Below, piece after piece: positions 1 through 64,000 of a stretch of DNA of 64,000 bases; position 1 is the stretch's first letter, and every line of letters starts with the position of its first letter. This DNA comes from Chryseobacterium sp. FP211-J200. GTDB taxonomy: Bacteria > Bacteroidota > Bacteroidia > Flavobacteriales > Weeksellaceae. The position numbers and the translations under genes are program-made. Location: positions 124,001-188,000 of the forward strand of contig NZ_LSHB01000056.1 of the NCBI RefSeq assembly GCF_001643375.1, written 5' to 3'. The notes below the pieces were generated by a model. It was not told the DNA's origin and did no database searches. It saw nothing but the letters and a program-made list of their open reading frames with translations.

Positions 1-1
1 A

Positions 2-241
2 AGTTGGGAAGAATTAATTATCAATTCGAAAATCATCAATCACAAACTGACACATAAAAATATGACAATCGAAATCAACACGATTGAACTGGAATCAAAA
101 AAAGCTTTAGAGAGATTTGCCTCGGAAAATGATTTCATAATCGTGGATGAAAAGTTGGCGGACGAAAAATCTTTCCCGAAACCGTTGGAAACTTTTTATA
201 AAAAACGAGACATAGCGGAAATTGGAAAATTGCCGTTTTAA
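2..241 (+). CDS. C-terminal part of an unknown protein
   Basis: The reading frame is open from the left edge of the window to the TAA at 239-241, so this is probably the tail of a gene that begins outside. An in-frame ATG at 62 would give a 59-residue protein, but nothing like a ribosome binding site marks it. The product is charged (many Glu and Lys), has no membrane segment, and ends in IGKLPF. I do not recognise the family. It lies about 12 bases before the promoter of the B12 riboswitch and could belong to an upstream operon. Confidence 0.45.
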   Translation, partial: SWEELIINSKIINHKLTHKNMTIEINTIELESKKALERFASENDFIIVDEKLADEKSFPKPLETFYKKRDIAEIGKLPF

Positions 242-252
242 CTATTTTTAAA

Positions 253-278
253 TTGTTGCCCGAACTTCATTATATTTG
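253..278 (+). promoter_or_regulatory. Bacteroidota-type promoter before the riboswitch
   Basis: TTG at 253-255 and TATATTTG at 271-278, with a 15-base spacer, fit the TTG / TAnnTTTG pattern of Bacteroidota housekeeping promoters. The predicted start, near 285, falls just before the conserved riboswitch core. The spacer is slightly shorter than usual. Confidence 0.5.
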
Positions 279-284
279 CCGAGA

Positions 285-445
285 ATTTGGTTTCGAATAT
301 TTCGAATTAAATGGGAATGAAGCGTAATTCTTCAACTGTCCCCGCAACTGTAAATCGCATAAAAGAGATTTTGTAATCTTTGCCATTGTCTTTGATTAAG
401 GATGAGAAGGCGCAAAATCAGCGAAAGTCAGGAGACCTGCCAAAA
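285..445 (+). promoter_or_regulatory. Cobalamin (AdoCbl-type) riboswitch
   Basis: The conserved blocks occur in the right order: GGGAATGAAGCG at 313-324, the B12-box core TCCCCGCAACTGTA at 339-352, and GAAGTCAGGAGACCTGCC-like sequence at 423-441 (here GAAAGTCAGGAGACCTGCC). These are hallmarks of cobalamin riboswitches. It precedes a TonB-dependent receptor, a standard target, and should lower receptor expression when cobalamin is plentiful. The gap to the likely start codon at 559 is long enough to hold an expression platform, which I did not resolve. Confidence 0.93.
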
Positions 446-558
446 TTAAAACAATGAATAAATGCTTTCGGAGGAAAAGCCTGATTCTATACACGTGTTG
501 TGCTATATTTTCATGCCTTTTTTTCTGGAAGTTATTTTATAAACTTAATTATATCTTA

Positions 559-2475
559 ATGAACAGAAAAGTATTTTTGGCTGGCGCCATGCTTACCATT
601 GGTGCATCGTTTTTTGCCCAACAAAATGAGACCACTTCCATTGAAGAAGTGACTGTAGCTTCCAAAATCCCACAACAGCTTTACAAGACGGGAAAAAACG
701 TAAAGCTTTTCACAGAAAAAGACCTGGAAAACTTCAAAGGCCAAACGCTGAATGATGTCTTGAACCAAGTCGCAGGTTTTCAAATCTCTGGAAACTTCAA
801 CAACCAATCAGAACCAAAATCTATGAAGATCAGAGGCGGAAAAAGCGCCAATGTTTTGATCCTTTTGGATGGCATTCCGTTGAAAGATGTTACCGGAAAT
901 GATTACACGGTTTCCGACCTTCGCCTGATCGCATTGGAAAGTGTAGAAAGCATCGAGGTTTTGAATGGTTCATCATCTGTTCTCTATGGTTCCAATGCTA
1001 CGGTATCTGTCATTAACATCAAGACAAAAAAAACTTCTCAAAAAGAGATTGAAGGTGTGATCTCTGCAAGAGGCGGTTCTTTCAACACATTTTCCCAGAA
1101 CGCTACAGTTAAAGGAAAACTTGACAAATTCAATTATCAAGTGAGCGGATTCAATGAAAAATCCCAAGGTATCTCTTCTGCAGAAGGCAATGATTCTTTT
1201 GACAAAGATGGCTGGGAGAAACAAAACGTCTCTGCCAATGTGGGTTATTCTGATGAGAAATTCAATGTCAATCTATCCGGAGGTTGGAATCATAATTTGT
1301 ACAAATTTGACGAAGGTGCTTTTACAGACGGACTTTACAGAGGAAATGACAAGCAGTTTTTCGGTGGTTTGAATGCTGGCTTCAAATACAACAACGGAGA
1401 AGTGGTTTTCAATTCCAGATTTTCTGGGACAGACAGATTGGGTCAAAATTTTTATTCCGACAAGTACAATGACCAGTTTTCTTACACAGGAAAAAACCTG
1501 TTCTCAGAATTGTATAATTTCTATAAAGTAAATGACTTCTTCAATTTCACAGTTGGTGTCCAGTACGAAGATCAAAAAATGGGTGCTGCATCTTTGTCTT
1601 GGGAAGGCACATCATTAGAAGATGTACTTTTAAAGGATGACACAAAAATCTCTAACTTCGATGCTTTTGCAAAGGTTAATCTAAATTACAAAGGATTCAA
1701 CTTGGATGCAGGCGCAAGAATGACAGACAACTCCAAATTCGGAAATCACTGGGTTTATTCTGTGAATCCTTACTATTTGGGCGAAACGGAAAATTTGTTT
1801 TTCAAAATCGGATATTCCTATGCGACCGCTTTTATTGCGCCTACGCTATATCAGAACTACGGTTCTTTGCCATACATCCTTCCAAATGCAGATCTAAAGC
1901 CTGAGACCAACCAGAGTCATGAGATCGACATGAGTATCGGTAACACTTCCAGATCATTTGTCGTGACCGCAAGCCTTTTCCAACGTCAGGAGAAAGATGT
2001 TTTCGCTTACCAAACAGTTGACTTTGTGACCTTCGCAGGCCAATATCTTAACGTTGACCAAAACAAGGCAAAAGGTTTTGAGATTGGTTTCGATTATGAT
2101 ATCAATCAATATGTTGGTTTTGGTGGTAACTTCAGCTACGTGGAAAAAGACGAAGAAGCTACGATGCTGCGTCAGCCAAAACAGAGAATCAACTCTTATG
2201 TTGAAGTGAAACCTTTCAAATCGACAAGATTGTACATCAATCACCAATTTGTTGGAACAAGAACCGATGCTTATTACGACTCTTCAACCTTCTCGACTGT
2301 CAATTTGATCAATAAAAAATTTCATATGTTTAATTTGAATATCAATCAAAAGATCACCGACAAAATTGAAGCATTTGCAAATGTTGGCAATCTTTTCAAC
2401 ACATCATATGTAGACATCGTCGGATACAAAACAAGACCTAGAAATTATACTGTTGGTGTGAGCTACCAGTTTTAA
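559..2475 (+). CDS. btuB: TonB-dependent outer membrane receptor, probably for cobalamin (BtuB-like)
   Basis: The ATG at 559 gives a 638-residue protein that starts with a signal peptide ending in SFFAQ. An upstream in-frame ATG at 454 would add 35 residues in front of that signal peptide and lies right behind the riboswitch, so I prefer 559. A TonB-box-like EEVTVA follows, then a plug domain (about residues 50-160, with LNDVLNQVAGF and VLNGSSSVLYG) and a beta-barrel ending in an aromatic residue (SYQF). It lacks the N-terminal carboxypeptidase-like domain of SusC proteins. Control by a cobalamin riboswitch argues for import of B12 or another corrinoid; the sequence itself shows only the TonB receptor family. 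A cob(I)alamin adenosyltransferase gene lies at 54753-55325. Confidence 0.88.
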   Translation: MNRKVFLAGAMLTIGASFFAQQNETTSIEEVTVASKIPQQLYKTGKNVKLFTEKDLENFKGQTLNDVLNQVAGFQISGNFNNQSEPKSMKIRGGKSANVLILLDGIPLKDVTGNDYTVSDLRLIALESVESIEVLNGSSSVLYGSNATVSVINIKTKKTSQKEIEGVISARGGSFNTFSQNATVKGKLDKFNYQVSGFNEKSQGISSAEGNDSFDKDGWEKQNVSANVGYSDEKFNVNLSGGWNHNLYKFDEGAFTDGLYRGNDKQFFGGLNAGFKYNNGEVVFNSRFSGTDRLGQNFYSDKYNDQFSYTGKNLFSELYNFYKVNDFFNFTVGVQYEDQKMGAASLSWEGTSLEDVLLKDDTKISNFDAFAKVNLNYKGFNLDAGARMTDNSKFGNHWVYSVNPYYLGETENLFFKIGYSYATAFIAPTLYQNYGSLPYILPNADLKPETNQSHEIDMSIGNTSRSFVVTASLFQRQEKDVFAYQTVDFVTFAGQYLNVDQNKAKGFEIGFDYDINQYVGFGGNFSYVEKDEEATMLRQPKQRINSYVEVKPFKSTRLYINHQFVGTRTDAYYDSSTFSTVNLINKKFHMFNLNINQKITDKIEAFANVGNLFNTSYVDIVGYKTRPRNYTVGVSYQF

Positions 2476-2549
2476 TTTTCTTACATAGATGCTAAAATTC
2501 CCTATAAATAGGTTTTTATAAAAATTAATTTTTCATCATTTGTGTTTTT

Positions 2550-2586
2550 AGAGCCCTGTCATTCTTTATGGTAGGGCTCTTTTTTT
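2550..2586 (+). terminator. Rho-independent terminator after the receptor gene
   Basis: AGAGCCCT at 2550-2557 pairs with AGGGCTCT at 2573-2580 and is followed by a run of seven T. Confidence 0.85.
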
Positions 2587-2687
2587 ATTTTTGATATGAT
2601 ATTAATTATGGTCCACACCAGTCATTCAGCATAAAATTTGCTTAATGCCAAGAAGAATAAAAACCTTAATTTTATAAAAAATTCACA

Positions 2688-3947
2688 ATGAGGGAAAAGA
2701 TCGTCATCATCGGAGGTGGTTTTGCAGGTTTACAATTAGCTCGAAATCTCAATAACCAAGGAAAATACAAGGTCATGGTCATTGACAAGATGAACCACCA
2801 CATGTTCCAGCCATTATTCTACCAAGTAGCAACAGGGCGGATCGAGCCTTCCAACATCTCCTTCCCTTTCAGAAAAATTTTTCAACGATCAAAAAACATA
2901 CAGTTTCGAATGACGGAAGTCAAAAACATCATTCCAGCAGAAAATAAAGTCATTGGCGAAGATGGTGTTTTCACGTACGATAAACTCGTGATCGCGACAG
3001 GTTGCAAAACCAACTTTTTTGGAAACGAAAAGATGCAGGATCTGGCTCTCGGAATGAAAAATACCCAGGAAGCGATTACGATAAGAAATCACATTCTAAT
3101 GACTTTCGAAAAGATGATCATCGAAAGAAAAGCCAGTGATGATGGGAATTGGAATCTCGTAATTGTAGGAAGCGGACCTACTGGAGTTGAACTGGCGGGC
3201 GCATTTTCTGAGATGAAATCCAGCATATTACCAAGAGATTACCCAAGAATGAATTTCTCCGACCTTAACATCATTCTCATTAGTTCCAGCGACAAACCTT
3301 TGGATGCCATGAGTCAGGAATCTCAGGATGCTGCAGAGAAATACCTGGTTCAGTTAGGTGTCAATTTTATGAAAAACGAGCGCGTGACAGATTACGATGG
3401 CGAAGTGATCTATATGAAAAGCGGCAACTCTATCCCAACCAACAATGTCATCTGGGCAGCAGGCGTTACAGGAAATATCATCGATGACTTCAACAAAGAA
3501 AATCTGGTAAGAAACAGATACATCGTTGACCGATACAACAAAGTCAAAGGCTTCGACAACATCTTTGCGATTGGAGACATTGCCTATATGGAAACGCCAA
3601 AATATCCACAAGCACATCCTCAGTTGGCAAATGTGGCCATCAATCAAGGAAAAAATCTGGCTAGAAACTTCAAAAAGAATTCGGAAAAAGACTGGTCAGA
3701 ATACGAATACATCGACCGTGGATCGATGGCTACAATTGGTAAACACCGCGCGGTTGTTGACCTTCCGAAATTTAAATTTCAGGGATTTCTTGCTTGGTAT
3801 TTCTGGATGTTCTTACATTTGATGCTGATTCTGAGTGTCAGAAACAAGCTGGCGATATTCTTCAACTGGATGTGGAGTTATATCAACAAAGACTCTTCAT
3901 TAAGGCTGATCATTGCGCCATCTAGGAAAAACGCTACAGAACAATAA
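2688..3947 (+). CDS. ndh: Type II NADH:quinone oxidoreductase (NDH-2)
   Basis: A 419-residue flavoprotein that oxidises NADH and passes electrons to menaquinone without pumping protons. The FAD-binding GGGFAG is at residues 9-14 and the NADH-binding GSGPTG at 161-166. A second FAD contact, AIGD, lies near residue 300. The C-terminal part is rich in aromatic and hydrophobic residues (FLAWYFWMFLHLMLIL), as in the membrane-associating tail of NDH-2. Length is normal for the family. It stands alone between a terminator and trmD. Other pyridine nucleotide-disulphide oxidoreductases share the folds, but the HHMFQPLFYQVATG stretch is typical of NDH-2. Confidence 0.9.
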   Translation: MREKIVIIGGGFAGLQLARNLNNQGKYKVMVIDKMNHHMFQPLFYQVATGRIEPSNISFPFRKIFQRSKNIQFRMTEVKNIIPAENKVIGEDGVFTYDKLVIATGCKTNFFGNEKMQDLALGMKNTQEAITIRNHILMTFEKMIIERKASDDGNWNLVIVGSGPTGVELAGAFSEMKSSILPRDYPRMNFSDLNIILISSSDKPLDAMSQESQDAAEKYLVQLGVNFMKNERVTDYDGEVIYMKSGNSIPTNNVIWAAGVTGNIIDDFNKENLVRNRYIVDRYNKVKGFDNIFAIGDIAYMETPKYPQAHPQLANVAINQGKNLARNFKKNSEKDWSEYEYIDRGSMATIGKHRAVVDLPKFKFQGFLAWYFWMFLHLMLILSVRNKLAIFFNWMWSYINKDSSLRLIIAPSRKNATEQ

Positions 3948-3954
3948 CATAATC

Positions 3955-4020
3955 GATAGTTGATAAATGATAATTGATTGCAATTCATCACTTATCATTC
4001 ATCATTCATCATTTATAATT
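3955..4020 (+). repeat. Stuttering AT-rich intergenic tract
   Basis: Short imperfect repeats of the kind TGATAAATGATAAT and ATCATTCATCATTC fill the space before trmD. Similar low-complexity tracts lie at 14782-14812 and 61160-61190. No function is apparent. Confidence 0.55.
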
Positions 4021-4695
4021 ATGCGAATAGACATCATAAGCGTACTTCCGGAACTCATGGAAAGCCCGTTCCAAACCTCAATACTGAAAAGAGCGATGGA
4101 AAAAGGATTGGCCGAAGTACATTTCCACAACGTCAGAGATTGGAGTACCAACAAACACCGCAAAGTGGATGACGAACCTTACGGCGGCGGCGCAGGAATG
4201 ATCATGACAGTCGAACCTTTGGACAACTGCATCTCCGACCTAAAATCGCAAAGAGATTACGACGAGATCATCTACCTCACACCAGAAGGTGAAACTTTGA
4301 ACCAAAGAATTGCCAACACGCTTTCTATCAAAAAAAATCTAATTTTCCTTTGCGGACATTACAAAGGCGTTGACCAGCGAGTTCGTGACCTTCACATTAC
4401 GAATGAAATTTCCATCGGTGATTATGTTTTGACAGGTGGAGAATTGGCAGCTTGCGTTTTGGCAGATTCCGTGATCCGACTTTTGCCAGGCGTTTTGAAT
4501 GATGAGCAAAGTGCATTGACAGATAGTTTTCAGGACAATCTTCTTTCACCACCAATCTACACAAGACCAGAAACTTACAAAGGTTTATCTGTCCCGAAAA
4601 TCTTATTGAGCGGTAACACTTCAGCCATCGAAGATTGGTTGCACGATGAAGCAGTGAGAGTGACAAAGGAAAGACGACCTGACCTTTTGGAATAA
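4021..4695 (+). CDS. trmD: tRNA (guanine-N1)-methyltransferase
   Basis: Starting at the ATG at 4021 the protein has 224 residues and begins [13 protein letters not shown], as expected for TrmD. An upstream extension would translate the repeat tract and is rejected. TrmD methylates G37 next to the anticodon, using S-adenosylmethionine and a trefoil-knot SPOUT fold. Visible family motifs are [22 protein letters not shown] and [12 protein letters not shown], the last forming the knot. In many bacteria trmD lies with rpsP, rimM and rplS; here rpsP and rimM are about 7 kb downstream and rplS is not in the window. Confidence 0.96.
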
Positions 4696-4741
4696 TTCCA
4701 GGAATAAAAACAAAAACTTTTAACCAATTTCAAAAACACAA

Positions 4742-5797
4742 ATGAGACATTTTTTCAAACTGGCTGGCTTTGTTGTCGCTTTTTCATTGACTTCTTGCAA
4801 TGCAGACGCACAGCAAAAAGACAATTATTCTGTAAAAATAGACAGCTTGGTAAAAGCTACCAATCCTCGAAGTTTCAACGGTGTTGTTTTCATCCAACAA
4901 AATGGCAAGACAAAGTATGAAAAAGCGTATGGTTATGTAGATTTCAAAAAAAAAGCACCCCTGAAAATCTCTGACCGATTATCAACAATGTCCATCGCAA
5001 AACAGATTACCGCAACGCTTATTTTGCAGGAAGTAGAAAAAGGAACGATTGATTTACACGTACCTATTCGAAAATATCTGCCGGATTTTGATTATTCTTG
5101 GGCAGATACAATTACTGTTCATCACTTGCTGAATCATACTTCGGGATTATATAGCGATGATTTGAAACCGAATTTGAAACTCAAAACGGGAAAAGAATTC
5201 AGTTATTCTAATGTTGGATATTCTGTCGCGGGAATGGTTTTGGAAAAGCAAAGTGGGAAAACTTATAATGAATTAGTGACGGCCTTATTCAAAAAATGTA
5301 AAATGAATAGCAGCTCATATCCTACTGAAACTAGCTGTCAACTTCTGACAAAAGGACACACCATTAGAAAAGACGGAACGTTTAAGCTGAATGAAAAATC
5401 AGATTTCAATGCATCAAATTATTTCGCAAGTCATTTGATTGTGACTGCACCCGATTTAGCCAAATGGAACGAAGCTTTGCACAACGGTAAACTTTTGAAA
5501 CCAGAAACTTATCAATTGATGACGAATTATTCCACAACCGCAACGCATCAACTTTTCGGCAAAAAGCCAATTGGTTATGGCTATGGTTTGAGAATCAATG
5601 ATAAAGCTGACGTTTACGAAATTGGTCACACGGGTTTTCATCCTGGCGAAGGTTTTACGGCGGTCAATTTATATTATCCAAAGACTAAAACGAGTGTTAT
5701 AGTAATGGAAAATGTAGCTAATGAAAATTTTGAGATTGCTTATTATTTTGAGCAGGAAATCAGAAAGATTGTGATGAATTCTAAACTTTTGAAATAA
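4742..5797 (+). CDS. Serine hydrolase, beta-lactamase class C / DD-peptidase family, lipoprotein
   Basis: A 351-residue protein with a lipoprotein signal ending LTSC, so probably membrane-anchored. It has the penicillin-binding-protein-like triad: SIAK (Ser-x-x-Lys) in the N-terminal third, YSN in FSYSNVGYS, and HTG in GHTGFHPG near the C terminus. The family includes esterases, D-amino-acid peptidases and class C beta-lactamases; the sequence does not decide between them. The class A beta-lactamase gene starts only 8 bases downstream, so the two are probably co-transcribed and may both act on cell-wall or beta-lactam substrates. Confidence 0.85.
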   Translation: MRHFFKLAGFVVAFSLTSCNADAQQKDNYSVKIDSLVKATNPRSFNGVVFIQQNGKTKYEKAYGYVDFKKKAPLKISDRLSTMSIAKQITATLILQEVEKGTIDLHVPIRKYLPDFDYSWADTITVHHLLNHTSGLYSDDLKPNLKLKTGKEFSYSNVGYSVAGMVLEKQSGKTYNELVTALFKKCKMNSSSYPTETSCQLLTKGHTIRKDGTFKLNEKSDFNASNYFASHLIVTAPDLAKWNEALHNGKLLKPETYQLMTNYSTTATHQLFGKKPIGYGYGLRINDKADVYEIGHTGFHPGEGFTAVNLYYPKTKTSVIVMENVANENFEIAYYFEQEIRKIVMNSKLLK

Positions 5798-5805
5798 TAT
5801 TTTCG

Positions 5806-6693
5806 ATGAAAAAACTAATTTTAATTCTCAGCCTTTCTCTTTTCCCAGTTCAGATATTTTCTCAAAATATAGATGAACTTCGGAAAGAGCTTAGTAAAAT
5901 CATCACAACAAAAAATGCAACAGTCGGCGTTTCAATAAAAGGAATTGAAAACAAAGACACTTTGAGCATCAATGGAAATATGAACATGCCAATGATGAGC
6001 GTTTTCAAATTTCATATTGCGTTGGCGGTTTTGAATGAGGTCGATAAGGGTAAACTCAATTTGAAACAGAAAATTTTCATTAAAAAAGAAGATTTAAAAG
6101 AAGATACTTGGAGTCCGATTCGAGAAGAATTCCCTAATGGAAATATGGACTTGACTATAGACCAATTATTACGCTACACCGTTTCTCACAGCGATAATAA
6201 TGGGTGTGACATTCTTTTGAAATTAATTGGCGGTATAGAAGCAGTTCAGAAACTCATCAATAAAAACGGAATAAAAGATTTCACCATCAAAGTTAATGAA
6301 GAACAAATGCGGACTTGGGAAAATCTTTACATCAATACAACAACGCCGATTGCTACGACAGAATTATTAGAAAAATTCTACAAAGGAAAAGTGCTGAAAA
6401 AAGCAACTACAAAATATCTCTATCAAATAATGGTGGAATGTTCCCGTGGAATTACCTGGATAAAAGCCGGACTTCCTGAAGGAACAGAATTGGCGCACAG
6501 AACAGGAATTTCCGGAACGAATGATGAAAATTTACGAGTTGCTATGAACGATATTGGCATAATAAAACTTCCGAACGGAAATCATTTTATCCTTTCCGTT
6601 TATCTGAAAAACATTACCGAATCAAGGGAAGATACCGAGAAAATAATTGCGGATATTACGAAAGCGACTTGGAATTATTTTATCCAGAAATAA
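5806..6693 (+). CDS. bla: Class A beta-lactamase (subclass A2-like)
   Basis: A 295-residue exported enzyme with a signal peptide ending QIFSQ. The active-site serine motif is SVFK, followed by SDN in VSHSDNNGCD and a Glu-rich omega-loop region (NEEQMRTWEN). The third box, normally Lys-Thr-Gly, reads HRTGISGT, so Lys is replaced by Arg. The length and the longer omega-loop region fit the chromosomal enzymes of Chryseobacterium and relatives (CGA, CIA, CME and PER-like). It is expected to hydrolyse penicillins and perhaps cephalosporins in the periplasm. Coupling to the upstream serine hydrolase suggests one transcript. Confidence 0.87.
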   Translation: MKKLILILSLSLFPVQIFSQNIDELRKELSKIITTKNATVGVSIKGIENKDTLSINGNMNMPMMSVFKFHIALAVLNEVDKGKLNLKQKIFIKKEDLKEDTWSPIREEFPNGNMDLTIDQLLRYTVSHSDNNGCDILLKLIGGIEAVQKLINKNGIKDFTIKVNEEQMRTWENLYINTTTPIATTELLEKFYKGKVLKKATTKYLYQIMVECSRGITWIKAGLPEGTELAHRTGISGTNDENLRVAMNDIGIIKLPNGNHFILSVYLKNITESREDTEKIIADITKATWNYFIQK

Positions 6694-6739
6694 ACAGCTT
6701 TGATTTTGGAATAATTTATGATTTTCATATTCGAAATAT

Positions 6740-6770
6740 ACCTTTCTAAATATTTTTAGAGAGGTTTTTT
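6740..6770 (+). terminator. Terminator after the beta-lactamase gene
   Basis: ACCTTTCTAAA at 6740-6750 pairs with TTTAGAGAGGT at 6755-6765 (one G-U pair), followed by a T run. Confidence 0.75.
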
Positions 6771-6811
6771 ATTTATTTTATTAATTATTATCTTTATTCA
6801 AAATTGGATTT

Positions 6812-7261
6812 ATGCAGAAGACGGTTTACGATAAAAGTGAGTTGCGCAATTTTGTGAATGACAGTATTTCGGGGAAAGTGAAGACGCTTGAGTTTTACCT
6901 TAATTTTTCCTTGGAAGCCAGCCGAGACATCAAGAAAACTTCAAAATACGATTCGATAAGAGAAGAAATCCAGGAGGAAATTTATCTTCTAGACAAACAA
7001 ATGGTGTCTCTGAAAAATATGCAACGCGAAATGAGAAGAGTTTTGAACTCCGTTTCCGATAAAGTGAAACTTGGCTCATTGGTCATCACAAACAAAGCAC
7101 GCTTTTATATTTCGGTTTCCTTAGGAGAATTTTTCTTCGAAGGCGACCGCTTCTACGCCATCTCGCCAGAAAGTCCAATGGCGCAGACAATGATGGGAAT
7201 GCAAGCCGGCGATTCTTTTATCCTCAACAGAATTGGGCAGGAAATTGTGGAGGTTTTTTAG
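6812..7261 (+). CDS. GreA/GreB-like elongation factor family protein
   Basis: A 149-residue soluble protein. Residues about 35-85 look like a Glu/Lys-rich antiparallel coiled coil (IREEIQEEIYLLDKQM, MQREMRRVL). The C-terminal half (KLGSLVITNKARFYIS to the end) resembles the FKBP-like RNA-polymerase-binding domain of Gre factors, including the late segment AGDSFILNRIGQEIVEV. Gre factors stimulate transcript cleavage in stalled RNA polymerase through acidic residues at the coiled-coil tip. Here the tip sequence differs, so it may bind polymerase without that activity. Flavobacterial homologues are often given unrelated names. It has its own transcription unit after a terminator. Confidence 0.62.
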   Translation: MQKTVYDKSELRNFVNDSISGKVKTLEFYLNFSLEASRDIKKTSKYDSIREEIQEEIYLLDKQMVSLKNMQREMRRVLNSVSDKVKLGSLVITNKARFYISVSLGEFFFEGDRFYAISPESPMAQTMMGMQAGDSFILNRIGQEIVEVF

Positions 7262-7316
7262 AGTGATGGAAGTCGGAAGATGGATATTGGAAGTTTTCCA
7301 GCGTAAATCTTATCAC

Positions 7317-7348
7317 TTTGTCCTTTTGCCTTGATTCCCGTATCTTTG
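7317..7348 (+). promoter_or_regulatory. Promoter of the nitroreductase gene, next to the start codon
   Basis: TTTG at 7317-7320 and TATCTTTG at 7341-7348 are separated by 20 bases, a good match to the Bacteroidota promoter. The -7 box ends only three bases before the ATG at 7352, which would give a leaderless or nearly leaderless transcript. Confidence 0.6.
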
Positions 7349-7351
7349 ATT

Positions 7352-7864
7352 ATGGAAAACGCTAAAATTTTAAAAAACATCATAGAAGAGCGCAGAAGCA
7401 TCTTCCCAAAAGATTACACCGACAAAGAAATCCTTCAACATATTCTTGACGAAATCCTAAGCAATGCCGTTCTGGCTCCCAATCACAAGCGTACGAAGCC
7501 TTGGCGTTTCAAAACGTTCAAAGGCGAGGAAAAACAAAAATTAGGATTGGAACTTCAAACCATTTATAAAAATTCGACGGCGGAAGCTCAGTTTCTGCAG
7601 AAGAAATATGATGATATTGGATTCAAAATTTCGAAGGCTAATGTGGTGGTTTCAATCGTGGTCAATTTCAGTGGGTTGGTTCCGGATTGGGAGGAGATTT
7701 CCGCAGTTTCTATGGCCGTTCAAAATATGTATTTGACTTGCACCGCCAATAATATAGGTTGCTATTGGAGTTCTCCAAAAATTGTTGAGCAACTTAAAAA
7801 TTCTTTGACCATTGAAGAAAACCAACAATGTTTGGGATTGTTTTATATGGGAAGTTTGGATTAA
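7352..7864 (+). CDS. Nitroreductase family protein
   Basis: A 170-residue protein. The ATG at 7352 gives MENAKILKNI; a TTG at 7331 would add seven residues but lies upstream of the promoter box. The N-terminal ERRSIFPKDY and the NAVLAPNHKRTKPWRF region match the FMN-binding half of NAD(P)H nitroreductases, and NIGCYWSSP with the GLFYMGS ending matches the C-terminal half. Family members reduce nitro groups, quinones or flavins; the substrate is unknown. Its last 44 bases are duplicated 699 bases downstream. The next gene begins immediately after its stop codon. Confidence 0.8.
   Translation: MENAKILKNIIEERRSIFPKDYTDKEILQHILDEILSNAVLAPNHKRTKPWRFKTFKGEEKQKLGLELQTIYKNSTAEAQFLQKKYDDIGFKISKANVVVSIVVNFSGLVPDWEEISAVSMAVQNMYLTCTANNIGCYWSSPKIVEQLKNSLTIEENQQCLGLFYMGSLD
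7817..7860 (+). repeat. 44-base direct repeat, copy 1 (3' end of nitroreductase)
   Basis: Identical to 8516-8559 except at 7840 (G here, A there). It encodes the last residues of the nitroreductase, ENQQCLGLFYMGSL. Confidence 0.95.
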
Positions 7865-8455
7865 ATGAACATCTACAAGAATTTCAGCGAAGAAGAGTTG
7901 CTGATTGCCTACAACGAATTACTGGACAACTCCGGCAAAATCAATCGTGATATGCAGGAAATTCTAACTGAAAAAAGTTATAATGAAGAATTCTTTGCGA
8001 AGGCTAATCACAAAAAAGTTCTTGTTAAAGAAAAAGGAAGAATTGCTTTTGAAGTTAATAAGATGGTAGAAAAGGGGAATTTTTTTGAAGAGATAGAACC
8101 TACAATTTCATCCGATGTTTTAAATGATGATGAATTGTTTAACTTCATTTTAGCAAAATATATTATTTTTAAAAGCAATCACGAAAACGACAAAGTTGAT
8201 AAGAAAACTTTGTACAAAAGCTTTTTGGGCTTATTTGTGGGAACTTTTGCAGGAATTTCGTTTCTCTACTTGATTGTAACTTTCCTTCAAGCATTTAGTT
8301 TCTTTTTCTTGATTCCAACTTATGTAGTTTGTTATTTGGTTATAAAAAAAATCACAGGCAAAACGCGAGATAATTTGGCCGTTTTTATTTCCACTTTTCT
8401 TGCCACGACTTTCTCTGCAATTATTAGTTTTCTATTTACTGAAGGTCTTTTTTAA
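7865..8455 (+). CDS. Unknown membrane protein, two or three C-terminal helices
   Basis: A 196-residue protein whose ATG directly follows the nitroreductase stop, so the two are probably translationally coupled. Residues 1-115 are charged and helical (FSEEELLIAYNELL at the start). Two clear hydrophobic segments follow, roughly 120-155 and 170-195, the first rich in Phe (FLQAFSFFFLIP). I recognise no family. The gene lies exactly between the two copies of a 44-base duplication, which suggests it arrived by insertion or by unequal exchange between related nitroreductase genes. Confidence 0.65.
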   Translation: MNIYKNFSEEELLIAYNELLDNSGKINRDMQEILTEKSYNEEFFAKANHKKVLVKEKGRIAFEVNKMVEKGNFFEEIEPTISSDVLNDDELFNFILAKYIIFKSNHENDKVDKKTLYKSFLGLFVGTFAGISFLYLIVTFLQAFSFFFLIPTYVVCYLVIKKITGKTRDNLAVFISTFLATTFSAIISFLFTEGLF

Positions 8456-8515
8456 TTTTAAACTTCATCAATGCAAAAAGTTTAAATATTTTGGTCTCGT
8501 CGAGATTTACATTTG

Positions 8516-8563
8516 GAAAACCAACAATGTTTGGGATTATTTTATATGGGAAGTTTGGAGTAG
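8516..8563 (+). pseudogene. Remnant of a nitroreductase gene 3' end (direct repeat copy 2)
   Basis: In one frame these bases read ENQQCLGLFYMGSLE followed by TAG, the same ending as the nitroreductase at 7352-7864. The base difference at 8539 is silent. No start or upstream coding sequence remains, so this is a fragment. Confidence 0.8.
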
Positions 8564-8574
8564 GCTTAAATTTA

Positions 8575-8606
8575 TTTGTAGGAGACGCTCGTTATCTTTA
8601 GTTTTG
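8575..8606 (+). promoter_or_regulatory. Promoter of the T9SS cargo gene
   Basis: TTTG at 8575-8578 and TAGTTTTG at 8599-8606 are 20 bases apart, a good Bacteroidota promoter, with the GTG start 26 bases further on. Confidence 0.6.
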
Positions 8607-8631
8607 CGCAAAAACTACAAATTACCTATCC

Positions 8632-10941
8632 GTGAAAAAGACCTCTATCCTATTTTTCTTATTATTCGTTTGTTTTCTATTTTCTCAAAACAGAGAAGCA
8701 AATGACTGTGTCAATTACATTCAGATTTGTGGCAACCAAACCATTACACTCAATCCAAATGGATATGGAGTACAAGAGCTAAATCCCTCGAATGTTTGTC
8801 AAAGTAAAGAAAACAATTCTTTATGGTTAAAATTCACAGCTAAAACTACGGGAACGTTAGGATTTGACCTTATTCCGACAAGTAGTGCTATAGATGTGGA
8901 TTACGATTTCTGGATCTTCGGACCAAACGTCTCTTGTGGTAATATTGGTTTCTCTGTCAGATGCTCTACAACTAATCCGGAAGCAGCCTTTCTTGTCAAT
9001 AACCATACTGGGATGAGAGATTCTGAGCCTGCAGGAGATTTTTCTGAAGGACCGGGAGAATTGGGAGACGGCTATATCAAATCTATGGATGTGGTTGCAG
9101 GAGAATCTTATTTTTTAGTCATAGACAGACCGCAGGGCAATGGATCATTCTCACTTAACTGGACAGGAACTGCGATGCTGGAAGATCCATTTGGGACAGC
9201 GCCCAATGTTTTTGGGACAGTAGCCCCAATTGATGTATGTAATAGCAGTCTTTTATATGATTGTTCCACCTATAGCCCTTATATTCTAAATAGCAATCCA
9301 GAATTCGACATTACTTATTATGCGACATACGAAGATGCAACGTATGATGAGAACAGGATCACAACTCCTACTACACTTAGTAATCATGATTATTATTACA
9401 GAATTCAGAGCACGGTCACAGAATGTTTCCGGGTAGAGACAATCAAGGTCACTTGGAAACCTTTGACGTTGAATACGCCAGAACTGAAAGCTTGCAAAAC
9501 CAGCAATGATGAAGGTATTTTTAATCTTACTTCGGCAAATCTTACTAGTGAAAGTATTGCAGATATCAAATATTACCTGACATTCCAAGATGCACAAGAT
9601 CATATTCCAGGAACAGAAATACCAACACCTGGTCTTTATTCTTCAGTAGAAAAATCTGTCTTTGCATTGGTAAAAACAGTTTCCGGATGTGAAAACATTG
9701 CAGAGATTGTACTAAGTTTCTTCCCATTACCAAATGTTGACGCCAGTCTTTACGATGCAAGCCTTTGTGACAATGACCTCGATGGTTCTGTTAGTTTGAA
9801 ATTCTCAGACATTACACCAACCATAATCATCAATCCTACTGATTTTGACGTTTATTATTATTTGTCCACGAGTCCAGGAACTGCATTGGCAAATGATTTT
9901 ACATTCACTGCTGATAGAAATGTAATCGTAGAAGTGAGAAGTAAAAATGAATGCCCATCCGTCTTTGGGACCATCAATTTTAAAATTGCACCGCAAATTA
10001 AATTAAACCCTGTACAACCAATACAGATTTGCGACTCAGACCGTTCCGGAAATGAATTGGTGGACCTGAACGATTACACGGCCCTATTTACAACACAAGC
10101 CACCGCTACAGCATACGAGACACTAGCTGATGCAAAAAAAGATATCAATCGTATTTCTTTTTCACAAGATCTGAAAGTTAATAAAAGTTTTTTCTTTCGC
10201 TTTCAAAATAGTGTGGACTGTCCGAGTGTAGGAGAATTAAAATTAATATTCCAGAGTCCAAAAATTTCCAGTCTTTTACAAGATGTTATCATCTGCAAAG
10301 AAAACAGCATCGCGCTTGACGCAGGGCCTGGCTTTGATTCTTATGTATGGAGTTCCGGATCCACAAAATCTTCTTCTGGTGCTTTAAAAGTTGGTGATCA
10401 TTGGGTAGACCTGACATTTGACCGTTGTACCACCAGACAAACTGTAAAAGTAATTGCGGAGGAAGAGGTCATCATTAAAATCCTGGAAATTGACAATGAT
10501 AGATTGACAGTAACCGTAACTGGCGGAACAGCACCCTACGAATATTCTTTGGATGGTTTTACATGGCAATCGTCCAATATATTCAATAATATCCCCAAAG
10601 GTATTCAGCAGATCTATGTAAGAAGTTCCAAAAAATGTATCCCTTCTATACGTGAGTTTTCCAATATTAATCTTGTGAATGTGATCACGCCAAACGGGGA
10701 CGGCAAAAACGATGTTTTGGACTATTCTGCTCTGAGACTGAAAAACAATGTCACTTTCAAGATCTTTGACCGTTTTGGTAGATTTGTATTCATAGGAAAA
10801 GACGGCAATTACATCTGGGATGGGAAAGATGGAAAAAAACTTCTTTCTACAGGCACATTCTGGTACACCTTGGAATGGACAGAGCCCGACACCGAAGTTA
10901 TTCACAGATATAATTCTTGGATTTTGTTGAAAAACAGATAG
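8632..10941 (+). CDS. Secreted T9SS type B cargo with gliding-motility C-terminal domain
   Basis: A 769-residue protein starting at GTG, the only start codon placing the signal peptide (KKTSILFFLLFVCFLFSQ) at the N terminus. After an N-terminal region resembling jelly-roll or pre-peptidase beta domains there are repeated beta-sandwich-like modules with Cys pairs (such as ICDSDRSGNE and LCDNDLDGSV). The last 85 residues hold the hallmark of the gliding-motility-associated (CHU_C, type B) domain: NVITPNGDGKND, FKIFDRFGRFVF, DGKLLSTGTFWYTLEW-like sequence. This domain directs export by T9SS. The protein is probably a surface adhesin; no enzymatic motif is visible. Confidence 0.88.
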   Translation: MKKTSILFFLLFVCFLFSQNREANDCVNYIQICGNQTITLNPNGYGVQELNPSNVCQSKENNSLWLKFTAKTTGTLGFDLIPTSSAIDVDYDFWIFGPNVSCGNIGFSVRCSTTNPEAAFLVNNHTGMRDSEPAGDFSEGPGELGDGYIKSMDVVAGESYFLVIDRPQGNGSFSLNWTGTAMLEDPFGTAPNVFGTVAPIDVCNSSLLYDCSTYSPYILNSNPEFDITYYATYEDATYDENRITTPTTLSNHDYYYRIQSTVTECFRVETIKVTWKPLTLNTPELKACKTSNDEGIFNLTSANLTSESIADIKYYLTFQDAQDHIPGTEIPTPGLYSSVEKSVFALVKTVSGCENIAEIVLSFFPLPNVDASLYDASLCDNDLDGSVSLKFSDITPTIIINPTDFDVYYYLSTSPGTALANDFTFTADRNVIVEVRSKNECPSVFGTINFKIAPQIKLNPVQPIQICDSDRSGNELVDLNDYTALFTTQATATAYETLADAKKDINRISFSQDLKVNKSFFFRFQNSVDCPSVGELKLIFQSPKISSLLQDVIICKENSIALDAGPGFDSYVWSSGSTKSSSGALKVGDHWVDLTFDRCTTRQTVKVIAEEEVIIKILEIDNDRLTVTVTGGTAPYEYSLDGFTWQSSNIFNNIPKGIQQIYVRSSKKCIPSIREFSNINLVNVITPNGDGKNDVLDYSALRLKNNVTFKIFDRFGRFVFIGKDGNYIWDGKDGKKLLSTGTFWYTLEWTEPDTEVIHRYNSWILLKNR

Positions 10942-10978
10942 ATAATACTCAAAACACTTCCTAATTACCACAAAACCC

Positions 10979-11062
10979 CTAGCCCTGATTGAAGCGACAT
11001 CCTTTTTTGCGTGGGAAAAGCTCTGGCAAAAAGATATAGCGGAAAGCAGGTTCCCGGCTCCT
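10979..11062 (+). repeat. Structured intergenic element, copy 1 (possibly Flavo-1-like RNA)
   Basis: Begins AGCCCTGATTGAAGCGACAT and ends GGAAAGCAGG...GGCTC. AGCC at 10981-10984 pairs with GGCT at 11056-11059, and CTTTTTTGC at 11002-11010 pairs with GCAAAAAG at 11026-11033 as the apical stem. Two related copies lie at 23857-23942 (minus) and 25906-26009. Their basal stem has different bases but still pairs. I think it matches the flavobacterial Flavo-1 RNA motif, from memory only. Confidence 0.7.
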
Positions 11063-11070
11063 AAAAATCT

Positions 11071-11151
11071 AATGTAACAATATATCAATTTAACGATGTA
11101 GCAATATAATTTTCAAATTGGTAAATTATTAGATTTTCAAATTGTTACATT
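11071..11151. repeat. Inverted repeat upstream of rpsP
   Basis: AATGTAACAAT at 11071-11081 is exactly inverted at 11141-11151. The stretch between is AT-rich with further echoes (CAATATAATTTTCAAATTG). The right arm overlaps the rpsP -33 region. Confidence 0.6.
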
Positions 11152-11171
11152 AAAATATTTTTCTATCTTTG
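11142..11171 (+). promoter_or_regulatory. Promoter of rpsP
   Basis: TTG at 11142-11144 and TATCTTTG at 11164-11171, spacer 19 bases. It leaves a leader of roughly 40 bases. Confidence 0.7.
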
Positions 11172-11218
11172 CACACTTAATATTTAACCGGGACGTGTTC
11201 CCAAAATTTTAAAATTAT

Positions 11219-11791
11219 ATGTCAGTAAAAATCAGATTACAAAGACACGGATCTAAAGGGAAACCTTTTTTCCACATCGTGGTTGCAGATTCTAGAGCTA
11301 GAAGAGATGGTAGATTCATCGAAAAACTAGGGATCTATAACCCAATTACCAACCCTGCTACAATTGAATTGAACGTAGATTCTGCTGTACAATGGTTGAA
11401 CAACGGTGCACAACCAACTGACACTGCAAGAGCTATCCTTTCTTACAAAGGTGCTTTGTACAAAAAACACCTTCAAGGTGGTGTTGCTAAAGGTGCTTTC
11501 GACGAAGCTGAAGCTGAAAAGAGATTCGGTGCTTGGTTGGAAAGTAAAGAAGCAAAAGTACTAGGTAAAGTTGAAGGTTTATCTACAGCAAAATCTGACG
11601 CTAAAAAAGCGGCTTTGGAAGCTGAAGCTAAAGTAAACCAAGCAAGAATTGATGCTGCTGCGAAAGCTGAAGCTGATGCAAAAGCTGCTGAAGAGGCTGC
11701 AAACGCACCTGCTGAAGAAGTTGCAACTGAAGAAACTGCTACTGAAGAACCAACTGCTGAAGCAGAAGGAACTGAAGAAACTCAGGCTTAA
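11219..11791 (+). CDS. rpsP: 30S ribosomal protein S16 with long acidic tail
   Basis: Residues 1-80 are a typical S16 ([21 protein letters not shown] near the start, [13 protein letters not shown]). S16 binds 16S rRNA and is needed for 30S assembly. The protein runs to 190 residues, more than twice the usual core. From about residue 115 it is built of Ala, Glu, Lys and Thr and is probably helical, then disordered. Extended S16 proteins are known in Bacteroidota. rimM follows, but a strong terminator and an inverted-repeat element separate the two genes. Confidence 0.96.
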
Positions 11792-11814
11792 TTCTTTACA
11801 AAAAGATACAATCT

Positions 11815-11845
11815 CAAAGACACGATAATCTCGTGTCTTTGTTGT
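11815..11845 (+). terminator. Terminator after rpsP
   Basis: CAAAGACACGA at 11815-11825 pairs perfectly with TCGTGTCTTTG at 11831-11841 across a five-base loop. The T tract after it is short and interrupted. Confidence 0.75.
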
Positions 11846-11864
11846 TTAATAAAAAACCAATTTG

Positions 11865-11951
11865 TTTCCCCTACCCTAAAGGGAGCAAATTAATTTTGGA
11901 CTTCGTCGAACCACTTCGCCACGTTTCTTCCACCCTTTAGGGCTGGGGAAA
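11865..11951. repeat. Inverted-repeat element between rpsP and rimM
   Basis: The left arm TTTCCCCTACCCTAAAGGG (11865-11883) is inverted at 11933-11951 with one mismatch. Each arm also holds its own small palindrome CCCTAAAGGG or CCCTTTAGGG. The inner part carries CTTCGTCGAACCACTTCG. Its size and symmetry suggest a small non-autonomous mobile element or a structured RNA. No coding capacity is seen. Confidence 0.75.
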
Positions 11952-11975
11952 AGAAGAAAATTAATTTTTGAAATA

Positions 11976-12518
11976 ATGAGAAAAGAAGACTGCTATTTTT
12001 TAGGAACCATCACCAGAACACACGGACTGCAGGGCAATGTGATCCTGAAACTGGACACAGACCAACCTGAAATGTACGATAAACTGACATCGATTTTTTT
12101 GGAAATCAATGGTTTGCTGGTTCCGTTTTTTGTTGAAAAACAGCAGTGGCAGAGAGGCGACACGAAAATCCTTTCTTTCAAAAATTCTTCCGAAGCTTTG
12201 GTCAACCAAACGATTGGCAAAGGTGTTTATCTTCCGCTTTCTACCCTACCTCCATTGACTGGGAAAAAATTCTATTATCACGAAGTTGTGGGTTTCGAAA
12301 TCCGTGAAGAGGATGGAAAATCTTGTGGAACTATTGTTTCTATCAATGATATGACGGCTCAGAATTATTTCATTCTAGACCTTGCCGGAAAACAAATCAT
12401 CATTCCGCTTATCAGAGATTGGATTTTGGAAGTAAATCGTGAGGAGAAATTCATCAAAATGTTTTTACCGGAAGGTTTGATGGATGTTTTCCTGATTCCT
12501 TCGAAAAAGGATGAATAA
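11976..12518 (+). CDS. rimM: Ribosome maturation factor RimM
   Basis: A 180-residue 16S rRNA processing factor that binds S19 and helps mature the 30S head. The N-terminal RimM barrel is shown by YFLGTITRTHGLQGNVILK, and the PRC-barrel domain by YYHEVVGFEI and NYFILDLAGKQIIIPLI. Length is normal. It follows rpsP by 184 bases, the usual neighbour, though trmD is not adjacent here. The next gene converges on it, with only three bases between the two stop codons. Confidence 0.94.
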   Translation: MRKEDCYFLGTITRTHGLQGNVILKLDTDQPEMYDKLTSIFLEINGLLVPFFVEKQQWQRGDTKILSFKNSSEALVNQTIGKGVYLPLSTLPPLTGKKFYYHEVVGFEIREEDGKSCGTIVSINDMTAQNYFILDLAGKQIIIPLIRDWILEVNREEKFIKMFLPEGLMDVFLIPSKKDE

Positions 12519-12521
12519 TTC

Positions 12522-13451
12522 CTAAATCGAATTCTTCAGACTTTCTATTCTTTCCAACATACTATTGAAAAATCTTTTGCGGTCGCGCTGACCGGAAAAA
12601 CTGAGCGATGTTGAGTTTTTGATTTGATGTTGAAAAAAATTCAGCGCATCATCACACGTACTTTGGTCATCCGTCATCATATAACCGAACATATTGTACG
12701 GAACGAAAAGTGATGATTTTTCTTCATTTTTAAATAAAATACTGTTGTTCAAAATCAGAATATCGTGGGCATAGATGTGAAAATTCTTGCTTTCATTTTC
12801 GGCTTTTTTCTCGATGCTTTTGATTAATATTTTCAGTTCTTCAAGAATTAATTTTGCCGTTTCCTTAGACAGAATTTCGATTTCTGAATAAAACAAAACC
12901 TGATTCAGAATGCTGGAAATTGTGGTGTTGTTCCAGATTTCTGTGACATTCAAATTCTCATAAAGACTTTTTAAATCTTCACTCTTGTCGGAATATCGTT
13001 CTAATTTGAAATCATCAAACGGTTGCATAAAGTCTTTTTCGTTCAAGAGATTCATCCAGACAAACAACTTAAACCTCGACAGGACTGAATCCGAAATCGT
13101 ATAGAAAAACGGAATATCCTTCGCCGAATAATAAACCTCGGTTTCTTTGTTGATTTTAAAATCATTCAGAAGATGCAACGCGTCATCAAAATAATTGAGT
13201 AAATCCGTAACAGTTCTGATGGGTTTGGTTTTTTTTGCAATGATTTGGTTGTCGCCTTCCATAAAACTGTCGAGCGAAATATTGTAGAATTTTGCCAAAA
13301 CCAGACTTTCTTCCAGAGAAAATTTAGATTTCATCGAGGTTCTTCGGTGCGCTGCGTCGTAACTGATGTTGAGAACATTGGCAATCTCATCGTTCAGAGA
13401 TTTGTCTCCAATCTTGCTTCTGATCTGTTTCAATAAAAGTTCCTGATACAT
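12522..13451 (-). CDS. Putative helix-turn-helix transcriptional regulator
   Basis: A 309-residue protein. Residues about 10-55 form a likely XRE-like helix-turn-helix (SLNDEIANVLNISYDAAHRR, then FSLEESLVLAKFYNISLDSF). The remaining 230 residues are helical with no recognisable ligand-binding domain and may mediate dimerisation or sensing. It is divergent from a lipoprotein gene 102 bases away, which may be its target. A -7-like TAAATTTG at 13467-13474 on the minus strand lies about 16 bases upstream of the ATG. It is a single regulator, with no partner kinase nearby. Confidence 0.6.
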   Translation of the reverse strand: MYQELLLKQIRSKIGDKSLNDEIANVLNISYDAAHRRTSMKSKFSLEESLVLAKFYNISLDSFMEGDNQIIAKKTKPIRTVTDLLNYFDDALHLLNDFKINKETEVYYSAKDIPFFYTISDSVLSRFKLFVWMNLLNEKDFMQPFDDFKLERYSDKSEDLKSLYENLNVTEIWNNTTISSILNQVLFYSEIEILSKETAKLILEELKILIKSIEKKAENESKNFHIYAHDILILNNSILFKNEEKSSLFVPYNMFGYMMTDDQSTCDDALNFFQHQIKNSTSLSFSGQRDRKRFFNSMLERIESLKNSI

Positions 13452-13466
13452 TTTTTGCGATTTTCA

Positions 13467-13474
13467 CAAATTTA
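13467..13474 (-). promoter_or_regulatory. -7 box of the helix-turn-helix regulator gene
   Basis: Reads TAAATTTG on the minus strand, about 16 bases before the start codon at 13451. Confidence 0.45.
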
Positions 13475-13553
13475 GAAAAAATAATAATTCTTTTCCGCAT
13501 TGAGAAGCTTGAATTTCGAATATAATTTTACATCAGAATTAAAAGATAAAATT

Positions 13554-14120
13554 ATGAAAACGAAAATATTAGGACTCGCTATTCTTCTGACAACGCTAAC
13601 TTCTTGCGTCAGTTTTGACAGAAAATTAATCAAAGATGATTTGACAAAGATTTCTGAAAACAACTGGAAATCAATTGAAGGAAAATATGAATTCAAAGGT
13701 TATGACAACTCAAGTTCATTAATTTCAAAACCAAGCGAATCCATAGGAATTGCCAGAATGTTGGATTTGAAAAATCAAGGTTTGGAAGATTGCGACTTTT
13801 TGGAAATCAAATCTAAAAAATTGGAACCCAAACTTTATGAACTCGAATTGACATTATTCAAAAATGATTCGGTAAAACATTCGTACAAGCTGAACGCCAC
13901 TTTGAAAAACGGAATTCTGACTTTGAAAAACAGAACGACAAAATGCACCGGAATCCCCTACTTTCTTGGCGGATGTGAGGTTTCCCAATCCAGAATCGGT
14001 TTGACGGCGGACAATAATCTTGTGATTCACAGCTACAACGACAACAACGGTTCTTTCCTTTTTCTAATGTGGGCTGGAAGAACGATTAATTATGCTGAAA
14101 AATTCAAACGTATTCAATAA
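13554..14120 (+). CDS. Unknown lipoprotein
   Basis: Starting at the ATG at 13554 the protein has 188 residues and a lipobox LTTLTSC. A longer in-frame reading from 13500 would spoil the signal peptide. The mature part is probably mostly beta: repeated short hydrophobic strands such as LYELELTLF and GILTLKN. Cys pairs around KCTGIPYFLGGC may form a disulphide. I recognise no domain. It is divergent from a regulator and is followed 18 bases later by a CDP-alcohol transferase. Confidence 0.65.
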   Translation: MKTKILGLAILLTTLTSCVSFDRKLIKDDLTKISENNWKSIEGKYEFKGYDNSSSLISKPSESIGIARMLDLKNQGLEDCDFLEIKSKKLEPKLYELELTLFKNDSVKHSYKLNATLKNGILTLKNRTTKCTGIPYFLGGCEVSQSRIGLTADNNLVIHSYNDNNGSFLFLMWAGRTINYAEKFKRIQ

Positions 14121-14138
14121 ACTTTTAAAACATTCATT

Positions 14139-14738
14139 ATGAAAAAGTTACCATACATTCTCATCGCAACACGATTTCTACTTGCACCAATTATCTTCCT
14201 GCTGGCTTATTTTGAAATTGAAAATTCCCGGAATTTGATTTTAATATTAATGTACTTCGGATTGTTCACCGATATTTTTGATGGAATCATTGCCCGGCAA
14301 GTTGGTGTTTCATCAGAAAAACTAAGACGATTGGACAGCCAGACCGATTTAGTCTTTTGGTTATCGATTGGTTTCGCCACTTATTTTCTGAATCCCGAAA
14401 TCATCCAAGAACATTGGAAAATTACCGCTTTGATTTTCATAATGGAAGCTTTGTGCTACATCGTCAGTCTTTGGAAATTCGGGAAAGAAATTTGTACGCA
14501 CGCTTGGCTGGCAAAACTTTGGGGATTGAGTTTGCTCATCGCTTTCACTTCTCTCATTGGATTTTCGGAAGCTGGCTGGGCTTTTTATCTTTGCGTGATT
14601 TTGGGTTTCATCTCGCATTTGGATGTCATTTTGATTATTATGATCTTACCAAAATGGCAGTTTGATGTTCCAAGTTCCTATCACGCCTGGAAAATCCGAA
14701 ACGGAAAACTATTGAAAAAATCTGTTTTGTTGAATTAA
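14139..14738 (+). CDS. CDP-alcohol phosphatidyltransferase family membrane protein
   Basis: A 199-residue protein with about five or six membrane helices. The catalytic signature of the family, D-x2-D-G-x2-A-R-x8-G-x3-D-x3-D, is visible as DIFDGIIAR followed 13 residues later by DSQTD. The Gly before the last two Asp is Leu here (LRRLD). Family enzymes transfer a phosphoalcohol from a CDP-activated donor, for example to make phosphatidylglycerol phosphate; the substrate cannot be assigned. It lies on one strand with the upstream lipoprotein and may share its transcript. Confidence 0.75.
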   Translation: MKKLPYILIATRFLLAPIIFLLAYFEIENSRNLILILMYFGLFTDIFDGIIARQVGVSSEKLRRLDSQTDLVFWLSIGFATYFLNPEIIQEHWKITALIFIMEALCYIVSLWKFGKEICTHAWLAKLWGLSLLIAFTSLIGFSEAGWAFYLCVILGFISHLDVILIIMILPKWQFDVPSSYHAWKIRNGKLLKKSVLLN

Positions 14739-14827
14739 AAATTTCAAATAATTGAGAATTTTAACCATTAATTTTCAATCTAACATCTAAAGTCCAATAT
14801 CTAATATCTATTTACAACGTTTTTTCG

Positions 14828-14835
14828 TAAATTTG
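14828..14835 (+). promoter_or_regulatory. -7 box of asnS
   Basis: TAAATTTG at 14828-14835, 19 bases before the ATG. No convincing -33 TTG is visible. A stuttering tract of ATCTAATATCT type precedes it. Confidence 0.5.
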
Positions 14836-14854
14836 CACTCACTAATTTTTGATA

Positions 14855-16303
14855 ATGAACCGACAGACAATTAAAGACCTATTAGCAGATTACAAAAAAG
14901 TATTACACCACGACATTACCGTTCAGGGTTGGGTTCGGGCTTTCCGTTCCAATCGTTTTATCGCGCTAAATGATGGCTCTACGATTAATAATTTGCAAAT
15001 CGTGGTTGATTTTGAAAGTTTTGATGAAGAAACAATCAAGAAAATCAATACGGCTTCGTCTTTGAAAATTGTAGGTGAAGTGGTGGAAAGCCAAGGCGCT
15101 GGACAAACGGTGGAAATCATTGCGAAAAAAATCACGATCCTGGGCGACAATTTCTTTGAGGAATTGCAGTCGACGATACTTCAGCCAAAGAAACACAGTT
15201 TGGAGAAATTGCGTGAGCAGGCGCATCTGAGATTCAGAACCAATGTTTTTGGGGCGGTTTTCAGAATCCGTCACTCGGTGAGTTTTGCGATTCACTCTTT
15301 CTTTAATCAAAATCAATTTTTCTACATCAACACGCCAATTATCACCGGAGCTGATGCGGAAGGCGCTGGCGAAATGTTCGGTGTTACCAATTTTGACCTT
15401 AATAATATGCCGAAAACCGAAGAAGGAGAAATCGATTTTTCTCAGGACTTTTTCGGAAAGAAAACCAATTTGACCGTTTCTGGTCAGCTTGAAGGCGAAA
15501 CTGCAGCGATGGGATTGGGAAGAATTTATACTTTCGGACCAACTTTCCGTGCAGAAAACTCTAATACGACGCGTCACTTAGCCGAGTTTTGGATGATTGA
15601 GCCGGAAGTTGCGTTCAACAATCTTGAAAATAATATCGACCTTGCTGAGGATTTCTTGAAATATGTGATTCAGTACGTTTTGGACAACTGCAAAGACGAT
15701 TTGGAGTTCCTAGACAAACGTTTCGAAGAAGAGCAGAAATCGAAACCTGAAAAAGACAGAGCCAAAGAAGGCTTGATTGAAAAACTTCAAAACGTGGTTG
15801 CGAAGCGTTTCAAAAGAGTTTCTTACACAGAAGCGATTGAGATTTTATTAAACTCAAAAGAAAATAAAAAAGGTAAATTCCAATATCCGATTGAGAAATG
15901 GGGAACCGATCTGCAGTCTGAGCACGAAAGATATTTGGTGGAGAAACACTTCGAAACGCCAGTTGTCCTTTTCGATTATCCGAAAGAAATCAAGGCTTTC
16001 TATATGAAACTGAATGACGACGGAAAAACGGTTGCAGCAATGGACGTTCTTTTCCCAGGAATCGGCGAAATCATCGGAGGTTCTGAAAGAGAAGCAAGAC
16101 ACGATGTTCTTCTTGAAAAAATGAAAGACTTCGGTGTTGATGAGCACGAACTTTGGTGGTATCTTGATACTAGAAAATTCGGTTCTGTGCCGCACGCTGG
16201 ATTTGGTTTAGGTCTCGAAAGATTGGTACTTTTCGTAACCGGAATGACAAATATTAGAGATGTGATTCCTTTCCCAAGAACGCCTAAAAATGCAGAATTT
16301 TAA
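14855..16303 (+). CDS. asnS: Asparaginyl-tRNA synthetase
   Basis: A 482-residue class IIb aminoacyl-tRNA synthetase. The ATG at 14855 is preferred over an in-frame TTG two codons earlier. The N-terminal OB-fold anticodon-binding domain is shown by [20 protein letters not shown]. Class II motif 2 is in [19 protein letters not shown] and motif 3 in [15 protein letters not shown]. The Asn rather than Asp type is supported by the overall AsnRS-like sequence in motif 2. It stands as its own unit with promoter and terminator. Confidence 0.96.
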
Positions 16304-16315
16304 ATTCAAAATATC

Positions 16316-16347
16316 AAAATCCCATTCATACCGAGTGGGATTTTTCA
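16316..16347 (+). terminator. Terminator after asnS
   Basis: AAAATCCCA at 16316-16324 pairs with TGGGATTTT at 16336-16344, then further T. Confidence 0.8.
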
Positions 16348-16379
16348 TTTCAGAACATTCATAAAAAATTTAAATTCCT

Positions 16380-16387
16380 TACTTTTG
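16380..16387 (+). promoter_or_regulatory. -7 box of the M13 peptidase gene
   Basis: TACTTTTG at 16380-16387, 21 bases before the start codon. Confidence 0.45.
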
Positions 16388-16408
16388 AAAGTATTAAAAT
16401 AAATCTCA

Positions 16409-18481
16409 ATGAAAAAAATCAGCGTTTACATCCTGACTGTTGCAGCAACATTTTATCTTGGCAGTACCGTCAATGCCCAGAACAAAACCGCAGTCCAAAA
16501 ATCCGTACAAACTAACACGTCAAAAGATGAGGGACTTAATATTTCTTATATGAACAAATCTGTACGACCTCAGGACGATTTCTATAATTATGTCAATGGA
16601 GGCTGGATGAAAACGGCCGTAATTCCATCGGACAAACCAAGCTGGGGCTCATTCAATGCTTTGAGGGAAGATGTAGATGTGGCATCATTGGATATTTTGA
16701 ACAAAGTACTTTCTGAGAAATTCGCATCTAATTCCGAAGGTGAAAAAATCCAGGCGCTTTATGGAACTTTTATCGATTGGAATAAGAGAAATGCGGAAGG
16801 AATCAATCCTATCAAATCTCAGTTAACTAAAATCGATGCGATTAAAAATGTAAAAGATTTACAAAAGTACCTTATTGAAGCAACACCTTCCGGAGACAAT
16901 CCCTTTTACGGATGGAGAGTTGGTGCAGATATGAAAAACTCTGTAATGAACGCCGTTTATCTTGGTGGGCCAAGCTTAGGTCTGGGTAAAGATTACTATC
17001 AAAAAGTGAATCAAGCCAATACCAAAACATTGGCAGAATACAAAAATTATGTTGCCAAACTGGAAACCGTTCTTGGAAACAAAAATCCAGATGCAACAGC
17101 TCAGCAAATTGTAGATTTCGAAAAAAAACTGGCGCAAGACCTTCTGACTTTGGAACAAGGCCGTGATGCAAATTTACGTTACAACCCTAAAACTGTCGAA
17201 GAATTAAAAGCTTTGGTGAGAAATGTCAATCTACCCGATTATCTGAAAACGGTTGGCGTCAACACAGACAAAGTCATCATTGGAGAATTAAAATACTATG
17301 AAAATATGGATTCATGGATGACGGATAAAAATATTGGTCTCATCAAAGAATACATGAAGTATGACCTTTTGAACAACAATGCAGGAAATCTTAATCAGGA
17401 TTTGGATAATATCCGTTTCGATTTCTATTCCAAATATCTGCAAGGCCAACAAGAACAGCGTTCTATGGAAAAGCGAGGACTTGCCGTTATCAATGGCGTT
17501 TTGGGAGAAGCTTTTGGAAAGCTTTATGTTGAGAAGTATTTCCCGGCAGAAGCCAAACAAAAGATGGAAACTTACGTGGATTACATCAAAAAATCTTTCA
17601 AACTACACATAGAAAATATAGATTGGATGTCTCCCCTGACCCGAGAAAAAGCTTTGGAAAAGTTATCAAAATTCAAAGTGAAGATTGCCTATCCGGACAA
17701 ATGGAAAGATTATTCTAAGTTAAATCTTCAATTAGCATCCAACAACGGAACTTACTACAATAATCTTCAGAAAATATCTGAATGGAGTTATGCTAAGAAT
17801 CTTGATAAAATAGGAAAACCAGTAGATAAAACAGAATGGGGAATGTCGCCTCAAACGGTGAACGCTTATTACAGCTCTTCTAATAATGAGATTGTTTTCC
17901 CGGCTGCGATTTTGCAACCTCCGTTTTTCCATTTCAATGCTGACCCTGCGGTTAACTTTGGCGGAATTGGTGGCGTTATCGGTCACGAGATCTCTCACGG
18001 ATTTGATGACAGCGGTTCTAGATTTGATGGCGATGGAAATTTAAACAATTGGTGGACGGAAAGTGACAGAAAAAACTTTGACGAAAAAGTGGGACAACTC
18101 GCTGCGCAATATGATAAATATGAGCCTGTGACAGGAAGTTTTGTCAATGGAAAATTCACAAGTGGTGAGAACATTGGAGATTTGGGAGGAATTAATGTCG
18201 CTTACACGGCATTGCAAATGTATCTGAAGGACCACGGAAATCCTGGAGCAATCAGTGGTTTGACGCAGGACCAAAGATTCTTTATGAGCTGGGCAACGGT
18301 TTGGAGAACCAAATCTACCGACAAGTATATGACCAATCAGGTGAAGACAGACCCACATTCTCCGGGTTATTACAGAAGCTTTGGACCTTTGGTCAATATG
18401 GACGCCTTTCAAAAAGCATTCGACATCAAACCAGGTGACAAACTCTATGTAGCTCCTGAGAAAAGAATAAAAATTTGGTAG
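16409..18481 (+). CDS. pepO: M13 family zinc metallopeptidase (PepO / neprilysin-like)
   Basis: A 690-residue secreted endopeptidase with a signal peptide ending TVNAQ. The zinc site is HEISH in IGHEISHGFDD near residue 530, and the third ligand is in ENIGDLGG (Glu-x3-Asp) about 60 residues on. The M13 substrate-binding NAYY motif is present as VNAYYSSS, and the C-terminal CxxW-like motif of M13 ends as RIKIW without the Cys, as is usual in bacteria. Full length for the family. It degrades oligopeptides in the periplasm or outside the cell. Confidence 0.93.
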   Translation: MKKISVYILTVAATFYLGSTVNAQNKTAVQKSVQTNTSKDEGLNISYMNKSVRPQDDFYNYVNGGWMKTAVIPSDKPSWGSFNALREDVDVASLDILNKVLSEKFASNSEGEKIQALYGTFIDWNKRNAEGINPIKSQLTKIDAIKNVKDLQKYLIEATPSGDNPFYGWRVGADMKNSVMNAVYLGGPSLGLGKDYYQKVNQANTKTLAEYKNYVAKLETVLGNKNPDATAQQIVDFEKKLAQDLLTLEQGRDANLRYNPKTVEELKALVRNVNLPDYLKTVGVNTDKVIIGELKYYENMDSWMTDKNIGLIKEYMKYDLLNNNAGNLNQDLDNIRFDFYSKYLQGQQEQRSMEKRGLAVINGVLGEAFGKLYVEKYFPAEAKQKMETYVDYIKKSFKLHIENIDWMSPLTREKALEKLSKFKVKIAYPDKWKDYSKLNLQLASNNGTYYNNLQKISEWSYAKNLDKIGKPVDKTEWGMSPQTVNAYYSSSNNEIVFPAAILQPPFFHFNADPAVNFGGIGGVIGHEISHGFDDSGSRFDGDGNLNNWWTESDRKNFDEKVGQLAAQYDKYEPVTGSFVNGKFTSGENIGDLGGINVAYTALQMYLKDHGNPGAISGLTQDQRFFMSWATVWRTKSTDKYMTNQVKTDPHSPGYYRSFGPLVNMDAFQKAFDIKPGDKLYVAPEKRIKIW

Positions 18482-18490
18482 AACAAAAGC

Positions 18491-18522
18491 AAAAAACCTT
18501 CAGAAAAATCTGAAGGTTTTTT
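18491..18522 (+). terminator. Terminator after the M13 peptidase gene
   Basis: AAAACCTTCAG at 18493-18503 pairs with CTGAAGGTTTT at 18510-18520, followed by T. Confidence 0.88.
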
Positions 18523-18625
18523 GTTAACTTTTATTAACTCATCAAATATCGTGCTAAACTTGTTGTTTTTTGAAAATTATTTTTTAACTTCGTAAAGTTG
18601 ATATTAATTGACAAACTCAAACATT

Positions 18626-20092
18626 ATGCTAAAGCAAAATCTACAACTTAGACTCGGTCAAAAACTAGCTCCACAACAGATTCAATTGATGAAGCTGATA
18701 CAACTTCACACTTTGGAATTTGAAGAAGAACTCGAAAGAGAGCTTGAGGAAAACCCTGCTTTGGAAAAAGTAAATGAAGAGGAAAGCAAAGAAGACGACT
18801 ACACAGCCGCCGAAGAAGCTTATGAAAACGAAGGAACAGAAAGCATAGAAACGGATTTCGATGTCAACGATTATCTTTATGACGACGAACCAAATTATAA
18901 AACCGCCAGCAGCAACTATTCTGCAGACGACGAGGAATTTGACAATCAATCACTTTTAACGGAAGGACAAACGCTTTACGATTATCTTTTGGAACAAATC
19001 AGACTATCAACTGTTGAAGAAGAAGATTTGAAAATCTGCGAATATGTGATTGGAAACCTTGACACAGACGGCTATTTGAGAAGAGACATTAAATCTATCG
19101 TTGACGATTTGGCATTTTCCCAAGGCATTTATACAACCATTGAAAGAGTCACATATATTCTTGAAAATTATGTTCAGAAGCTGGATCCGCCAGGCGTTGG
19201 TGCAAGAGATTTGAGAGAATGTCTTTTGCTTCAAATCGAGAAAAAAGTGAGTTCAAATAAAACTGTAATTCTGGCAGGAAATATTTTGAGAAATCAGTTT
19301 GATGCCCTTGCCAATAAGCATTACAACAAAATCATTCAGAAATACGATATCGAGGAAGAGGATTTGAAAGATGCTTTGGAAGAGATTGCAAAACTTTCGC
19401 CTAAAGTTGGTGGAAACTTTGATACTCAAACGATTACAATTAATCAAGAAATTATTCCAGACTTTGTACTTCAAGTGAAAGACAACCAGGTTATTCCAAC
19501 TTTGAATAACAAAAACGCACCTTCGCTTCGAGTTTCGGATGAGTATAAAGAAATTTTAACGACTTATTCTCACGATAAGAAATCGGCTGAACATAAGCAA
19601 GCTGCGCTTTTCATCAAGCAAAAACTGGATGCGGCAAAATGGTACATCGATGCGATCAACCAAAGACAGAATACACTTTTACAAACCATTACGGCAATTG
19701 TAAAACTTCAAAAAGATTATTTTATTTCTGGCGATGAGAAAAACATCAGACCAATGATTCTAAAAGACGTTGCTGATATTACTGGATTCGATATTTCTAC
19801 AATCTCGAGAGTTGTGAAAAGTAAATACGCTGACACACCAAATGGAATTGTTTATTTGAAAAACCTTTTCTCAGATTCATTGACCAATGATGACGGTGAA
19901 GAAGTTTCAACTAAAGAAATCAAACAGCATTTGCAGGAAGCCATCGACAAAGAAAACAAAAGAAAACCTTGCACAGACGATGCTTTGGTAGGAATTCTTA
20001 AAGAAAAAGGTTACAACATCGCGAGAAGAACGATTGCAAAATACAGAGAACAACTCAACATTCCGGTCGCAAGATTGAGAAAAGAATTATAA
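18626..20092 (+). CDS. rpoN: RNA polymerase sigma-54 factor
   Basis: Starting at the ATG at 18626 the protein has 488 residues; an in-frame TTG at 18608 would add six. Region I is Gln/Leu-rich (KQNLQLRLGQKLAPQQIQLM), where activators and core polymerase act. An acidic region II follows, then the core-binding domain, the helix-turn-helix (DVADITGFDISTISRVVKSK) and the RpoN box ARRTIAKYRE near the C terminus, which reads the -24 element. Sigma-54 needs AAA+ activators; none is in the window. It sits alone with its own terminator. Confidence 0.97.
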   Translation: MLKQNLQLRLGQKLAPQQIQLMKLIQLHTLEFEEELERELEENPALEKVNEEESKEDDYTAAEEAYENEGTESIETDFDVNDYLYDDEPNYKTASSNYSADDEEFDNQSLLTEGQTLYDYLLEQIRLSTVEEEDLKICEYVIGNLDTDGYLRRDIKSIVDDLAFSQGIYTTIERVTYILENYVQKLDPPGVGARDLRECLLLQIEKKVSSNKTVILAGNILRNQFDALANKHYNKIIQKYDIEEEDLKDALEEIAKLSPKVGGNFDTQTITINQEIIPDFVLQVKDNQVIPTLNNKNAPSLRVSDEYKEILTTYSHDKKSAEHKQAALFIKQKLDAAKWYIDAINQRQNTLLQTITAIVKLQKDYFISGDEKNIRPMILKDVADITGFDISTISRVVKSKYADTPNGIVYLKNLFSDSLTNDDGEEVSTKEIKQHLQEAIDKENKRKPCTDDALVGILKEKGYNIARRTIAKYREQLNIPVARLRKEL

Positions 20093-20099
20093 TAGACAG

Positions 20100-20125
20100 A
20101 ATCCCGAATCAATTTCGGGATTTTT
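20100..20125 (+). terminator. Terminator after rpoN
   Basis: AATCCCGAA at 20100-20108 pairs with TTCGGGATT at 20114-20122, followed by T. Confidence 0.88.
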
Positions 20126-20207
20126 CTTTTCATATCATATAGAATGAATACAGGATTTGAAAAATCGTTAACATTCCCTTAAAGTTATTTAGAAAGATTA
20201 CAAACTG

Positions 20208-20215
20208 TATTTTTG
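20208..20215 (+). promoter_or_regulatory. -7 box of the sdhCAB operon
   Basis: TATTTTTG at 20208-20215, about 70 bases before the sdhC ATG. No clear -33 TTG. Confidence 0.45.
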
Positions 20216-20285
20216 TGACATTTCTCAATGTTAGTTGGGTCAACTATTTTCTAAATTTGTGGAAATTCAAATAACAAACAGAATT

Positions 20286-20945
20286 ATGGCAGGGATTACG
20301 TCTTCTATAGGCAGAAAATATGCTATGGCACTTTCAGCAATGTTTTTGCTGATCTTCTTGGTGATGCATTTGTCCACCAACATGATCTCAATCTTCAGTG
20401 AGGATGCGTTCAACGCCGCTTCCCATTTTATGGGATATAATCCGGCGGTTCAGTTTCTGATGCAACCGATTTTGATCTTTGCAGTTGTATTCCACTTCGT
20501 AATGGGATTTGTGCTGGAAATCAGAAACAACGGTGCGAGACCAGTGAAATATGCAATGAACCAAGGTTCTGCTAATTCTACTTGGATGTCTAGAAATATG
20601 ATCATTTCAGGCGCTGTGATCTTAGCATTTATTGCCTTGCACTTTTACGATTTTTGGTTTCCAGAGATCAGCTACAAGTATATCCAAGGTAACAATCCAG
20701 ACGAAGTAAGATATTGGGAAGAATTGCACCACAAGTTCCACGACCTTTGGAGAGTTGTACTTTACGTAATCGCATTCGTATTGTTAGGTCTGCATTTGGC
20801 ACATGGATTCCAGTCTTCTTTCCAATCTATTGGAGCAAGACATCCTAAATACACGCCTTTCATCAAAGCGTTTGGAAACTGGTACTCTATTATCATTCCA
20901 TTAGGATTTATCATCATCGCTATTTATCATTTCGTTACTCAATAA
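20286..20945 (+). CDS. sdhC: Succinate dehydrogenase cytochrome b subunit
   Basis: The ATG at 20286 gives 219 residues beginning MAGITSSIGRKYAMALSAM. Five membrane helices are visible, with His residues placed to hold two hemes (LVMHLSTN, VVFHFVMG, ALHFYDFW, LGLHLAHGF). This is the single-subunit diheme cytochrome b558 type of succinate:menaquinone oxidoreductase found in Bacteroidota and Bacillus. It anchors the complex and passes electrons to menaquinone. A longer frame from 20235 starts without a plausible signal. sdhA follows after 14 bases. Confidence 0.93.
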   Translation: MAGITSSIGRKYAMALSAMFLLIFLVMHLSTNMISIFSEDAFNAASHFMGYNPAVQFLMQPILIFAVVFHFVMGFVLEIRNNGARPVKYAMNQGSANSTWMSRNMIISGAVILAFIALHFYDFWFPEISYKYIQGNNPDEVRYWEELHHKFHDLWRVVLYVIAFVLLGLHLAHGFQSSFQSIGARHPKYTPFIKAFGNWYSIIIPLGFIIIAIYHFVTQ

Positions 20946-20959
20946 TAATAAAATAAATT

Positions 20960-22969
20960 ATGGGTTTAGATTCAAAAATTCCTGCTGGTCCGCTTAAGGA
21001 TAAGTGGAAAAATCATAAAGATCACATGAACTTGGTTGCACCTAACAACCGGGACAAAATAGATATTATCATCATCGGAACAGGATTGGCCGGCGGTTCT
21101 GCTGCTGCAACTCTTGCCGAGCAAGGTTATAATGTAAAGGCATTCTGTTATCAGGATTCTCCTAGGAGAGCACACTCTATTGCTGCTCAAGGTGGTATCA
21201 ACGCTGCTAAGAATTATCAAGGTGACGGAGATTCAACTTACAGATTGTTCTACGATACGATCAAAGGTGGAGATTACCGCGCCAGAGAAGGTAATGTTTA
21301 CAGATTGGCAGAAGTTTCTGCTAATATCATTGACCAATGTGTGGCACAAGGTGTTCCATTTGGAAGAGAATATGGCGGACAATTGGACAACCGTTCATTT
21401 GGAGGTGTTCAGGTAAAAAGAACTTTCTACGCAAAAGGACAAACCGGACAACAGTTATTATTAGGAGCCTATTCTGCAATGAGCCGTCAAATCGGTAAAG
21501 GTAGGATCAAAATGCACAACCGTCATGAGATGCTAGATCTTGTGATCGTTGACGGAAAAGCAAGAGGAATTATCGCAAGAAACCTTGTAACAGGAGAAAT
21601 CGAAAAACATTCTGCACACGCAGTTGTTATTGCTTCCGGAGGTTACGGAAATGTTTATTTCCTTTCTACCAATGCAATGGGATCCAATGTTTCTGCAGCT
21701 TGGAAAATTCATAAAAAAGGAGCGTATTTCGCAAATCCTTGTTATGTTCAGATCCACCCTACTTGTATTCCGGTTCACGGAACGCAACAGTCCAAATTGA
21801 CCTTGATGTCAGAATCTCTTAGAAACTCCGGAAGAATCTGGGTTCCTAAAAATATTGAAGATTCTGTTGCCATCAGAGAAGGAAGATTGAGACCAGAAAA
21901 TATCGCTGAAGAAAACAGAGATTATTATCTTGAAAGAAGATATCCTGCATTTGGGAACTTGGTTCCTAGAGACGTAGCTTCCAGAGCTGGAAAAGAGCGT
22001 TGCGATGCTGGATACGGAATCGAAAACAATGATACGAAGGAAGGCGTTTACCTAGATTTCTCTACAGAGATCATGAAAAAAGGTAAAGAAGCCGCTATCG
22101 AAAAACATATTCATAATCCAACAGATCAGCAGATCTATGATCTTGGGAAAGCTTGGATCGAGGAAAAATACGGTAACTTATTCGTCATGTACGAGAAGAT
22201 TACCGCCGATGATCCTTATAAAACACCGATGAAGATCTATCCAGCGGTTCACTACACAATGGGTGGCGTTTGGGTTGATTATAACCTTCAGTCTACAATT
22301 CCTGGATGTTTCGTAATTGGAGAAGCTAACTTCTCAGATCACGGTGCCAACAGACTTGGAGCTTCTGCTTTGATGCAAGGTTTGGCAGACGGCTATTTCG
22401 TTCTACCTTACACGATTGCAGATTATCTTTCTGCAGACATCAGAACTGGAAAGATCTCTACTGATACACCAGAATTCAACGAAGCTGAAAAAGAGATCAA
22501 AGAAAAAATTAATTTCTTCTTGACCAATAAAGGAACGCACACAGTCGATCATTTCCACAAACAATTGGGCCACATCATGTGGAACAAAGTTGGAATGGGA
22601 AGAACGCCTGAAGGTCTTAGAGAAGCGATCAAAGAGATCGAAGAAGTAAGAAACAACTTCTGGAAAGATGTCCGTGTTCCTGGTGATTCTGACAATATGA
22701 ATCCAGAATTGGAGAAAGCTTTCAGAGTAGCTGATTTCTTGGAATTAGGACAATTGATGGCGATTGACGCGCTGAACAGAAATGAATCTTGTGGAGGACA
22801 TTTCCGTGAAGACCATGCAACACCAGAAGGTGAGGCAGAACGTGACGATGTGAATTACAAATACGTTGCAGCTTGGGAATACAAAGGTATGGACATCAAT
22901 CAATCTGTAGTGCACAAAGAAGACCTTGTGTATGAGAACATTGAAGTTAAAGCAAGAAGTTACAAATAA
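20960..22969 (+). CDS. sdhA: Succinate dehydrogenase / fumarate reductase flavoprotein subunit
   Basis: A 669-residue subunit that oxidises succinate to fumarate. The FAD-binding [10 protein letters not shown] starts at residue 40, and the His that carries covalent FAD is His72 in [12 protein letters not shown]. Further family motifs are [12 protein letters not shown] and [15 protein letters not shown] near the FAD-binding end. Length and sequence fit the B-type enzyme of Bacteroidota, which has a slightly longer flavoprotein. It is the middle gene of sdhCAB. Confidence 0.97.
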
Positions 22970-22993
22970 TCTCCATTCAAAAATATATATAAA

Positions 22994-23767
22994 ATGAGTG
23001 CAAAAAAAGGCTTAAATCTTACGCTGAAAATTTGGAGACAAAAAAACAATAAAACAAAAGGTCAGTTCGAAACCTATAAGATCTCTGATGTTTCTACGGA
23101 TTCTTCATTCCTGGAAATGTTGGATATACTGAACGAGCAGTTGATCAACGACGGGAAAGACCCTGTTGCCTTCGACCACGATTGTCGCGAGGGAATCTGC
23201 GGAATGTGTTCACTTTACATCAATGGTAGAGCGCACGGACCAGATACAGGAATCACGACTTGCCAGCTGCATATGCGTCATTTCAAAGATGGCGAAACCA
23301 TCCACATCGAACCTTGGAGAAGCGCTGCTTTTCCGGTGATCAAAGATTTGGTGGTAGACAGATCTGCATTTGACAGAGTAATGGCTGCCGGTGGATTCGT
23401 TTCTGTGAATACTTCTGGAAACACTTTGGATGCCAACGCAATCCTGGTTCCGAAAGAAGACGCTGACAAAGCGATGGATGCTGCGGCGTGTATCGGTTGT
23501 GGTGCTTGCGTTGCTTCTTGTAAAAACGGCTCAGCAATGCTGTTCGTTGGAGCAAAAGTATCTCAGTTCGCATTGTTGCCTCAAGGTCGTGTAGAAGCTA
23601 CCAGAAGAGTCCTGAATATGGTAAAAGCAATGGACGAAGAAGGATTCGGAAACTGTTCCAACACCGGTGCTTGTGAAGTAGAATGTCCGAAAGGAATCTC
23701 TCTAGAGAACATCGCAAGAATGAACAGAGAATATGCATCTGCAAACCTTAAAACTGCAAATCCATAA
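22994..23767 (+). CDS. sdhB: Succinate dehydrogenase / fumarate reductase iron-sulphur subunit
   Basis: A 257-residue subunit that carries electrons from FAD to the cytochrome. The [2Fe-2S] ligands are in CREGICGMC and the later TTCQ. The second half has [11 protein letters not shown] and [15 protein letters not shown], which hold the [4Fe-4S] and [3Fe-4S] centres. It lies 24 bases after sdhA and is followed by a terminator, closing the operon. Confidence 0.96.
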
Positions 23768-23808
23768 GCAAGATTTTAGAAGTTAGATATTAGACTTCTT
23801 TCAAAATA

Positions 23809-23842
23809 CAAATCCGGTTGAGTTTTTCAATCGGATTTTTTT
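23809..23842 (+). terminator. Terminator of sdhCAB
   Basis: AAATCCGGTTGA at 23809-23820 pairs with TCAATCGGATTT at 23827-23838 (one G-U pair), followed by a T run. Confidence 0.85.
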
Positions 23843-23856
23843 GTGGATTATAATTT

Positions 23857-23942
23857 GGGCAGCTTTTCCGTCTTCCGTTCCCAATCTTTTTGCCTTTGCT
23901 TTTCCAGCCGCAAAAAAGGATTTCCACTCAAGCCGGGCTGCG
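23857..23942 (-). repeat. Structured intergenic element, copy 2 (possibly Flavo-1-like RNA)
   Basis: On the minus strand it begins GCAGCCCGGCTTGAGTGGAA and ends GGCGGAAAAGCTGCCC-like (here GACGGAAAAGCTGCCC). GCAGC pairs with GCTGC at the base. ATCCTTTTTTGC and GCAAAAAGAT form the apical stem around a variable 15-base segment. It is the most compact of the three copies. Confidence 0.72.
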
Positions 23943-23978
23943 TATTTCAGGACAAAACAACATTTGTCTATAAAATGG

Positions 23979-24013
23979 AAACCCGTTCAAAATCTGAAAC
24001 TTTGAACGGGTTT
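23979..24013. terminator. Long hairpin between sdhB and the PspC gene
   Basis: AAACCCGTTCAAA at 23979-23991 is perfectly inverted at 24001-24013. A short T run follows on the plus strand. It could end transcription from either side. Confidence 0.6.
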
Positions 24014-24066
24014 TAATATCTAAAAATTAATCTGCAAAATTTGCTAAATCTGCGACAAACAATCTT

Positions 24067-24303
24067 TTACAAATCAAAAACGCTCGGCCTTTTCGTCACA
24101 ATACAATCCTTTATCCAAAGCATAAAAGCCAACCCAAGATAAAACAAAAAGAAAATCCCAGCCGTCGCAAATGTAGAATAAATAAAGAAAACACGCAGTT
24201 TCGAAACAGGAATTCCAAGTTTGGTACCATATCTTGTGAGCACGCCAAACCATTCTCTTTCCATTTTGTGGCGCATACCGTTGATTACAATTGGCTCTTT
24301 CAT
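24067..24303 (-). CDS. PspC-like small membrane protein
   Basis: A 78-residue protein. The central segment WFGVLTRYGTKLGIPVSKLR followed by one membrane helix (VFFIYSTFATAGIFFLFYLG) resembles the PspC domain, which in phage-shock systems senses membrane stress. The domain alone is present, without other Psp genes nearby, so its role here is open. It lies 15 bases downstream of the DUF2851 gene on the same strand and is probably co-transcribed with it. Confidence 0.68.
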   Translation of the reverse strand: MKEPIVINGMRHKMEREWFGVLTRYGTKLGIPVSKLRVFFIYSTFATAGIFFLFYLGLAFMLWIKDCIVTKRPSVFDL

Positions 24304-24318
24304 TTTGGATTTGTTACT

Positions 24319-25587
24319 TTAATCTGGGCTCTTCAAAAGTTGAAAACCGATACTGCAATTTAAGCATTTTTTCTGAGTGCAAAATGTTTTGTATTGGTAA
24401 AGAAAAGCTTGTGTCTTCAACGCATTTTCGAACTTCACACCCAAGTTTTTCCATTCATCAAGAATAGAATTCTTCTCCGATTTCAGGTATTTATAAAAAT
24501 CAAAAATATCATCTACTATTTCAGGATTGTGATTCTTTTGATAGAAATACTTGATGGGCAGAATCGCATTGATGATAATCAAATCGATGAAATCTTTGCT
24601 CAACAATTTCTGATTTTCGACAGACGAAATCTTCCCAAAATTAAAATGATTATCCCAATATTCCGAAGCAGAAATATTCTCGAAAATCAAATACAAATCA
24701 TCAATCGTTTTAGCCTCAATAATCTTCGAAAAGAGATTCGGTTGAGAATGATAAAGATTCGCCAATTGCGAAAGCCGAATCGTAGGGAAATTTGGTGGAC
24801 GAAGTTTGGAGAATTTTGGAGCGATTCTAACTTCATTAATATTAAATTTAATCTTCAAAAAATCAAATTCCCGTTTCCAGACTTTCATCATTTCATCTTT
24901 AGGCTCATCAAGAAAATTACAAATCCCAAATAATAAAGCTTCCAACTGAACTTTATTCTGTTTTATTTTTTGAATGACAGAAAAGTCCAAACTTTCAGCT
25001 AATTGGAGGAAAATCTCAGCGTTGACTTTCAATCCAAAAGTGTAAGCCAATTGTTGAAACAGAACGGCTTCGTAATTATTTTGATTCTTCTTCAAAGACA
25101 ATTCCAGAGATTCAGATTTTAAATCTAATTTCTTGAGCAAAACTTCTTCTTCAAAAAACAATGGAATTTTATCCTTATCAAACAAATCTTCGCAAGGAAT
25201 AAACGAATGTTCTTCCCTCAAATTTTGATGCTTCTGAATCAAAGTTTCATCAATATAATCCTTGAGTTCCAAAGTGGGAATCTGCTGGTTTTCCAATTCC
25301 GGAATATCGCAATCATTGATGTAAACGGCGTGAAGAATCAAATTTCCAAACTCGGGATTTCCGGAATGGTTGTGGAAAAACCAATCGGAAGCTTTGGTGT
25401 GAATCTCGATGTTTCCGGCGAAAATGATGTCGTCAATTTTAATCTTTGCAAACAAAAAATCCGGTCCCGAATTCTTGTTCCATTCGCCAAAGTCTAAGAT
25501 TTCAATACTCTTTCCATTGACGGAAACAAAATCGAAACACCGGAATTTCTTAAAATTCCAGAGATATTGTAATATTTCTTCATTCAT
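24319..25587 (-). CDS. DUF2851 family protein
   Basis: A 422-residue soluble protein of the Bacteroidota DUF2851 family, recognised by the N-terminal region GEWNKNSGPDFLFAKIKIDD and the following GNIEIHTKASDWFFHNH. These acidic and His residues recall a nuclease-like active site, but no function is established to my knowledge. The C-terminal part is helical and ends with four Cys around CTQKKCLNC. The PspC-like gene follows directly. Length is normal for the family. Confidence 0.72.
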   Translation of the reverse strand: MNEEILQYLWNFKKFRCFDFVSVNGKSIEILDFGEWNKNSGPDFLFAKIKIDDIIFAGNIEIHTKASDWFFHNHSGNPEFGNLILHAVYINDCDIPELENQQIPTLELKDYIDETLIQKHQNLREEHSFIPCEDLFDKDKIPLFFEEEVLLKKLDLKSESLELSLKKNQNNYEAVLFQQLAYTFGLKVNAEIFLQLAESLDFSVIQKIKQNKVQLEALLFGICNFLDEPKDEMMKVWKREFDFLKIKFNINEVRIAPKFSKLRPPNFPTIRLSQLANLYHSQPNLFSKIIEAKTIDDLYLIFENISASEYWDNHFNFGKISSVENQKLLSKDFIDLIIINAILPIKYFYQKNHNPEIVDDIFDFYKYLKSEKNSILDEWKNLGVKFENALKTQAFLYQYKTFCTQKKCLNCSIGFQLLKSPD

Positions 25588-25815
25588 TTGTGTGTGTGAT
25601 TTTCTTTAAACAAAAACCCTTTCAAAGTAAATACTTCGAAAGCGTTAAGTTATAAAAATTTTGGAAATTTCTAAATATTTTTAACAGCGAAAAGAAGTAA
25701 TAAAGTTTAACGCAAAGTCCGCAAAGATTTTTTTTGCAATTATTGAGAATTTTTTAAGATTCGCAAAGACGTAAAACTCATCAAAGATTATCAACGAAAT
25801 TCTTTGTAACAATAA

Positions 25816-25861
25816 CATTCCGTAGAAATCTCGACAGCGAAGTTTAGATTCCTACGGAATG
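25816..25861. repeat. Imperfect palindrome CATTCCGTAG element
   Basis: The 16-base arm CATTCCGTAGAAATCT (25816-25831) is inverted at 25846-25861 with one mismatch around a 14-base loop. It has the look of a dispersed hairpin element; no T run follows. Confidence 0.7.
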
Positions 25862-25905
25862 ACAAACGTTGTGTTTATAGACAACTGTTTTTGTATGCTG
25901 AATCT

Positions 25906-26009
25906 GCAGCCCGACTTGAACGGAAATCCTTTTTTGCTTCTACTTAAGTTCTATTTAGACTGAAATCGTCTGCAAAAAAGATTGGGAGTGGAAGGCGGAA
26001 AAGCTGCCC
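25906..26009 (+). repeat. Structured intergenic element, copy 3 (possibly Flavo-1-like RNA)
   Basis: Begins GCAGCCCGACTTGAACGGAA and ends GGCGGAAAAGCTGCCC. GCAGC at 25906-25910 pairs with GCTGC at 26003-26007, CCG with CGG inside it, and ATCCTTTTTTGC with GCAAAAAAGAT at the apex. The central variable part is longer than in the other two copies. Confidence 0.72.
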
Positions 26010-26017
26010 ACATTATT

Positions 26018-27178
26018 TTAATTCCCAGCGTCAATCAACTTCGCTTCTTCAAACTTCGCAATCGTGGTTTCATACATTTCGATGTAGATTGGAAGGATAT
26101 TTTTGAGGTCAAATTTCAGTGCTTGTGCTTTGGCATTCTTTTTCATTTCGGCAAGAAGGTCTTCATTGCTCAAAAGCTTGATGCAATAATTGGACATCGC
26201 TTCCACATTCCCGATTTCAGCCAGGAAACCAGTTTCACCCTGAATATTAACTTCTGGAATTCCACCAGCATTACTACTGATTACGGGCGTTTTTGCAGCC
26301 ATCGCCTCCAAAGCCGCCAATCCGAAACTTTCCTGCTCGGAAGGCAAAAGAAAGACGTCTGAAAGTTGTAGAATTCTGTAAAGATCATTCACTTTTCCGA
26401 GTAATTTTATTTTCCCAATCAATTCTGGATTTTCTTCTAAAAACTGGTTGATTTTCTCCATTTCCGGACCTTCGCCAATGACAATCAATTTTGATTGTAC
26501 TTTTCTGTTGACATTCTTGAAAATCTCCAAAACATCCTGAATCCTTTTCACAGGACGCAGATTGGAAACGTGAATCAGGATTTTTTCGTCGTCGCTGGCA
26601 AACTGTTCTCTCTGGCAGGTTTTACAATCTTCATCAAAAACCGAATTATCAATAAAATTGGTAATCACCTGAATCTCTTTGTGAATATTAAAAAACTGAA
26701 GGGTGTCTTTTTTCAGACTTTCGGAAACGGAAGTTATCGTATCACTCTGATTGATAGAGAATTCGACTGCGTGTTTGTAACTTGGATGTTGTCCAACCAG
26801 GGTAATATCTGTCCCGTGAAGTGTCGTTACCAAAGGCACATCTTTGTGTTCTGCCTTCAACATTTGCTTCGCGGTGAACGCGGCGTAAGCGTAAGGAATC
26901 GCATAATGCGCGTGCAATATATCCAGTTTGTAAAGATTCACAACGCGATAAATCATCGATGACAATGCGATATCGTAAGGCTGATATTGGAACAGCGGAT
27001 AAGTCTGAACATTTACTTTGTGGAAGAAAATATTCGGATTGGTAACGTCCAAACGTGCTGGCAATGCAGAACTTATGAAATGAACTTCATAGCCTTTGTC
27101 GGCCAGACTCATCCCTAATTCTGTTGCAACAATTCCGCTTCCGCCGTAGGTTGGATAGCAAAGTATACCTATTTTCAT
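26018..27178 (-). CDS. bshA: N-acetyl-alpha-D-glucosaminyl L-malate synthase (bacillithiol synthesis)
   Basis: A 386-residue GT4 glycosyltransferase that joins UDP-GlcNAc to L-malate, the first step of bacillithiol synthesis. The N terminus MKIGILCYPTYGGSGIVATE with HAHYAIPYA is characteristic of BshA. The C-terminal GT-B half has the nucleotide-sugar motif E-x7-E in ESFGLAALE. Length fits the family. Bacillithiol is the low-molecular-weight thiol of many Flavobacteriia; bshB and bshC are not in the window. A possible -7 box lies at 27250-27257. Confidence 0.92.
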   Translation of the reverse strand: MKIGILCYPTYGGSGIVATELGMSLADKGYEVHFISSALPARLDVTNPNIFFHKVNVQTYPLFQYQPYDIALSSMIYRVVNLYKLDILHAHYAIPYAYAAFTAKQMLKAEHKDVPLVTTLHGTDITLVGQHPSYKHAVEFSINQSDTITSVSESLKKDTLQFFNIHKEIQVITNFIDNSVFDEDCKTCQREQFASDDEKILIHVSNLRPVKRIQDVLEIFKNVNRKVQSKLIVIGEGPEMEKINQFLEENPELIGKIKLLGKVNDLYRILQLSDVFLLPSEQESFGLAALEAMAAKTPVISSNAGGIPEVNIQGETGFLAEIGNVEAMSNYCIKLLSNEDLLAEMKKNAKAQALKFDLKNILPIYIEMYETTIAKFEEAKLIDAGN

Positions 27179-27249
27179 TTTTTTATGTACAATGTATTAT
27201 GTAAAAAGTACAATGACTTTTTTGTTGATTTATTTAAAAAATAATACTT

Positions 27250-27257
27250 CAAATTTA
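27250..27257 (-). promoter_or_regulatory. Possible -7 box for bshA
   Basis: Reads TAAATTTG on the minus strand and overlaps the stop codon of the upstream GH3 gene. The leader would be about 65 bases and contains a TGTACAATG-type stuttering tract. Confidence 0.35.
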
Positions 27258-29006
27258 CTCAATTACAGTCTTGGAATTTTTCGTTTCCGAACTATTTTTT
27301 CTATCAGTTTGATTGGTTGGAATTTTAGTGTCAACATCCATTCCCATTCCGAATTTTAAGTTGTCGTTTACCAAAACCGGAAGTCTTCCCCATATTTTTG
27401 TCTGTCCTAAAAGTCCATTGGCTGTTGCTTTCATCGCGTCGTCATTATTTTCATAAGAAACTAATACTGTGGAAACTTTTGAAATATCAATGTCTTTCAA
27501 AGCATAAGGACTTCCAAAAACATCAAGAATGACAGTTTGATTTTTGCTTAAATCTGAAAGAATCTTCTTGCCTGAATCTGAGATTTTATAAGGTTTGTAG
27601 GCTGTGGAATTATCCTTGTGAAAACCAACAATCACTTTTGAGTTGGCTGGAATTGAATTGATGTCTGACGCTTTTTTAAGAATTACTGTTGTTCCTGTAT
27701 TCAATTGGTTGAGGAAAGTTTCGTAAGCCGCTTCTTCCAATGGAACGTAATAATAAGTTTCTTTGCAATCGAGAGGTAACAGTTTTTTGTCATCTTTAAT
27801 TAACGTCAAAGCGTTGGAATACATTTTCTGGGCAATCTCGGAATGTGAATCGTTGTTCAGATCATCATTGATATTTTCCGGATTGACGTTCGAATATTGA
27901 TCAAGACCTAAAAAATATTTGGTCAACAAAATTTTCTTCACGCTCTCCTCTACTCTACTTTGTGGAATTTCTTTATTATCAATCGCTTTTTGAATCAATC
28001 TTTTTCCTGTCGCAACATCTTGTGAAAACAACATAATATCATTACCTGCTTTGAAAGCCAACGCATCCAATTCTCCCGCTTTGAATTTGTTCGCCACCGC
28101 GCCCATATTGAGCGCATCGGTGATAATCAAACCTTTGTAGCCGTATTTTTCTTTCAAAAGTCCTGTAACAATTTTCTTTGAAATTGAAGCTGGAATTCCT
28201 TTTTTGCTTTCAAGACTTGGAACGTAAAGGTGAGCGACCATTACGCCTCCAATTCCTTTGTCCATCAACGCTTTGAATGGTGCTAACTCGGTTTTTTCCA
28301 ATCGTTCTATATTGTGGGAAACAACTGGTAAATCCAAGTGAGAATCTGTATCTGTGTCGCCGTGACCAGGGAAATGTTTAATCGCTGCCAAAATCTTATT
28401 ATCCTGTAAACCATTGGAATATGCCAAAGCGGAACTTACCACATTATTCACATCAGAACCGAAACTTCTGTTGCCGATGATTGGATTGTTTGGATTCGTA
28501 TTCACATCCACAACGGGCGCAAAATCCCAATTGATGCCCATTCTCTTGCAATCTTCGGCAATTTTGGATGACATATCGTGAATGAGATTCTTATCCTGAA
28601 TCGCTCCCAAAGTGATTGCCCACGGATATTTGTGCGCTTTTGCAATCCTCTGGAAAACGCCCCATTCTGCATCCATCCCGATCATCAACGGCACTTTTGA
28701 CTGGGATTGGAACTCATTGACCAAATTAATTTCTCTCGCTGCATCATCTTGCATTAATATCAATCCACCGATTTTATCATTCAAAACAATGTTTCGGATC
28801 TGATTGATGTGCGCTTTGTCTTTATTGGTGTAAAGTGCAACGATGAAAAGCTGACCGATTTTTTCCTCTTGTGAAAGTGCGTTGTAGGTTTTATCCACCC
28901 AATCATTTGCTTTTTTGAGGTCGGAACTGGAAAGATTTTTTGGTTGGTACTGAGGGAAATAAAACTGCGAAATAAAAGTTATTATTATAAGACTTAACCT
29001 TTTCAT
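27255..29006 (-). CDS. Glycoside hydrolase family 3 beta-N-acetylhexosaminidase
   Basis: A 583-residue exported enzyme (signal peptide ending QFYFPQ). The GH3 NagZ-type motif KHFPGHGDTDTDSH lies near residue 205, its Asp-His pair acting as general acid/base in this subfamily. The nucleophile Asp is in ITDALNMGAV. It probably removes N-acetylglucosamine from cell-wall fragments or other glycans in the periplasm. A second alpha/beta domain occupies residues 380-570. Many Bacteroidota homologues are fused to a C-terminal beta-lactamase-like domain; this one ends before it. Confidence 0.88.
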   Translation of the reverse strand: MKRLSLIIITFISQFYFPQYQPKNLSSSDLKKANDWVDKTYNALSQEEKIGQLFIVALYTNKDKAHINQIRNIVLNDKIGGLILMQDDAAREINLVNEFQSQSKVPLMIGMDAEWGVFQRIAKAHKYPWAITLGAIQDKNLIHDMSSKIAEDCKRMGINWDFAPVVDVNTNPNNPIIGNRSFGSDVNNVVSSALAYSNGLQDNKILAAIKHFPGHGDTDTDSHLDLPVVSHNIERLEKTELAPFKALMDKGIGGVMVAHLYVPSLESKKGIPASISKKIVTGLLKEKYGYKGLIITDALNMGAVANKFKAGELDALAFKAGNDIMLFSQDVATGKRLIQKAIDNKEIPQSRVEESVKKILLTKYFLGLDQYSNVNPENINDDLNNDSHSEIAQKMYSNALTLIKDDKKLLPLDCKETYYYVPLEEAAYETFLNQLNTGTTVILKKASDINSIPANSKVIVGFHKDNSTAYKPYKISDSGKKILSDLSKNQTVILDVFGSPYALKDIDISKVSTVLVSYENNDDAMKATANGLLGQTKIWGRLPVLVNDNLKFGMGMDVDTKIPTNQTDRKNSSETKNSKTVIE

Positions 29007-29120
29007 TTTTTTGATATCTAAAATTTAGAAAACTTTCCATAAAGATATTAAATCCGCTGAAAATGGCTATTTTTATGGTCTGTTATTTGTAATAAAATTT
29101 ATAACGTAAATATTAAACCT

Positions 29121-29630
29121 ATGAAAAAGTTTCTTCCCCTTTTATTATTACTGATTTCCAGTATATTTATCTTCAGCTGTAAAGACGATGACGACGATGT
29201 ACAAGTACAAGTAGATTATCCTGCAGTTTATGACCTTAATGTAAATTTCAAATTCAACGATACTGATGGTTGGTTTTATGATCAGGCGTTCAACAATCCA
29301 CTTTTGGATCAGGATTATGTCTTAATCTTTAGACAAGCTGGCACAGAAAACGGAGCTGTTGTTTGGCAACAAATCCCTAGAACATTGTACCTTGATCAAG
29401 GCGAATTAGACTATGACTTTGATTTCAGTAAAAATGATTTCCTTATCTATGCAGGTGGAACCTACGATATCAGCACGACACCACAGTATTTGAACAATCA
29501 AAGATTTAGAGTAGTTTTAGTGCCTGCCGTTTTCGGTAAAAATGCTAATACTGAGGACATCAAGAAAATGTCTTACGAAGAAGTTATCTCAAAATATAAT
29601 ATCGATGACAGTAAAGTTGGAACTTTGTAA
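29121..29630 (+). CDS. Probably surface-exposed lipoprotein of unknown function
   Basis: A 169-residue lipoprotein with signal peptide and lipobox IFSC. The Cys is followed by KDDDDD, which matches the acidic lipoprotein export signal that sends Bacteroidota lipoproteins to the outer face of the outer membrane. The mature part has many aromatic and acidic residues (DTDGWFYDQAFNNPLL) and may be a beta domain. I know no function. It is divergent from the GH3 gene across 114 bases and followed by a terminator. Confidence 0.7.
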   Translation: MKKFLPLLLLLISSIFIFSCKDDDDDVQVQVDYPAVYDLNVNFKFNDTDGWFYDQAFNNPLLDQDYVLIFRQAGTENGAVVWQQIPRTLYLDQGELDYDFDFSKNDFLIYAGGTYDISTTPQYLNNQRFRVVLVPAVFGKNANTEDIKKMSYEEVISKYNIDDSKVGTL

Positions 29631-29652
29631 TTCAACTTTCTTTAATAAATTT

Positions 29653-29685
29653 AAAACCATTTGGAAATTTCTGAATGGTTTTTTT
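29653..29685 (+). terminator. Terminator after the lipoprotein gene
   Basis: AAAACCATT at 29653-29661 pairs with AATGGTTTT at 29674-29682, followed by T. Confidence 0.82.
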
Positions 29686-29736
29686 ATTGGCAAAAATAAA
29701 TAATACCAAATCAGTATGAATTAACCTTTTTATTAT

Positions 29737-29744
29737 TAAATTTG
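29737..29744 (+). promoter_or_regulatory. -7 box of the peroxiredoxin gene
   Basis: TAAATTTG at 29737-29744, 30 bases before the ATG at 29775. The -33 region is T-rich without a clear TTG. Confidence 0.5.
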
Positions 29745-29774
29745 TTAACCATTAATCAAAAAAAATATTACAAT

Positions 29775-30410
29775 ATGTCTATAAAACTTGGCGACACAGC
29801 TCCGGATTTTGATGCAGAAAGCAGTCTTGGAAAACTTAATTTTTATGATTACCTAGGTGATTCCTGGGGAATCTTATTTTCACATCCAGCAGATTACACA
29901 CCAGTCTGCACGACGGAGCTTGGTAAGACATCAGAATTGAAACCCGAATTCGATAAAAGAAATACAAAAGTAATTGCCTTGAGTGTTGACGGAATCGATA
30001 ATCACAAAGGCTGGATCCTTGACATCAATGAAACTCAAAATACGAAAGTGGAATTTCCTATCATTGCTGATCAGGACAAAAAAGTGTCTGAATTGTATGA
30101 CTTCATCCATCCCAATGCGAGCGCAAGCCTTACCGTAAGATCCTTGTTGATCATCGATCCAAATAAAAAAGTAAGATTGATCATCACTTATCCTGCTTCC
30201 ACGGGCCGAAATTTCACAGAGATATTAAGAGTCCTGGACTCTCTACAATTGGTCGACGGTTACGGTGTTGCAACACCTGTTGACTGGAAAGACGGGGACG
30301 ATGTGATCATTCCACCAGCAGTTTCTCAGGAAGATGCGGAGAAAAAATTCACTAAAGGTGTGAAGGTCATCAAACCATATTTGCGGTATACTCCTCAACC
30401 CAATAAATAA
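29775..30410 (+). CDS. 1-Cys peroxiredoxin (Prx6 type)
   Basis: The ATG at 29775 gives 211 residues beginning MSIKLGDTAPDFDAES. The peroxidatic Cys45 is in DYTPVCTTELG. No resolving Cys follows in the rest of the protein, and the long C-terminal arm (DGYGVATPVDWKDGDDVIIPP-like region) is typical of Prx6. It reduces hydrogen peroxide and organic peroxides using an external thiol, which in this organism could be bacillithiol (inference from bshA nearby). An upstream start at 29742 lies inside the promoter and is rejected. Confidence 0.93.
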   Translation: MSIKLGDTAPDFDAESSLGKLNFYDYLGDSWGILFSHPADYTPVCTTELGKTSELKPEFDKRNTKVIALSVDGIDNHKGWILDINETQNTKVEFPIIADQDKKVSELYDFIHPNASASLTVRSLLIIDPNKKVRLIITYPASTGRNFTEILRVLDSLQLVDGYGVATPVDWKDGDDVIIPPAVSQEDAEKKFTKGVKVIKPYLRYTPQPNK

Positions 30411-30425
30411 ATTGAATTAAAACTA

Positions 30426-30457
30426 AAAAGGTCAGAATTGCTTCTGACCTTTTTCTA
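30426..30457. terminator. Bidirectional terminator
   Basis: AAAAGGTCAGAA at 30426-30437 pairs with TTCTGACCTTTT at 30442-30453. The A tract and T tract serve both the peroxiredoxin gene and the convergent minus-strand operon. Confidence 0.88.
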
Positions 30458-30482
30458 TTTTATTAATGAAAGTATAATCAAA

Positions 30483-31262
30483 TTAATTGGCAGAGAATAC
30501 CTCGTTGGAAAATTCGCCATTACTTTTTGGCATTTCTATGATGATATTTCCATTTTCATAATAACCGATCGTGGACTCTCCAGAGCCCAATTTCACTCTG
30601 TAAACGTCTTTTTTAGCAGTAGATTTGAATGTTGCGAAAGGCACAGAACTATTTCCATCTACCAAAATAAACTGATCGTCTGCAATCTGGATCTTTTGCA
30701 AGGATAGATTACCTTTTGTATATCTTTGAGCCGTTGAAGTTTGCGTAACTGTTTGCTTCGGCTGAACAACTTCTACAGATCTATCTGTTTCTTGTGGCTT
30801 ACTTATTTCCTGAGGTTTTGAATCTGCAAGATTTTCAATTTTCGAAGAAGGGTTTGAAACCGGAATTTTGACCAATGCTTGTTTCAACGCATCCTGATAT
30901 CCAGGTTCAAATTCTTTGATCGCACTGTTCCCTTTTTCTGCCAATACAACTTGATTGCTACAATCTTTGAATTGAAGGATCAGTTTGTTTCTGAACATAC
31001 TTTTTTCATTTAGGACATCTGCGTTCAAAACTTTGCATGCATTTGAAAGTGCATCTGCTGGCCAATTGGATTTGTTCTCTGATAGAATCGTATATTTCTT
31101 ACCTTTCAAAGCCTTTTCAAGGATCATATTCAATCCATAAGATCGATCTTCTTTGAAATCTGTCAATTCCGATGGAACCGAAATATACCTATAATCAGAA
31201 ACGGTCTGAGCTTTTATTAATGTTATTAAAATGATTGATAGTAGAGTTGCTATTTTTTTCAT
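30483..31262 (-). CDS. Unknown secreted protein
   Basis: A 259-residue protein with a signal peptide ending LIKAQ. Residues about 20-125 may be a small alpha/beta domain with two Cys (SNACKVL, FKDCSNQ). A low-complexity linker rich in Pro, Gln, Glu and Thr follows (residues 135-180). The C-terminal 70 residues look like a small beta domain ending FSNEVFSAN. I do not recognise it. It is the last gene of a four-gene operon with a T9SS cargo and a PorV/PorQ-family protein, so a role at the envelope is likely. Confidence 0.6.
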   Translation of the reverse strand: MKKIATLLSIILITLIKAQTVSDYRYISVPSELTDFKEDRSYGLNMILEKALKGKKYTILSENKSNWPADALSNACKVLNADVLNEKSMFRNKLILQFKDCSNQVVLAEKGNSAIKEFEPGYQDALKQALVKIPVSNPSSKIENLADSKPQEISKPQETDRSVEVVQPKQTVTQTSTAQRYTKGNLSLQKIQIADDQFILVDGNSSVPFATFKSTAKKDVYRVKLGSGESTIGYYENGNIIIEMPKSNGEFSNEVFSAN

Positions 31263-31272
31263 ATGATGGACT

Positions 31273-34056
31273 TTATTTTTTAATGAATTTATGCGAATAT
31301 GAAATGCCTGAGCTTGTTTTGACTTCTATCATGTAAACCCCTCTGTTCATCTTAGAAACATCAATATTTTGATCTTCTCCAAGATATTTGCCCTCCAAAA
31401 TTATTTTTCCACTAAAATCATAGATCACAAATGAGTCTATTTTCTTTGCTGACTCATTTCTTATTTTTATTAAATCAGTGGCAGGATTTGGATACAGATA
31501 AATTTGGCTTTTCCCATTACCCTGAATACTTTCAGATGTTGCAAGATCTAGTTCCGAAATAACTTCAAATAACTCATAACCATTCTCCTCTGTTTTGTAA
31601 TTGAAGTATAGTTTTTCCCCGTCGGTGCCTATTTCGCTTATGTAGTTTGCCTTGTTATTGTTGTAGTAAAGCGTGTATTTTTTTGCAGTATTTTCATTTT
31701 TTTCAACTCTAAAAAGGTCAGGATTAGCGTTGACGAAGAATGTATCTTTCAGACAAACCTGTCCTCTCATATACAAAGCATATATATTATTCATGGATGT
31801 ATTATTATATTTGATCTCCGCTGGAGCACCTATGCCATCATATGCAAAAATGCCTTGTCCGATTTTGCCCATGAACAATCGCCCACCACAAGCACTGAAG
31901 TACAGTCTTTCATTGGTTTCAAAATCTTTTACTACAGACACCCCAGTTTTATCTATGGTCATCAATACGCCATTCGCATCAAAATAGATCTTACCTTTAT
32001 ACATTACTGATTGATTCGGATAATAATTTCCCGTAATCAAATCATAATTGGTGTTGTTCGATAAATCAATATAACTAAATCTGTCTTGAAAATTACCAGA
32101 GAATGGATTGTAGGTAAAGAATATTTTGTTGTCTGATAGTCCTAAAAACAAATAACGACCTTGGCCCTTATTGATGGTTGTAATGATTTTTGTATTTATC
32201 AAGCTTCCATCTGTTCTCAAAAAATTGGTGGATCCATCATAATTTGACACCATAAAATAAGCCCAATTATCATCAGTCACTGAAATATCCAAATTTTCGT
32301 TATTAGAAGCATTATTGGTGGTACTGTAATAGGTCTTGAGAAGTATTGGAGCCTGCCAATCATTATTGACGACCCAAATCTTTGTCTCATATTGGCTCGA
32401 GTTATAAGTCAAATAGACCAATTGGTTTTTGATGATCTTGTACGACATGATCTGGTCATTGATTGGACCTGCCAACTGTAAGGATGAACCTTCATTGACT
32501 GTTGTCCTGTAAAAAGAACTACCATTGGCATAATAGAAATGTTCTCCCAAAGAAAATATCGTATTCTTAATGGGATAGACATTAAATTCGCCTGTTGGCG
32601 TGGTAGTGAAATTGCTTAATTGTGTAACAGAATCTTGGTTTCTTTTCTTTACAAAAAACTGATATCTCTGACTATCATCTTTTGCCAAGAAAATCAAGTT
32701 ATTGGATTCATCATTTGTAAAAAGTCTTGGGTCTCCACTCCCTTTGAGGTTGGCATCTTGTGTGAGACTAATGGCGCCATTGGTTTTACTAATTTTGTAC
32801 AACTCTCTATCATTAGCTGCTTTTTGACTTGCAAAATAAATGTGATCTCCGACTGAAGCAAAATTGGACTTGTCAGAAGACACTAGGATCTTAAATTTTT
32901 TGTCTCCTCCATTATATAACCACATATCAGCAGAGGTAGTGGCATTACTTGGAAGACCTGCAAGTAGAAAGCCAGAATCATCAAGTGATTTTAGAATTAC
33001 AGAATTTGAATTTTCAAAATCAACTTGAGTCAAGTTAAGATCGCTATCTAATGAAAGTACTTTGTTATCTGTTGTATTAAAGAAAAGTTTGTTATTAAGC
33101 GCGTAAGAAGTAGAACTGATATTTCCGTTGTATTCCTGTGGGAAGTCTTTTACAAATTCCAAATCTGTCTCAGTTATTTTATATAATTTTCTATTAATGA
33201 CATAGATCAAATCATTACCCAATTTCCCACAGATTGAATTGATTGCATTGGTACTTGTATTTGAATTAAAGATGACACTATTATTCTTAGAAAGTAAATC
33301 AAAAGCAAATAATTTATATTTGTAATCAGAATCTGAAATACTGTAGTATAATTTGTTGTTATCTAAGGTAAGCTGAAGATTGTAATAAAAAGTATAGTAG
33401 ATAAAGTTGTTGGTTGAAAGTATTTCTGTACCACTCAGTGTTCCATCTGTCTTTACAAGTTTTATATCCAAACCATTTTTTACGAAGAAATAGCTGTAGT
33501 TTACATCTTGGACAATATTACTAATGATGTTGCCCGATGTTAATTTGACAGGTTCAGCTCCATCCTCTCCAATTGCATAAGTATTTTGGTCGTTATAATA
33601 ATCTCGAGAAAAGATCAACCTATTTTTAAATACTTTTGAAACAGTGAAATCATCAAAGTAGGTAGAAAAAGTAAAGATCTTCGTTGTACCTGATTCCGTA
33701 CCGTCTGTTCGCCAGAGTTGAGCATTGTCGTAATAACCTGTTTTGGAAAGAAACATGGCAGTATTATTACTCAATTTATAAATTCTAGAAGTAATTCCTG
33801 GGTAGAGATATGAGCTATTGACTTTCTTCACAAGATTTACTTTGTTATCACTAGGATCATACATAAAAAGGTTTCTACCTTCATAAGAAGATTCACCGCT
33901 TGCACTACTGTACAAGATCTTATTATTAAACTCAACCATCCCTTTTGGGTCACTGGATCCAGAAGTATTGGTTTCTATGAGTTTTGAATCTAAAATTTCC
34001 TGAGAAAAAAACAAATTGGAAATAAAGATCAAGGAAAGCGTAAAATTTTTGATCAT
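31273..34056 (-). CDS. Secreted T9SS type A cargo, beta-propeller-like repeats
   Basis: A 927-residue protein with a signal peptide ending NLFFSQ. Its body contains repeats of the ELWxTDGT kind (LWRTDGTESGTTKIF, LVKTDGTLSGTEIL, LRTDGSLINTKII), often found in beta-propeller-like surface proteins. The last 75 residues form a T9SS type A sorting domain: YPNPATDLIKIRN, FVIYDFSGKII and MNRGVYMIEVKTSSG, ending HKFIKK. It is probably exported and attached to the cell surface. It lies 12 bases downstream of the PorV/PorQ-family gene, and the next gene follows after 10 bases. Confidence 0.86.
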   Translation of the reverse strand: MIKNFTLSLIFISNLFFSQEILDSKLIETNTSGSSDPKGMVEFNNKILYSSASGESSYEGRNLFMYDPSDNKVNLVKKVNSSYLYPGITSRIYKLSNNTAMFLSKTGYYDNAQLWRTDGTESGTTKIFTFSTYFDDFTVSKVFKNRLIFSRDYYNDQNTYAIGEDGAEPVKLTSGNIISNIVQDVNYSYFFVKNGLDIKLVKTDGTLSGTEILSTNNFIYYTFYYNLQLTLDNNKLYYSISDSDYKYKLFAFDLLSKNNSVIFNSNTSTNAINSICGKLGNDLIYVINRKLYKITETDLEFVKDFPQEYNGNISSTSYALNNKLFFNTTDNKVLSLDSDLNLTQVDFENSNSVILKSLDDSGFLLAGLPSNATTSADMWLYNGGDKKFKILVSSDKSNFASVGDHIYFASQKAANDRELYKISKTNGAISLTQDANLKGSGDPRLFTNDESNNLIFLAKDDSQRYQFFVKKRNQDSVTQLSNFTTTPTGEFNVYPIKNTIFSLGEHFYYANGSSFYRTTVNEGSSLQLAGPINDQIMSYKIIKNQLVYLTYNSSQYETKIWVVNNDWQAPILLKTYYSTTNNASNNENLDISVTDDNWAYFMVSNYDGSTNFLRTDGSLINTKIITTINKGQGRYLFLGLSDNKIFFTYNPFSGNFQDRFSYIDLSNNTNYDLITGNYYPNQSVMYKGKIYFDANGVLMTIDKTGVSVVKDFETNERLYFSACGGRLFMGKIGQGIFAYDGIGAPAEIKYNNTSMNNIYALYMRGQVCLKDTFFVNANPDLFRVEKNENTAKKYTLYYNNNKANYISEIGTDGEKLYFNYKTEENGYELFEVISELDLATSESIQGNGKSQIYLYPNPATDLIKIRNESAKKIDSFVIYDFSGKIILEGKYLGEDQNIDVSKMNRGVYMIEVKTSSGISYSHKFIKK

Positions 34057-34068
34057 ATGTTATAGTTA

Positions 34069-35151
34069 TTAGTTTCTAAAGCCTTGCATATCCAATTTCA
34101 AAGAAAAGAAATTGGAGTAAAAATTGGAACCTCCGATGCCAGAATTGGTGATCGCATAGTCCAACGTTAAACCTTTATATTTGATTCCAATTCCCGCGCT
34201 CGGCTGGAAAGAAACTTTACGTTTCAGATCCTCGATATCGGAAATTGTTTGAAATCTGTTGAAACCTAATCTTACGAATATCATATCCTGAAAGATCAAC
34301 TCACCACCTGCATACGGCGTAATGCTCGCAAAATCTGTAGAAACTAAAGCAGCCGTTTTTGCAAAATCTATATTGACTCCCGCTTCTGGCAATAATTTCA
34401 GATCTCTATTGAACTCAAATGTTTTACTGATACCAATATTAAGTTTTGGCATCGTGATCTCCATCTTGTCCGTTGGCGCCGGATTGAATTCTTCGCCATT
34501 CACAACTGCGGATAACTCTTCCTGATTGATGGTCCAGAAATTGACCGTCGTCGTTGCATCTCTCAGCATAAAACCATAATTCCAATCTGTATCTGAGTGG
34601 TAGATCGCACCAACATCAAAACCGAAACCATAACCGCTTGCAAATTTTCCGACATTTCTGTAAACAATTTTTGCCGTTGCTCCGACGTCTAATTTCTGAT
34701 TTCCGTTCGGATGAAAAGCATATGAAAATAAAGCTGCATAATCTGAAGTAGAAAAAGAACTGATCTTATCATAATCAATATTACCTTCGGAATCAATTAA
34801 TTGTGTTGTATTAAGGATATTATCGACGCCTAATCTCACCAATGAAATTGCGAAAACACCGTTCCCGTAATCCAAAGGTTTGGCGTAAGAGAGATAGTCA
34901 TATTTTGCGATGGATTCGAAGTATTCTGCGTGCATTGCCGCCACTTGCCAGTCTCGGTCGATCTTCATCAAACCAGCAGGATTCCACATCGGAGAATAGA
35001 CATCATCCTGATTGGAAACCACTGCGCCGCCCATTGCAAGACCTCTTGCGCCGGCTCCAATATTCAGGAACTCATTGGAATATTTCCTGATGATCTGTGC
35101 ATCAGAAAACTGGACTAAAGTGATAAGTAAAAAAAATAAAATTCTTTTCAT
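34069..35151 (-). CDS. PorV/PorQ-family outer membrane protein
   Basis: The start at 35151 gives 360 residues and a clean signal peptide (MKRILFFLLITLVQFSDAQ); a longer frame would overlap the upstream gene. The sequence is a FadL-like outer membrane beta-barrel with the conserved LNIGAGARGLAMGGAVVSN and DDVYSPMWNPAGL, as in PorV and PorQ. PorV shuttles T9SS cargo to the attachment complex, and PorQ belongs to the same machinery. Which of the two this resembles more cannot be decided by eye. Its place next to a type A cargo gene supports a T9SS role, possibly dedicated to that cargo. Confidence 0.72.
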   Translation of the reverse strand: MKRILFFLLITLVQFSDAQIIRKYSNEFLNIGAGARGLAMGGAVVSNQDDVYSPMWNPAGLMKIDRDWQVAAMHAEYFESIAKYDYLSYAKPLDYGNGVFAISLVRLGVDNILNTTQLIDSEGNIDYDKISSFSTSDYAALFSYAFHPNGNQKLDVGATAKIVYRNVGKFASGYGFGFDVGAIYHSDTDWNYGFMLRDATTTVNFWTINQEELSAVVNGEEFNPAPTDKMEITMPKLNIGISKTFEFNRDLKLLPEAGVNIDFAKTAALVSTDFASITPYAGGELIFQDMIFVRLGFNRFQTISDIEDLKRKVSFQPSAGIGIKYKGLTLDYAITNSGIGGSNFYSNFFSLKLDMQGFRN

Positions 35152-35161
35152 TAATTTGTGT

Positions 35162-36061
35162 TTACAGAGTTTCAGTTTCTGTAATGGCAGCTCCTTTTTT
35201 TCGTCTCGATTTGATGATCCCATTGACCACGATCGAAGCGATCATTACGAAAGAAGCGCCATAAAAAATAGGACTCATATGCTCTGATGCTCCAAAGATA
35301 AAAAAAGCTAGGATAATCCCGTAAACCGGTTCCAAATTCACTGTTAAGATCAATGTAAATGGCGAAATGAACTTCATCAATTTCACACTTTCAAACATTG
35401 GATAAGCTGTAAAGACAGAAGCCAGCAATAGTACTAACGCAATATCGGTATAACTTATTTCGCTGACAGAAGAAATTTGTCCTGTGAAAAGAAAAAAGAG
35501 ACTAATGACCAACCAACCACCGGCGATCTCATAAAAAATAATATTTCCAGAACTGGTTTTTCCAAAGATCTTTCCATTGAAAACAGAAAATATCGTCCCG
35601 CAAAACGCACAGAGAATTCCGTAAATGATCCCTTCTTTATATTTAAGTTCCGCGTTGAAAATCAAAGAGATACAAACTACGATGATAAGACCGATAATCA
35701 CTTCTACCCAATCTGGTTTTCTGCGATAGACTAGAGGTTCTATCAAGGATGCAAATAATGTTGATAAGGAGAGACAAGACAAAGCGATAGAAACATTTGA
35801 AACTTTGATGGATTGGAAAAAGAAAAGCCAGTGAAAAGCCATGACACTTCCAATTGCTACCAATTGAAGTAAAAGATTCTTAGAAACCTTGATACTTTCT
35901 TTTTTGATCAATCTTATATATAAATAAAGAAAAACGGCCGCAAACAACATTCTGTAGAAAACGAGAACTTGTGCCTCGGCCAAGATCAATTTTCCCAAAA
36001 TGGCTGTAAAACCCCACAAAAACACGATAAAGTGCAACCTCAGCAAATAAGAATTCTTCAT
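35162..36061 (-). CDS. EamA-family (DMT superfamily) transporter
   Basis: A 299-residue membrane protein with ten predicted helices in two repeats, typical of EamA transporters. Recognisable pieces are FLWGFTAILGKLIL in the first helix, SALSCLSLSTLFASLIEPL-like sequence in the middle and NLEPVYGIILAFFIFGA in helix 9. The family exports amino acids or other metabolites; the substrate is unknown. It is the first gene of the operon 36061-30483 and has a -7 box at 36085-36092. Confidence 0.85.
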   Translation of the reverse strand: MKNSYLLRLHFIVFLWGFTAILGKLILAEAQVLVFYRMLFAAVFLYLYIRLIKKESIKVSKNLLLQLVAIGSVMAFHWLFFFQSIKVSNVSIALSCLSLSTLFASLIEPLVYRRKPDWVEVIIGLIIVVCISLIFNAELKYKEGIIYGILCAFCGTIFSVFNGKIFGKTSSGNIIFYEIAGGWLVISLFFLFTGQISSVSEISYTDIALVLLLASVFTAYPMFESVKLMKFISPFTLILTVNLEPVYGIILAFFIFGASEHMSPIFYGASFVMIASIVVNGIIKSRRKKGAAITETETL

Positions 36062-36084
36062 TGGAACTATTGATTTTCAGTTTG

Positions 36085-36092
36085 CAAAATTA
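36085..36092 (-). promoter_or_regulatory. -7 box of the EamA-T9SS operon
   Basis: Reads TAATTTTG on the minus strand, 23 bases before the start at 36061. Confidence 0.5.
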
Positions 36093-36148
36093 GGATAAAT
36101 ATTACAGATTTTATGTTTAAAACTAGGATCAGCTACGAATTTGGTCAT

Positions 36149-36184
36149 AAAAAATCCGCATAATTGGATTATACGGATCTTTTA
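36149..36184. terminator. Hairpin in the intergenic region before the carboxyltransferase gene
   Basis: AATCCGCATAAT and ATTATACGGATC form an imperfect stem followed by TTTT. No plus-strand gene ends here, so its job is unclear. Confidence 0.4.
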
Positions 36185-36351
36185 ATAAAGAACTTATTAA
36201 AATAACATAAACTAACTAAAAATTTAATGTATTTGGATTAGTAACGTAGAAAAGCCAATTATATTTTATTTTAAATTCTAAAATTACGAATGAGCTTTTC
36301 TGCTTTGTGATTATTTAAAATATTTTATCTTTAGAGCCAAAGAAAATCAAA

Positions 36352-37980
36352 ATGGATTTAGAATTCAACAAAAGAGAAGATATCAACAAACTGAAATATT
36401 CTGACATCAAGAAAACCTTGTCAACAATCAAATTGGGCGGCGGCGAAAAATCGCTCCAAAAACAACGTGACCAAGGAAAAATGACTGTCCGAGAAAGATT
36501 GGAATATCTTTTCGATAAAAATTCTGAATCGATAGAAATCGGCGCTTTCGCCGGTTACGAGATGTATGAAGAACAAGGCGGATGTCCTGCTGGCGGCGTT
36601 GTGGTCATGATGGGCTATGTTTCCGGCAGACAATGTATCGTGGTCGCCAATGACGCAACCGTCAAAGCTGGCGCTTGGTTCCCGATCACAGGAAAGAAAA
36701 ATCTGAGAGCTCAGGAAATCGCGATGGAAAACCGCTTGCCTATCATTTATCTTGTGGATTCCGCGGGTGTTTTCCTACCAATGCAGGACGAGATCTTCCC
36801 AGACAAAGAAATGTTTGGGAGAATTTTCCGAAACAATGCTAAGATGAGTTCCTCAGGAATTGTCCAGATCTCTGCAATTATGGGAAGTTGTGTGGCTGGT
36901 GGCGCTTATCTCCCGATCATGAGTGACGAAGCGATGATCGTCGATAAAACAGGAAGTATTTTTCTAGCCGGAAGTTATCTAGTGAAAGCAGCCATCGGAG
37001 AATCCATTGACAATGAAGCGTTGGGCGGCGCAACCATGCACAGCTCTATCTCTGGTGTTGTAGATTACAAAGCCAAAGACGACAAGGATGCTTTGAACAG
37101 AATTAAAAACATAATGAAATCCCTTGGAGACTTCGATAAAGCTGGATTTGACCGAATAGAAAGTGCACCTCCAAAAGAAAATCCAGATAATATCTTTGGA
37201 ATCATGCCTGCCATCAGGTCTGAGCAATATGATACCTTAGAAATCATAAAATGTCTAGTCGATCATTCTGAATACGAAGAATACAAACCAGATTATGGTA
37301 AAAGTATTATTTGCTGTACAGCAAGAGTTGATGGCTGGAGCGTGGGAATCGTTGCCAATCAGAGAAAACTGGTAAAAAGTGGTAAAGGCGAAATGCAGTT
37401 CGGTGGTGTGATCTATTCCGATTCTGCTGACAAGGCGACAAGGTTCATTGCCAATTGTAATCAGAGAAAAATTCCCTTGGTTTTCCTACAGGACGTGACC
37501 GGCTTCATGGTTGGTTCCAAGTCTGAACAAGGCGGAATCATCAAGGATGGTGCAAAAATGGTGAATGCGGTGGCGAATTCTGTAGTTCCAAAATTCACGA
37601 TCATTACAGGAAATTCTTACGGTGCGGGAAATTATGCGATGTGCGGAAAAGCCTATGATCCAAGATTGATCGTTGCCTGGCCTTGGGCAGAACTAGCTGT
37701 GATGGGCGGTTCGCAAGCCGGAAAAGTATTGCTTCAAATTCAGGAATCTGCGCTCAAAAAGCAAGGAAAGGAAATCACTGACGAAGACAGAAAAGAATTA
37801 CTGGACAGAATATTGAAAGATTACACAAGACAAACCCAACCAACTTACGCAGCTGCGAGACTTTGGACAGATGCCATCATCAACCCTGTGGATACCCGAA
37901 AATGGATCAGCATGGGAATCGAGGCTGCAAATCATTCTCCGATCACAGAAAAATTCAATCTGGGTGTGATTCAGGTGTAA
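36352..37980 (+). CDS. Acyl-CoA carboxylase carboxyltransferase (beta) subunit
   Basis: A 542-residue biotin-dependent carboxyltransferase. The crotonase-like fold is shown by two Gly-rich oxyanion regions, GSCVAGGAYLPIMSDE in the N-terminal half and GNSYGAGNYAMCGKAYDP in the C-terminal half. The sequence LQDVTGFMVGS is typical of the propionyl-, methylcrotonyl- and acetyl-CoA branch. The acyl-CoA substrate is not certain; in Bacteroidota such proteins are often annotated as methylcrotonyl- or propionyl-CoA carboxylase. No biotin carboxylase or biotin carrier gene is in the window. Confidence 0.87.
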   Translation: MDLEFNKREDINKLKYSDIKKTLSTIKLGGGEKSLQKQRDQGKMTVRERLEYLFDKNSESIEIGAFAGYEMYEEQGGCPAGGVVVMMGYVSGRQCIVVANDATVKAGAWFPITGKKNLRAQEIAMENRLPIIYLVDSAGVFLPMQDEIFPDKEMFGRIFRNNAKMSSSGIVQISAIMGSCVAGGAYLPIMSDEAMIVDKTGSIFLAGSYLVKAAIGESIDNEALGGATMHSSISGVVDYKAKDDKDALNRIKNIMKSLGDFDKAGFDRIESAPPKENPDNIFGIMPAIRSEQYDTLEIIKCLVDHSEYEEYKPDYGKSIICCTARVDGWSVGIVANQRKLVKSGKGEMQFGGVIYSDSADKATRFIANCNQRKIPLVFLQDVTGFMVGSKSEQGGIIKDGAKMVNAVANSVVPKFTIITGNSYGAGNYAMCGKAYDPRLIVAWPWAELAVMGGSQAGKVLLQIQESALKKQGKEITDEDRKELLDRILKDYTRQTQPTYAAARLWTDAIINPVDTRKWISMGIEAANHSPITEKFNLGVIQV

Positions 37981-37989
37981 AAATTGTTT

Positions 37990-37997
37990 TACATTTG
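37990..37997 (+). promoter_or_regulatory. -7 box of the next secreted-protein gene
   Basis: TACATTTG at 37990-37997, directly after the carboxyltransferase stop and 20 bases before the next start. Confidence 0.5.
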
Positions 37998-38017
37998 CAG
38001 AACACACATAGATACCG

Positions 38018-38716
38018 ATGAAAAAATATTTAACTCTGGCTGCAGGATTCCTGGCAACCATTTCCTTTGGGCAATGTACTATTGTCGGAAGCAGCACAAT
38101 CAAGATCAATGAAACAGCCCCTTTTTCTGTAAATGCGAAAGCACAATGTGAAGAATGCTACTCATGGAAACCATCCCCTGATCAAAACTTTACAGTTGAT
38201 GGAAATACAAAATCGAATGTGATAAATGTCAAGGCTGCGAATCCCGGACAAGGCACAATTTCGGTTTCAATCCTTAGCGATAAAGGATTGTTGCAATGTG
38301 AAAAGACCATTGATGTTTTTGATGCAAAGCAAGATCTAACAGATAAAAATTGCGGTGTTTTCATTGATGATTTCAAAGAGGTAAAGGTTACAGAATCTGT
38401 CATTTCATTTTTCCCAAACGAGAATTCCAATGATTATCTTTACAAATGGGCAGTCTCCTATATCAATGGTGATACTCAGGAGTCAACAGAGAAAATACCT
38501 CAATTCTTTTTTTCTGACATCAATTACATCACTTCGGTCAAACTAAAGATCACGACCAAAACGCCGTTATGTTCTGTAACACTTTCTAAAAAATTCGAGC
38601 AGAGTTATTGGAAACCAACTTCGGCAAATTTCGGAAGTATAGAACAGAAGGCCTATTCTCAAGGAAGTTATAGTGATTATGTAAAAAAGGACAATATCAA
38701 CAACGGTCAAAAATAA
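38018..38716 (+). CDS. Unknown secreted protein, Ig-like
   Basis: A 232-residue protein with a signal peptide ending TISFGQ. Strand-rich segments, spaced Cys (QCEECYSW, LLQCEKT, KNCGVF, PLCSVT) and an opening like a PKD or Ig-like domain (STIKINETAPFSV, GQGTISVSIL) suggest two beta-sandwich modules. There is no sorting domain at the C terminus, so it is probably periplasmic or released. I recognise no specific family. A terminator follows. Confidence 0.62.
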   Translation: MKKYLTLAAGFLATISFGQCTIVGSSTIKINETAPFSVNAKAQCEECYSWKPSPDQNFTVDGNTKSNVINVKAANPGQGTISVSILSDKGLLQCEKTIDVFDAKQDLTDKNCGVFIDDFKEVKVTESVISFFPNENSNDYLYKWAVSYINGDTQESTEKIPQFFFSDINYITSVKLKITTKTPLCSVTLSKKFEQSYWKPTSANFGSIEQKAYSQGSYSDYVKKDNINNGQK

Positions 38717-38742
38717 ATAGAATCAACCTTATTTGAATCTTT

Positions 38743-38768
38743 AAAACTTCCAACATTGGGAGTTTTTT
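38743..38768 (+). terminator. Terminator after the secreted-protein gene
   Basis: AAAACTTCC at 38743-38751 pairs with GGGAGTTTT at 38758-38766 (one G-U pair), within a run of seven T. Confidence 0.78.
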
Positions 38769-38787
38769 TATGTCTTTAAATCAAACA

Positions 38788-38802
38788 AATTTTAATAAAA
38801 TT
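38788..38802. promoter_or_regulatory. Palindromic operator candidate before the DUF2089 gene
   Basis: AATTTTAATAAAATT is a perfect palindrome except for its central base. A related half (CTTTATTAAAATAATT) follows about 15 bases on, ending next to the -7 box. It may be the binding site of the downstream regulator-like protein. Confidence 0.45.
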
Positions 38803-38834
38803 AAAATAATTTTTAACTTTATTAAAATAATTAT

Positions 38835-38842
38835 TACATTTG
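38835..38842 (+). promoter_or_regulatory. -7 box of the DUF2089-YIP1 pair
   Basis: TACATTTG at 38835-38842, 18 bases before the ATG at 38861. Confidence 0.55.
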
Positions 38843-38860
38843 TACAACAAAATTAAAGAA

Positions 38861-39127
38861 ATGAAACTGCCAATCGTTTGCCCAAGCTGCGATCACACAC
38901 TGAATGTAAGCCAAATGAAATGTCCTTCCTGCGCCACCCAAGTGAATGGAGATTACGAGCTTCCCGTACTTTTGAAACTGAGCAGAGACGATCAGGAATT
39001 TGTACTCAAATTCTTGCTTTCCAGCGGAAGCATCAAGGAAATGGCAAAGCAGGCTGAACTCTCCTACCCGACTATGAGAAACAAAATGGACGACCTCATC
39101 GAAAAAGTTAAAAAACTTCAAAACTAA
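38861..39127 (+). CDS. DUF2089-like zinc-ribbon / helix-turn-helix protein
   Basis: The ATG at 38861 gives 88 residues. The N terminus carries two Cys pairs (CPSCDH and CPSCAT) spaced as in a zinc ribbon. The C-terminal part (GSIKEMAKQAELSYPTMRNK) looks like a helix-turn-helix. DUF2089 proteins have this design and are thought to be regulators. Five bases separate it from a YIP1-like membrane protein gene, suggesting a small regulator-plus-membrane-protein operon, perhaps self-regulated through the palindrome at 38788. Confidence 0.75.
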   Translation: MKLPIVCPSCDHTLNVSQMKCPSCATQVNGDYELPVLLKLSRDDQEFVLKFLLSSGSIKEMAKQAELSYPTMRNKMDDLIEKVKKLQN

Positions 39128-39132
39128 AAGCT

Positions 39133-39702
39133 ATGACCTGGAAAACTATTTTCAATCCGTTTGGACGATTTGATGAGAAACATATTCTGATGGTCGGAAT
39201 TGTATTTTTTATCTTTAATATTTTCGGTTGTTATTATGCTGGAAATGTGAACGACAGTATTTTCCACTTTGCTCACCTCGAAGATGGGCAAACGATATGG
39301 GATATTGCAAGAATTAACTCACTGAGTTCGGTATTTGCCATCGTCTTTTTATTTGCCTTTGCTTACCTTCTTAATAATAAAACCAGACTCATCGATATCA
39401 TCAATACTGTTTTGATCGCTGCCATTCCATTAATTGTCATCATGCCGATCTCAGGACTGTCATTTTTGAAGAATGCCACACAAAGCATCACAAAAAGTGC
39501 CGGTGATCCAAATCAAATAGAGATGATAAATTTGGTACTGATCATAGCTTTTGGATTTTTGACATTACCATTTCTGATTTACAGTTTCGTCCTATACTAC
39601 AACGGATTCAAGACGGCTACCAACATCAAAAAGTGGCAACATATTGTTCTCTTCGCTGTTGTTTCATTGATATTGACCATAGTGAGTCAAACCATTCTAT
39701 AA
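39133..39702 (+). CDS. YIP1-family membrane protein
   Basis: A 189-residue protein with five predicted membrane helices. It begins MTWKTIFNPFGRFDEK, the usual amphipathic start of bacterial YIP1 proteins, and the helix loops contain Asn and Pro residues typical of them. The function is unknown. It is coupled to the upstream DUF2089-like gene by a five-base gap. Confidence 0.7.
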   Translation: MTWKTIFNPFGRFDEKHILMVGIVFFIFNIFGCYYAGNVNDSIFHFAHLEDGQTIWDIARINSLSSVFAIVFLFAFAYLLNNKTRLIDIINTVLIAAIPLIVIMPISGLSFLKNATQSITKSAGDPNQIEMINLVLIIAFGFLTLPFLIYSFVLYYNGFKTATNIKKWQHIVLFAVVSLILTIVSQTIL

Positions 39703-39803
39703 TCGGAATTTAAAACAATCAAATTGCTTTTCTCTAAATTTTCTAGCCAGATCCAGTTGGCTGGTGGTTTCTTACGACCCTAAACAAATCTAAAATTTTA
39801 CAT

Positions 39804-41465
39804 ATGAAAACCAAACTATTATGGGTGCTGATTTTATTAGCACAGACTTTTTACGCCCAAGATTTAACAGGTTCCTGGAAAGGCGAGCTCGACCTCGGTG
39901 GAACACAACTGCCTCTGATCTTTAATATTAAAAAAGAAAACAACACCTATACATCTTCCGCAAGAAGTCCAAAACAAGGTGACAAGATCATTACTGTTGA
40001 TAAGACAGAGTTCACCAATAATGAACTTATTTTTGAAATGAATGAGTTGGACGCTTCCTACAAAGGACAATACAAAGCAGACCATTTTGAAGGAACATTC
40101 ACACAAAGAGGCCGTTCATTCCCAATGAATCTTTTTAAAAATAATGGTACCGAAAAATCAAACCCGAAAGATGAGAAACTGAAAGACATCGGAAACCGTG
40201 AGATCAATACGGCGAAACTGAATGATTACTTCAATTATCTCACTCAGAACAAACAAGGCATCGGTAGTATTTCCATCTTCAGAAAAGGAAAGGAAGTTTA
40301 TCAAAATGATTTCGGGCAAGATCAATTACCGAATGTAAAATGGGATTCTAACACCCGTTATCAAGTGGGTTCTGTCAGTAAGTTATTCACTGCGATCATG
40401 CTGATGCAGCAAGTGGAAAAAGGAAAACTGAACCTTTCCGATAAACTTTCCAAATATTATCCAGACGTTCCAAATGCAGATAAGATCACGATAGAAACAA
40501 TAATGAATCACACAAGCGGATTAGGCGATTATGCTGGAGAACATTATCAATGGCTGTTCAAAAGACCAGTTGGTGACAAAGTTATCCTTGACACGATCAA
40601 CGCTCAAGGTGTGGAATTTCAACCTGGTGAGAAAACAAGATATTCCAATTCTGGTTATTATTTGTTGAGCAGAATATTGGAGAAAGTGGCAAAGAAACCT
40701 TACAATGTTCTGTTGAAAGAAAATATCACGAGCAAAGCTGGAATGAAAAACACTTTTTCTGTGCTTGATGATCCTAAAAATGTCTTTAGAGGATACGAAA
40801 ATGAAAACGGAATCTGGAAAGAAGTAGAGGATTTTGATTTTCACAATTGCGTTGGTGTGGGCGACATCGTTTCTACGCCGAATGACTTGAATATCTTAAT
40901 TAATGCTTTATTTAATGGAAAATTTGTAAAGAAGGAAACGCTGGATAAGATGATGCCGAAACCTGGATCTAAAGTGGTTTTCGGATTGGGAATGATGGCT
41001 GTGCCTTTCTACAATCAGGTTTCTTTTGGTCACGGTGGCGACACGGCTGGTTCACACGCTGTTACATCTTACAGTAAAAAAGAAGATTACTCGGTTTCTA
41101 TGGTCATCAACGGCGAGAATTATCCGCACAACACACTATCTATCGGTGTTCTGAACATCATCTATGATCAGGATTTTGAATTTCCGAAATTTGAAAATAC
41201 CAAAGAAACGGCGGCTTACAATGGAGAACTTAAAAAATACATTGGCGATTACACTTCACCCGACATTCCTTTGGACCTGAAGATCTTTGTAAATGGCGAC
41301 AAGTTATTTGCACAAGGAAAAGGCCAAGCAGAGTTTCCTTTGGAACTGGTTGAGAAAGACCAATTCGGATTCGAAAAGGCTGGCATCAAGATCAATTTCT
41401 TTCCAGAAAAAAATCAGATGCAGCTTCTCCAGAATGGAAAAACGTATAATTTCACAAAGAAGTAA
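39804..41465 (+). CDS. Secreted serine hydrolase, beta-lactamase / esterase family
   Basis: A 553-residue exported protein (signal peptide ending TFYAQ). Residues 20-110 form an extra N-terminal beta domain starting DLTGSWKGELDLGG, common in Bacteroidota members. The hydrolase domain has SVSK in YQVGSVSKLFTAIM, YSN in TRYSNSGYYLLSR, and HGG in FGHGGDTAGS. A C-terminal domain (residues 470-553) recalls the accessory domain of such esterases. It is distant from the homologue at 4742-5797 and has no lipobox. The substrate is unknown. Confidence 0.87.
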   Translation: MKTKLLWVLILLAQTFYAQDLTGSWKGELDLGGTQLPLIFNIKKENNTYTSSARSPKQGDKIITVDKTEFTNNELIFEMNELDASYKGQYKADHFEGTFTQRGRSFPMNLFKNNGTEKSNPKDEKLKDIGNREINTAKLNDYFNYLTQNKQGIGSISIFRKGKEVYQNDFGQDQLPNVKWDSNTRYQVGSVSKLFTAIMLMQQVEKGKLNLSDKLSKYYPDVPNADKITIETIMNHTSGLGDYAGEHYQWLFKRPVGDKVILDTINAQGVEFQPGEKTRYSNSGYYLLSRILEKVAKKPYNVLLKENITSKAGMKNTFSVLDDPKNVFRGYENENGIWKEVEDFDFHNCVGVGDIVSTPNDLNILINALFNGKFVKKETLDKMMPKPGSKVVFGLGMMAVPFYNQVSFGHGGDTAGSHAVTSYSKKEDYSVSMVINGENYPHNTLSIGVLNIIYDQDFEFPKFENTKETAAYNGELKKYIGDYTSPDIPLDLKIFVNGDKLFAQGKGQAEFPLELVEKDQFGFEKAGIKINFFPEKNQMQLLQNGKTYNFTKK

Positions 41466-41494
41466 ACGATAAAAAACACAATTATGATAAAATT

Positions 41495-42065
41495 TTATTT
41501 CTTGATAACTTTGAAAGTCTGTATCTCACTTCCAATATTGGTCTTTATCAAATAAATCCCAGTCGAAAGTGTGCTCATATCAATCGTATTGGCGTCTTTG
41601 TTAGATTTGATCAATTGTCCCGCAACATTATAAATTGAAATCGAATTCACTTTTTCGCTGCTTGACAAGGTCAAAATATCTTTTACCGGATTTGGATAAT
41701 ATTTGAATGACACTTTATTGACATCCGAAACAGCCAATCTTCCAATATTCAGACTGTAATCTTCTACCTGACCGTAATAGGAATTACCACACGCTCCCTT
41801 TGGCCAGAATCACAAAAGTAGAAGGTGAATTAACTTTAAGTAGTCTTAATCTTGTATTTCCGATCACTGCATTATCTGGTACCTTGATGTTAAGTTCTGC
41901 CGACATATCATCCATTCCTGTGCTTCCTTTCACAAAACCAACTCTGTTGACATCTTTTGTCAGGTTCTGAGCATCATTGACCTGGGCATTTACATTCACT
42001 GCAAACACCAAAAATAACAGCAAAGAAAAAATTCTGACCAGCATTTTCTGAAAAACCAAAGACAA
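41495..42065 (-). pseudogene. Frameshifted, shortened T9SS type A cargo gene
   Basis: Two minus-strand frames belong together. The first (42065-41784) has a signal peptide ending NVNAQ and the end of a GEVED-like domain (GNTRLRLLKVNSPSTF). The second, which reads without a start from 41809 to 41495, continues the same domain (ACGNSYYGQVEDYSLNI) into a type A sorting domain (YYPNPVKDILTLSS, STGIYLIKTN). The shift lies near 41790-41810. Even repaired, the product would have about 189 residues and lack the first half of the GEVED domain, so an internal deletion probably came first. A sequencing error at the shift cannot be excluded. Confidence 0.75.
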
Positions 42066-42122
42066 GGTTTAAAGATAAAAAATTATAAGATCAATCCAAT
42101 TTAAAAGAACATTGAAATCCAA

Positions 42123-42470
42123 TCAATTTTCCAGGACTTTTCCAACAATCCTTTTTCGGTGTTGAACGCCCCAATCGGCTAGATTCTCAATGACTTTTTT
42201 CAAAGTATAACCATATTCCGTCAGTTCATACTCCACACTAATTGGTTGGGCTTTCAGAACAGTTCTTTTTACCAGTTGATTAATTTCCAGATCCTTCAGT
42301 TCGCTACTTAGCATTTTCGCAGAGATCCCTTCTATTTCTTTCTGCAAATCAGAAAATCTCATCTTATCGTAGCACAAAGCCGCGATGATATGAATTTTCC
42401 ATCGGCCTTTCAAAACATCCATCGTATCTTGAACCGCCATCATATTGGTCTTACAGCATTTTATTTTCAT
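42123..42470 (-). CDS. HxlR-family transcriptional regulator
   Basis: A 115-residue winged-helix regulator. The Cys-rich start KIKCCKTN is followed by the HxlR signature VLKGRWKIHIIAAL, MRFSDLQKEIEGISAKMLS and a wing (EYELTEYGYTLKKVIENLADWG). Members respond to electrophiles or aldehydes, often through an N-terminal Cys. It is divergent from a nitroreductase gene across 185 bases holding a clear inverted repeat, a typical arrangement in which the regulator controls the reductase. Confidence 0.9.
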   Translation of the reverse strand: MKIKCCKTNMMAVQDTMDVLKGRWKIHIIAALCYDKMRFSDLQKEIEGISAKMLSSELKDLEINQLVKRTVLKAQPISVEYELTEYGYTLKKVIENLADWGVQHRKRIVGKVLEN

Positions 42471-42565
42471 AAGTTTTCTTTTATTTAATCAATTATACAT
42501 CTTGACATATGATAAGAAATCAAATTTACAAATCACACAACAATCTAATTATCAATTACGTAACT

Positions 42566-42604
42566 TTTTTGTAATAATAACTTTTTGTAACCTTATTACA
42601 AAAA
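42566..42604. promoter_or_regulatory. Operator candidate between hxlR and the nitroreductase gene
   Basis: TTTTTGTAATAA at 42566-42577 is exactly inverted at 42593-42604, with a further TTTTTGTAA between them at 42582-42590. The right arm lies where the -33 element of the nitroreductase promoter should be. Confidence 0.68.
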
Positions 42605-42619
42605 TAAACTTTTCTTGAT

Positions 42620-42627
42620 TAACTTTG
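42620..42627 (+). promoter_or_regulatory. -7 box of the nitroreductase gene
   Basis: TAACTTTG at 42620-42627, 28 bases before the ATG. No good -33 element; the inverted repeat occupies its place, so the promoter may depend on a regulator. Confidence 0.5.
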
Positions 42628-42655
42628 CTCATTCAAATTAAAATACTATCAGAAT

Positions 42656-43288
42656 ATGAGTTTATTAGAAGACTTGAACTGGCGTTACGCAACAAAGAAA
42701 ATGAACGGCGAACCCGTTCCTCAAGATAAAGTAGATTATATCGTGGAAGCTGCAAGATTGGCTCCTTCATCATCTGGTTTGCAACCTTACAGATTATTCG
42801 TAATCACCAACAAAGAATTATTGGAAAAAATTCAACCCATCGCTTATGACCAAGCTCAGATTACGGATGGTTCTCACCTTTTGGTTTGGGCAGCTTGGGA
42901 CGGCTATTCCCACAACAGCATTTCTGAAGTTTTCGAGAAAACCACGAAAGAAAGAGGAATTCCAACAGAAGCGATGGATGATTACAAAGCGAGACTTTGG
43001 GGAATGTACGAACCTCTTGGAAGCGAATGGCACGCAACCCACGCTGCAAAACAAGCTTATATCTCATTCGGATTAGCAATTGCTGCAGCAGCTGAACAAA
43101 AAGTGGACGCAACACCAATGGAAGGTTTTAACAATCAAGCTCTTGACGAATTGTTAGGATTTACTGAAAAAGGATTGAAAAGCGTTGTGATTCTACCTTT
43201 AGGTTACAGAGACACAAGCGGAGACTGGCTGGTAAATCTGAAAAAATACAGAACACCAACCGAAGAATTCATCACAGAAATCAGATAA
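42656..43288 (+). CDS. NAD(P)H-dependent nitroreductase family oxidoreductase
   Basis: A 210-residue FMN enzyme. WRYATKKMNGEPVPQDKV and ARLAPSSSGLQPYRLFV form the N-terminal FMN site of the NfsB-like group, and the C-terminal part has LPLGYRDTSGDWLV. It reduces nitro compounds, quinones or other electrophiles with NAD(P)H. The divergent HxlR regulator and shared inverted repeat suggest induction by such compounds. It is not closely similar to the shorter nitroreductase at 7352-7864. Confidence 0.9.
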   Translation: MSLLEDLNWRYATKKMNGEPVPQDKVDYIVEAARLAPSSSGLQPYRLFVITNKELLEKIQPIAYDQAQITDGSHLLVWAAWDGYSHNSISEVFEKTTKERGIPTEAMDDYKARLWGMYEPLGSEWHATHAAKQAYISFGLAIAAAAEQKVDATPMEGFNNQALDELLGFTEKGLKSVVILPLGYRDTSGDWLVNLKKYRTPTEEFITEIR

Positions 43289-43291
43289 ATT

Positions 43292-43323
43292 AAAAAGCGA
43301 CCTGAAACTTCAGGTCGCTTTTT
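43292..43323. terminator. Bidirectional terminator
   Basis: AAAAAGCGACCTGA at 43292-43305 pairs perfectly with TCAGGTCGCTTTTT at 43310-43323 around a four-base loop. It serves the nitroreductase gene and convergent speA. Confidence 0.92.
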
Positions 43324-43358
43324 AATTTATCTTTTATCTAGAAGTCTATTTTCTAGGC

Positions 43359-44750
43359 TTAATATCCTAACAATTTAAGAACATCTTCCGCCCTTTGTTC
43401 TTCGCGGAAAAGCTCGTATGTGAAGTTTCCATCTTCGTCCTTATCAATCAAAATATGTTTTGGCTGAGGCATCAGACAGTGGTGAACACCGCCATAACCG
43501 CCAATAGTTTCCTGATAAGCGCCCGTATGAAAAAATCCGATGTACAAAGCTTTTGTCTCATTGAAAACCGGAAGATAAATCGCATTTGTATGTTGCTCCG
43601 AATTGTAGTAATCATCTGAATCACAAGTCAATCCACCAAGAAAAACCCTTTCGTAAGAATCCTCCCAACGGTTAAGCGGCAACATTATGAAGTGACGGGA
43701 AATTGCCCAGGTATCAGGTAAAGTCGTCATAAAAGAAGAATCAATCATATTCCATTTTTCTCTGTCGTTTTGACGTTTCTGAGAAATAATTTTATATAAA
43801 TGTCCACCACTTTCTCCAACAGTAAAGCTTCCGAATTCAGTGTAGATATTTGGTTCTTCTACACCTTCTTCTTCGCAGAATTTCTTGATTTGAGAGACAA
43901 TCTCATTGACCATATACTGATAGTCATAATCGAAATTAAGCGAAGTTTTAATTGGAAAACCACCACCAATATTAAGTGAATCAACTTCCGGTGCAATCTT
44001 TTTCAATCTTGCATAAACACGAAGACATTTGTACAATTCGTTCCAATAATAAGCCGTGTCTTTGATTCCCGTATTGATGAAAAAGTGAAGCATTTTCAGC
44101 CTAGCATTCGGATGTTCAGCAATTTTTTGACTGTAATAAGGAATAATATCCTTGTATCCAATTCCTAATCTTGAGGTATAAAATTCGAATTTTGGCTCTT
44201 CCTCAGAAGCAATTCTGATTCCGATGTCAAAAGTTCTGTCGATACTTTCCGTCAATTTATCCAACTCTCTATAGTTATCAAGAATCGGCGTAATATTTTC
44301 GAAACCTTTATTAATTAGCTCAGAAATCTTTGCCAAATAATCGTCAGTTTTGAAACCGTTACAGATTACTTCGATACTTTTATCAACTTTACCTTTGTCA
44401 TAAAGCGACTTCACAATATCCATATCGTAAGCCGAAGATGTTTCCAGGCTAATGTCATTTTTCAATGCTTCTTCTACAACAAATGCAAAATGGCTGGACT
44501 TTGTGCAATAGCAATATTTGTAATTTTTCTGGTAATCGTTCTTTTCAAAAGCTTCTTTGAACCAGAATTTTGCCCTTTCTATATTCTGAGATATTTTTGG
44601 TAAATAATTGAACTTCAAAGGAGTCCCGAATTTTTCCACAACCTCCATCAGATTGATATCGTGGAATTTCAGATTATTTTCTTCTACACTGAATTCTTCA
44701 GTCGGAAAATAAAGCGTTTGGTCAATTAGTTCAGAATATTTTATTTTCAT
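43359..44750 (-). CDS. speA: Biosynthetic arginine decarboxylase
   Basis: A 463-residue PLP enzyme that turns arginine into agmatine, the first step to polyamines. The PLP Lys is in YCYCTKSSHF, near residue 85. SLNIGGGFPIK binds the cofactor phosphate, and GGLTCDSDD lies near the C-terminal active-site Cys-Asp. It is shorter than the roughly 630-residue enterobacterial SpeA, as is usual for Bacteroidota, which lack the inserted domains. It stands alone. Confidence 0.9.
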   Translation of the reverse strand: MKIKYSELIDQTLYFPTEEFSVEENNLKFHDINLMEVVEKFGTPLKFNYLPKISQNIERAKFWFKEAFEKNDYQKNYKYCYCTKSSHFAFVVEEALKNDISLETSSAYDMDIVKSLYDKGKVDKSIEVICNGFKTDDYLAKISELINKGFENITPILDNYRELDKLTESIDRTFDIGIRIASEEEPKFEFYTSRLGIGYKDIIPYYSQKIAEHPNARLKMLHFFINTGIKDTAYYWNELYKCLRVYARLKKIAPEVDSLNIGGGFPIKTSLNFDYDYQYMVNEIVSQIKKFCEEEGVEEPNIYTEFGSFTVGESGGHLYKIISQKRQNDREKWNMIDSSFMTTLPDTWAISRHFIMLPLNRWEDSYERVFLGGLTCDSDDYYNSEQHTNAIYLPVFNETKALYIGFFHTGAYQETIGGYGGVHHCLMPQPKHILIDKDEDGNFTYELFREEQRAEDVLKLLGY

Positions 44751-45087
44751 TTCTGGCTAAAAAAATTTAATTGTTTTACGATGCAAAAATGATGAAATAA
44801 ACTGAATTTCTACGTTAATAAATGTATAAAAAATGATGACAAAAAACTTTATGAAAAATTGCGTGAAAATTTACATTATAGTAAAAATACAACCACTGAA
44901 GTTTGTTCAGATATTTAAATAAAATAGGTATTTTGAAATACATTAAGCTATTATTGTTGAATGCTATGCTTCTGATTTGGCAAGAATTGTAGTAATTCTA
45001 CGACCGAAAAAATAAGTTTCCGGTTCTATCTTTGGTATATTAAAATCAGGAAATAAATTCATTATTAATATTTAAAATTTAGAAATC
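44751..45087. other. Intergenic region upstream of the T6SS island
   Basis: 337 very AT-rich bases without a gene. The speA leader is at the left end. TATCTTTG at 45027-45034 is a good -7 box for tssD, with a leader of about 50 bases. A small palindrome GAATTGTAGTAATTC lies at 44983-44997. Confidence 0.6.
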
Positions 45088-45495
45088 ATGGCAAACAATT
45101 CACGAGCGATCCTAAAATTCAATGGTGGATCCGAACAAAAAATTCTTAAACTGAATTACGGCGTATCAAGAAACACAGATGTCTCAGGTCGAGTGGCATC
45201 CGATCCTTCTAATGCATTAATCAAAATTACTGTGGAAGCTACAGAAGATTCTGGTATTTTGGAAAGTTTACTGAATGGTAAATACAAACCAACCAGTGGT
45301 GAGGTAACATTTAACAAATCTCACGAAGAAGGAACATTGACTACATTGAAATGGGAAAATGGCTATGTGATACAGCACGAAGTAGATTATGATGCTCTGA
45401 ATGAGGATAATATGTTTATCAGTTTTATCGTGAGTGCAGAGAAAATCGAGTACGGTAATTCTGCTTACGACGGAATCTGGCCGGGAGCAAAATAG
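45088..45495 (+). CDS. tssD: Type VI secretion tube protein TssD (Hcp), Bacteroidota type
   Basis: A 135-residue protein. The pattern RAILKFNGG, LNYGVSRNTDVSGRVASDP, ESLLNGKYKPTSGEVTF and FISFIVSAEKIEYG fits TssD, the ring protein whose hexamers stack into the inner tube of the Bacteroidota (subtype iii) T6SS. Length is normal. It has its own promoter and is followed after 196 bases by vgrG. No sheath (tssB/tssC) or baseplate genes are present, so it must use machinery encoded elsewhere. Confidence 0.88.
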   Translation: MANNSRAILKFNGGSEQKILKLNYGVSRNTDVSGRVASDPSNALIKITVEATEDSGILESLLNGKYKPTSGEVTFNKSHEEGTLTTLKWENGYVIQHEVDYDALNEDNMFISFIVSAEKIEYGNSAYDGIWPGAK

Positions 45496-45691
45496 TCCCT
45501 TAGATTTTTACTATTCTAAAAAAAACTGCAATTAATACTAAATCCTGATGAATGTACTGAAAAGTAATTGCGTCAGGATTTTTTCTTAAAATCAGGTTCG
45601 GAATTGCAAAATTTGCATAAAAATTGTTCCTTACTTACAGAGCAAAGCCAACATTCGCAAGTTACTTGTCTAAATCACAAAAACAGAAGTG

Positions 45692-47692
45692 ATGTTTCGA
45701 GATTCAAAAAACCTCAATACCGCAAGCCAATCGTGGACAACAGCTGACCAGGAAGATGGCTCAATGCAAAATGATAAGCTTTGGAAAAAGCAACCAACGT
45801 CAAAGATCTACAATTCCAATGCAATAGACGTGAATCAAATTTTTGGAATCAACCGAGTTGTAGGACTCAAAATTATTGTCGAGGGAACAGTCATCAATCA
45901 TTACAATCATTTTTCTCTGAATCAAAGTGCTTGCAAACACCATTCTTTTGAGCTCAAACTGCCACACGATGCTTTAGAAAAATCGGAAAATCATGAACTG
46001 AATGAAGCTCAAAATTTTCTTGGGAAGAGACTCACAGTCGTTTTCAGTTATAAAGGTGTGCCTGATGGACCCGAAAGAACATTTGTTGGAGTCATCCTGA
46101 GTGTGGAATACGAACAGGAAGAAGGAAATTTAGGAATCATTGTACTTTCCGGATACAGTCCTACGATTCTTTTGGATGCCGCACCACACACGCAAAGCTT
46201 TGGAGGTTCATCTTCCGTAAGCCTGAACACGATTGCCGATGCCGTTATAAAAGAAGCGCTCAACAACAATTATGACTTCCGTATCGATTGCGGTTATGTG
46301 AAAAACATCAGCTACTCATCTCAATACAATGAAACGCATTACAATTATCTTGCTAGAATGGCGGAGGCATACGGCGAACAGTTCTTTTATGATGGTGAAG
46401 TGTTGCATTTCGGAACATTACCGCCACCAGAAGATCCGCTTCGTTTGATCTATAAAAGCAACATCTCAGATGTAAAATTAAAAATGAAAGCAACGCATGT
46501 CAATCCTACATTTTATGGCTACAACAGCAGTAAAAACGAAAAATTGACCACAGGCAAATCTACTGTAAAACATGTTTCGGATATTGCAAACCGAGCGCAA
46601 CAGATTGCAGAAAAAACCTTTACCACACCATCACTCCGCATAGCACCCATAAGATCATCAACTTCTATGGATATCGCTGCTTCACAAAAAGGAGCAGCAG
46701 GCAGCAAAGTTGCAGAAGTTTTTGTAACGTCAGGAAAAACATCAATCCCTTTTCTTTATCCCGGCTGTACAGCAGAAATTAATATGAGAAAGAAAGACAG
46801 CAGTCAAACATCTTACTTTACGAAGTTGATCATTACCGAAACCCAACACGAGGTAGATGGTAAGGGAAATTACCAGGGAACTTTTGAAGCCATCGCTGCA
46901 GACAGCGGATTTCTGCCTCGTCCAGAATTTGAATATCCAAATGCAGAAACGCAAATGGCGACCGTAATTTCCAATACAGACCCTCAAAATCAGGGCAGAG
47001 TGCAAGTGCGTTTTGACTGGCAATTGCATGAGACCACAGATTTTATACGCGTTATGACGCCGGACGCTGGGAGCAGTGAAAAAGTGAGCAAAAACAGAGG
47101 ATTTATGGCAATCCCCGAGATTGGCGATCAGGTAATGGTCGATTTTATCCACAATCATCCGGATCGTCCTTTTGTGATGGGCGGATTGTTCCACGGGAAA
47201 GTTGCAGGAGGCGGCGGAAGCGGAAATAATATCAAAAGTATCAGTAGTAAGAGTGGAAATATTATCCAGTTTAATGACATCAACGGTATTGAAATAAAAG
47301 ACCGGAACGGAAATCACGTGACCTTGAGCGGAACAGGAGATGTAACTACTTCGGTAAGCAATAATGCAACGGAAAATGTTGGCGTCATGCATTCCATTAA
47401 TGTGGGGAGTAAGGAAGGCGGCGGCTCCAATGCCGTTCTAAAAATGGACAATGCTGGAAATGTAAGCATTACTTGTGACAAAGAAATAAAGTTTGAAACA
47501 GGAACAAGTTCAATGACAATGAAATCAGACGGAACGATTGAAATTTCTGGCAAAAAAATATCTATAATAGGCGAAGATGTTTTGCTTGGAGGAACTAAAT
47601 TAGCAACTGTAGGTTCCAGTGGAGAAGGAAGTGTCAAAATAACGGGAGGAACTGATGTAACGATTAAAGCAACAGAAGTAGATATTAATTAA
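45692..47692 (+). CDS. tssI: Type VI secretion spike protein VgrG (TssI)
   Basis: A 666-residue spike protein from the ATG at 45692 (a GTG lies one codon earlier). The gp27-like part spans roughly residues 40-420 with YNETHYNYLARMAEAYGEQFFYDG. The gp5-like OB fold begins at NTDPQNQGRVQVRFDW and includes NHPDRPFVMGGLFHG. The C-terminal part (ISSKSGNIIQFND onward) is a Gly- and Val-rich beta-prism ending VTIKATEVDIN, a blunt tip for a PAAR protein. A one-base gap leads to the LysM gene, so the cargo genes are co-transcribed. Confidence 0.93.
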   Translation: MFRDSKNLNTASQSWTTADQEDGSMQNDKLWKKQPTSKIYNSNAIDVNQIFGINRVVGLKIIVEGTVINHYNHFSLNQSACKHHSFELKLPHDALEKSENHELNEAQNFLGKRLTVVFSYKGVPDGPERTFVGVILSVEYEQEEGNLGIIVLSGYSPTILLDAAPHTQSFGGSSSVSLNTIADAVIKEALNNNYDFRIDCGYVKNISYSSQYNETHYNYLARMAEAYGEQFFYDGEVLHFGTLPPPEDPLRLIYKSNISDVKLKMKATHVNPTFYGYNSSKNEKLTTGKSTVKHVSDIANRAQQIAEKTFTTPSLRIAPIRSSTSMDIAASQKGAAGSKVAEVFVTSGKTSIPFLYPGCTAEINMRKKDSSQTSYFTKLIITETQHEVDGKGNYQGTFEAIAADSGFLPRPEFEYPNAETQMATVISNTDPQNQGRVQVRFDWQLHETTDFIRVMTPDAGSSEKVSKNRGFMAIPEIGDQVMVDFIHNHPDRPFVMGGLFHGKVAGGGGSGNNIKSISSKSGNIIQFNDINGIEIKDRNGNHVTLSGTGDVTTSVSNNATENVGVMHSINVGSKEGGGSNAVLKMDNAGNVSITCDKEIKFETGTSSMTMKSDGTIEISGKKISIIGEDVLLGGTKLATVGSSGEGSVKITGGTDVTIKATEVDIN

Positions 47693-47693
47693 T

Positions 47694-48746
47694 ATGGAGT
47701 TTACAAAATACAATATTCAAAAAGAAGACACCATAGAATCCATCGCCACTAAGCATAAAATAAGCGTAAATGAGCTATTGGATTTTCATAATGCAAATTC
47801 AACTTTGACTCAGCAGTTTTTTGGAAGCACAATTCCGATTCATATTGATGAATTGATTGTTCCTCTATTTTTAGAAAAAAAAGAAAAAGGCATTTCGGAT
47901 TCTGTCAACTTTGAGCAAAAAGCGCGATATAGATGTGAGCAAACGGTTGTAATGAAGTTGAATGGCATAATTCATAGTCATGCAGATACAAAAAGAGAAT
48001 TTGTAGTCGAAAAAAGGAAAACAAAAAATAATCAAATTGTAAAAATAAAATTAACAGAAAATATCATTGATGCCTATCAAAAACAACTGGAACTTGCTCT
48101 AAAACTTGTTTGCGAAATAGATATGATAAAGTCTGATGTCTTAGTTAATTTAAATCAAAATGGAAAAATAAGCAACATTTTAAATCATAATGAAATCATC
48201 CAAAAGTGGCATCACAAGAAGAATCAGTATGAAAATGATTTCACTTTTATGAGAGACTCCAATTCTAAACAAGATTTCAAAAATTTTTTAAACATTACAG
48301 ACTTACAAATTGTAAGTGAGGAAAATCTTATCAATTATTTATATTCAAAACTATTTTTTGACGTATTTTTTGACAAATATCTAGTAAATGACAATTTTTT
48401 AGATGACTACTCTCGGACTTTTTACTCTCAACTATTTGATGGTTATGCTGTAAAACTAAATTTCACACAAAATATATTATCAGAAAGTCCGTCTGATGTT
48501 GCAATACGAAAAGTAAGCTCATTCTCAAAATCTGATTTGGATAATGAATTTTTGGAAAAACAATATGATAATAAATTTAAACCAATTGTAAAGTACAGAT
48601 TCTCGGAATACAATTTTAGTGTAAGAGAAAGATGCATAATAAATACTGATGAAAATTGGATTGAAAGTTCAGACATTACAATCATTGAGGAAGTAAAAAA
48701 CAATGTGCAGGTATTAATAGATTATAAATTACGAAAAATAGAATAA
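47694..48746 (+). CDS. LysM-domain protein, candidate T6SS adaptor
   Basis: A 350-residue protein. Residues 5-37 form a LysM-like motif (YNIQKEDTIESIATKHKISV) which may bind a glycan or the VgrG tip. The rest, beginning at Cys81, is of no family known to me; it is rich in Lys, Asn and Phe and ends EEVKNNVQVLIDYKLRKIE. No signal peptide. A paralogue lacking the LysM part follows at 50482-51327, and each copy lies directly upstream of a PAAR-like gene. That order suggests an adaptor or chaperone that loads the PAAR-like effector on VgrG (inference). The gene is more AT-rich than vgrG. Confidence 0.65.
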   Translation: MEFTKYNIQKEDTIESIATKHKISVNELLDFHNANSTLTQQFFGSTIPIHIDELIVPLFLEKKEKGISDSVNFEQKARYRCEQTVVMKLNGIIHSHADTKREFVVEKRKTKNNQIVKIKLTENIIDAYQKQLELALKLVCEIDMIKSDVLVNLNQNGKISNILNHNEIIQKWHHKKNQYENDFTFMRDSNSKQDFKNFLNITDLQIVSEENLINYLYSKLFFDVFFDKYLVNDNFLDDYSRTFYSQLFDGYAVKLNFTQNILSESPSDVAIRKVSSFSKSDLDNEFLEKQYDNKFKPIVKYRFSEYNFSVRERCIINTDENWIESSDITIIEEVKNNVQVLIDYKLRKIE

Positions 48747-48748
48747 CG

Positions 48749-49879
48749 ATGGCAGAATCGTATATACCTGAAGGAACTAGTGTCATTTGTACATTAATGC
48801 AGAAAGGTCCAAACAAAATCGGGCTCATTGAGGGTAGAAAATCTCACGTTTTATACAAAGGTGGCAATGCCCCATTACTAAACGAATTAGATAAAAAAAT
48901 AGACGAATCGTTCAATTGCAAAAACGCATCAAAATTTTGGGGAGGACTTCAAGCTTTGTGTGTAGGAATAGCGATAGGTGCTTTGATTGTAGCCGCAGTT
49001 GCAGCAACAGTTCTTACGGGCGGAGCGGCGGCTGTTTTTCTTATTGCCGCTGGCGCCACTGCAGGCACAAGCCTTGTTGCAGGCGTTGTGGGCTTATATA
49101 AAATGGCTCATGACTGCGATGCAACAAAAGATTCACAGTGGCAACTATTGCATGACACAGTGAAAATCGAGGGGCAAAAAGCAGTTCTGAACAGATCTTT
49201 TATTAGTTGCAATAAAGGAGGAAAAGTAACTATAATTATTGATCCTGTAATTGCACAAAATGCAGCAGAGATATTAATAAATAATAACGAAAACGAGGTT
49301 GCTGCACACATGACAAGCCAATTTGTGATGGGGGTTATTACGGGTGCTACTTCTGCATCTCCTGCTGCATTAGCTGTCGCTTCTCCTTTAGCAGTTTATT
49401 CTTATGCAGATGCAGAGAACAAGGAACAAGAACAGCGATCTAAAAACCAAGGAAGAGATCCTTTTTGGACACAAGCAGGTGACGCTGCTAAAGACGAAGG
49501 CAGAGATGCAGCCTTGGGTCTACCGGGGGATTTTTATGAAGAAGTGACCGAAGTGACCGCAAACAACCAAGCTGTTCAAAGAGAGGTGATAGAGTTTGGG
49601 CAGCAAGCAGCAACTAGAGAAGCCGCAGGAGATGCTGCAGGTGCTTTAAATGCCAGAATTGCGCAGCAAATAGCAAGTAACTCTTTTAAAACGCCATGGA
49701 AAGGTTTGCTAAAAGGGTTAGGAATAGGCCTTGCCGCAGGGGTGGTAAACTTTGGAATAGATCAATGGTCGAACTCTTTTGAGGATAGAATGCATAAAGG
49801 TTCAAGAGATGAAATAAGAGATTCCGATGAATTAGATGAAAATAATAATAATATTGGAATCATAGCAACAGATGTATGA
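48749..49879 (+). CDS. PAAR-like protein A with internal hydrophobic block, putative T6SS effector
   Basis: A 376-residue protein. Residues 1-57 (ESYIPEGTSVICTLMQ) and 130-170 (WQLLHDTVKIEGQKAVLNRS, FISCNKGGKVTIIIDP) resemble the two ends of Bacteroidota PAAR-like (DUF4280-type) proteins. Between them, residues 66-118 are almost purely hydrophobic and could form two membrane helices. Further hydrophobic stretches lie at 189-220 and 318-337. The C terminus is acidic and ends NNIGIIATDV. It could cap VgrG and insert into a target membrane. No enzymatic motif is visible. A paralogue lies at 51327-52436. The next gene overlaps its stop by four bases. Confidence 0.68.
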   Translation: MAESYIPEGTSVICTLMQKGPNKIGLIEGRKSHVLYKGGNAPLLNELDKKIDESFNCKNASKFWGGLQALCVGIAIGALIVAAVAATVLTGGAAAVFLIAAGATAGTSLVAGVVGLYKMAHDCDATKDSQWQLLHDTVKIEGQKAVLNRSFISCNKGGKVTIIIDPVIAQNAAEILINNNENEVAAHMTSQFVMGVITGATSASPAALAVASPLAVYSYADAENKEQEQRSKNQGRDPFWTQAGDAAKDEGRDAALGLPGDFYEEVTEVTANNQAVQREVIEFGQQAATREAAGDAAGALNARIAQQIASNSFKTPWKGLLKGLGIGLAAGVVNFGIDQWSNSFEDRMHKGSRDEIRDSDELDENNNNIGIIATDV

Positions 49880-50481
49880 AAAATTTAGGGATACCATATG
49901 CCATAGGATATATTTTGGCAGGATTAGTTCTTCTACCACTATTAATAATTGGTATCAACAAATTATTTTTTCAAGGAAATGATGCTGATAAAAATATTGA
50001 TCAGTATTTAAATAACATGAAAAATATAAGAATTCATTTGAATGAAAATGATAAAATAATAAGAGGTTATGAAAGGTACACCGCTTTTCTATCAAAAGGT
50101 AGAGATGGAATTATTCATATTGATGTAAATACTTTTTTCTCTACAGAATATAAAAAATATTTCTCATTTCGGATGGCAAATATCGGAGACAACTTTTATT
50201 ATGCATTTGACAATCATATTAAAAAGTTAGGATTTATTGTAACCGTCAACAAAGACGACCTACAAAATCCAAAAATGGGAACAAAGGAACACCCAATTCC
50301 CGTATTTCGTGTTATTGGCGACGAAAAGCCAATCCGTCTTTGGCACACTGGAAAAAATGGAGAAACGGTTTACGAAAACTACGACATTACCCAACAGCAA
50401 TACGAAAACAGCGTGTATTGCCATTTGAAATATGTAATGTCTAAAGAAGAATTCGAAGAAAGGTTTGAAAAACAGAAGTAA
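49876..50481 (+). CDS. Membrane-anchored accessory protein A, candidate immunity protein
   Basis: A 201-residue protein with one N-terminal membrane helix (about residues 8-31, IGYILAGLVLLPLLIIGINK) and a soluble rest, probably periplasmic or cytoplasmic depending on topology. It shares with its paralogue at 52438-53007 the motif LQNPKMGTKEHPIPVF and the ending MSKEEFEERF. The ATGA overlap with the PAAR-like gene implies coupled translation. Position right behind a putative membrane-active effector makes immunity the simplest role, but this is inference. I know no family for it. Confidence 0.62.
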   Translation: MKNLGIPYAIGYILAGLVLLPLLIIGINKLFFQGNDADKNIDQYLNNMKNIRIHLNENDKIIRGYERYTAFLSKGRDGIIHIDVNTFFSTEYKKYFSFRMANIGDNFYYAFDNHIKKLGFIVTVNKDDLQNPKMGTKEHPIPVFRVIGDEKPIRLWHTGKNGETVYENYDITQQQYENSVYCHLKYVMSKEEFEERFEKQK

Positions 50482-51327
50482 AAATTCAGATGTTTCTTAT
50501 GCCAGTGTGAGCAAACAATTGTTACCAAACTAAACGGAATTCCTACAAATACTGCAAAAACAAAAAGAGAATTTCTTGTAAAAAAGCAAACAGAAGATGA
50601 AAATATTTTTTTTACAATTTCTATCACAGATCAGATTATTGAAACAAATCCTAATCAGTATCAAGAAGCGATAGAACTAGTTTCTGAACTTGATTGGGTT
50701 AAATGCGACGGAATTGTACTGAAAGTAAATTCCCTTACTGGAAACATCGAAAAAATAGTCAATCACGAAGAAATTATTAATAAATGGTGTGAACACAAAA
50801 AAAAGCTAGAAAACAAATACGCTTTCATAAGAAATCCCAAAGGGAGTGATGGTATTAAAAAATTCATTCAAACTGCAGAGCAACAGATTGTGAACGAAAA
50901 AACGCTACTTGAGGATTTGGAAACCAAAATGTTTTTCGATATTTTTTTTAACAAATATCTTGTTAATGCGAAAGATAAAATGGATGCTTTTACCCGAAAT
51001 TTTTATTCTCAATTGTTTATTGGAGAAAAAATTGAATTGAAAATAAATCAAAACTTACTTCGGGAAAGTGAAGATAAAATATTAATAAGAAAGGTAAGCT
51101 CAATAAATGATACACTAAGAAAATCTGCAAAATTTGCTGATATGTATGATGAGAGGTACAAACCAATTCTACAGTACAAATTTTCCGAGTATAATGCCAG
51201 TTTGAGGGAAAGAGTTGTTTATGACGAAAATTTGAATGTACCAGAGGAGGGCGAAGTAACTATCATTGAAGAGATAAAAAACAATATCCAGCTACTTGTG
51301 AGTTATAACTTTAGAAAAATCGAATAA
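50482..51327 (+). pseudogene. Second LysM-type adaptor gene, start and LysM part missing
   Basis: The frame is open from the base after the previous stop to the TAA at 51325-51327, 281 codons, but contains no ATG, GTG or TTG in its first 400 bases. Its translation matches the upstream LysM protein from about residue 79 on (CEQTIVTKLNG against CEQTVVMKLNG, KTKREFLVKK against DTKREFVVEK, and the ending EEIKNNIQLLVSYNFRKIE). The first 78 residues, including LysM, are lost. A GTG at 50890 could start a 145-residue C-terminal piece. The last base of its stop overlaps the next ATG (TAATG). Confidence 0.75.
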
Positions 51328-52436
51328 TGGCAAATTCTTATATCATACAGGGTACCAATGTAGTTTGTACCAATATGCAGGTTCCCGAACCTCTAAAAGT
51401 TGGTGTTTCCAGAACTAATACCAATATTGTACATACCAATAAAGCCCAATATTTTTTGAATATTAAGGATCGAAAAATTAGTGAATCCTTCAAATGCAAA
51501 ATGGCGGCAAAAAAATGGTGCGGTTTAGCATTATTGTGTGCTGGTTTAGCAATTGGCGGTGCTATTTTGCTTACCGTTGCAACGGGTGGTTTGGCAGCTC
51601 CAGCTTTGATAGCACTTGCTGCAACTGTAACTACCGCCGGTGTGGCCGTAGCAGCCACAGGTGCTGTAGTAGCAATTGGAATAGGCATTTACAAAGAAGT
51701 CCACGATTGCGATGTTACTTTATCAACACAATGGGAGAGATTTCACGATTCTGTAAAATTTCAAGGACAAAATGCGCTGTTGAACTCCTCCATTATGAAT
51801 TGTCCACAAGGAGGTGTAGTAACTTTAATTGTAGATCCTGTGATCGCACAACAAGCCGCTGAATTTATAAGCAATAACAACCGAAAAGAGATTCTGGCAC
51901 AAGGTCTTAGCAAATTGGGAGTGGGTATTATTGGGGGACTTACTGGTGGAGCAAACGGACTTGGTGTGAGCTTGGCAATAGGTTTTGATATTTTGTTTGA
52001 GGATGGAGAGAGCGAAAGATTTGATCTGGCTAAAGAAACAAAGGAATCTGGTATAGAAACCGGATCAGGCTTATTAATAGATGGTGGCCAGGAAATAAAT
52101 GACATCAGAAAGCTCACTGCCCACAATCAGGGGGTACAAAGAAACATTACGCAGTTTTCTACCGAAGCAGCGCAAGCAAGAGCTGCAGGCGACGCTTCCA
52201 GAGCCTGGAGCAGAGAATTGGCTGCAGAGATGGAAGCAAGTGCTTTTAAGGATTTTGATCCTTCAGGTCTTAAAAACATAGGAATTGGTCTTGGCGGTGC
52301 TGTTGCAGGTTTTGTACTGGAACAGGCTGTGAATCAGTATAAAGATAATTTGTATAGAGATTCAATAAAAATGCTTTCAAATTCTGAGATTGCAGATTCT
52401 AAAAACAATATAGGTGTAATAGCAACGGAAAGATAA
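51327..52436 (+). CDS. PAAR-like protein B with internal hydrophobic block, putative T6SS effector
   Basis: A 369-residue paralogue of the protein at 48749-49879, alignable end to end: SYIIQGTNVVCTNMQ at the start, a hydrophobic block at residues 66-122, then WERFHDSVKFQGQNALLNSS and NCPQGGVVTLIVDPVIAQ, and an ending NNIGVIATER. The middle region (KLTAHNQGVQRNITQF, RAAGDAS) is also conserved. The pair diverges gradually along its length and does not swap a C-terminal toxin domain. A role as spike tip and membrane-active effector is inferred from the PAAR-like ends and hydrophobicity. Confidence 0.68.
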   Translation: MANSYIIQGTNVVCTNMQVPEPLKVGVSRTNTNIVHTNKAQYFLNIKDRKISESFKCKMAAKKWCGLALLCAGLAIGGAILLTVATGGLAAPALIALAATVTTAGVAVAATGAVVAIGIGIYKEVHDCDVTLSTQWERFHDSVKFQGQNALLNSSIMNCPQGGVVTLIVDPVIAQQAAEFISNNNRKEILAQGLSKLGVGIIGGLTGGANGLGVSLAIGFDILFEDGESERFDLAKETKESGIETGSGLLIDGGQEINDIRKLTAHNQGVQRNITQFSTEAAQARAAGDASRAWSRELAAEMEASAFKDFDPSGLKNIGIGLGGAVAGFVLEQAVNQYKDNLYRDSIKMLSNSEIADSKNNIGVIATER

Positions 52437-52437
52437 A

Positions 52438-53007
52438 ATGAATATGAAAAATATGGGTTACGTTATCGGTTTGGTTATTGGGATTCCACTATTTATTTTG
52501 GTTGCTAATTTTTTCTTCTTTCGAGGGAATGCTCCAAGTGAAACAGAAGTATTGAATTATATAAAAAACTCAAATGTTGATACCATAATTCTTCCGCAAA
52601 ATGTACAAGAAAATTCCGAACAATATATTAAAGGTTTAAGTCGGCGTGGGAGACCATCGGGATTTCTAGATAAATATCCTTTTTTTGATAAAAAAAATAA
52701 TAAACATTTTGTTATGTTAATAATTAATTTTCTAGATAACACTTCTGTAATGAGGTCACTTGTACTTCGACGTAATGAAGAAGGCGATAAAATCTCCGTT
52801 CGCATCAATCAAGACCAACTCAATAACCCAAAATATGGCACCAAAGAAAATCCGGTTCCTGTTTTTCCAATAGATATTTTAAATGCAAAATGGGACTCTG
52901 ATATTAGCCAATTTCACGTTTCAGAAGAATTGAATAAAATATTTGTAGAGCAATATCTCAAACACTTTATGCCAAAAGAAGAATTTAAAGAAATGTTTAG
53001 AAAATAA
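52438..53007 (+). CDS. Membrane-anchored accessory protein B, candidate immunity protein
   Basis: A 189-residue paralogue of the protein at 49876-50481. It has one N-terminal membrane helix (YVIGLVIGIPLFILVANFFF), the shared motif LNNPKYGTKENPVPVF and the ending MPKEEFKEMFRK. The start at 52438 has alternatives at 52444 and 52453. It begins one base after the stop of PAAR-like protein B, repeating the effector-accessory order of the first cassette. Fragments of two more copies of its N terminus lie at 53035 and 54041. Confidence 0.62.
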   Translation: MNMKNMGYVIGLVIGIPLFILVANFFFFRGNAPSETEVLNYIKNSNVDTIILPQNVQENSEQYIKGLSRRGRPSGFLDKYPFFDKKNNKHFVMLIINFLDNTSVMRSLVLRRNEEGDKISVRINQDQLNNPKYGTKENPVPVFPIDILNAKWDSDISQFHVSEELNKIFVEQYLKHFMPKEEFKEMFRK

Positions 53008-53034
53008 ATCCTCAATTAAATTTCTATTAAAAAA

Positions 53035-53109
53035 ATGGGCTATGTTATTGGATTGGTAATTGGAATTCCTTTATTTATTTTACTGGCAATTAAAAAAAAC
53101 AACAAATAA
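53035..53109 (+). pseudogene. Fragment of a third accessory gene (membrane anchor only)
   Basis: Reads MGYVIGLVIGIPLFILLAI then KKNNK and a stop, 24 residues. The first 17 residues match the membrane anchor of the gene just upstream. Beyond the stop another frame stays open to about 53217, with no similarity I can see. Confidence 0.7.
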
Positions 53110-53215
53110 AAGTTCATCAATTTTCCGATTATAAAGTGGATATTAGGATTCATAGAACAATAGATTTTAAAACGAAATTAGTAGTAGATGGTAGAATTAC
53201 TAGTTCCATCAAAAG

Positions 53216-53607
53216 ATGAAAAATATGAAAAAGAGTAAATTTGAATTTTATGGTGTTGATTCTAAAACAGAATTGTCCATAGGACTCATCGCAGGCTTAT
53301 CACTCATAGTCGTGTGGTTTGGTCTGCTGCTGTTCTATTACGAATATTTCCAGTTAGATTCTGTGTTACGTATTTCCAAAAGAATTTTTTTCCTGTGTCT
53401 CCTCATTTATCTTTTTTTGCCAAAGAGCAAAATATTAAAATTAAAGTGGGCACAAGTTTTTTAACTCCATTTTCAACAAAAGAGGATTTGCGAATAATAG
53501 ACGGATTTGTAGAATTTATTTCTCCTTTTCTGAAAAATAATTTTGATAATAAAATCAAAAAAGCGATTCATTTTGAAAACCAAGGCATTTATTTAAAAAA
53601 TATTTGA
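53216..53607 (+). pseudogene. Frameshifted small membrane protein gene X1
   Basis: The first frame (from ATG at 53216) gives KKSKFEFYGVDSKTELSIGL and one membrane helix, then runs into an unlikely tail. Shifting frame in the T run near 53384-53392 continues into a sensible acidic C terminus (STKEDLRIIDGFVEFISPF, ending NQGIYLKNI). The next unit at 53607-53844 has similar ends. So one gene of about 130 codons is probably broken by a single shift. A sequencing error in the T run is the alternative. Confidence 0.6.
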
Positions 53608-53844
53608 TGAAAGAATATAAATTCAAAGGTTTAGACAATAGGCAAATATAAAATCAGGAATTGTAGTAGCAGTTATAATTACAGTGCCATTTGGCCTCAC
53701 TTCTTTAATGAGAAAATAAAAACCTGTTTTTCAGCTATTTTTTCATTCAGTGCTGAATTTCTATTATTAGTAAAACCTTTTTCAAATCAAAAAGAAACCT
53801 ATAATCAAGGATATAGAATCATTAATTTATCAAAAAACAATTAA
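53607..53844 (+). pseudogene. Degenerate paralogue X2 of the preceding small gene
   Basis: Begins MKEYKFKGLDNR, echoing MKKSKFEFYGVDSK of X1, then hits a stop. A shifted frame gives IKSGIVVAVIITVPFGL, like the X1 membrane helix. A third frame ends NQGYRIINLSKNN, like NQGIYLKNI of X1. The ATG overlaps the X1 stop (TGATG). It contains at least two shifts and is shorter than X1. Confidence 0.55.
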
Positions 53845-53846
53845 TT

Positions 53847-54026
53847 ATGGGAATTTATTTGCCGGATAAAGTATACACTGTTTGTATGAACCAACTCGGT
53901 ACAGAATACAAACAGCTCACAATTGACAATGAATTAAGACCTAAAGCAAATCAAACCGTAAAATTAGGTTCGGAAAGCCGTATATTTCTGTCAAAATTAG
54001 TCACTATGGGAGTAATTGCCATATAG
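53847..54026 (+). pseudogene. Remnant of a third PAAR-like gene (N terminus)
   Basis: A 59-residue frame starting MGIYLPDKVYTVCMNQLG, similar to the starts of the two PAAR-like proteins upstream (SYIPEGTSVICTLMQ and SYIIQGTNVVCTNMQ). It stops after FLSKLVTMGVIAI, where a hydrophobic block would be expected. The remainder of the gene is gone. A short intact protein is possible but less likely given its surroundings. Confidence 0.55.
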
Positions 54027-54040
54027 AAATAGGTAAAATA

Positions 54041-54076
54041 AAAAAATAAGGTTATACGATTGGATTGCTGATAGGG
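54041..54076 (+). pseudogene. Remnant of a fourth accessory membrane anchor
   Basis: Reads GYTIGLLIG without a start codon (ATAAGG where the related copies have ATGGG). The bases resemble 53031-53065. It follows the PAAR-like remnant, so the order PAAR-like then anchor is kept even in decay. Confidence 0.55.
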
Positions 54077-54104
54077 AGGAAAAATAAGCAGCCGGTTTTA
54101 TTGA

Positions 54105-54734
54105 TTACTTCCCAACAAAAATAAGCAAATCTCCTTCTTTGTATTTAACAGAAACTTCCTGATTCTCTGCAATATTCCGAGTTCCAATTCTTTCTCCCAA
54201 CATCAGATCTTCTTTATGTAAAGGCCATTTCAATCCTATAGTTTCAATATTTTTAGCAATTGGAAATGGCATTAATGAAATCATCTTGTCCTTCACATCA
54301 GAAATTGCGAATTCTTTTGGAATAAAATAATAGGACGAATAATTATCAAAAAATCTGAGTTTCAAGTTATCTTTAAAGAAAAAAGCGACGCTCAAGTTTC
54401 CTAAAAAATGGTCTTGTTCTCCTCCACTTGCGCCGTAAACATCAATATTTTCAAAGCCTTTTTCAAAAATTAATTCCAAAGCTTTGTGGAAATCAGTTTT
54501 ATTTTGGTCGGGCGTTTCGATAATTTCAAAACCGTGAACTTTGGATTGAAGAATTTCTTCGTCATTTGAATGAGAATCAAAATCGCCGGAAATAAAATCC
54601 AATTTTTCTAATGGAAAATTCAATTCTCTTAAATAATGAAAAGCACCGTCAGTACAAGCAATCAACTCATAATCTGACAGATTTGGAAATTCTTTTGGTG
54701 GTTCGCCGTTGATGAAAAGTAAGGCCTTTTTCAT
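54105..54734 (-). CDS. thiN: Thiamine pyrophosphokinase
   Basis: A 209-residue enzyme that makes thiamine diphosphate from thiamine and ATP. Family motifs are ACTDGAFHYL, ISGDFDSH, TPDQNKTDFHKAL and GASGGEQDHFLGN, which hold Mg-ATP. The C-terminal beta-sandwich binds thiamine (VKYKEGDLLIFVGK). Length is normal. Its end converges on the decayed T6SS region. It is 18 bases downstream of the adenosyltransferase gene and probably shares its transcript, both serving cofactor metabolism. Confidence 0.9.
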   Translation of the reverse strand: MKKALLFINGEPPKEFPNLSDYELIACTDGAFHYLRELNFPLEKLDFISGDFDSHSNDEEILQSKVHGFEIIETPDQNKTDFHKALELIFEKGFENIDVYGASGGEQDHFLGNLSVAFFFKDNLKLRFFDNYSSYYFIPKEFAISDVKDKMISLMPFPIAKNIETIGLKWPLHKEDLMLGERIGTRNIAENQEVSVKYKEGDLLIFVGK

Positions 54735-54752
54735 TAATGAAAATTTTCAAAT

Positions 54753-55325
54753 CTAACTTCTATCATTAGGATTCCAATATTCCTCCGACTCATTATTTAA
54801 CTTAGAAACATATCTTGCCAAAACGAATAGATAATCCGACAAACGATTTAGATATTTGATTAATTCCGCTCGCACTTCTTCCGATTGATTTAGGAAAACC
54901 AAACTGCGTTCTGCTCTTCTGCAAACCGTTCTTGCGACGTGAAGAAAAGTTGCTGCTTTCCCACCGCCTGGCAAAATGAAATATTGCAAAGGTTCCACTT
55001 TCTCTTCCATCGCATCCATCCAAGTTTCCAATTCTTCGATTTCTTTGTCAGAAATCACGAGTGGTAATCTGGCTTTTCCATTCGCCAAAAACAATTTATC
55101 AATCGGCGTTGAAGCTTCCGAACCAACTGTAAAAAGGTCAAACTGGATTTTTTTGAGTTGAGAAATCACTTCTTCATCGTTTATATGAGATTTTGCAACG
55201 CCAATGTTGGCATTCAGTTCATCGATGTTGCCATAAGATTCTACTCGTGCGCTGGCTTTGGAGACTCTGCTTCCACCGTAAAGTCCGGTTTCGCCTTTGT
55301 CGCCGGTTTTTGTGTATATTTTCAT
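54753..55325 (-). CDS. Cob(I)alamin adenosyltransferase, PduO type
   Basis: A 190-residue enzyme that transfers adenosyl from ATP to cob(I)alamin to form adenosylcobalamin. The N-terminal ATP loop KIYTKTGDKGETGLYGGS is characteristic of the PduO family, as are VESYGNIDELNANIGVA, FILPGGGKAATFLHVARTVCRRAER and the late YLNRLSDYLFVLAR. Together with the riboswitch-controlled receptor at 559-2475 it suggests that the cell imports corrinoids and converts them to the coenzyme. Confidence 0.94.
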   Translation of the reverse strand: MKIYTKTGDKGETGLYGGSRVSKASARVESYGNIDELNANIGVAKSHINDEEVISQLKKIQFDLFTVGSEASTPIDKLFLANGKARLPLVISDKEIEELETWMDAMEEKVEPLQYFILPGGGKAATFLHVARTVCRRAERSLVFLNQSEEVRAELIKYLNRLSDYLFVLARYVSKLNNESEEYWNPNDRS

Positions 55326-55384
55326 TTTCTGTTTTTATGAAAGTTTAAAATTAAGGTTTTTATTTTTGAACGCGCAGATTTTTG

Positions 55385-55501
55385 AACCACAAAAGTCATA
55401 AAAGCAGTAGCTCTTATTAGTAATTCAAAAGCGCAAAAAAGAAAAGTGTTTGAAAGATTATCTTATTCTTTCTCTACAATTCTTTTGTGCCTTTTGTGGT
55501 T
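55385..55501. repeat. AACCACAAAAG inverted repeat
   Basis: A 20-base arm AACCACAAAAGTCATAAAAG (55385-55404) is inverted at 55482-55501 with two mismatches. It is the same motif as the tighter hairpin at 59443-59496. GCGCAAAAAAG in between belongs to the same style. Confidence 0.7.
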
Positions 55502-55615
55502 AATTAATCTAAAACTGAATGGTTAATTTTTATGTCGTTTTTATATTTTTCTTAAATTGCTGTAATAAAAAAGCCATTTCAAAAAACCACCAATCTCATT
55601 CATATTTATCAGCAG

Positions 55616-57373
55616 TTGCGGCGCTTCATCAAGCCTTACCGAATGATGATTTTCGTGACTTTAGCTTTGACTTTCATCGGCGCATTATTCGCTCAGGTCA
55701 ATCCTTTGGTTTTGAAATATACTGTGGACGAAGTGACAAAACTGACTCAACTTCCGAATCCAATGAAAGAAGGAATTCACGTTCTGACGCTCATTTCAAT
55801 CATACTTTTAGGAAAAGAATTGGCGAATATTTTCATTCAGTTTGGGCAGAAATTTTATGGCGAAAAGATTAGAATTAATGTCAGTTCCGAACTCGCACAA
55901 GAAGCCATCAACAAAATCCTGACGTACCGAATCGCCTATTACAACGACGAAAACCACGAATCTGGAAAACTTCAAATCCGCATCGACCGAGGAATTGAAA
56001 GTTTGACGAAACTCGTTCAGAACTTTTTCATCGATATTCTTCCGCTTTTTTCAACAGCCTTCATTGCATTGGTTGTGATGTATATGCAGAACATTTATGT
56101 TGGTTTGGTTTCAACTTTTGTGATTCCGATTTACTTTTATGTCACCTCAAGACAGGCAAAAAAATTAGGAAACGTCAGACGAACGCTCAGAAATCAGCGT
56201 GAACAGAAAACTTCCGGACTTTTGAATTTGATTAATTCCATAATGGTTATCAAAAGTTTTGTCCGTGAAAAATTTGAAGGAAGCAAGCAATACAATCTTC
56301 AGATGAAGCTGATGGAAAGCCAACTTTACACGAGACGAACCAGTTTTATTTATGACGGTTTGAAGACTTTTATTGAGCAATTCGGTGTCGTTTTGATTAT
56401 CCTTTTAACGGTTTATTTGGTTCTTGATCAGCAAATGACGATTGGTGCGATTACGCTTCACATTATGTTGTTCAACAATGTTTCTGCGCCTATTCGTCAG
56501 CTTCACAGAATTTATGATGATATGAATGACGCTTTTATTTACGCCGAAGGTTATTTTGAAATCCTGAATGCCGACGAAGAAACCGAACCAAGCGGAACCA
56601 TCAACAATATCCCAATCAAAGGAAATTTCGAAATCAAAAATGTGGATTTCACTTATCCAAACGGGATGAAAGCGCTTCACAATGTGTCCCTTAAAATCGA
56701 AAACGGAAAAACGACCGCTTTGGTTGGTTTAAGTGGCGCTGGAAAATCTACGATTATCAATTTGCTTTGTAAATTCTACGAACCAGATTCCGGCGAAATC
56801 CTTTTGGATGGCAACAATCTGAATGATTTTGATAATGATTTTCTGCGTGATGACCTTGGTTTGGTGCTTCAAAAAAATCACATTTTCAAAGGAAGTATTG
56901 AGGATAATATCCGTTACGGAAATCTGGAAGCCACTTTGGACCAGATCAAAGAAGCAGCAACAAAAGCCTATCTCCACGAGCAGATTATGGATTTGCCGGA
57001 AGCTTACAACCACGACGCCACGCAACTTTCCGGCGGTCAGCAACAGAGAATTGCCATCGCCAGATTGTTCCTGAAAAATCCACCCATTATTTTTCTTGAC
57101 GAACCAACTGCCAGTCTGGACGCCATCGCCACGGAACAGACTAAAAATTCTCTTGACGCAATAAAACAAGGAAGAACCGTCGTGATTATTTCACATTCGT
57201 TATCGCAGATTTTGGATTCGGATATGATTTATGTGATGAAAAAAGGCGCAGTGGTGGAAAACGGAACACACGAGGAACTCTATGAAAAAGACGGGACTTA
57301 CCGAGAAATCTTCGATGCGTCTGCAAGAAGTCTGAATCTTGATAGATTGGTGAAAACTTATAAAGATGAATGA
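55616..57373 (+). CDS. ABC transporter, fused membrane and ATPase domains (exporter type)
   Basis: About 585 residues from a TTG at 55616. Six membrane helices occupy residues 1-310. The ATPase domain has Walker A VGLSGAGKST, the signature LSGGQQQR and Walker B PIIFLDEPTASLDA, followed by the switch His in VIISHSL. This is the MsbA-like homodimeric exporter architecture; the substrate is unknown. The start is doubtful: the frame is open back to 55556 and reads KKPFQKTTNLIHIYQQL, plausible for this family, but without a standard start codon. An ATG at 55643 would remove part of the first helix. The next gene overlaps by eight bases. Confidence 0.88.
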   Translation: MRRFIKPYRMMIFVTLALTFIGALFAQVNPLVLKYTVDEVTKLTQLPNPMKEGIHVLTLISIILLGKELANIFIQFGQKFYGEKIRINVSSELAQEAINKILTYRIAYYNDENHESGKLQIRIDRGIESLTKLVQNFFIDILPLFSTAFIALVVMYMQNIYVGLVSTFVIPIYFYVTSRQAKKLGNVRRTLRNQREQKTSGLLNLINSIMVIKSFVREKFEGSKQYNLQMKLMESQLYTRRTSFIYDGLKTFIEQFGVVLIILLTVYLVLDQQMTIGAITLHIMLFNNVSAPIRQLHRIYDDMNDAFIYAEGYFEILNADEETEPSGTINNIPIKGNFEIKNVDFTYPNGMKALHNVSLKIENGKTTALVGLSGAGKSTIINLLCKFYEPDSGEILLDGNNLNDFDNDFLRDDLGLVLQKNHIFKGSIEDNIRYGNLEATLDQIKEAATKAYLHEQIMDLPEAYNHDATQLSGGQQQRIAIARLFLKNPPIIFLDEPTASLDAIATEQTKNSLDAIKQGRTVVIISHSLSQILDSDMIYVMKKGAVVENGTHEELYEKDGTYREIFDASARSLNLDRLVKTYKDE

Positions 57374-58322
57374 AGACCATTACATTAAAAAAATAGACCG
57401 CGTCACTTCGATTCTTATGCAGTTGCAAAGCAAGCCGATTGTGCGTGCGCAGGATTTGGCGGATAAATTTGAAGTGAGTGTACGAACAATTTATAGAGAT
57501 ATTAAAACTTTGGAAAATGCCGGTATTCCGATTTTTGGGGAAGCTGGTTCCGGCTATTCGTTGGTCGATGGTTACAAACTTCCGCCTGTGATGTTTAACA
57601 AAGAGGAAGTTTTGAGTTTCATTACCGCAGAAAAACTAATGCAGAATTATTCCCACGAAAGTCTCGGTTCTCATTACAATTCGGCAATGGAAAAAGTAAA
57701 ATCCGTCCTTCGAAGTTCAGAGAAAAATCTGGTGACCGATATTGAAAATCAAATCAATATCTATTCTTATCAGCCGGAAAAAACGGATTCGATTAAAAAT
57801 ATTATTCCGACAATTCTGGAAAGCATTTCTGAGAAAACGCAACTGAAAATCAATTATGAAAGTGCAAAAACCGAAGCTTCGGAAAGGATTATTGAAGCGG
57901 TTGGGATTTTTTATGAGTTCAATTATTGGTATGTAATGGCGTTTTGTACGATGCGAAAAGATTACCGACAATTCCGGGTTGACAGGATTTTGAAAATCAT
58001 TAAAACCGAAAATCCTTTTCATCAGGAATATGGAAAAGTCGGAGATTACAAGCAAAAATCAAATACAGAAAAAGTACAGGTCAAAATTTTGGTCGAGAAG
58101 AAAATAATGCCTCATATTATGCACTCGATGAAATATAATGGTTGGATTGCCGATGAAGAAACGGAAAACGGAATGCTCATCACCTTTGAAACAAGCTGGA
58201 TTGATGAAGGTTTTCCGCGCTGGTTGATTACCTTTGCGGATTATGCGGAGATTATCGAACCGGAATATCTCAAGGATACAATGGCTGACTTAATCCAAAA
58301 CATTTCAAAAAAATTAAATTAA
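57366..58322 (+). CDS. WYL-domain transcriptional regulator (YafY-like)
   Basis: A 318-residue regulator. Residues 8-60 form a DeoR/HTH_11-type winged helix (VTSILMQLQSKPIVRAQDLA, VSVRTIYRDIKTLENAGIPI). A WYL ligand-sensing domain follows around residues 150-220 (FNYWYVMAFCTMRKDYRQFR) with a C-terminal extension. The start overlaps the ABC transporter gene by eight bases, so it is translated with it. It may control this operon in response to a nucleotide-like ligand, as WYL proteins often do; that is inference. Confidence 0.88.
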   Translation: MNEDHYIKKIDRVTSILMQLQSKPIVRAQDLADKFEVSVRTIYRDIKTLENAGIPIFGEAGSGYSLVDGYKLPPVMFNKEEVLSFITAEKLMQNYSHESLGSHYNSAMEKVKSVLRSSEKNLVTDIENQINIYSYQPEKTDSIKNIIPTILESISEKTQLKINYESAKTEASERIIEAVGIFYEFNYWYVMAFCTMRKDYRQFRVDRILKIIKTENPFHQEYGKVGDYKQKSNTEKVQVKILVEKKIMPHIMHSMKYNGWIADEETENGMLITFETSWIDEGFPRWLITFADYAEIIEPEYLKDTMADLIQNISKKLN

Positions 58323-58327
58323 AAAAT

Positions 58328-59428
58328 ATGAAGTCTTTACTTATAAGAAGTTTTCTATTGATGACAATCGCTTATTCTACGGCACTTTCCGCGTGTTCAG
58401 CATTTCTGTTGCGGGGAAAAGACCATTGCGTGGTTGGATTCAATGAAAACTGGAAAACGATGCCCGGAATGATTGTGGTAAACAAACGTGATGTTTTGAA
58501 AAGAAATATCAGCTGGGAAAATCTGACCACCGACAATTTGAATTCCAAAAAACAATGGACATCGAAATATGGTTCGGTGACGTTCAATCTTTTAGGCTAT
58601 GATTTCCCTTGTTATGGCGTGAATGAAAAAGGACTTTTCCTGGTGGAACTTTACCTTGAGGAAACTTCGAAAGTTGTAAATCCAAAACAACCGAATCTAT
58701 TTTGGGCGCAATGGATTCAGTATCAATTGGATAATTATAAAACCGTAAAAGAAGTCGTTGACAATCTGAACAAAGGTCCGAACATCGATTGGTGGCCAAA
58801 TGCCGCAGGAAGTCATTTTTTCCTGACTGATGCGAAAGGAAATGCAACAACGATTGCTTTGCTAGATGGAAAATACAAAGTGCTGACTGACAAAGAAATG
58901 CCGATGCCACTTTTGTGCAACAACCAATATAAAAAAGATTTTGACAAGGCTAAGAAATTTGATTTTCTGGGCGGAAATGAGAAGTTCGATTATGATAAAA
59001 GTGGAAATTGGGACGACCGCTACAACCGAGCTTATTATATGCTTCAAAATTACAAATACGACGGAAAACCAGTAGATTACGCCTGGAATATTCTGAATTC
59101 TGTGCACGCCGGCGAATGGCAAACCGTGATTGATGCTAAGAATATGAACTTATTTTTCCGTTCAGATTTAAAGAAAGAAATTAAGAAAATCGATTTGACA
59201 AAATTTGATTTTTCAAAGAATTCAACAGTGAAATATCTGGACATTCATACCGATGAATTGGGCGAAGTGAATCAGGATTTCCAACCGCTGACATTGAGTA
59301 AAAATAATGAATACGTGGAAAAAGGCTTCCCGATTGGTTATGATAACAAGGAATTCGGAACGTCGGAAACTTTTGCAAAACTCAAGGAAAACATTGTGAA
59401 ATTCTTCAGTAATATTTTACCTAATTAA
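58328..59428 (+). CDS. Linear amide C-N hydrolase (choloylglycine hydrolase-like Ntn hydrolase)
   Basis: A 366-residue exported protein. The signal peptide ends STALSA, directly followed by Cys23 in CSAFLLRG. In this Ntn-hydrolase family an N-terminal Cys freed by processing is the nucleophile. Other family features are FNENWKTMPGMIVVNKRD and VTFNLLGYDFPCYGVNEKGL. Relatives hydrolyse bile salts, penicillin V or N-acyl homoserine lactones; the true substrate here is unknown. It follows the WYL regulator by five bases and probably belongs to the same operon as the ABC exporter. Confidence 0.82.
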   Translation: MKSLLIRSFLLMTIAYSTALSACSAFLLRGKDHCVVGFNENWKTMPGMIVVNKRDVLKRNISWENLTTDNLNSKKQWTSKYGSVTFNLLGYDFPCYGVNEKGLFLVELYLEETSKVVNPKQPNLFWAQWIQYQLDNYKTVKEVVDNLNKGPNIDWWPNAAGSHFFLTDAKGNATTIALLDGKYKVLTDKEMPMPLLCNNQYKKDFDKAKKFDFLGGNEKFDYDKSGNWDDRYNRAYYMLQNYKYDGKPVDYAWNILNSVHAGEWQTVIDAKNMNLFFRSDLKKEIKKIDLTKFDFSKNSTVKYLDIHTDELGEVNQDFQPLTLSKNNEYVEKGFPIGYDNKEFGTSETFAKLKENIVKFFSNILPN

Positions 59429-59442
59429 ACTTTGTAATCTTT

Positions 59443-59496
59443 AAACCACAAAAGTCACAAAAGCTTTAGAGTTTTCTTTTGTGACTTTTGTGGTTT
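59443..59496. repeat. Perfect 21-base inverted repeat, AAACCACAAAAG type
   Basis: The arm AAACCACAAAAGTCACAAAA plus G (59443-59463) is perfectly inverted at 59476-59496 around a 12-base loop. It could act as a terminator or RNA-stabilising hairpin after the hydrolase gene. The related copy at 55385-55501 has a much wider loop. Confidence 0.85.
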
Positions 59497-59512
59497 CATT
59501 AATATAAAAAGA

Positions 59513-59534
59513 GCTTTCAGAAAATCCTGAAAGC
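59513..59534 (-). terminator. Terminator of the DinB-like gene
   Basis: GCTTTCAG at 59513-59520 pairs with CTGAAAGC at 59527-59534. On the minus strand it is followed by TCTTTTT. Confidence 0.75.
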
Positions 59535-59545
59535 GCTTTGCTTTT

Positions 59546-60028
59546 TTATCTTTCTCTTTCCCAGAAAAATGGAGGCTCGATTCCCAAAGCTCTCAGGTAA
59601 ACGTAAGATTGACCACGGTGATGAATCTCATTATCAACGAAATAAAGAATATTCTGATAAATAGGAAATTCATATTGTCCAAACAAATTGAAAGTTTCCT
59701 GAAAACGTTCTTCCGAAATCTGACTAAAATATTCATTGATGACTTCCGTCTGTTCGTCCCATTTTGAAAGGATTTCAACTTTTGTAGTTGGTTGGAAAGC
59801 TTCTTCGTCGAAAGTATTTTCCGAACCGTCAACAATGGCTTTCAAAGCTGGTCCGGCGATTGCCAAAAGTTCAAGTGTCAATTTGGAAAATGGTCTCATT
59901 CCACCGATTGAAAATTCGAATAAATCTTTCTCAGGAAAAGCTTCTATTACTCTTCTGGTTAGATTTCTGTGGCCTTGCCAATAGATTAAAAGTTGTTGTG
60001 AGTTGAGGACTGTGGCTGTTGCATTCAT
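59546..60028 (-). CDS. DinB-like protein
   Basis: The start at 60028 gives 160 residues; the longer frame passes through the promoter and is rejected. A four-helix-bundle protein of the DinB/YfiT type, with the expected metal-binding His at the second and third positions seen in EIHHRGQSYVYLRALGIEPP. The first His of the usual triad may be in YWQGHRNL near the N terminus. Such proteins are often thiol-dependent transferases; with bacillithiol synthesis in this genome a bacillithiol-dependent role is conceivable (inference). It stands alone with promoter and terminator. Confidence 0.78.
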   Translation of the reverse strand: MNATATVLNSQQLLIYWQGHRNLTRRVIEAFPEKDLFEFSIGGMRPFSKLTLELLAIAGPALKAIVDGSENTFDEEAFQPTTKVEILSKWDEQTEVINEYFSQISEERFQETFNLFGQYEFPIYQNILYFVDNEIHHRGQSYVYLRALGIEPPFFWERER

Positions 60029-60049
60029 ATTAGTTTGTTTTATTTGATA

Positions 60050-60057
60050 CAAATGTA
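60050..60057 (-). promoter_or_regulatory. -7 box of the DinB-like gene
   Basis: Reads TACATTTG on the minus strand, 21 bases before the start at 60028. Confidence 0.5.
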
Positions 60058-60139
60058 CAGCGAGGTTGTGACAGTAGTTTGTCAGGAGGAATTTTAAAAT
60101 TATCGCAAAGGCGCAAAAAAAATTAATCATAGAAAAAAG

Positions 60140-60168
60140 AAAGTCGCAAAGTTTTCCTTTGCGACTTT
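60140..60168 (-). terminator. Terminator of lptB
   Basis: AAAGTCGCAAAG at 60140-60151 is perfectly inverted at 60157-60168. On the minus strand TCTTTTTTC follows. The stem belongs to the GCAAAG repeat style common in these intergenic regions. Confidence 0.78.
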
Positions 60169-60207
60169 AAGTAATATTTTTAGAAATCTTCTGCCTTTGC
60201 GTTAGAA

Positions 60208-60936
60208 CTATATCTTCTCAAACCTAAAATTCTCCCCAAGATAAGCTTTCCTAACATCCGGATCGTTCGCCAGATCTTCAGGAATTCCCTCTTTCAGAAT
60301 TTTCCCTTCGAACATAATGTACGTTTTGTTGGTAATCGCCAAAGTCTGCTGAACGTTGTGGTCGGTAATCAAAATCCCGATATTTTTCTCCACCAGAGAC
60401 CTGACGATTTTCTGAATATCCTCCACCGCAATCGGGTCAACACCCGCGAACGGCTCATCCAAAAGGATAAAATTCGGACTTGTCGCCAAGCATCGCGCGA
60501 TTTCCGTACGGCGTCTTTCACCTCCGGAAAGCAAATCGCCACGGTTTTTACGCACGTGTTCTAGGTGGAATTCCTCAATCAGTTCGTCGCATTTTTTCTG
60601 CTGTTCTTTTTTGGAAAGCTTCGTCAGTTGCAAAACGCCAAGAATATTATCTTCCACAGACAACTTCCGGAAAACCGATGCTTCCTGCGCCAAATAACCA
60701 ATTCCATTTTGCGCACGCTTGTACATCGCGTCCTGCGTAATATTTTGTTTATCAAGAAAAACATTGCCTAAAGTGGGTTTTACCAATCCAACAATCATAT
60801 AAAACGACGTTGTCTTTCCTGCACCATTTGGCCCCAAAAGTCCGACGATTTCGCCTTGCTGAACTTCCAATGACACGCCTTTCACCACCTTTTTCGGTCC
60901 GTATTCCTTGATTAAATTTTCTCCTCGTAAAATCAT
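60208..60936 (-). CDS. lptB: Lipopolysaccharide export ATPase LptB
   Basis: A 242-residue ABC ATPase that powers LPS extraction from the inner membrane with LptF, LptG and LptC. Walker A is GPNGAGKTT, the signature LSGGERRR and Walker [14 protein letters not shown]. The DPIAVEDIQ and [10 protein letters not shown] segments are characteristic of LptB among ABC ATPases. Length is exact for the family. It is encoded alone here. The -7 box TATCTTTG lies only four bases before the ATG. Confidence 0.94.
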
Positions 60937-60940
60937 AAAA

Positions 60941-60974
60941 CAAAGATATAGAAATTTTTATCTTCTTATTACAA
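60941..60974 (-). promoter_or_regulatory. Promoter of lptB, next to the start codon
   Basis: On the minus strand TTG at 60974-60972 and TATCTTTG at 60948-60941, spacer 23 bases. The start codon at 60936 falls at or near the predicted transcription start. Confidence 0.55.
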
Positions 60975-60979
60975 CAAAT

Positions 60980-61130
60980 TTGGGCGTGACCCTAGCCAGC
61001 GCAAAGGCCAGCGCTCGGGTCGGGCTTTCCGTTACAAGTCCTCACTCGTTGCCTCGCTCCGGGCTTTCCACTACACCCGAGGCTTTAGCCGAACTGTACG
61101 AAGTAAATCCCTTACGCGCTTCGCCTCGAT
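60980..61130. repeat. GC-rich intergenic repeat element
   Basis: This stretch is far richer in G and C than its surroundings. It contains paired words such as GACCC/GGGTC and a doubled CGGGCTTTCC (around 61022 and 61067). It reads like a known class of flavobacterial intergenic repeats of the GGGTCGGGCTTTCCGYTRCA type (from memory). It lies between divergent lptB and a methyltransferase gene, and an open frame across it is probably accidental. Confidence 0.55.
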
Positions 61131-61181
61131 TGAACATTCAACTTTTTACGACGGACATTTTACATTGTACATTATACATTG

Positions 61182-61189
61182 TACATTTG
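61182..61189 (+). promoter_or_regulatory. -7 box of the TrmH-family gene
   Basis: TACATTTG at 61182-61189, 16 bases before the ATG at 61206. It emerges from a stuttering ACATTGTACATTATACATTG tract. Confidence 0.5.
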
Positions 61190-61205
61190 TGAAAAATTTC
61201 CAAAA

Positions 61206-61976
61206 ATGCTGATAGAAAGCCTTCAAAACGAAAAAATCAAAAGACTGACCAGACTTCTCACCAAAAATCAGGAAAGAAGAAAAGCAGGCGTTTTCATCGT
61301 GGAAGGTCAGCAGGAAAACGAACGCGCTTTGGAATTTGGGAATCTACCCGAAGAATATTATATCTGCGAAAATATCTTCAAAGGGAAATTGCCAACGACA
61401 AAAATCCATTACGTTTCAGAAAAATTGTACGAGAAAATCGCTTATCGCGGAACAACAGAAGGAATTATCGGAATTTACAAATTGGAATCAAGAACTTTAG
61501 AAGATTTCAAACCCAAAAAGGATTCTGCAATTATCATTTTGGAAAGTGTAGAAAAACCGGGAAATCTTGGCGCCATTTTGAGAAGTTGCGAAGCATTCGG
61601 AATCAATGCTTTAATTGTGACCGACCCAAAAACAGATTTTTACAATCCAAATGTGATTCGCTCCAGCGTTGGCTGCCTTTTCGGAATGAATATTTTCCAA
61701 GCTTCAAACGATGAAACTTTGGAATTCCTGAAAATCAATGAGTATCAAATCTTCACTACTTTTATGAGTGAGGACGCAAGACATATTCAGGAAAAGAATT
61801 TGAAAAGCAAATCGGCCGTTTTATTCGGAACAGAACATTCCGGTTTGAGCGACTTCTGGAAACAAAAAGGAGAAAACGTTCTCGTCCCAATGGCAGGAAC
61901 CATCGACTCATTGAATTTGAGTAATGCTGCAGCGATTACCTGTTATGAAATCCTTAGACAGAAATTAGAGAAATAA
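61206..61976 (+). CDS. TrmH-family (SPOUT) RNA 2'-O-methyltransferase
   Basis: A 256-residue enzyme from the ATG at 61206. Residues 1-95 are the substrate-binding L7Ae-like domain (KNQERRKAGVFIVEGQQ). The SPOUT domain has the three SpoU motifs: ESVEKPGNLGAILRSCEAFG, VLFGTEHSGLSDFW and VPMAGTIDSLNLSNAAAI, which form the knot that binds S-adenosylmethionine. It methylates ribose in rRNA or tRNA; the target nucleotide cannot be told. A weak terminator follows. Confidence 0.92.
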   Translation: MLIESLQNEKIKRLTRLLTKNQERRKAGVFIVEGQQENERALEFGNLPEEYYICENIFKGKLPTTKIHYVSEKLYEKIAYRGTTEGIIGIYKLESRTLEDFKPKKDSAIIILESVEKPGNLGAILRSCEAFGINALIVTDPKTDFYNPNVIRSSVGCLFGMNIFQASNDETLEFLKINEYQIFTTFMSEDARHIQEKNLKSKSAVLFGTEHSGLSDFWKQKGENVLVPMAGTIDSLNLSNAAAITCYEILRQKLEK

Positions 61977-61978
61977 AA

Positions 61979-62004
61979 AAACCGCTTCTCGAAAGAAACG
62001 GTTT
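61979..62004. terminator. Short hairpin between convergent genes
   Basis: AAACCG at 61979-61984 pairs with CGGTTT at 61999-62004, with a few more inner pairs. It lacks a long T run, so termination is uncertain. Confidence 0.45.
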
Positions 62005-62026
62005 CATATATCTTAAAAGTTTAAGA

Positions 62027-62242
62027 TTATTTTACTTTAGCAGCAGCAGAATCAACTTTAGCAGCAGCGGAATCAACTTTTACAGCAGCAGAATCAACTT
62101 TAGCAGCAGCAGAGTCAAGAGTTGCAACAGCAGTTGAATCAACGTTAGCAGAATCAGCAGAAGTAGTTTCTACGTTTTCAGTTTTTTTACAAGCTACAAG
62201 AGCGAAAGCAGCAATAGCAGCTACGAATAATGACTTTTTCAT
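62027..62242 (-). CDS. Small lipoprotein with heptad repeats
   Basis: A 71-residue protein with a signal peptide and lipobox ALVAC, leaving a mature part of 53 residues. It ends in four DSAAAKV-type heptads with hydrophobic spacing suited to a coiled coil. It recalls small murein-lipoprotein-like spacer proteins, but no homology is claimed. The DNA carries matching 21-base tandem repeats. A -7-like TAATTTTG lies at 62293-62300 on the minus strand. Confidence 0.75.
   Translation of the reverse strand: MKKSLFVAAIAAFALVACKKTENVETTSADSANVDSTAVATLDSAAAKVDSAAVKVDSAAAKVDSAAAKVK
62034..62117 (-). repeat. 21-base tandem repeats inside the lipoprotein gene
   Basis: Four units of ACTTTAGCAGCAGCAGAATC plus A on the plus strand (62034, 62055, 62076 and 62097) with one to three differences. 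Each unit encodes one DSAAAKV heptad. Copy number could vary by slippage without breaking the frame. Confidence 0.88.
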
Positions 62243-62292
62243 AATAATAAAATTTAAATTGTTAGTTAATAGATGTTCTCTTTTGAACGGGA

Positions 62293-62300
62293 CAAAATTA
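62293..62300 (-). promoter_or_regulatory. -7 box of the small lipoprotein gene
   Basis: Reads TAATTTTG on the minus strand, 51 bases before the start codon. Confidence 0.45.
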
Positions 62301-62339
62301 CATCGATAAATAAATTTTGTTTTTGAATATTAATTGTAA

Positions 62340-62347
62340 TATATTTG
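62340..62347 (+). promoter_or_regulatory. -7 box of the next plus-strand gene
   Basis: TATATTTG at 62340-62347, 61 bases before the TTG start at 62408. Confidence 0.45.
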
Positions 62348-62407
62348 TAAAACAAGATTTACAAATTAAGATAACTGTAAATCAACAAATTAAGCATAAA
62401 TAGAATT

Positions 62408-63490
62408 TTGACCGATATAGAATTTTTATATTTCCAAAACTTAAAAAAAGCCGTTCAGGATAAATATCTTGAATCACATTCCCCGTCTTTTGATGATATT
62501 TCCAAATGGAAAGGTATTGATATCATTTATTTCCAGGAAGATCTGAGACAAAAAGCTAAAGGAAATATCAGCGAAAAAACTTTTTATACCTATTTCAAGA
62601 ACAATGCACACGAAAAGATACCAAGAATTGATATGCTCAATATCCTTTCTGTGTATGTGGGTTTCAATTCTTGGTCAGAATTCAGAAAGAAAAATCCGAT
62701 TGCCGAACAAAAAAAATTCATAGAGACCACCAACGTTCCGGTTATCAATGAAGCAATTGCTACTGATAACCAAGAAGCAATGCCAATCTCAAAACCGGAA
62801 ATACCAGTTGACAATCAAACTTCTTATGATATCAATCAAAATATCAACTTCAGCAATAATGAAAGTAAACCTAATTTCCTAAAGCGATATCTATGGTTGG
62901 GAATTTCCGTATTCCTTTTTGCTATTGTCCTTATTTTGGTTTTTTATGATAATCTTTTTTATAAAAAATACACTTACGCCTTTACAGATGCAGACAGAAA
63001 CTCATCTATCAAAGGTGAATTGGACGTAAAGATCATCCGTGACAATGAATCACCCATTCTTTTCAAAGTAAAACCGAACTCACCTTTCGTCTACGAGACA
63101 AAAAGCAAAAAACTAAAGATGGTGATCTCTTCACCTTTTTACAAGACAGATGTAGTAACAAGAGACCTTACAAATGCGCCAGAATCAGAAAACATAGAAT
63201 TGAAGCCGAACGATTATGCAATTCAGCTTTTTTATTATTCAAAATCAATTAAAGATTTCAAGAAAAAGACATATCAACTGAATCGCCTGATCAGTGACAA
63301 AGCCTTGATCTATCAGGTGGTCGATAGTGATATCTATGGCATAGAAACTTTGGACAAACAAAAATACATCTCGCTGGTTACACTTCCTACGACTTCTCTT
63401 GAGAACCTAGAAGTGATCGACTCTCAAATGGAAAATGGAAAAATCGTCATGATCAAATTCAAAATCACAGAAGATGAAAAATCAAAATAA
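62408..63490 (+). CDS. Unknown single-pass membrane protein with cytoplasmic N-terminal domain
   Basis: A 360-residue protein starting at TTG (no in-frame ATG for about 75 codons, while the encoded sequence looks complete from TDIEFLYF). Residues 1-105 are helical and may bind DNA or a partner (NISEKTFYTYFKNNAHEKIP resembles a helix-turn-helix). One membrane helix lies near 160-182 (YLWLGISVFLFAIVLILVFY). The C-terminal 175 residues are probably periplasmic and strand-rich. The design, DNA-binding-like head plus membrane helix plus sensor, is that of a membrane-anchored regulator, but this is only inference. The next gene overlaps it by 17 bases. Confidence 0.62.
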   Translation: MTDIEFLYFQNLKKAVQDKYLESHSPSFDDISKWKGIDIIYFQEDLRQKAKGNISEKTFYTYFKNNAHEKIPRIDMLNILSVYVGFNSWSEFRKKNPIAEQKKFIETTNVPVINEAIATDNQEAMPISKPEIPVDNQTSYDINQNINFSNNESKPNFLKRYLWLGISVFLFAIVLILVFYDNLFYKKYTYAFTDADRNSSIKGELDVKIIRDNESPILFKVKPNSPFVYETKSKKLKMVISSPFYKTDVVTRDLTNAPESENIELKPNDYAIQLFYYSKSIKDFKKKTYQLNRLISDKALIYQVVDSDIYGIETLDKQKYISLVTLPTTSLENLEVIDSQMENGKIVMIKFKITEDEKSK

Positions 63491-64000
63491 ATTTTATTGG
63501 TGGACCTTATTTCTATCAATGATCATCTCAGGATTTATCTCCTGCAACAAGAAGTACGAAGGCGAGGACAACTCTCTGGAAACCATAAGAAACGCCAACA
63601 ACAGGGTGACTTACACCAAGTCAAGTTTGGATAGTTTACAGGCGATCAATCTTATAACAACTCAAAAAGTTCAAGATCTATTAGACCTATCAACACTCTA
63701 TACATCCGGAAACAAGGATACAGAGATAGATTCTGTGATCTACACGCAAATGCAGGCGCACTTTATGACCAAAGATTCCAATAACTTGAAACCTTTGCTA
63801 AAAGAAATGGATAGTTTGAAAGTGAGATTCGCAAAAGTGAATAATCTAAAGACTACAAAATCCGTTGTTGATAAAGACACCCTCGATTTTGCAAACTTCG
63901 ATGTCGAATATTACGACAAGAAAAGAACTTACATCACGACAGTCAACCGGAAAGCGCAATACATGCTGAAAGCCTCGCCGGTGAAATTCCAGAAAGAGTT
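63474..64000 (+). CDS. Lipoprotein of unknown function, cut by the window end
   Basis: The ATG at 63474 overlaps the end of the previous gene by 17 bases, and the frame is open to the edge, giving at least 175 residues. It begins with a lipoprotein signal (WWTLFLSMIISGFISC). The mature part is helical, with regular spacing of Leu and Asp/Ser (SSLDSLQAI, LLKEMDSLKVRFAKV), suggesting coiled coils. I recognise no domain. Coupling to the putative membrane-anchored regulator upstream suggests that the two act together. Confidence 0.65.
   Translation, partial: MKNQNKFYWWTLFLSMIISGFISCNKKYEGEDNSLETIRNANNRVTYTKSSLDSLQAINLITTQKVQDLLDLSTLYTSGNKDTEIDSVIYTQMQAHFMTKDSNNLKPLLKEMDSLKVRFAKVNNLKTTKSVVDKDTLDFANFDVEYYDKKRTYITTVNRKAQYMLKASPVKFQKE

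Follow-up and report, generated by a model that had tools for sequence, protein, structure and literature searches.

The question raised by this locus is what the broken stretch between the last intact accessory gene of a T6SS island and thiN (53,008 to 54,104) once was, and how it came to lie there. The window, 64,000 nucleotides of the 4.1-Mb draft genome of Chryseobacterium sp. FP211-J200 (G000), carries between speA and thiN the genes for TssD and VgrG, two LysM/PAAR/Imm sets, and then the remnant stretch (Table 1), and was compared with 22 congeners. An older effector cassette of the T6SSiii hcp/vgrG island, cassette 3, survives here as a remnant, with its adaptor, putative immunity, and effector genes all broken in the window. 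A preliminary description had called the stretch the graveyard of a third effector cassette, which is borne out by an intact counterpart in congener G007 at 91 to 96% DNA identity.

Table 1. Features of the island and its neighbors, in window coordinates
Feature	Position	Strand	Evidence or remark
speA (arginine decarboxylase)	43,359-44,750	-	Left island neighbor; adjoins thiN without island in 21 of 22 congeners
TssD (Hcp), tube protein	45,088-45,495	+	Pfam TssD E 8e-31
VgrG, mosaic	45,692-47,692	+	97.5% identity to G007 up to about codon 437, 80% thereafter
LysM1, complete cassette 1 adaptor	47,694-48,746	+	Pfam LysM E 2e-4, 21.7 bits against cutoff of 20.9; two-part inheritance
PAAR1, DUF4280-like putative effector, cassette 1	48,749-49,879	+	DUF4280 E 2e-5, just under curated cutoff
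Imm1, membrane-anchored putative immunity protein	49,876-50,481	+	Lies 3' of PAAR1; in G135, five complete copies in tandem
Start of second Imm1 copy, truncated at about codon 8	50,482-50,506	+	G135 alignment runs to 50,502; letters match next Imm start there
LysM2, headless cassette 2 adaptor	50,507-51,326	+	Starts at RYRCEQ motif; alignment to complete G051 gene begins at same codon
PAAR2, DUF4280-like putative effector, cassette 2, intact	51,327-52,436	+	DUF4280 E 1e-7
Imm2, membrane-anchored putative immunity protein, intact	52,438-53,007	+	3' of PAAR2; homologues in 12 of 246 family genomes
Anchor fragment 1, start of second Imm2 copy	53,023-53,090	+	Imm2-start match 53,026-53,081
LysM3, C-terminal remnant of cassette 3 adaptor	53,100-53,201	+	0 of 500 shuffles as high against several LysM relatives
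Small gene, putative cassette 3 immunity gene	53,216-53,607	+	Broken by 172-bp deletion at 53,405-53,407; 91-92% identical to intact G007 gene
Spacer with vestige of second small gene	53,608-53,846	+	96.7% identical to G007, also broken there
PAAR3, first ~48 codons of cassette 3 effector	53,847-53,990	+	96% DNA identity to intact G007 gene (53,847-53,976)
Anchor fragment 2, effector C-terminal tail and immunity start	53,991-54,080	+	Junction similarity to cassette 2 and G230
thiN	54,105-54,734	-	Right island neighbor; present in 23 of 23 genus genomes

The TssC gene on contig C7 shows that G000 carries the core of a T6SSiii machine, and the genome has seven TssD genes of the Bacteroidota type. 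These seven (one at 45,088 to 45,495 and six in other places) have near-identical lengths and, where compared, 95 to 96% protein identity to the island TssD. The island TssD gene shares 99.8% DNA identity with its G007 counterpart, which suggests gene conversion or recent transfer. Searches with the island found no match in the plasmid collection, and the search of the genome itself for further remnant copies returned chance-level matches only.

G007 is the only other congener with the island. There, at the same speA-thiN site, the order is TssD-VgrG-LysM-small gene-spacer-PAAR3 (450 aa), with the intact counterpart of cassette 3 directly 3' of vgrG. The remnant aligns to this counterpart at 90% over 53,193 to 53,407 and at 95% over 53,405 to 53,976; the broken small gene is about 91% identical in DNA, and the spacer and PAAR3 start are 96 to 97% identical. 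The spacer (53,605 to 53,846) is more conserved (96.7%) than the adjoining small-gene pieces (91 to 92%), which could mean rapid diversification of the small gene or separate histories for the segments. Just 3' of PAAR3 in G007 there is also a direct repeat of about 57 bp in two copies (L037, 2,725 to 2,870).

The remnant opens, as had been proposed, with an anchor fragment, which matches the start of Imm2 at 78% over 23 aa by tblastn (E 2e-8) and at 82% over 57 bp by blastn (E 1e-10). The LysM3 remnant behind it (53,100 to 53,200) was missed in the preliminary description, as was the headless LysM2 at 50,507 to 51,326; the last codons of LysM3 meet the G007 match at 53,193, and the remnant is too short to place the cut that removed its head. 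What had been read as two broken copies of a small gene is one gene with a deletion, corresponding to positions 4659 to 4830 of L037 (172 bp) and with a 3-bp microhomology, ATT, at the break. The supposed second copy (53,608 to 53,840) is a vestige, with family likeness over about 10 residues only (MKEYKFKGLD; shuffle p 0.001, profile E 0.005). A full second small gene was rejected, the likeness being limited to these first residues. The vestige is broken in the same way in G007.

The PAAR-like N terminus recognized earlier stands by way of its 96% DNA identity to the G007 gene; the piece itself has no significant match to PAAR1 or PAAR2 of the window (best E 0.35). The complete 450-aa PAAR3 gene of G007 matches PAAR2 at E 1e-10, linking the piece to the PAAR family, and aligns to both PAAR1 and PAAR2 with common Cys and Gly positions. 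Against PF14107 (DUF4280; cutoff, 26.3 bits), PAAR2 scored 32.7 and PAAR1 25.7, and PAAR3 of G007 gave no match. At only about 25% identity to PAAR1 and PAAR2, the cassette 3 effector belongs to another effector subfamily, and its structure model (pLDDT 49.5) was too poor to use. The putative immunity gene of cassette 3 is likewise unrelated in sequence to Imm1 and Imm2, and lies upstream, not downstream, of its effector.

The second anchor fragment is weak when taken alone (E 0.09), and the tblastn search with intact cassette proteins of the window, advised earlier as a check, gave a significant match for the first anchor fragment but for neither this one nor the PAAR piece. Taken as a unit, 53,977 to 54,080 resembles the junction of an effector end and an immunity start: no shuffle in 1,000 scored as high for cassette 2, and likewise for G230. 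Three other junctions gave p values of 0.006 to 0.008, and several had no similarity. The G007 sequence 3' of PAAR3 had no significant match to anchor fragment 2 (p 0.40). The unit does not match the PAAR3 end in G007 and could therefore be what is left of a further, fourth module; anchor fragment 2 may also stem from a later exchange.

Repeated duplication and loss at the 3' end of the island had been offered as the cause. For the anchor pieces, which are truncated extra immunity starts, this appears to hold; for the cassette body, which is of another subfamily and very probably displaced, it does not. Local tandem duplication, with cassette 3 a decayed in-place copy of cassettes 1 and 2, would fit the common order of LysM, PAAR-like, and anchored genes in the intact cassettes, as well as the anchor fragments, which are copies of immunity starts of a kind common in tandem in relatives. 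Yet the PAAR3 piece, with no significant match to PAAR1 or PAAR2, is 96% identical to the G007 gene of the other subfamily, so cassette 3 is not a local duplicate, and even PAAR1 and PAAR2 are only 42% identical, with different C termini in their adaptors. Duplication is thereby already contradicted for the main body of cassette 3, and as an account of the whole it is most unlikely.

The other subfamily of cassette 3, the LysM3 remnant, and the corrected small gene therefore point to sequential displacement as the main cause. Very probably, the island is a stack of T6SS effector modules in which cassette 3 is the oldest well-recognized layer, displaced by newer modules. A module would comprise the effector-specific portion of a LysM adaptor, a spike-tip effector of DUF4280-like type, and an immunity protein of the membrane. 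Recombination in conserved stretches of the upstream genes, either in vgrG near codon 437 or in the LysM gene at the RYRCEQ motif, would let in new modules, which would take the place adjoining vgrG, while the resident module would shift toward thiN, lose the front of its adaptor gene, and decay. Cassette 3 would formerly have been first 3' of vgrG, as it still is in G007. Foreign DNA is the probable source of the modules, and the time order of events, read from only two island-bearing congeners, is likewise a probable one.

At both junctions in the window, an immunity gene is followed by the start of another immunity copy, and this in turn by an adaptor that has lost its head and belongs to the next older module. 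The 25-bp start of an Imm1 copy precedes headless LysM2, and the start of an Imm2 copy precedes LysM3; thus, the pattern is the same at both. In the LysM2 reading frame, ATG, GTG, and TTG codons are absent upstream of 50,890, and the start of LysM2 coincides with the motif at which co-inheritance with the effector begins. In each case the older module lies 3' of the newer one and is found intact behind vgrG in a relative, cassette 3 in G007 and cassette 2 in G051, which has a cassette of this type (PAAR2, 70% identical) with a complete LysM gene directly 3' of VgrG.

Comparable arrangements were seen elsewhere in G000. A single contig (L190, G000:C69:1-15877) holds four successive modules, three of them preceded by a VgrG C-terminal piece (155 to 185 aa), and their effector-like genes (two with HEXXH-type zinc-peptidase signatures, judged by eye) are each followed by a lipoprotein-like gene; the contig has the look of a more extensive array of displaced modules without heads. 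In L189 (G000:C21:60000-76000), at 7,700 to 12,400, two more headless VgrG pieces lie 3' of a TssD gene, each with downstream module genes, and begin near codons 395 and 444 of the window VgrG.

The age of the island bears on another account, in which all three cassettes were acquired together and the last one rotted in place. Differences from G007 at 4-fold sites amount to 36% in speA and 40% in thiN, compared to 6.7% in the first 430 VgrG codons, and the dead spacer differs at 3.3% of sites. The island pieces are far less diverged than the flanks; therefore, the shared parts of the island would be much younger than the species split, and the decay would have taken place within that shorter time. 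Judged by these divergences and by the empty site in the 21 other congeners, the island is apparently a recent arrival in both congeners, and horizontal transfer would explain its young shared parts. Recent arrival suits decay in place, as complex arrays can be transferred whole, but G007 has the left part and cassette 3 with neither cassette 1 nor cassette 2, and the VgrG front is of about the same young age as the spacer of cassette 3. These two observations suggest that cassettes 1 and 2 were inserted between the VgrG front and cassette 3, in this lineage or in that of a donor, and make decay without displacement highly improbable. The decay of cassette 3 itself probably occurred in the lineage of the window or of a donor. 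The step in VgrG identity at about codon 437 appears to mark the left edge of a later exchange.

The PAAR and Imm products are predicted toxins and antidotes, with toxicity, immunity, and loading all presumed, and Pfam and NCBIfam searches with the anchored genes yielded nothing convincing. In alignment A1, otherwise very different effectors keep a short motif at the extreme C terminus (N-x-I-x-V-I-A or similar; 49,840 to 49,876 and 52,400 to 52,433 in the window), which may be a recognition tail. The earlier comparison of the remnant to arrays of orphan immunity genes was apt. Relatives carry both orphan and tandem immunity genes, the extra copies numbering two to six in tandem. In G135, for example, one effector is followed by five complete immunity genes and a partial sixth, and G230 and G131 have three each. 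In G135 (L137, 4856 to 8079, minus strand), the six tandem copies are joined stop to start; copies 2 to 6 lack the ATG of the first, each starting right after the preceding stop codon. G219 retains a displaced effector end with its Imm2, and G193 has a broken Imm2.

In 11 of the 15 named loci, the small gene directly precedes an effector of PAAR3 type; in three it stands without one, as the 3'-terminal gene of an island that carries a different effector, and the fifteenth locus, in a distant member of the Prevotellaceae, has no detectable island genes. Full-length copies without the PAAR3 effector at island 3' ends occur in L181, L183, L187, G223, and G229. Putative orphan immunity genes are therefore represented among relatives, although the cassette 3 gene itself is broken in the window. 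Placement beside PAAR3 or as a 3' orphan speaks for the small gene as the putative immunity gene of PAAR3. Alternatively, it could encode an effector chaperone or other accessory, making the remnant a delivery unit rather than an effector-immunity pair. Its position upstream of the effector and adjoining the adaptor gene would suit such a role, and its structure model (pLDDT 84), with two membrane helices and a PH-like barrel, is no known immunity fold. A PDB search with this model returned no E value below 0.001 and TM scores near 0.3 (PH-like at most), and nothing convincing was found in Pfam or NCBIfam. However, small-gene copies outlast PAAR3 at island 3' ends, the usual behavior of immunity genes, and no other immunity candidate appeared in type-B cassettes among the families searched, so an accessory role is unlikely.

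The two-part inheritance of the adaptor was examined by comparing pairwise identities across 20 LysM-effector loci (Spearman; the permutation used dependent data from related loci and was not phylogenetic). Identity in LysM residues 1 to 77 did not follow effector identity (rho 0.08, permutation p 0.19), whereas that in residues 78 to 350 did (rho 0.80, p 0.001), and the two parts were uncorrelated with each other (rho −0.01). Pairs with effector identity below 60% gave the same outcome, 0.04 for the N-terminal and 0.78 for the C-terminal part. In sliding windows the correlation was 0.02 to 0.12 before RYRCEQ and mostly 0.5 to 0.76 beyond the motif, falling to 0.3 over residues 131 to 180; the step lies at the conserved motif where displaced LysM2 begins. 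For VgrG windows the correlation with the effector was weak (rho no higher than 0.25), and therefore travel of the VgrG C terminus with the effector is not supported.

The displacement principle is already known from Vibrio cholerae, where new effector-immunity modules enter behind vgrG and push older immunity genes downstream, with homology-facilitated illegitimate recombination as the proposed route (Kirchberger et al. 2017, PMC5361080). The window very probably records the same sequential displacement behind vgrG. It differs in belonging to a Bacteroidota T6SSiii, in its DUF4280-like effectors and LysM adaptor in place of Tap-1, in keeping effector and adaptor remnants as well, and in the broken immunity gene of its oldest layer. 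Headless displaced modules downstream of an active gene are also known as the orphan toxin ends of Rhs and CdiA, with the break inside the toxin gene; here, the break falls in the adaptor gene or vgrG and the effector genes are whole at first. PMC5361080 cites orphan Rhs ends, and also chimeric Tap-1 (DUF4123) adaptors in V. cholerae, in which the 3' end accompanies the cargo effector. The 3' end of the LysM adaptor likewise tracks its effector, but DUF4123 had no match at E ≤ 1 in LysM1 or the G007 LysM protein, making the adaptor an analogue rather than a member of that family.

As in the window, where a LysM domain is encoded between vgrG and the effector gene, the accessible part of PMC10673891 describes a LysM gene in that position, needed in Ketobacter for effector binding to VgrG. 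By analogy, the LysM protein of the window would bridge VgrG and effector. The LysM proteins in that part of the study are from Proteobacteria and mostly go with cell-wall-active toxins, and a large effector-specific C-terminal part is not described there. In the literature searched, which covered few subscription journals, neither chimeric LysM adaptors nor arrays of this type in Flavobacteriia were described, and no description of the LysM joint or of these effector and immunity families was found.

Tentatively, and at slightly less than an even chance, RYRCEQ could serve T6SS islands throughout the Weeksellaceae as an exchange joint, at which the LysM half stays with the resident spike while the adaptor C terminus, effector, and immunity gene travel together, leaving the island a layered stack with fast turnover. 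Turnover would be fast because the spacer is about 3% diverged from G007 compared to 36 to 40% at 4-fold sites of the flanks. The finding would carry the displacement model known from Vibrio over to another phylum, Bacteroidota, name an exchange joint in another adaptor family, LysM, and supply families of effectors, immunity proteins, and adaptors whose pairings can be tested. Layered remnants of this kind would let past weapon changes be read from a single genome.
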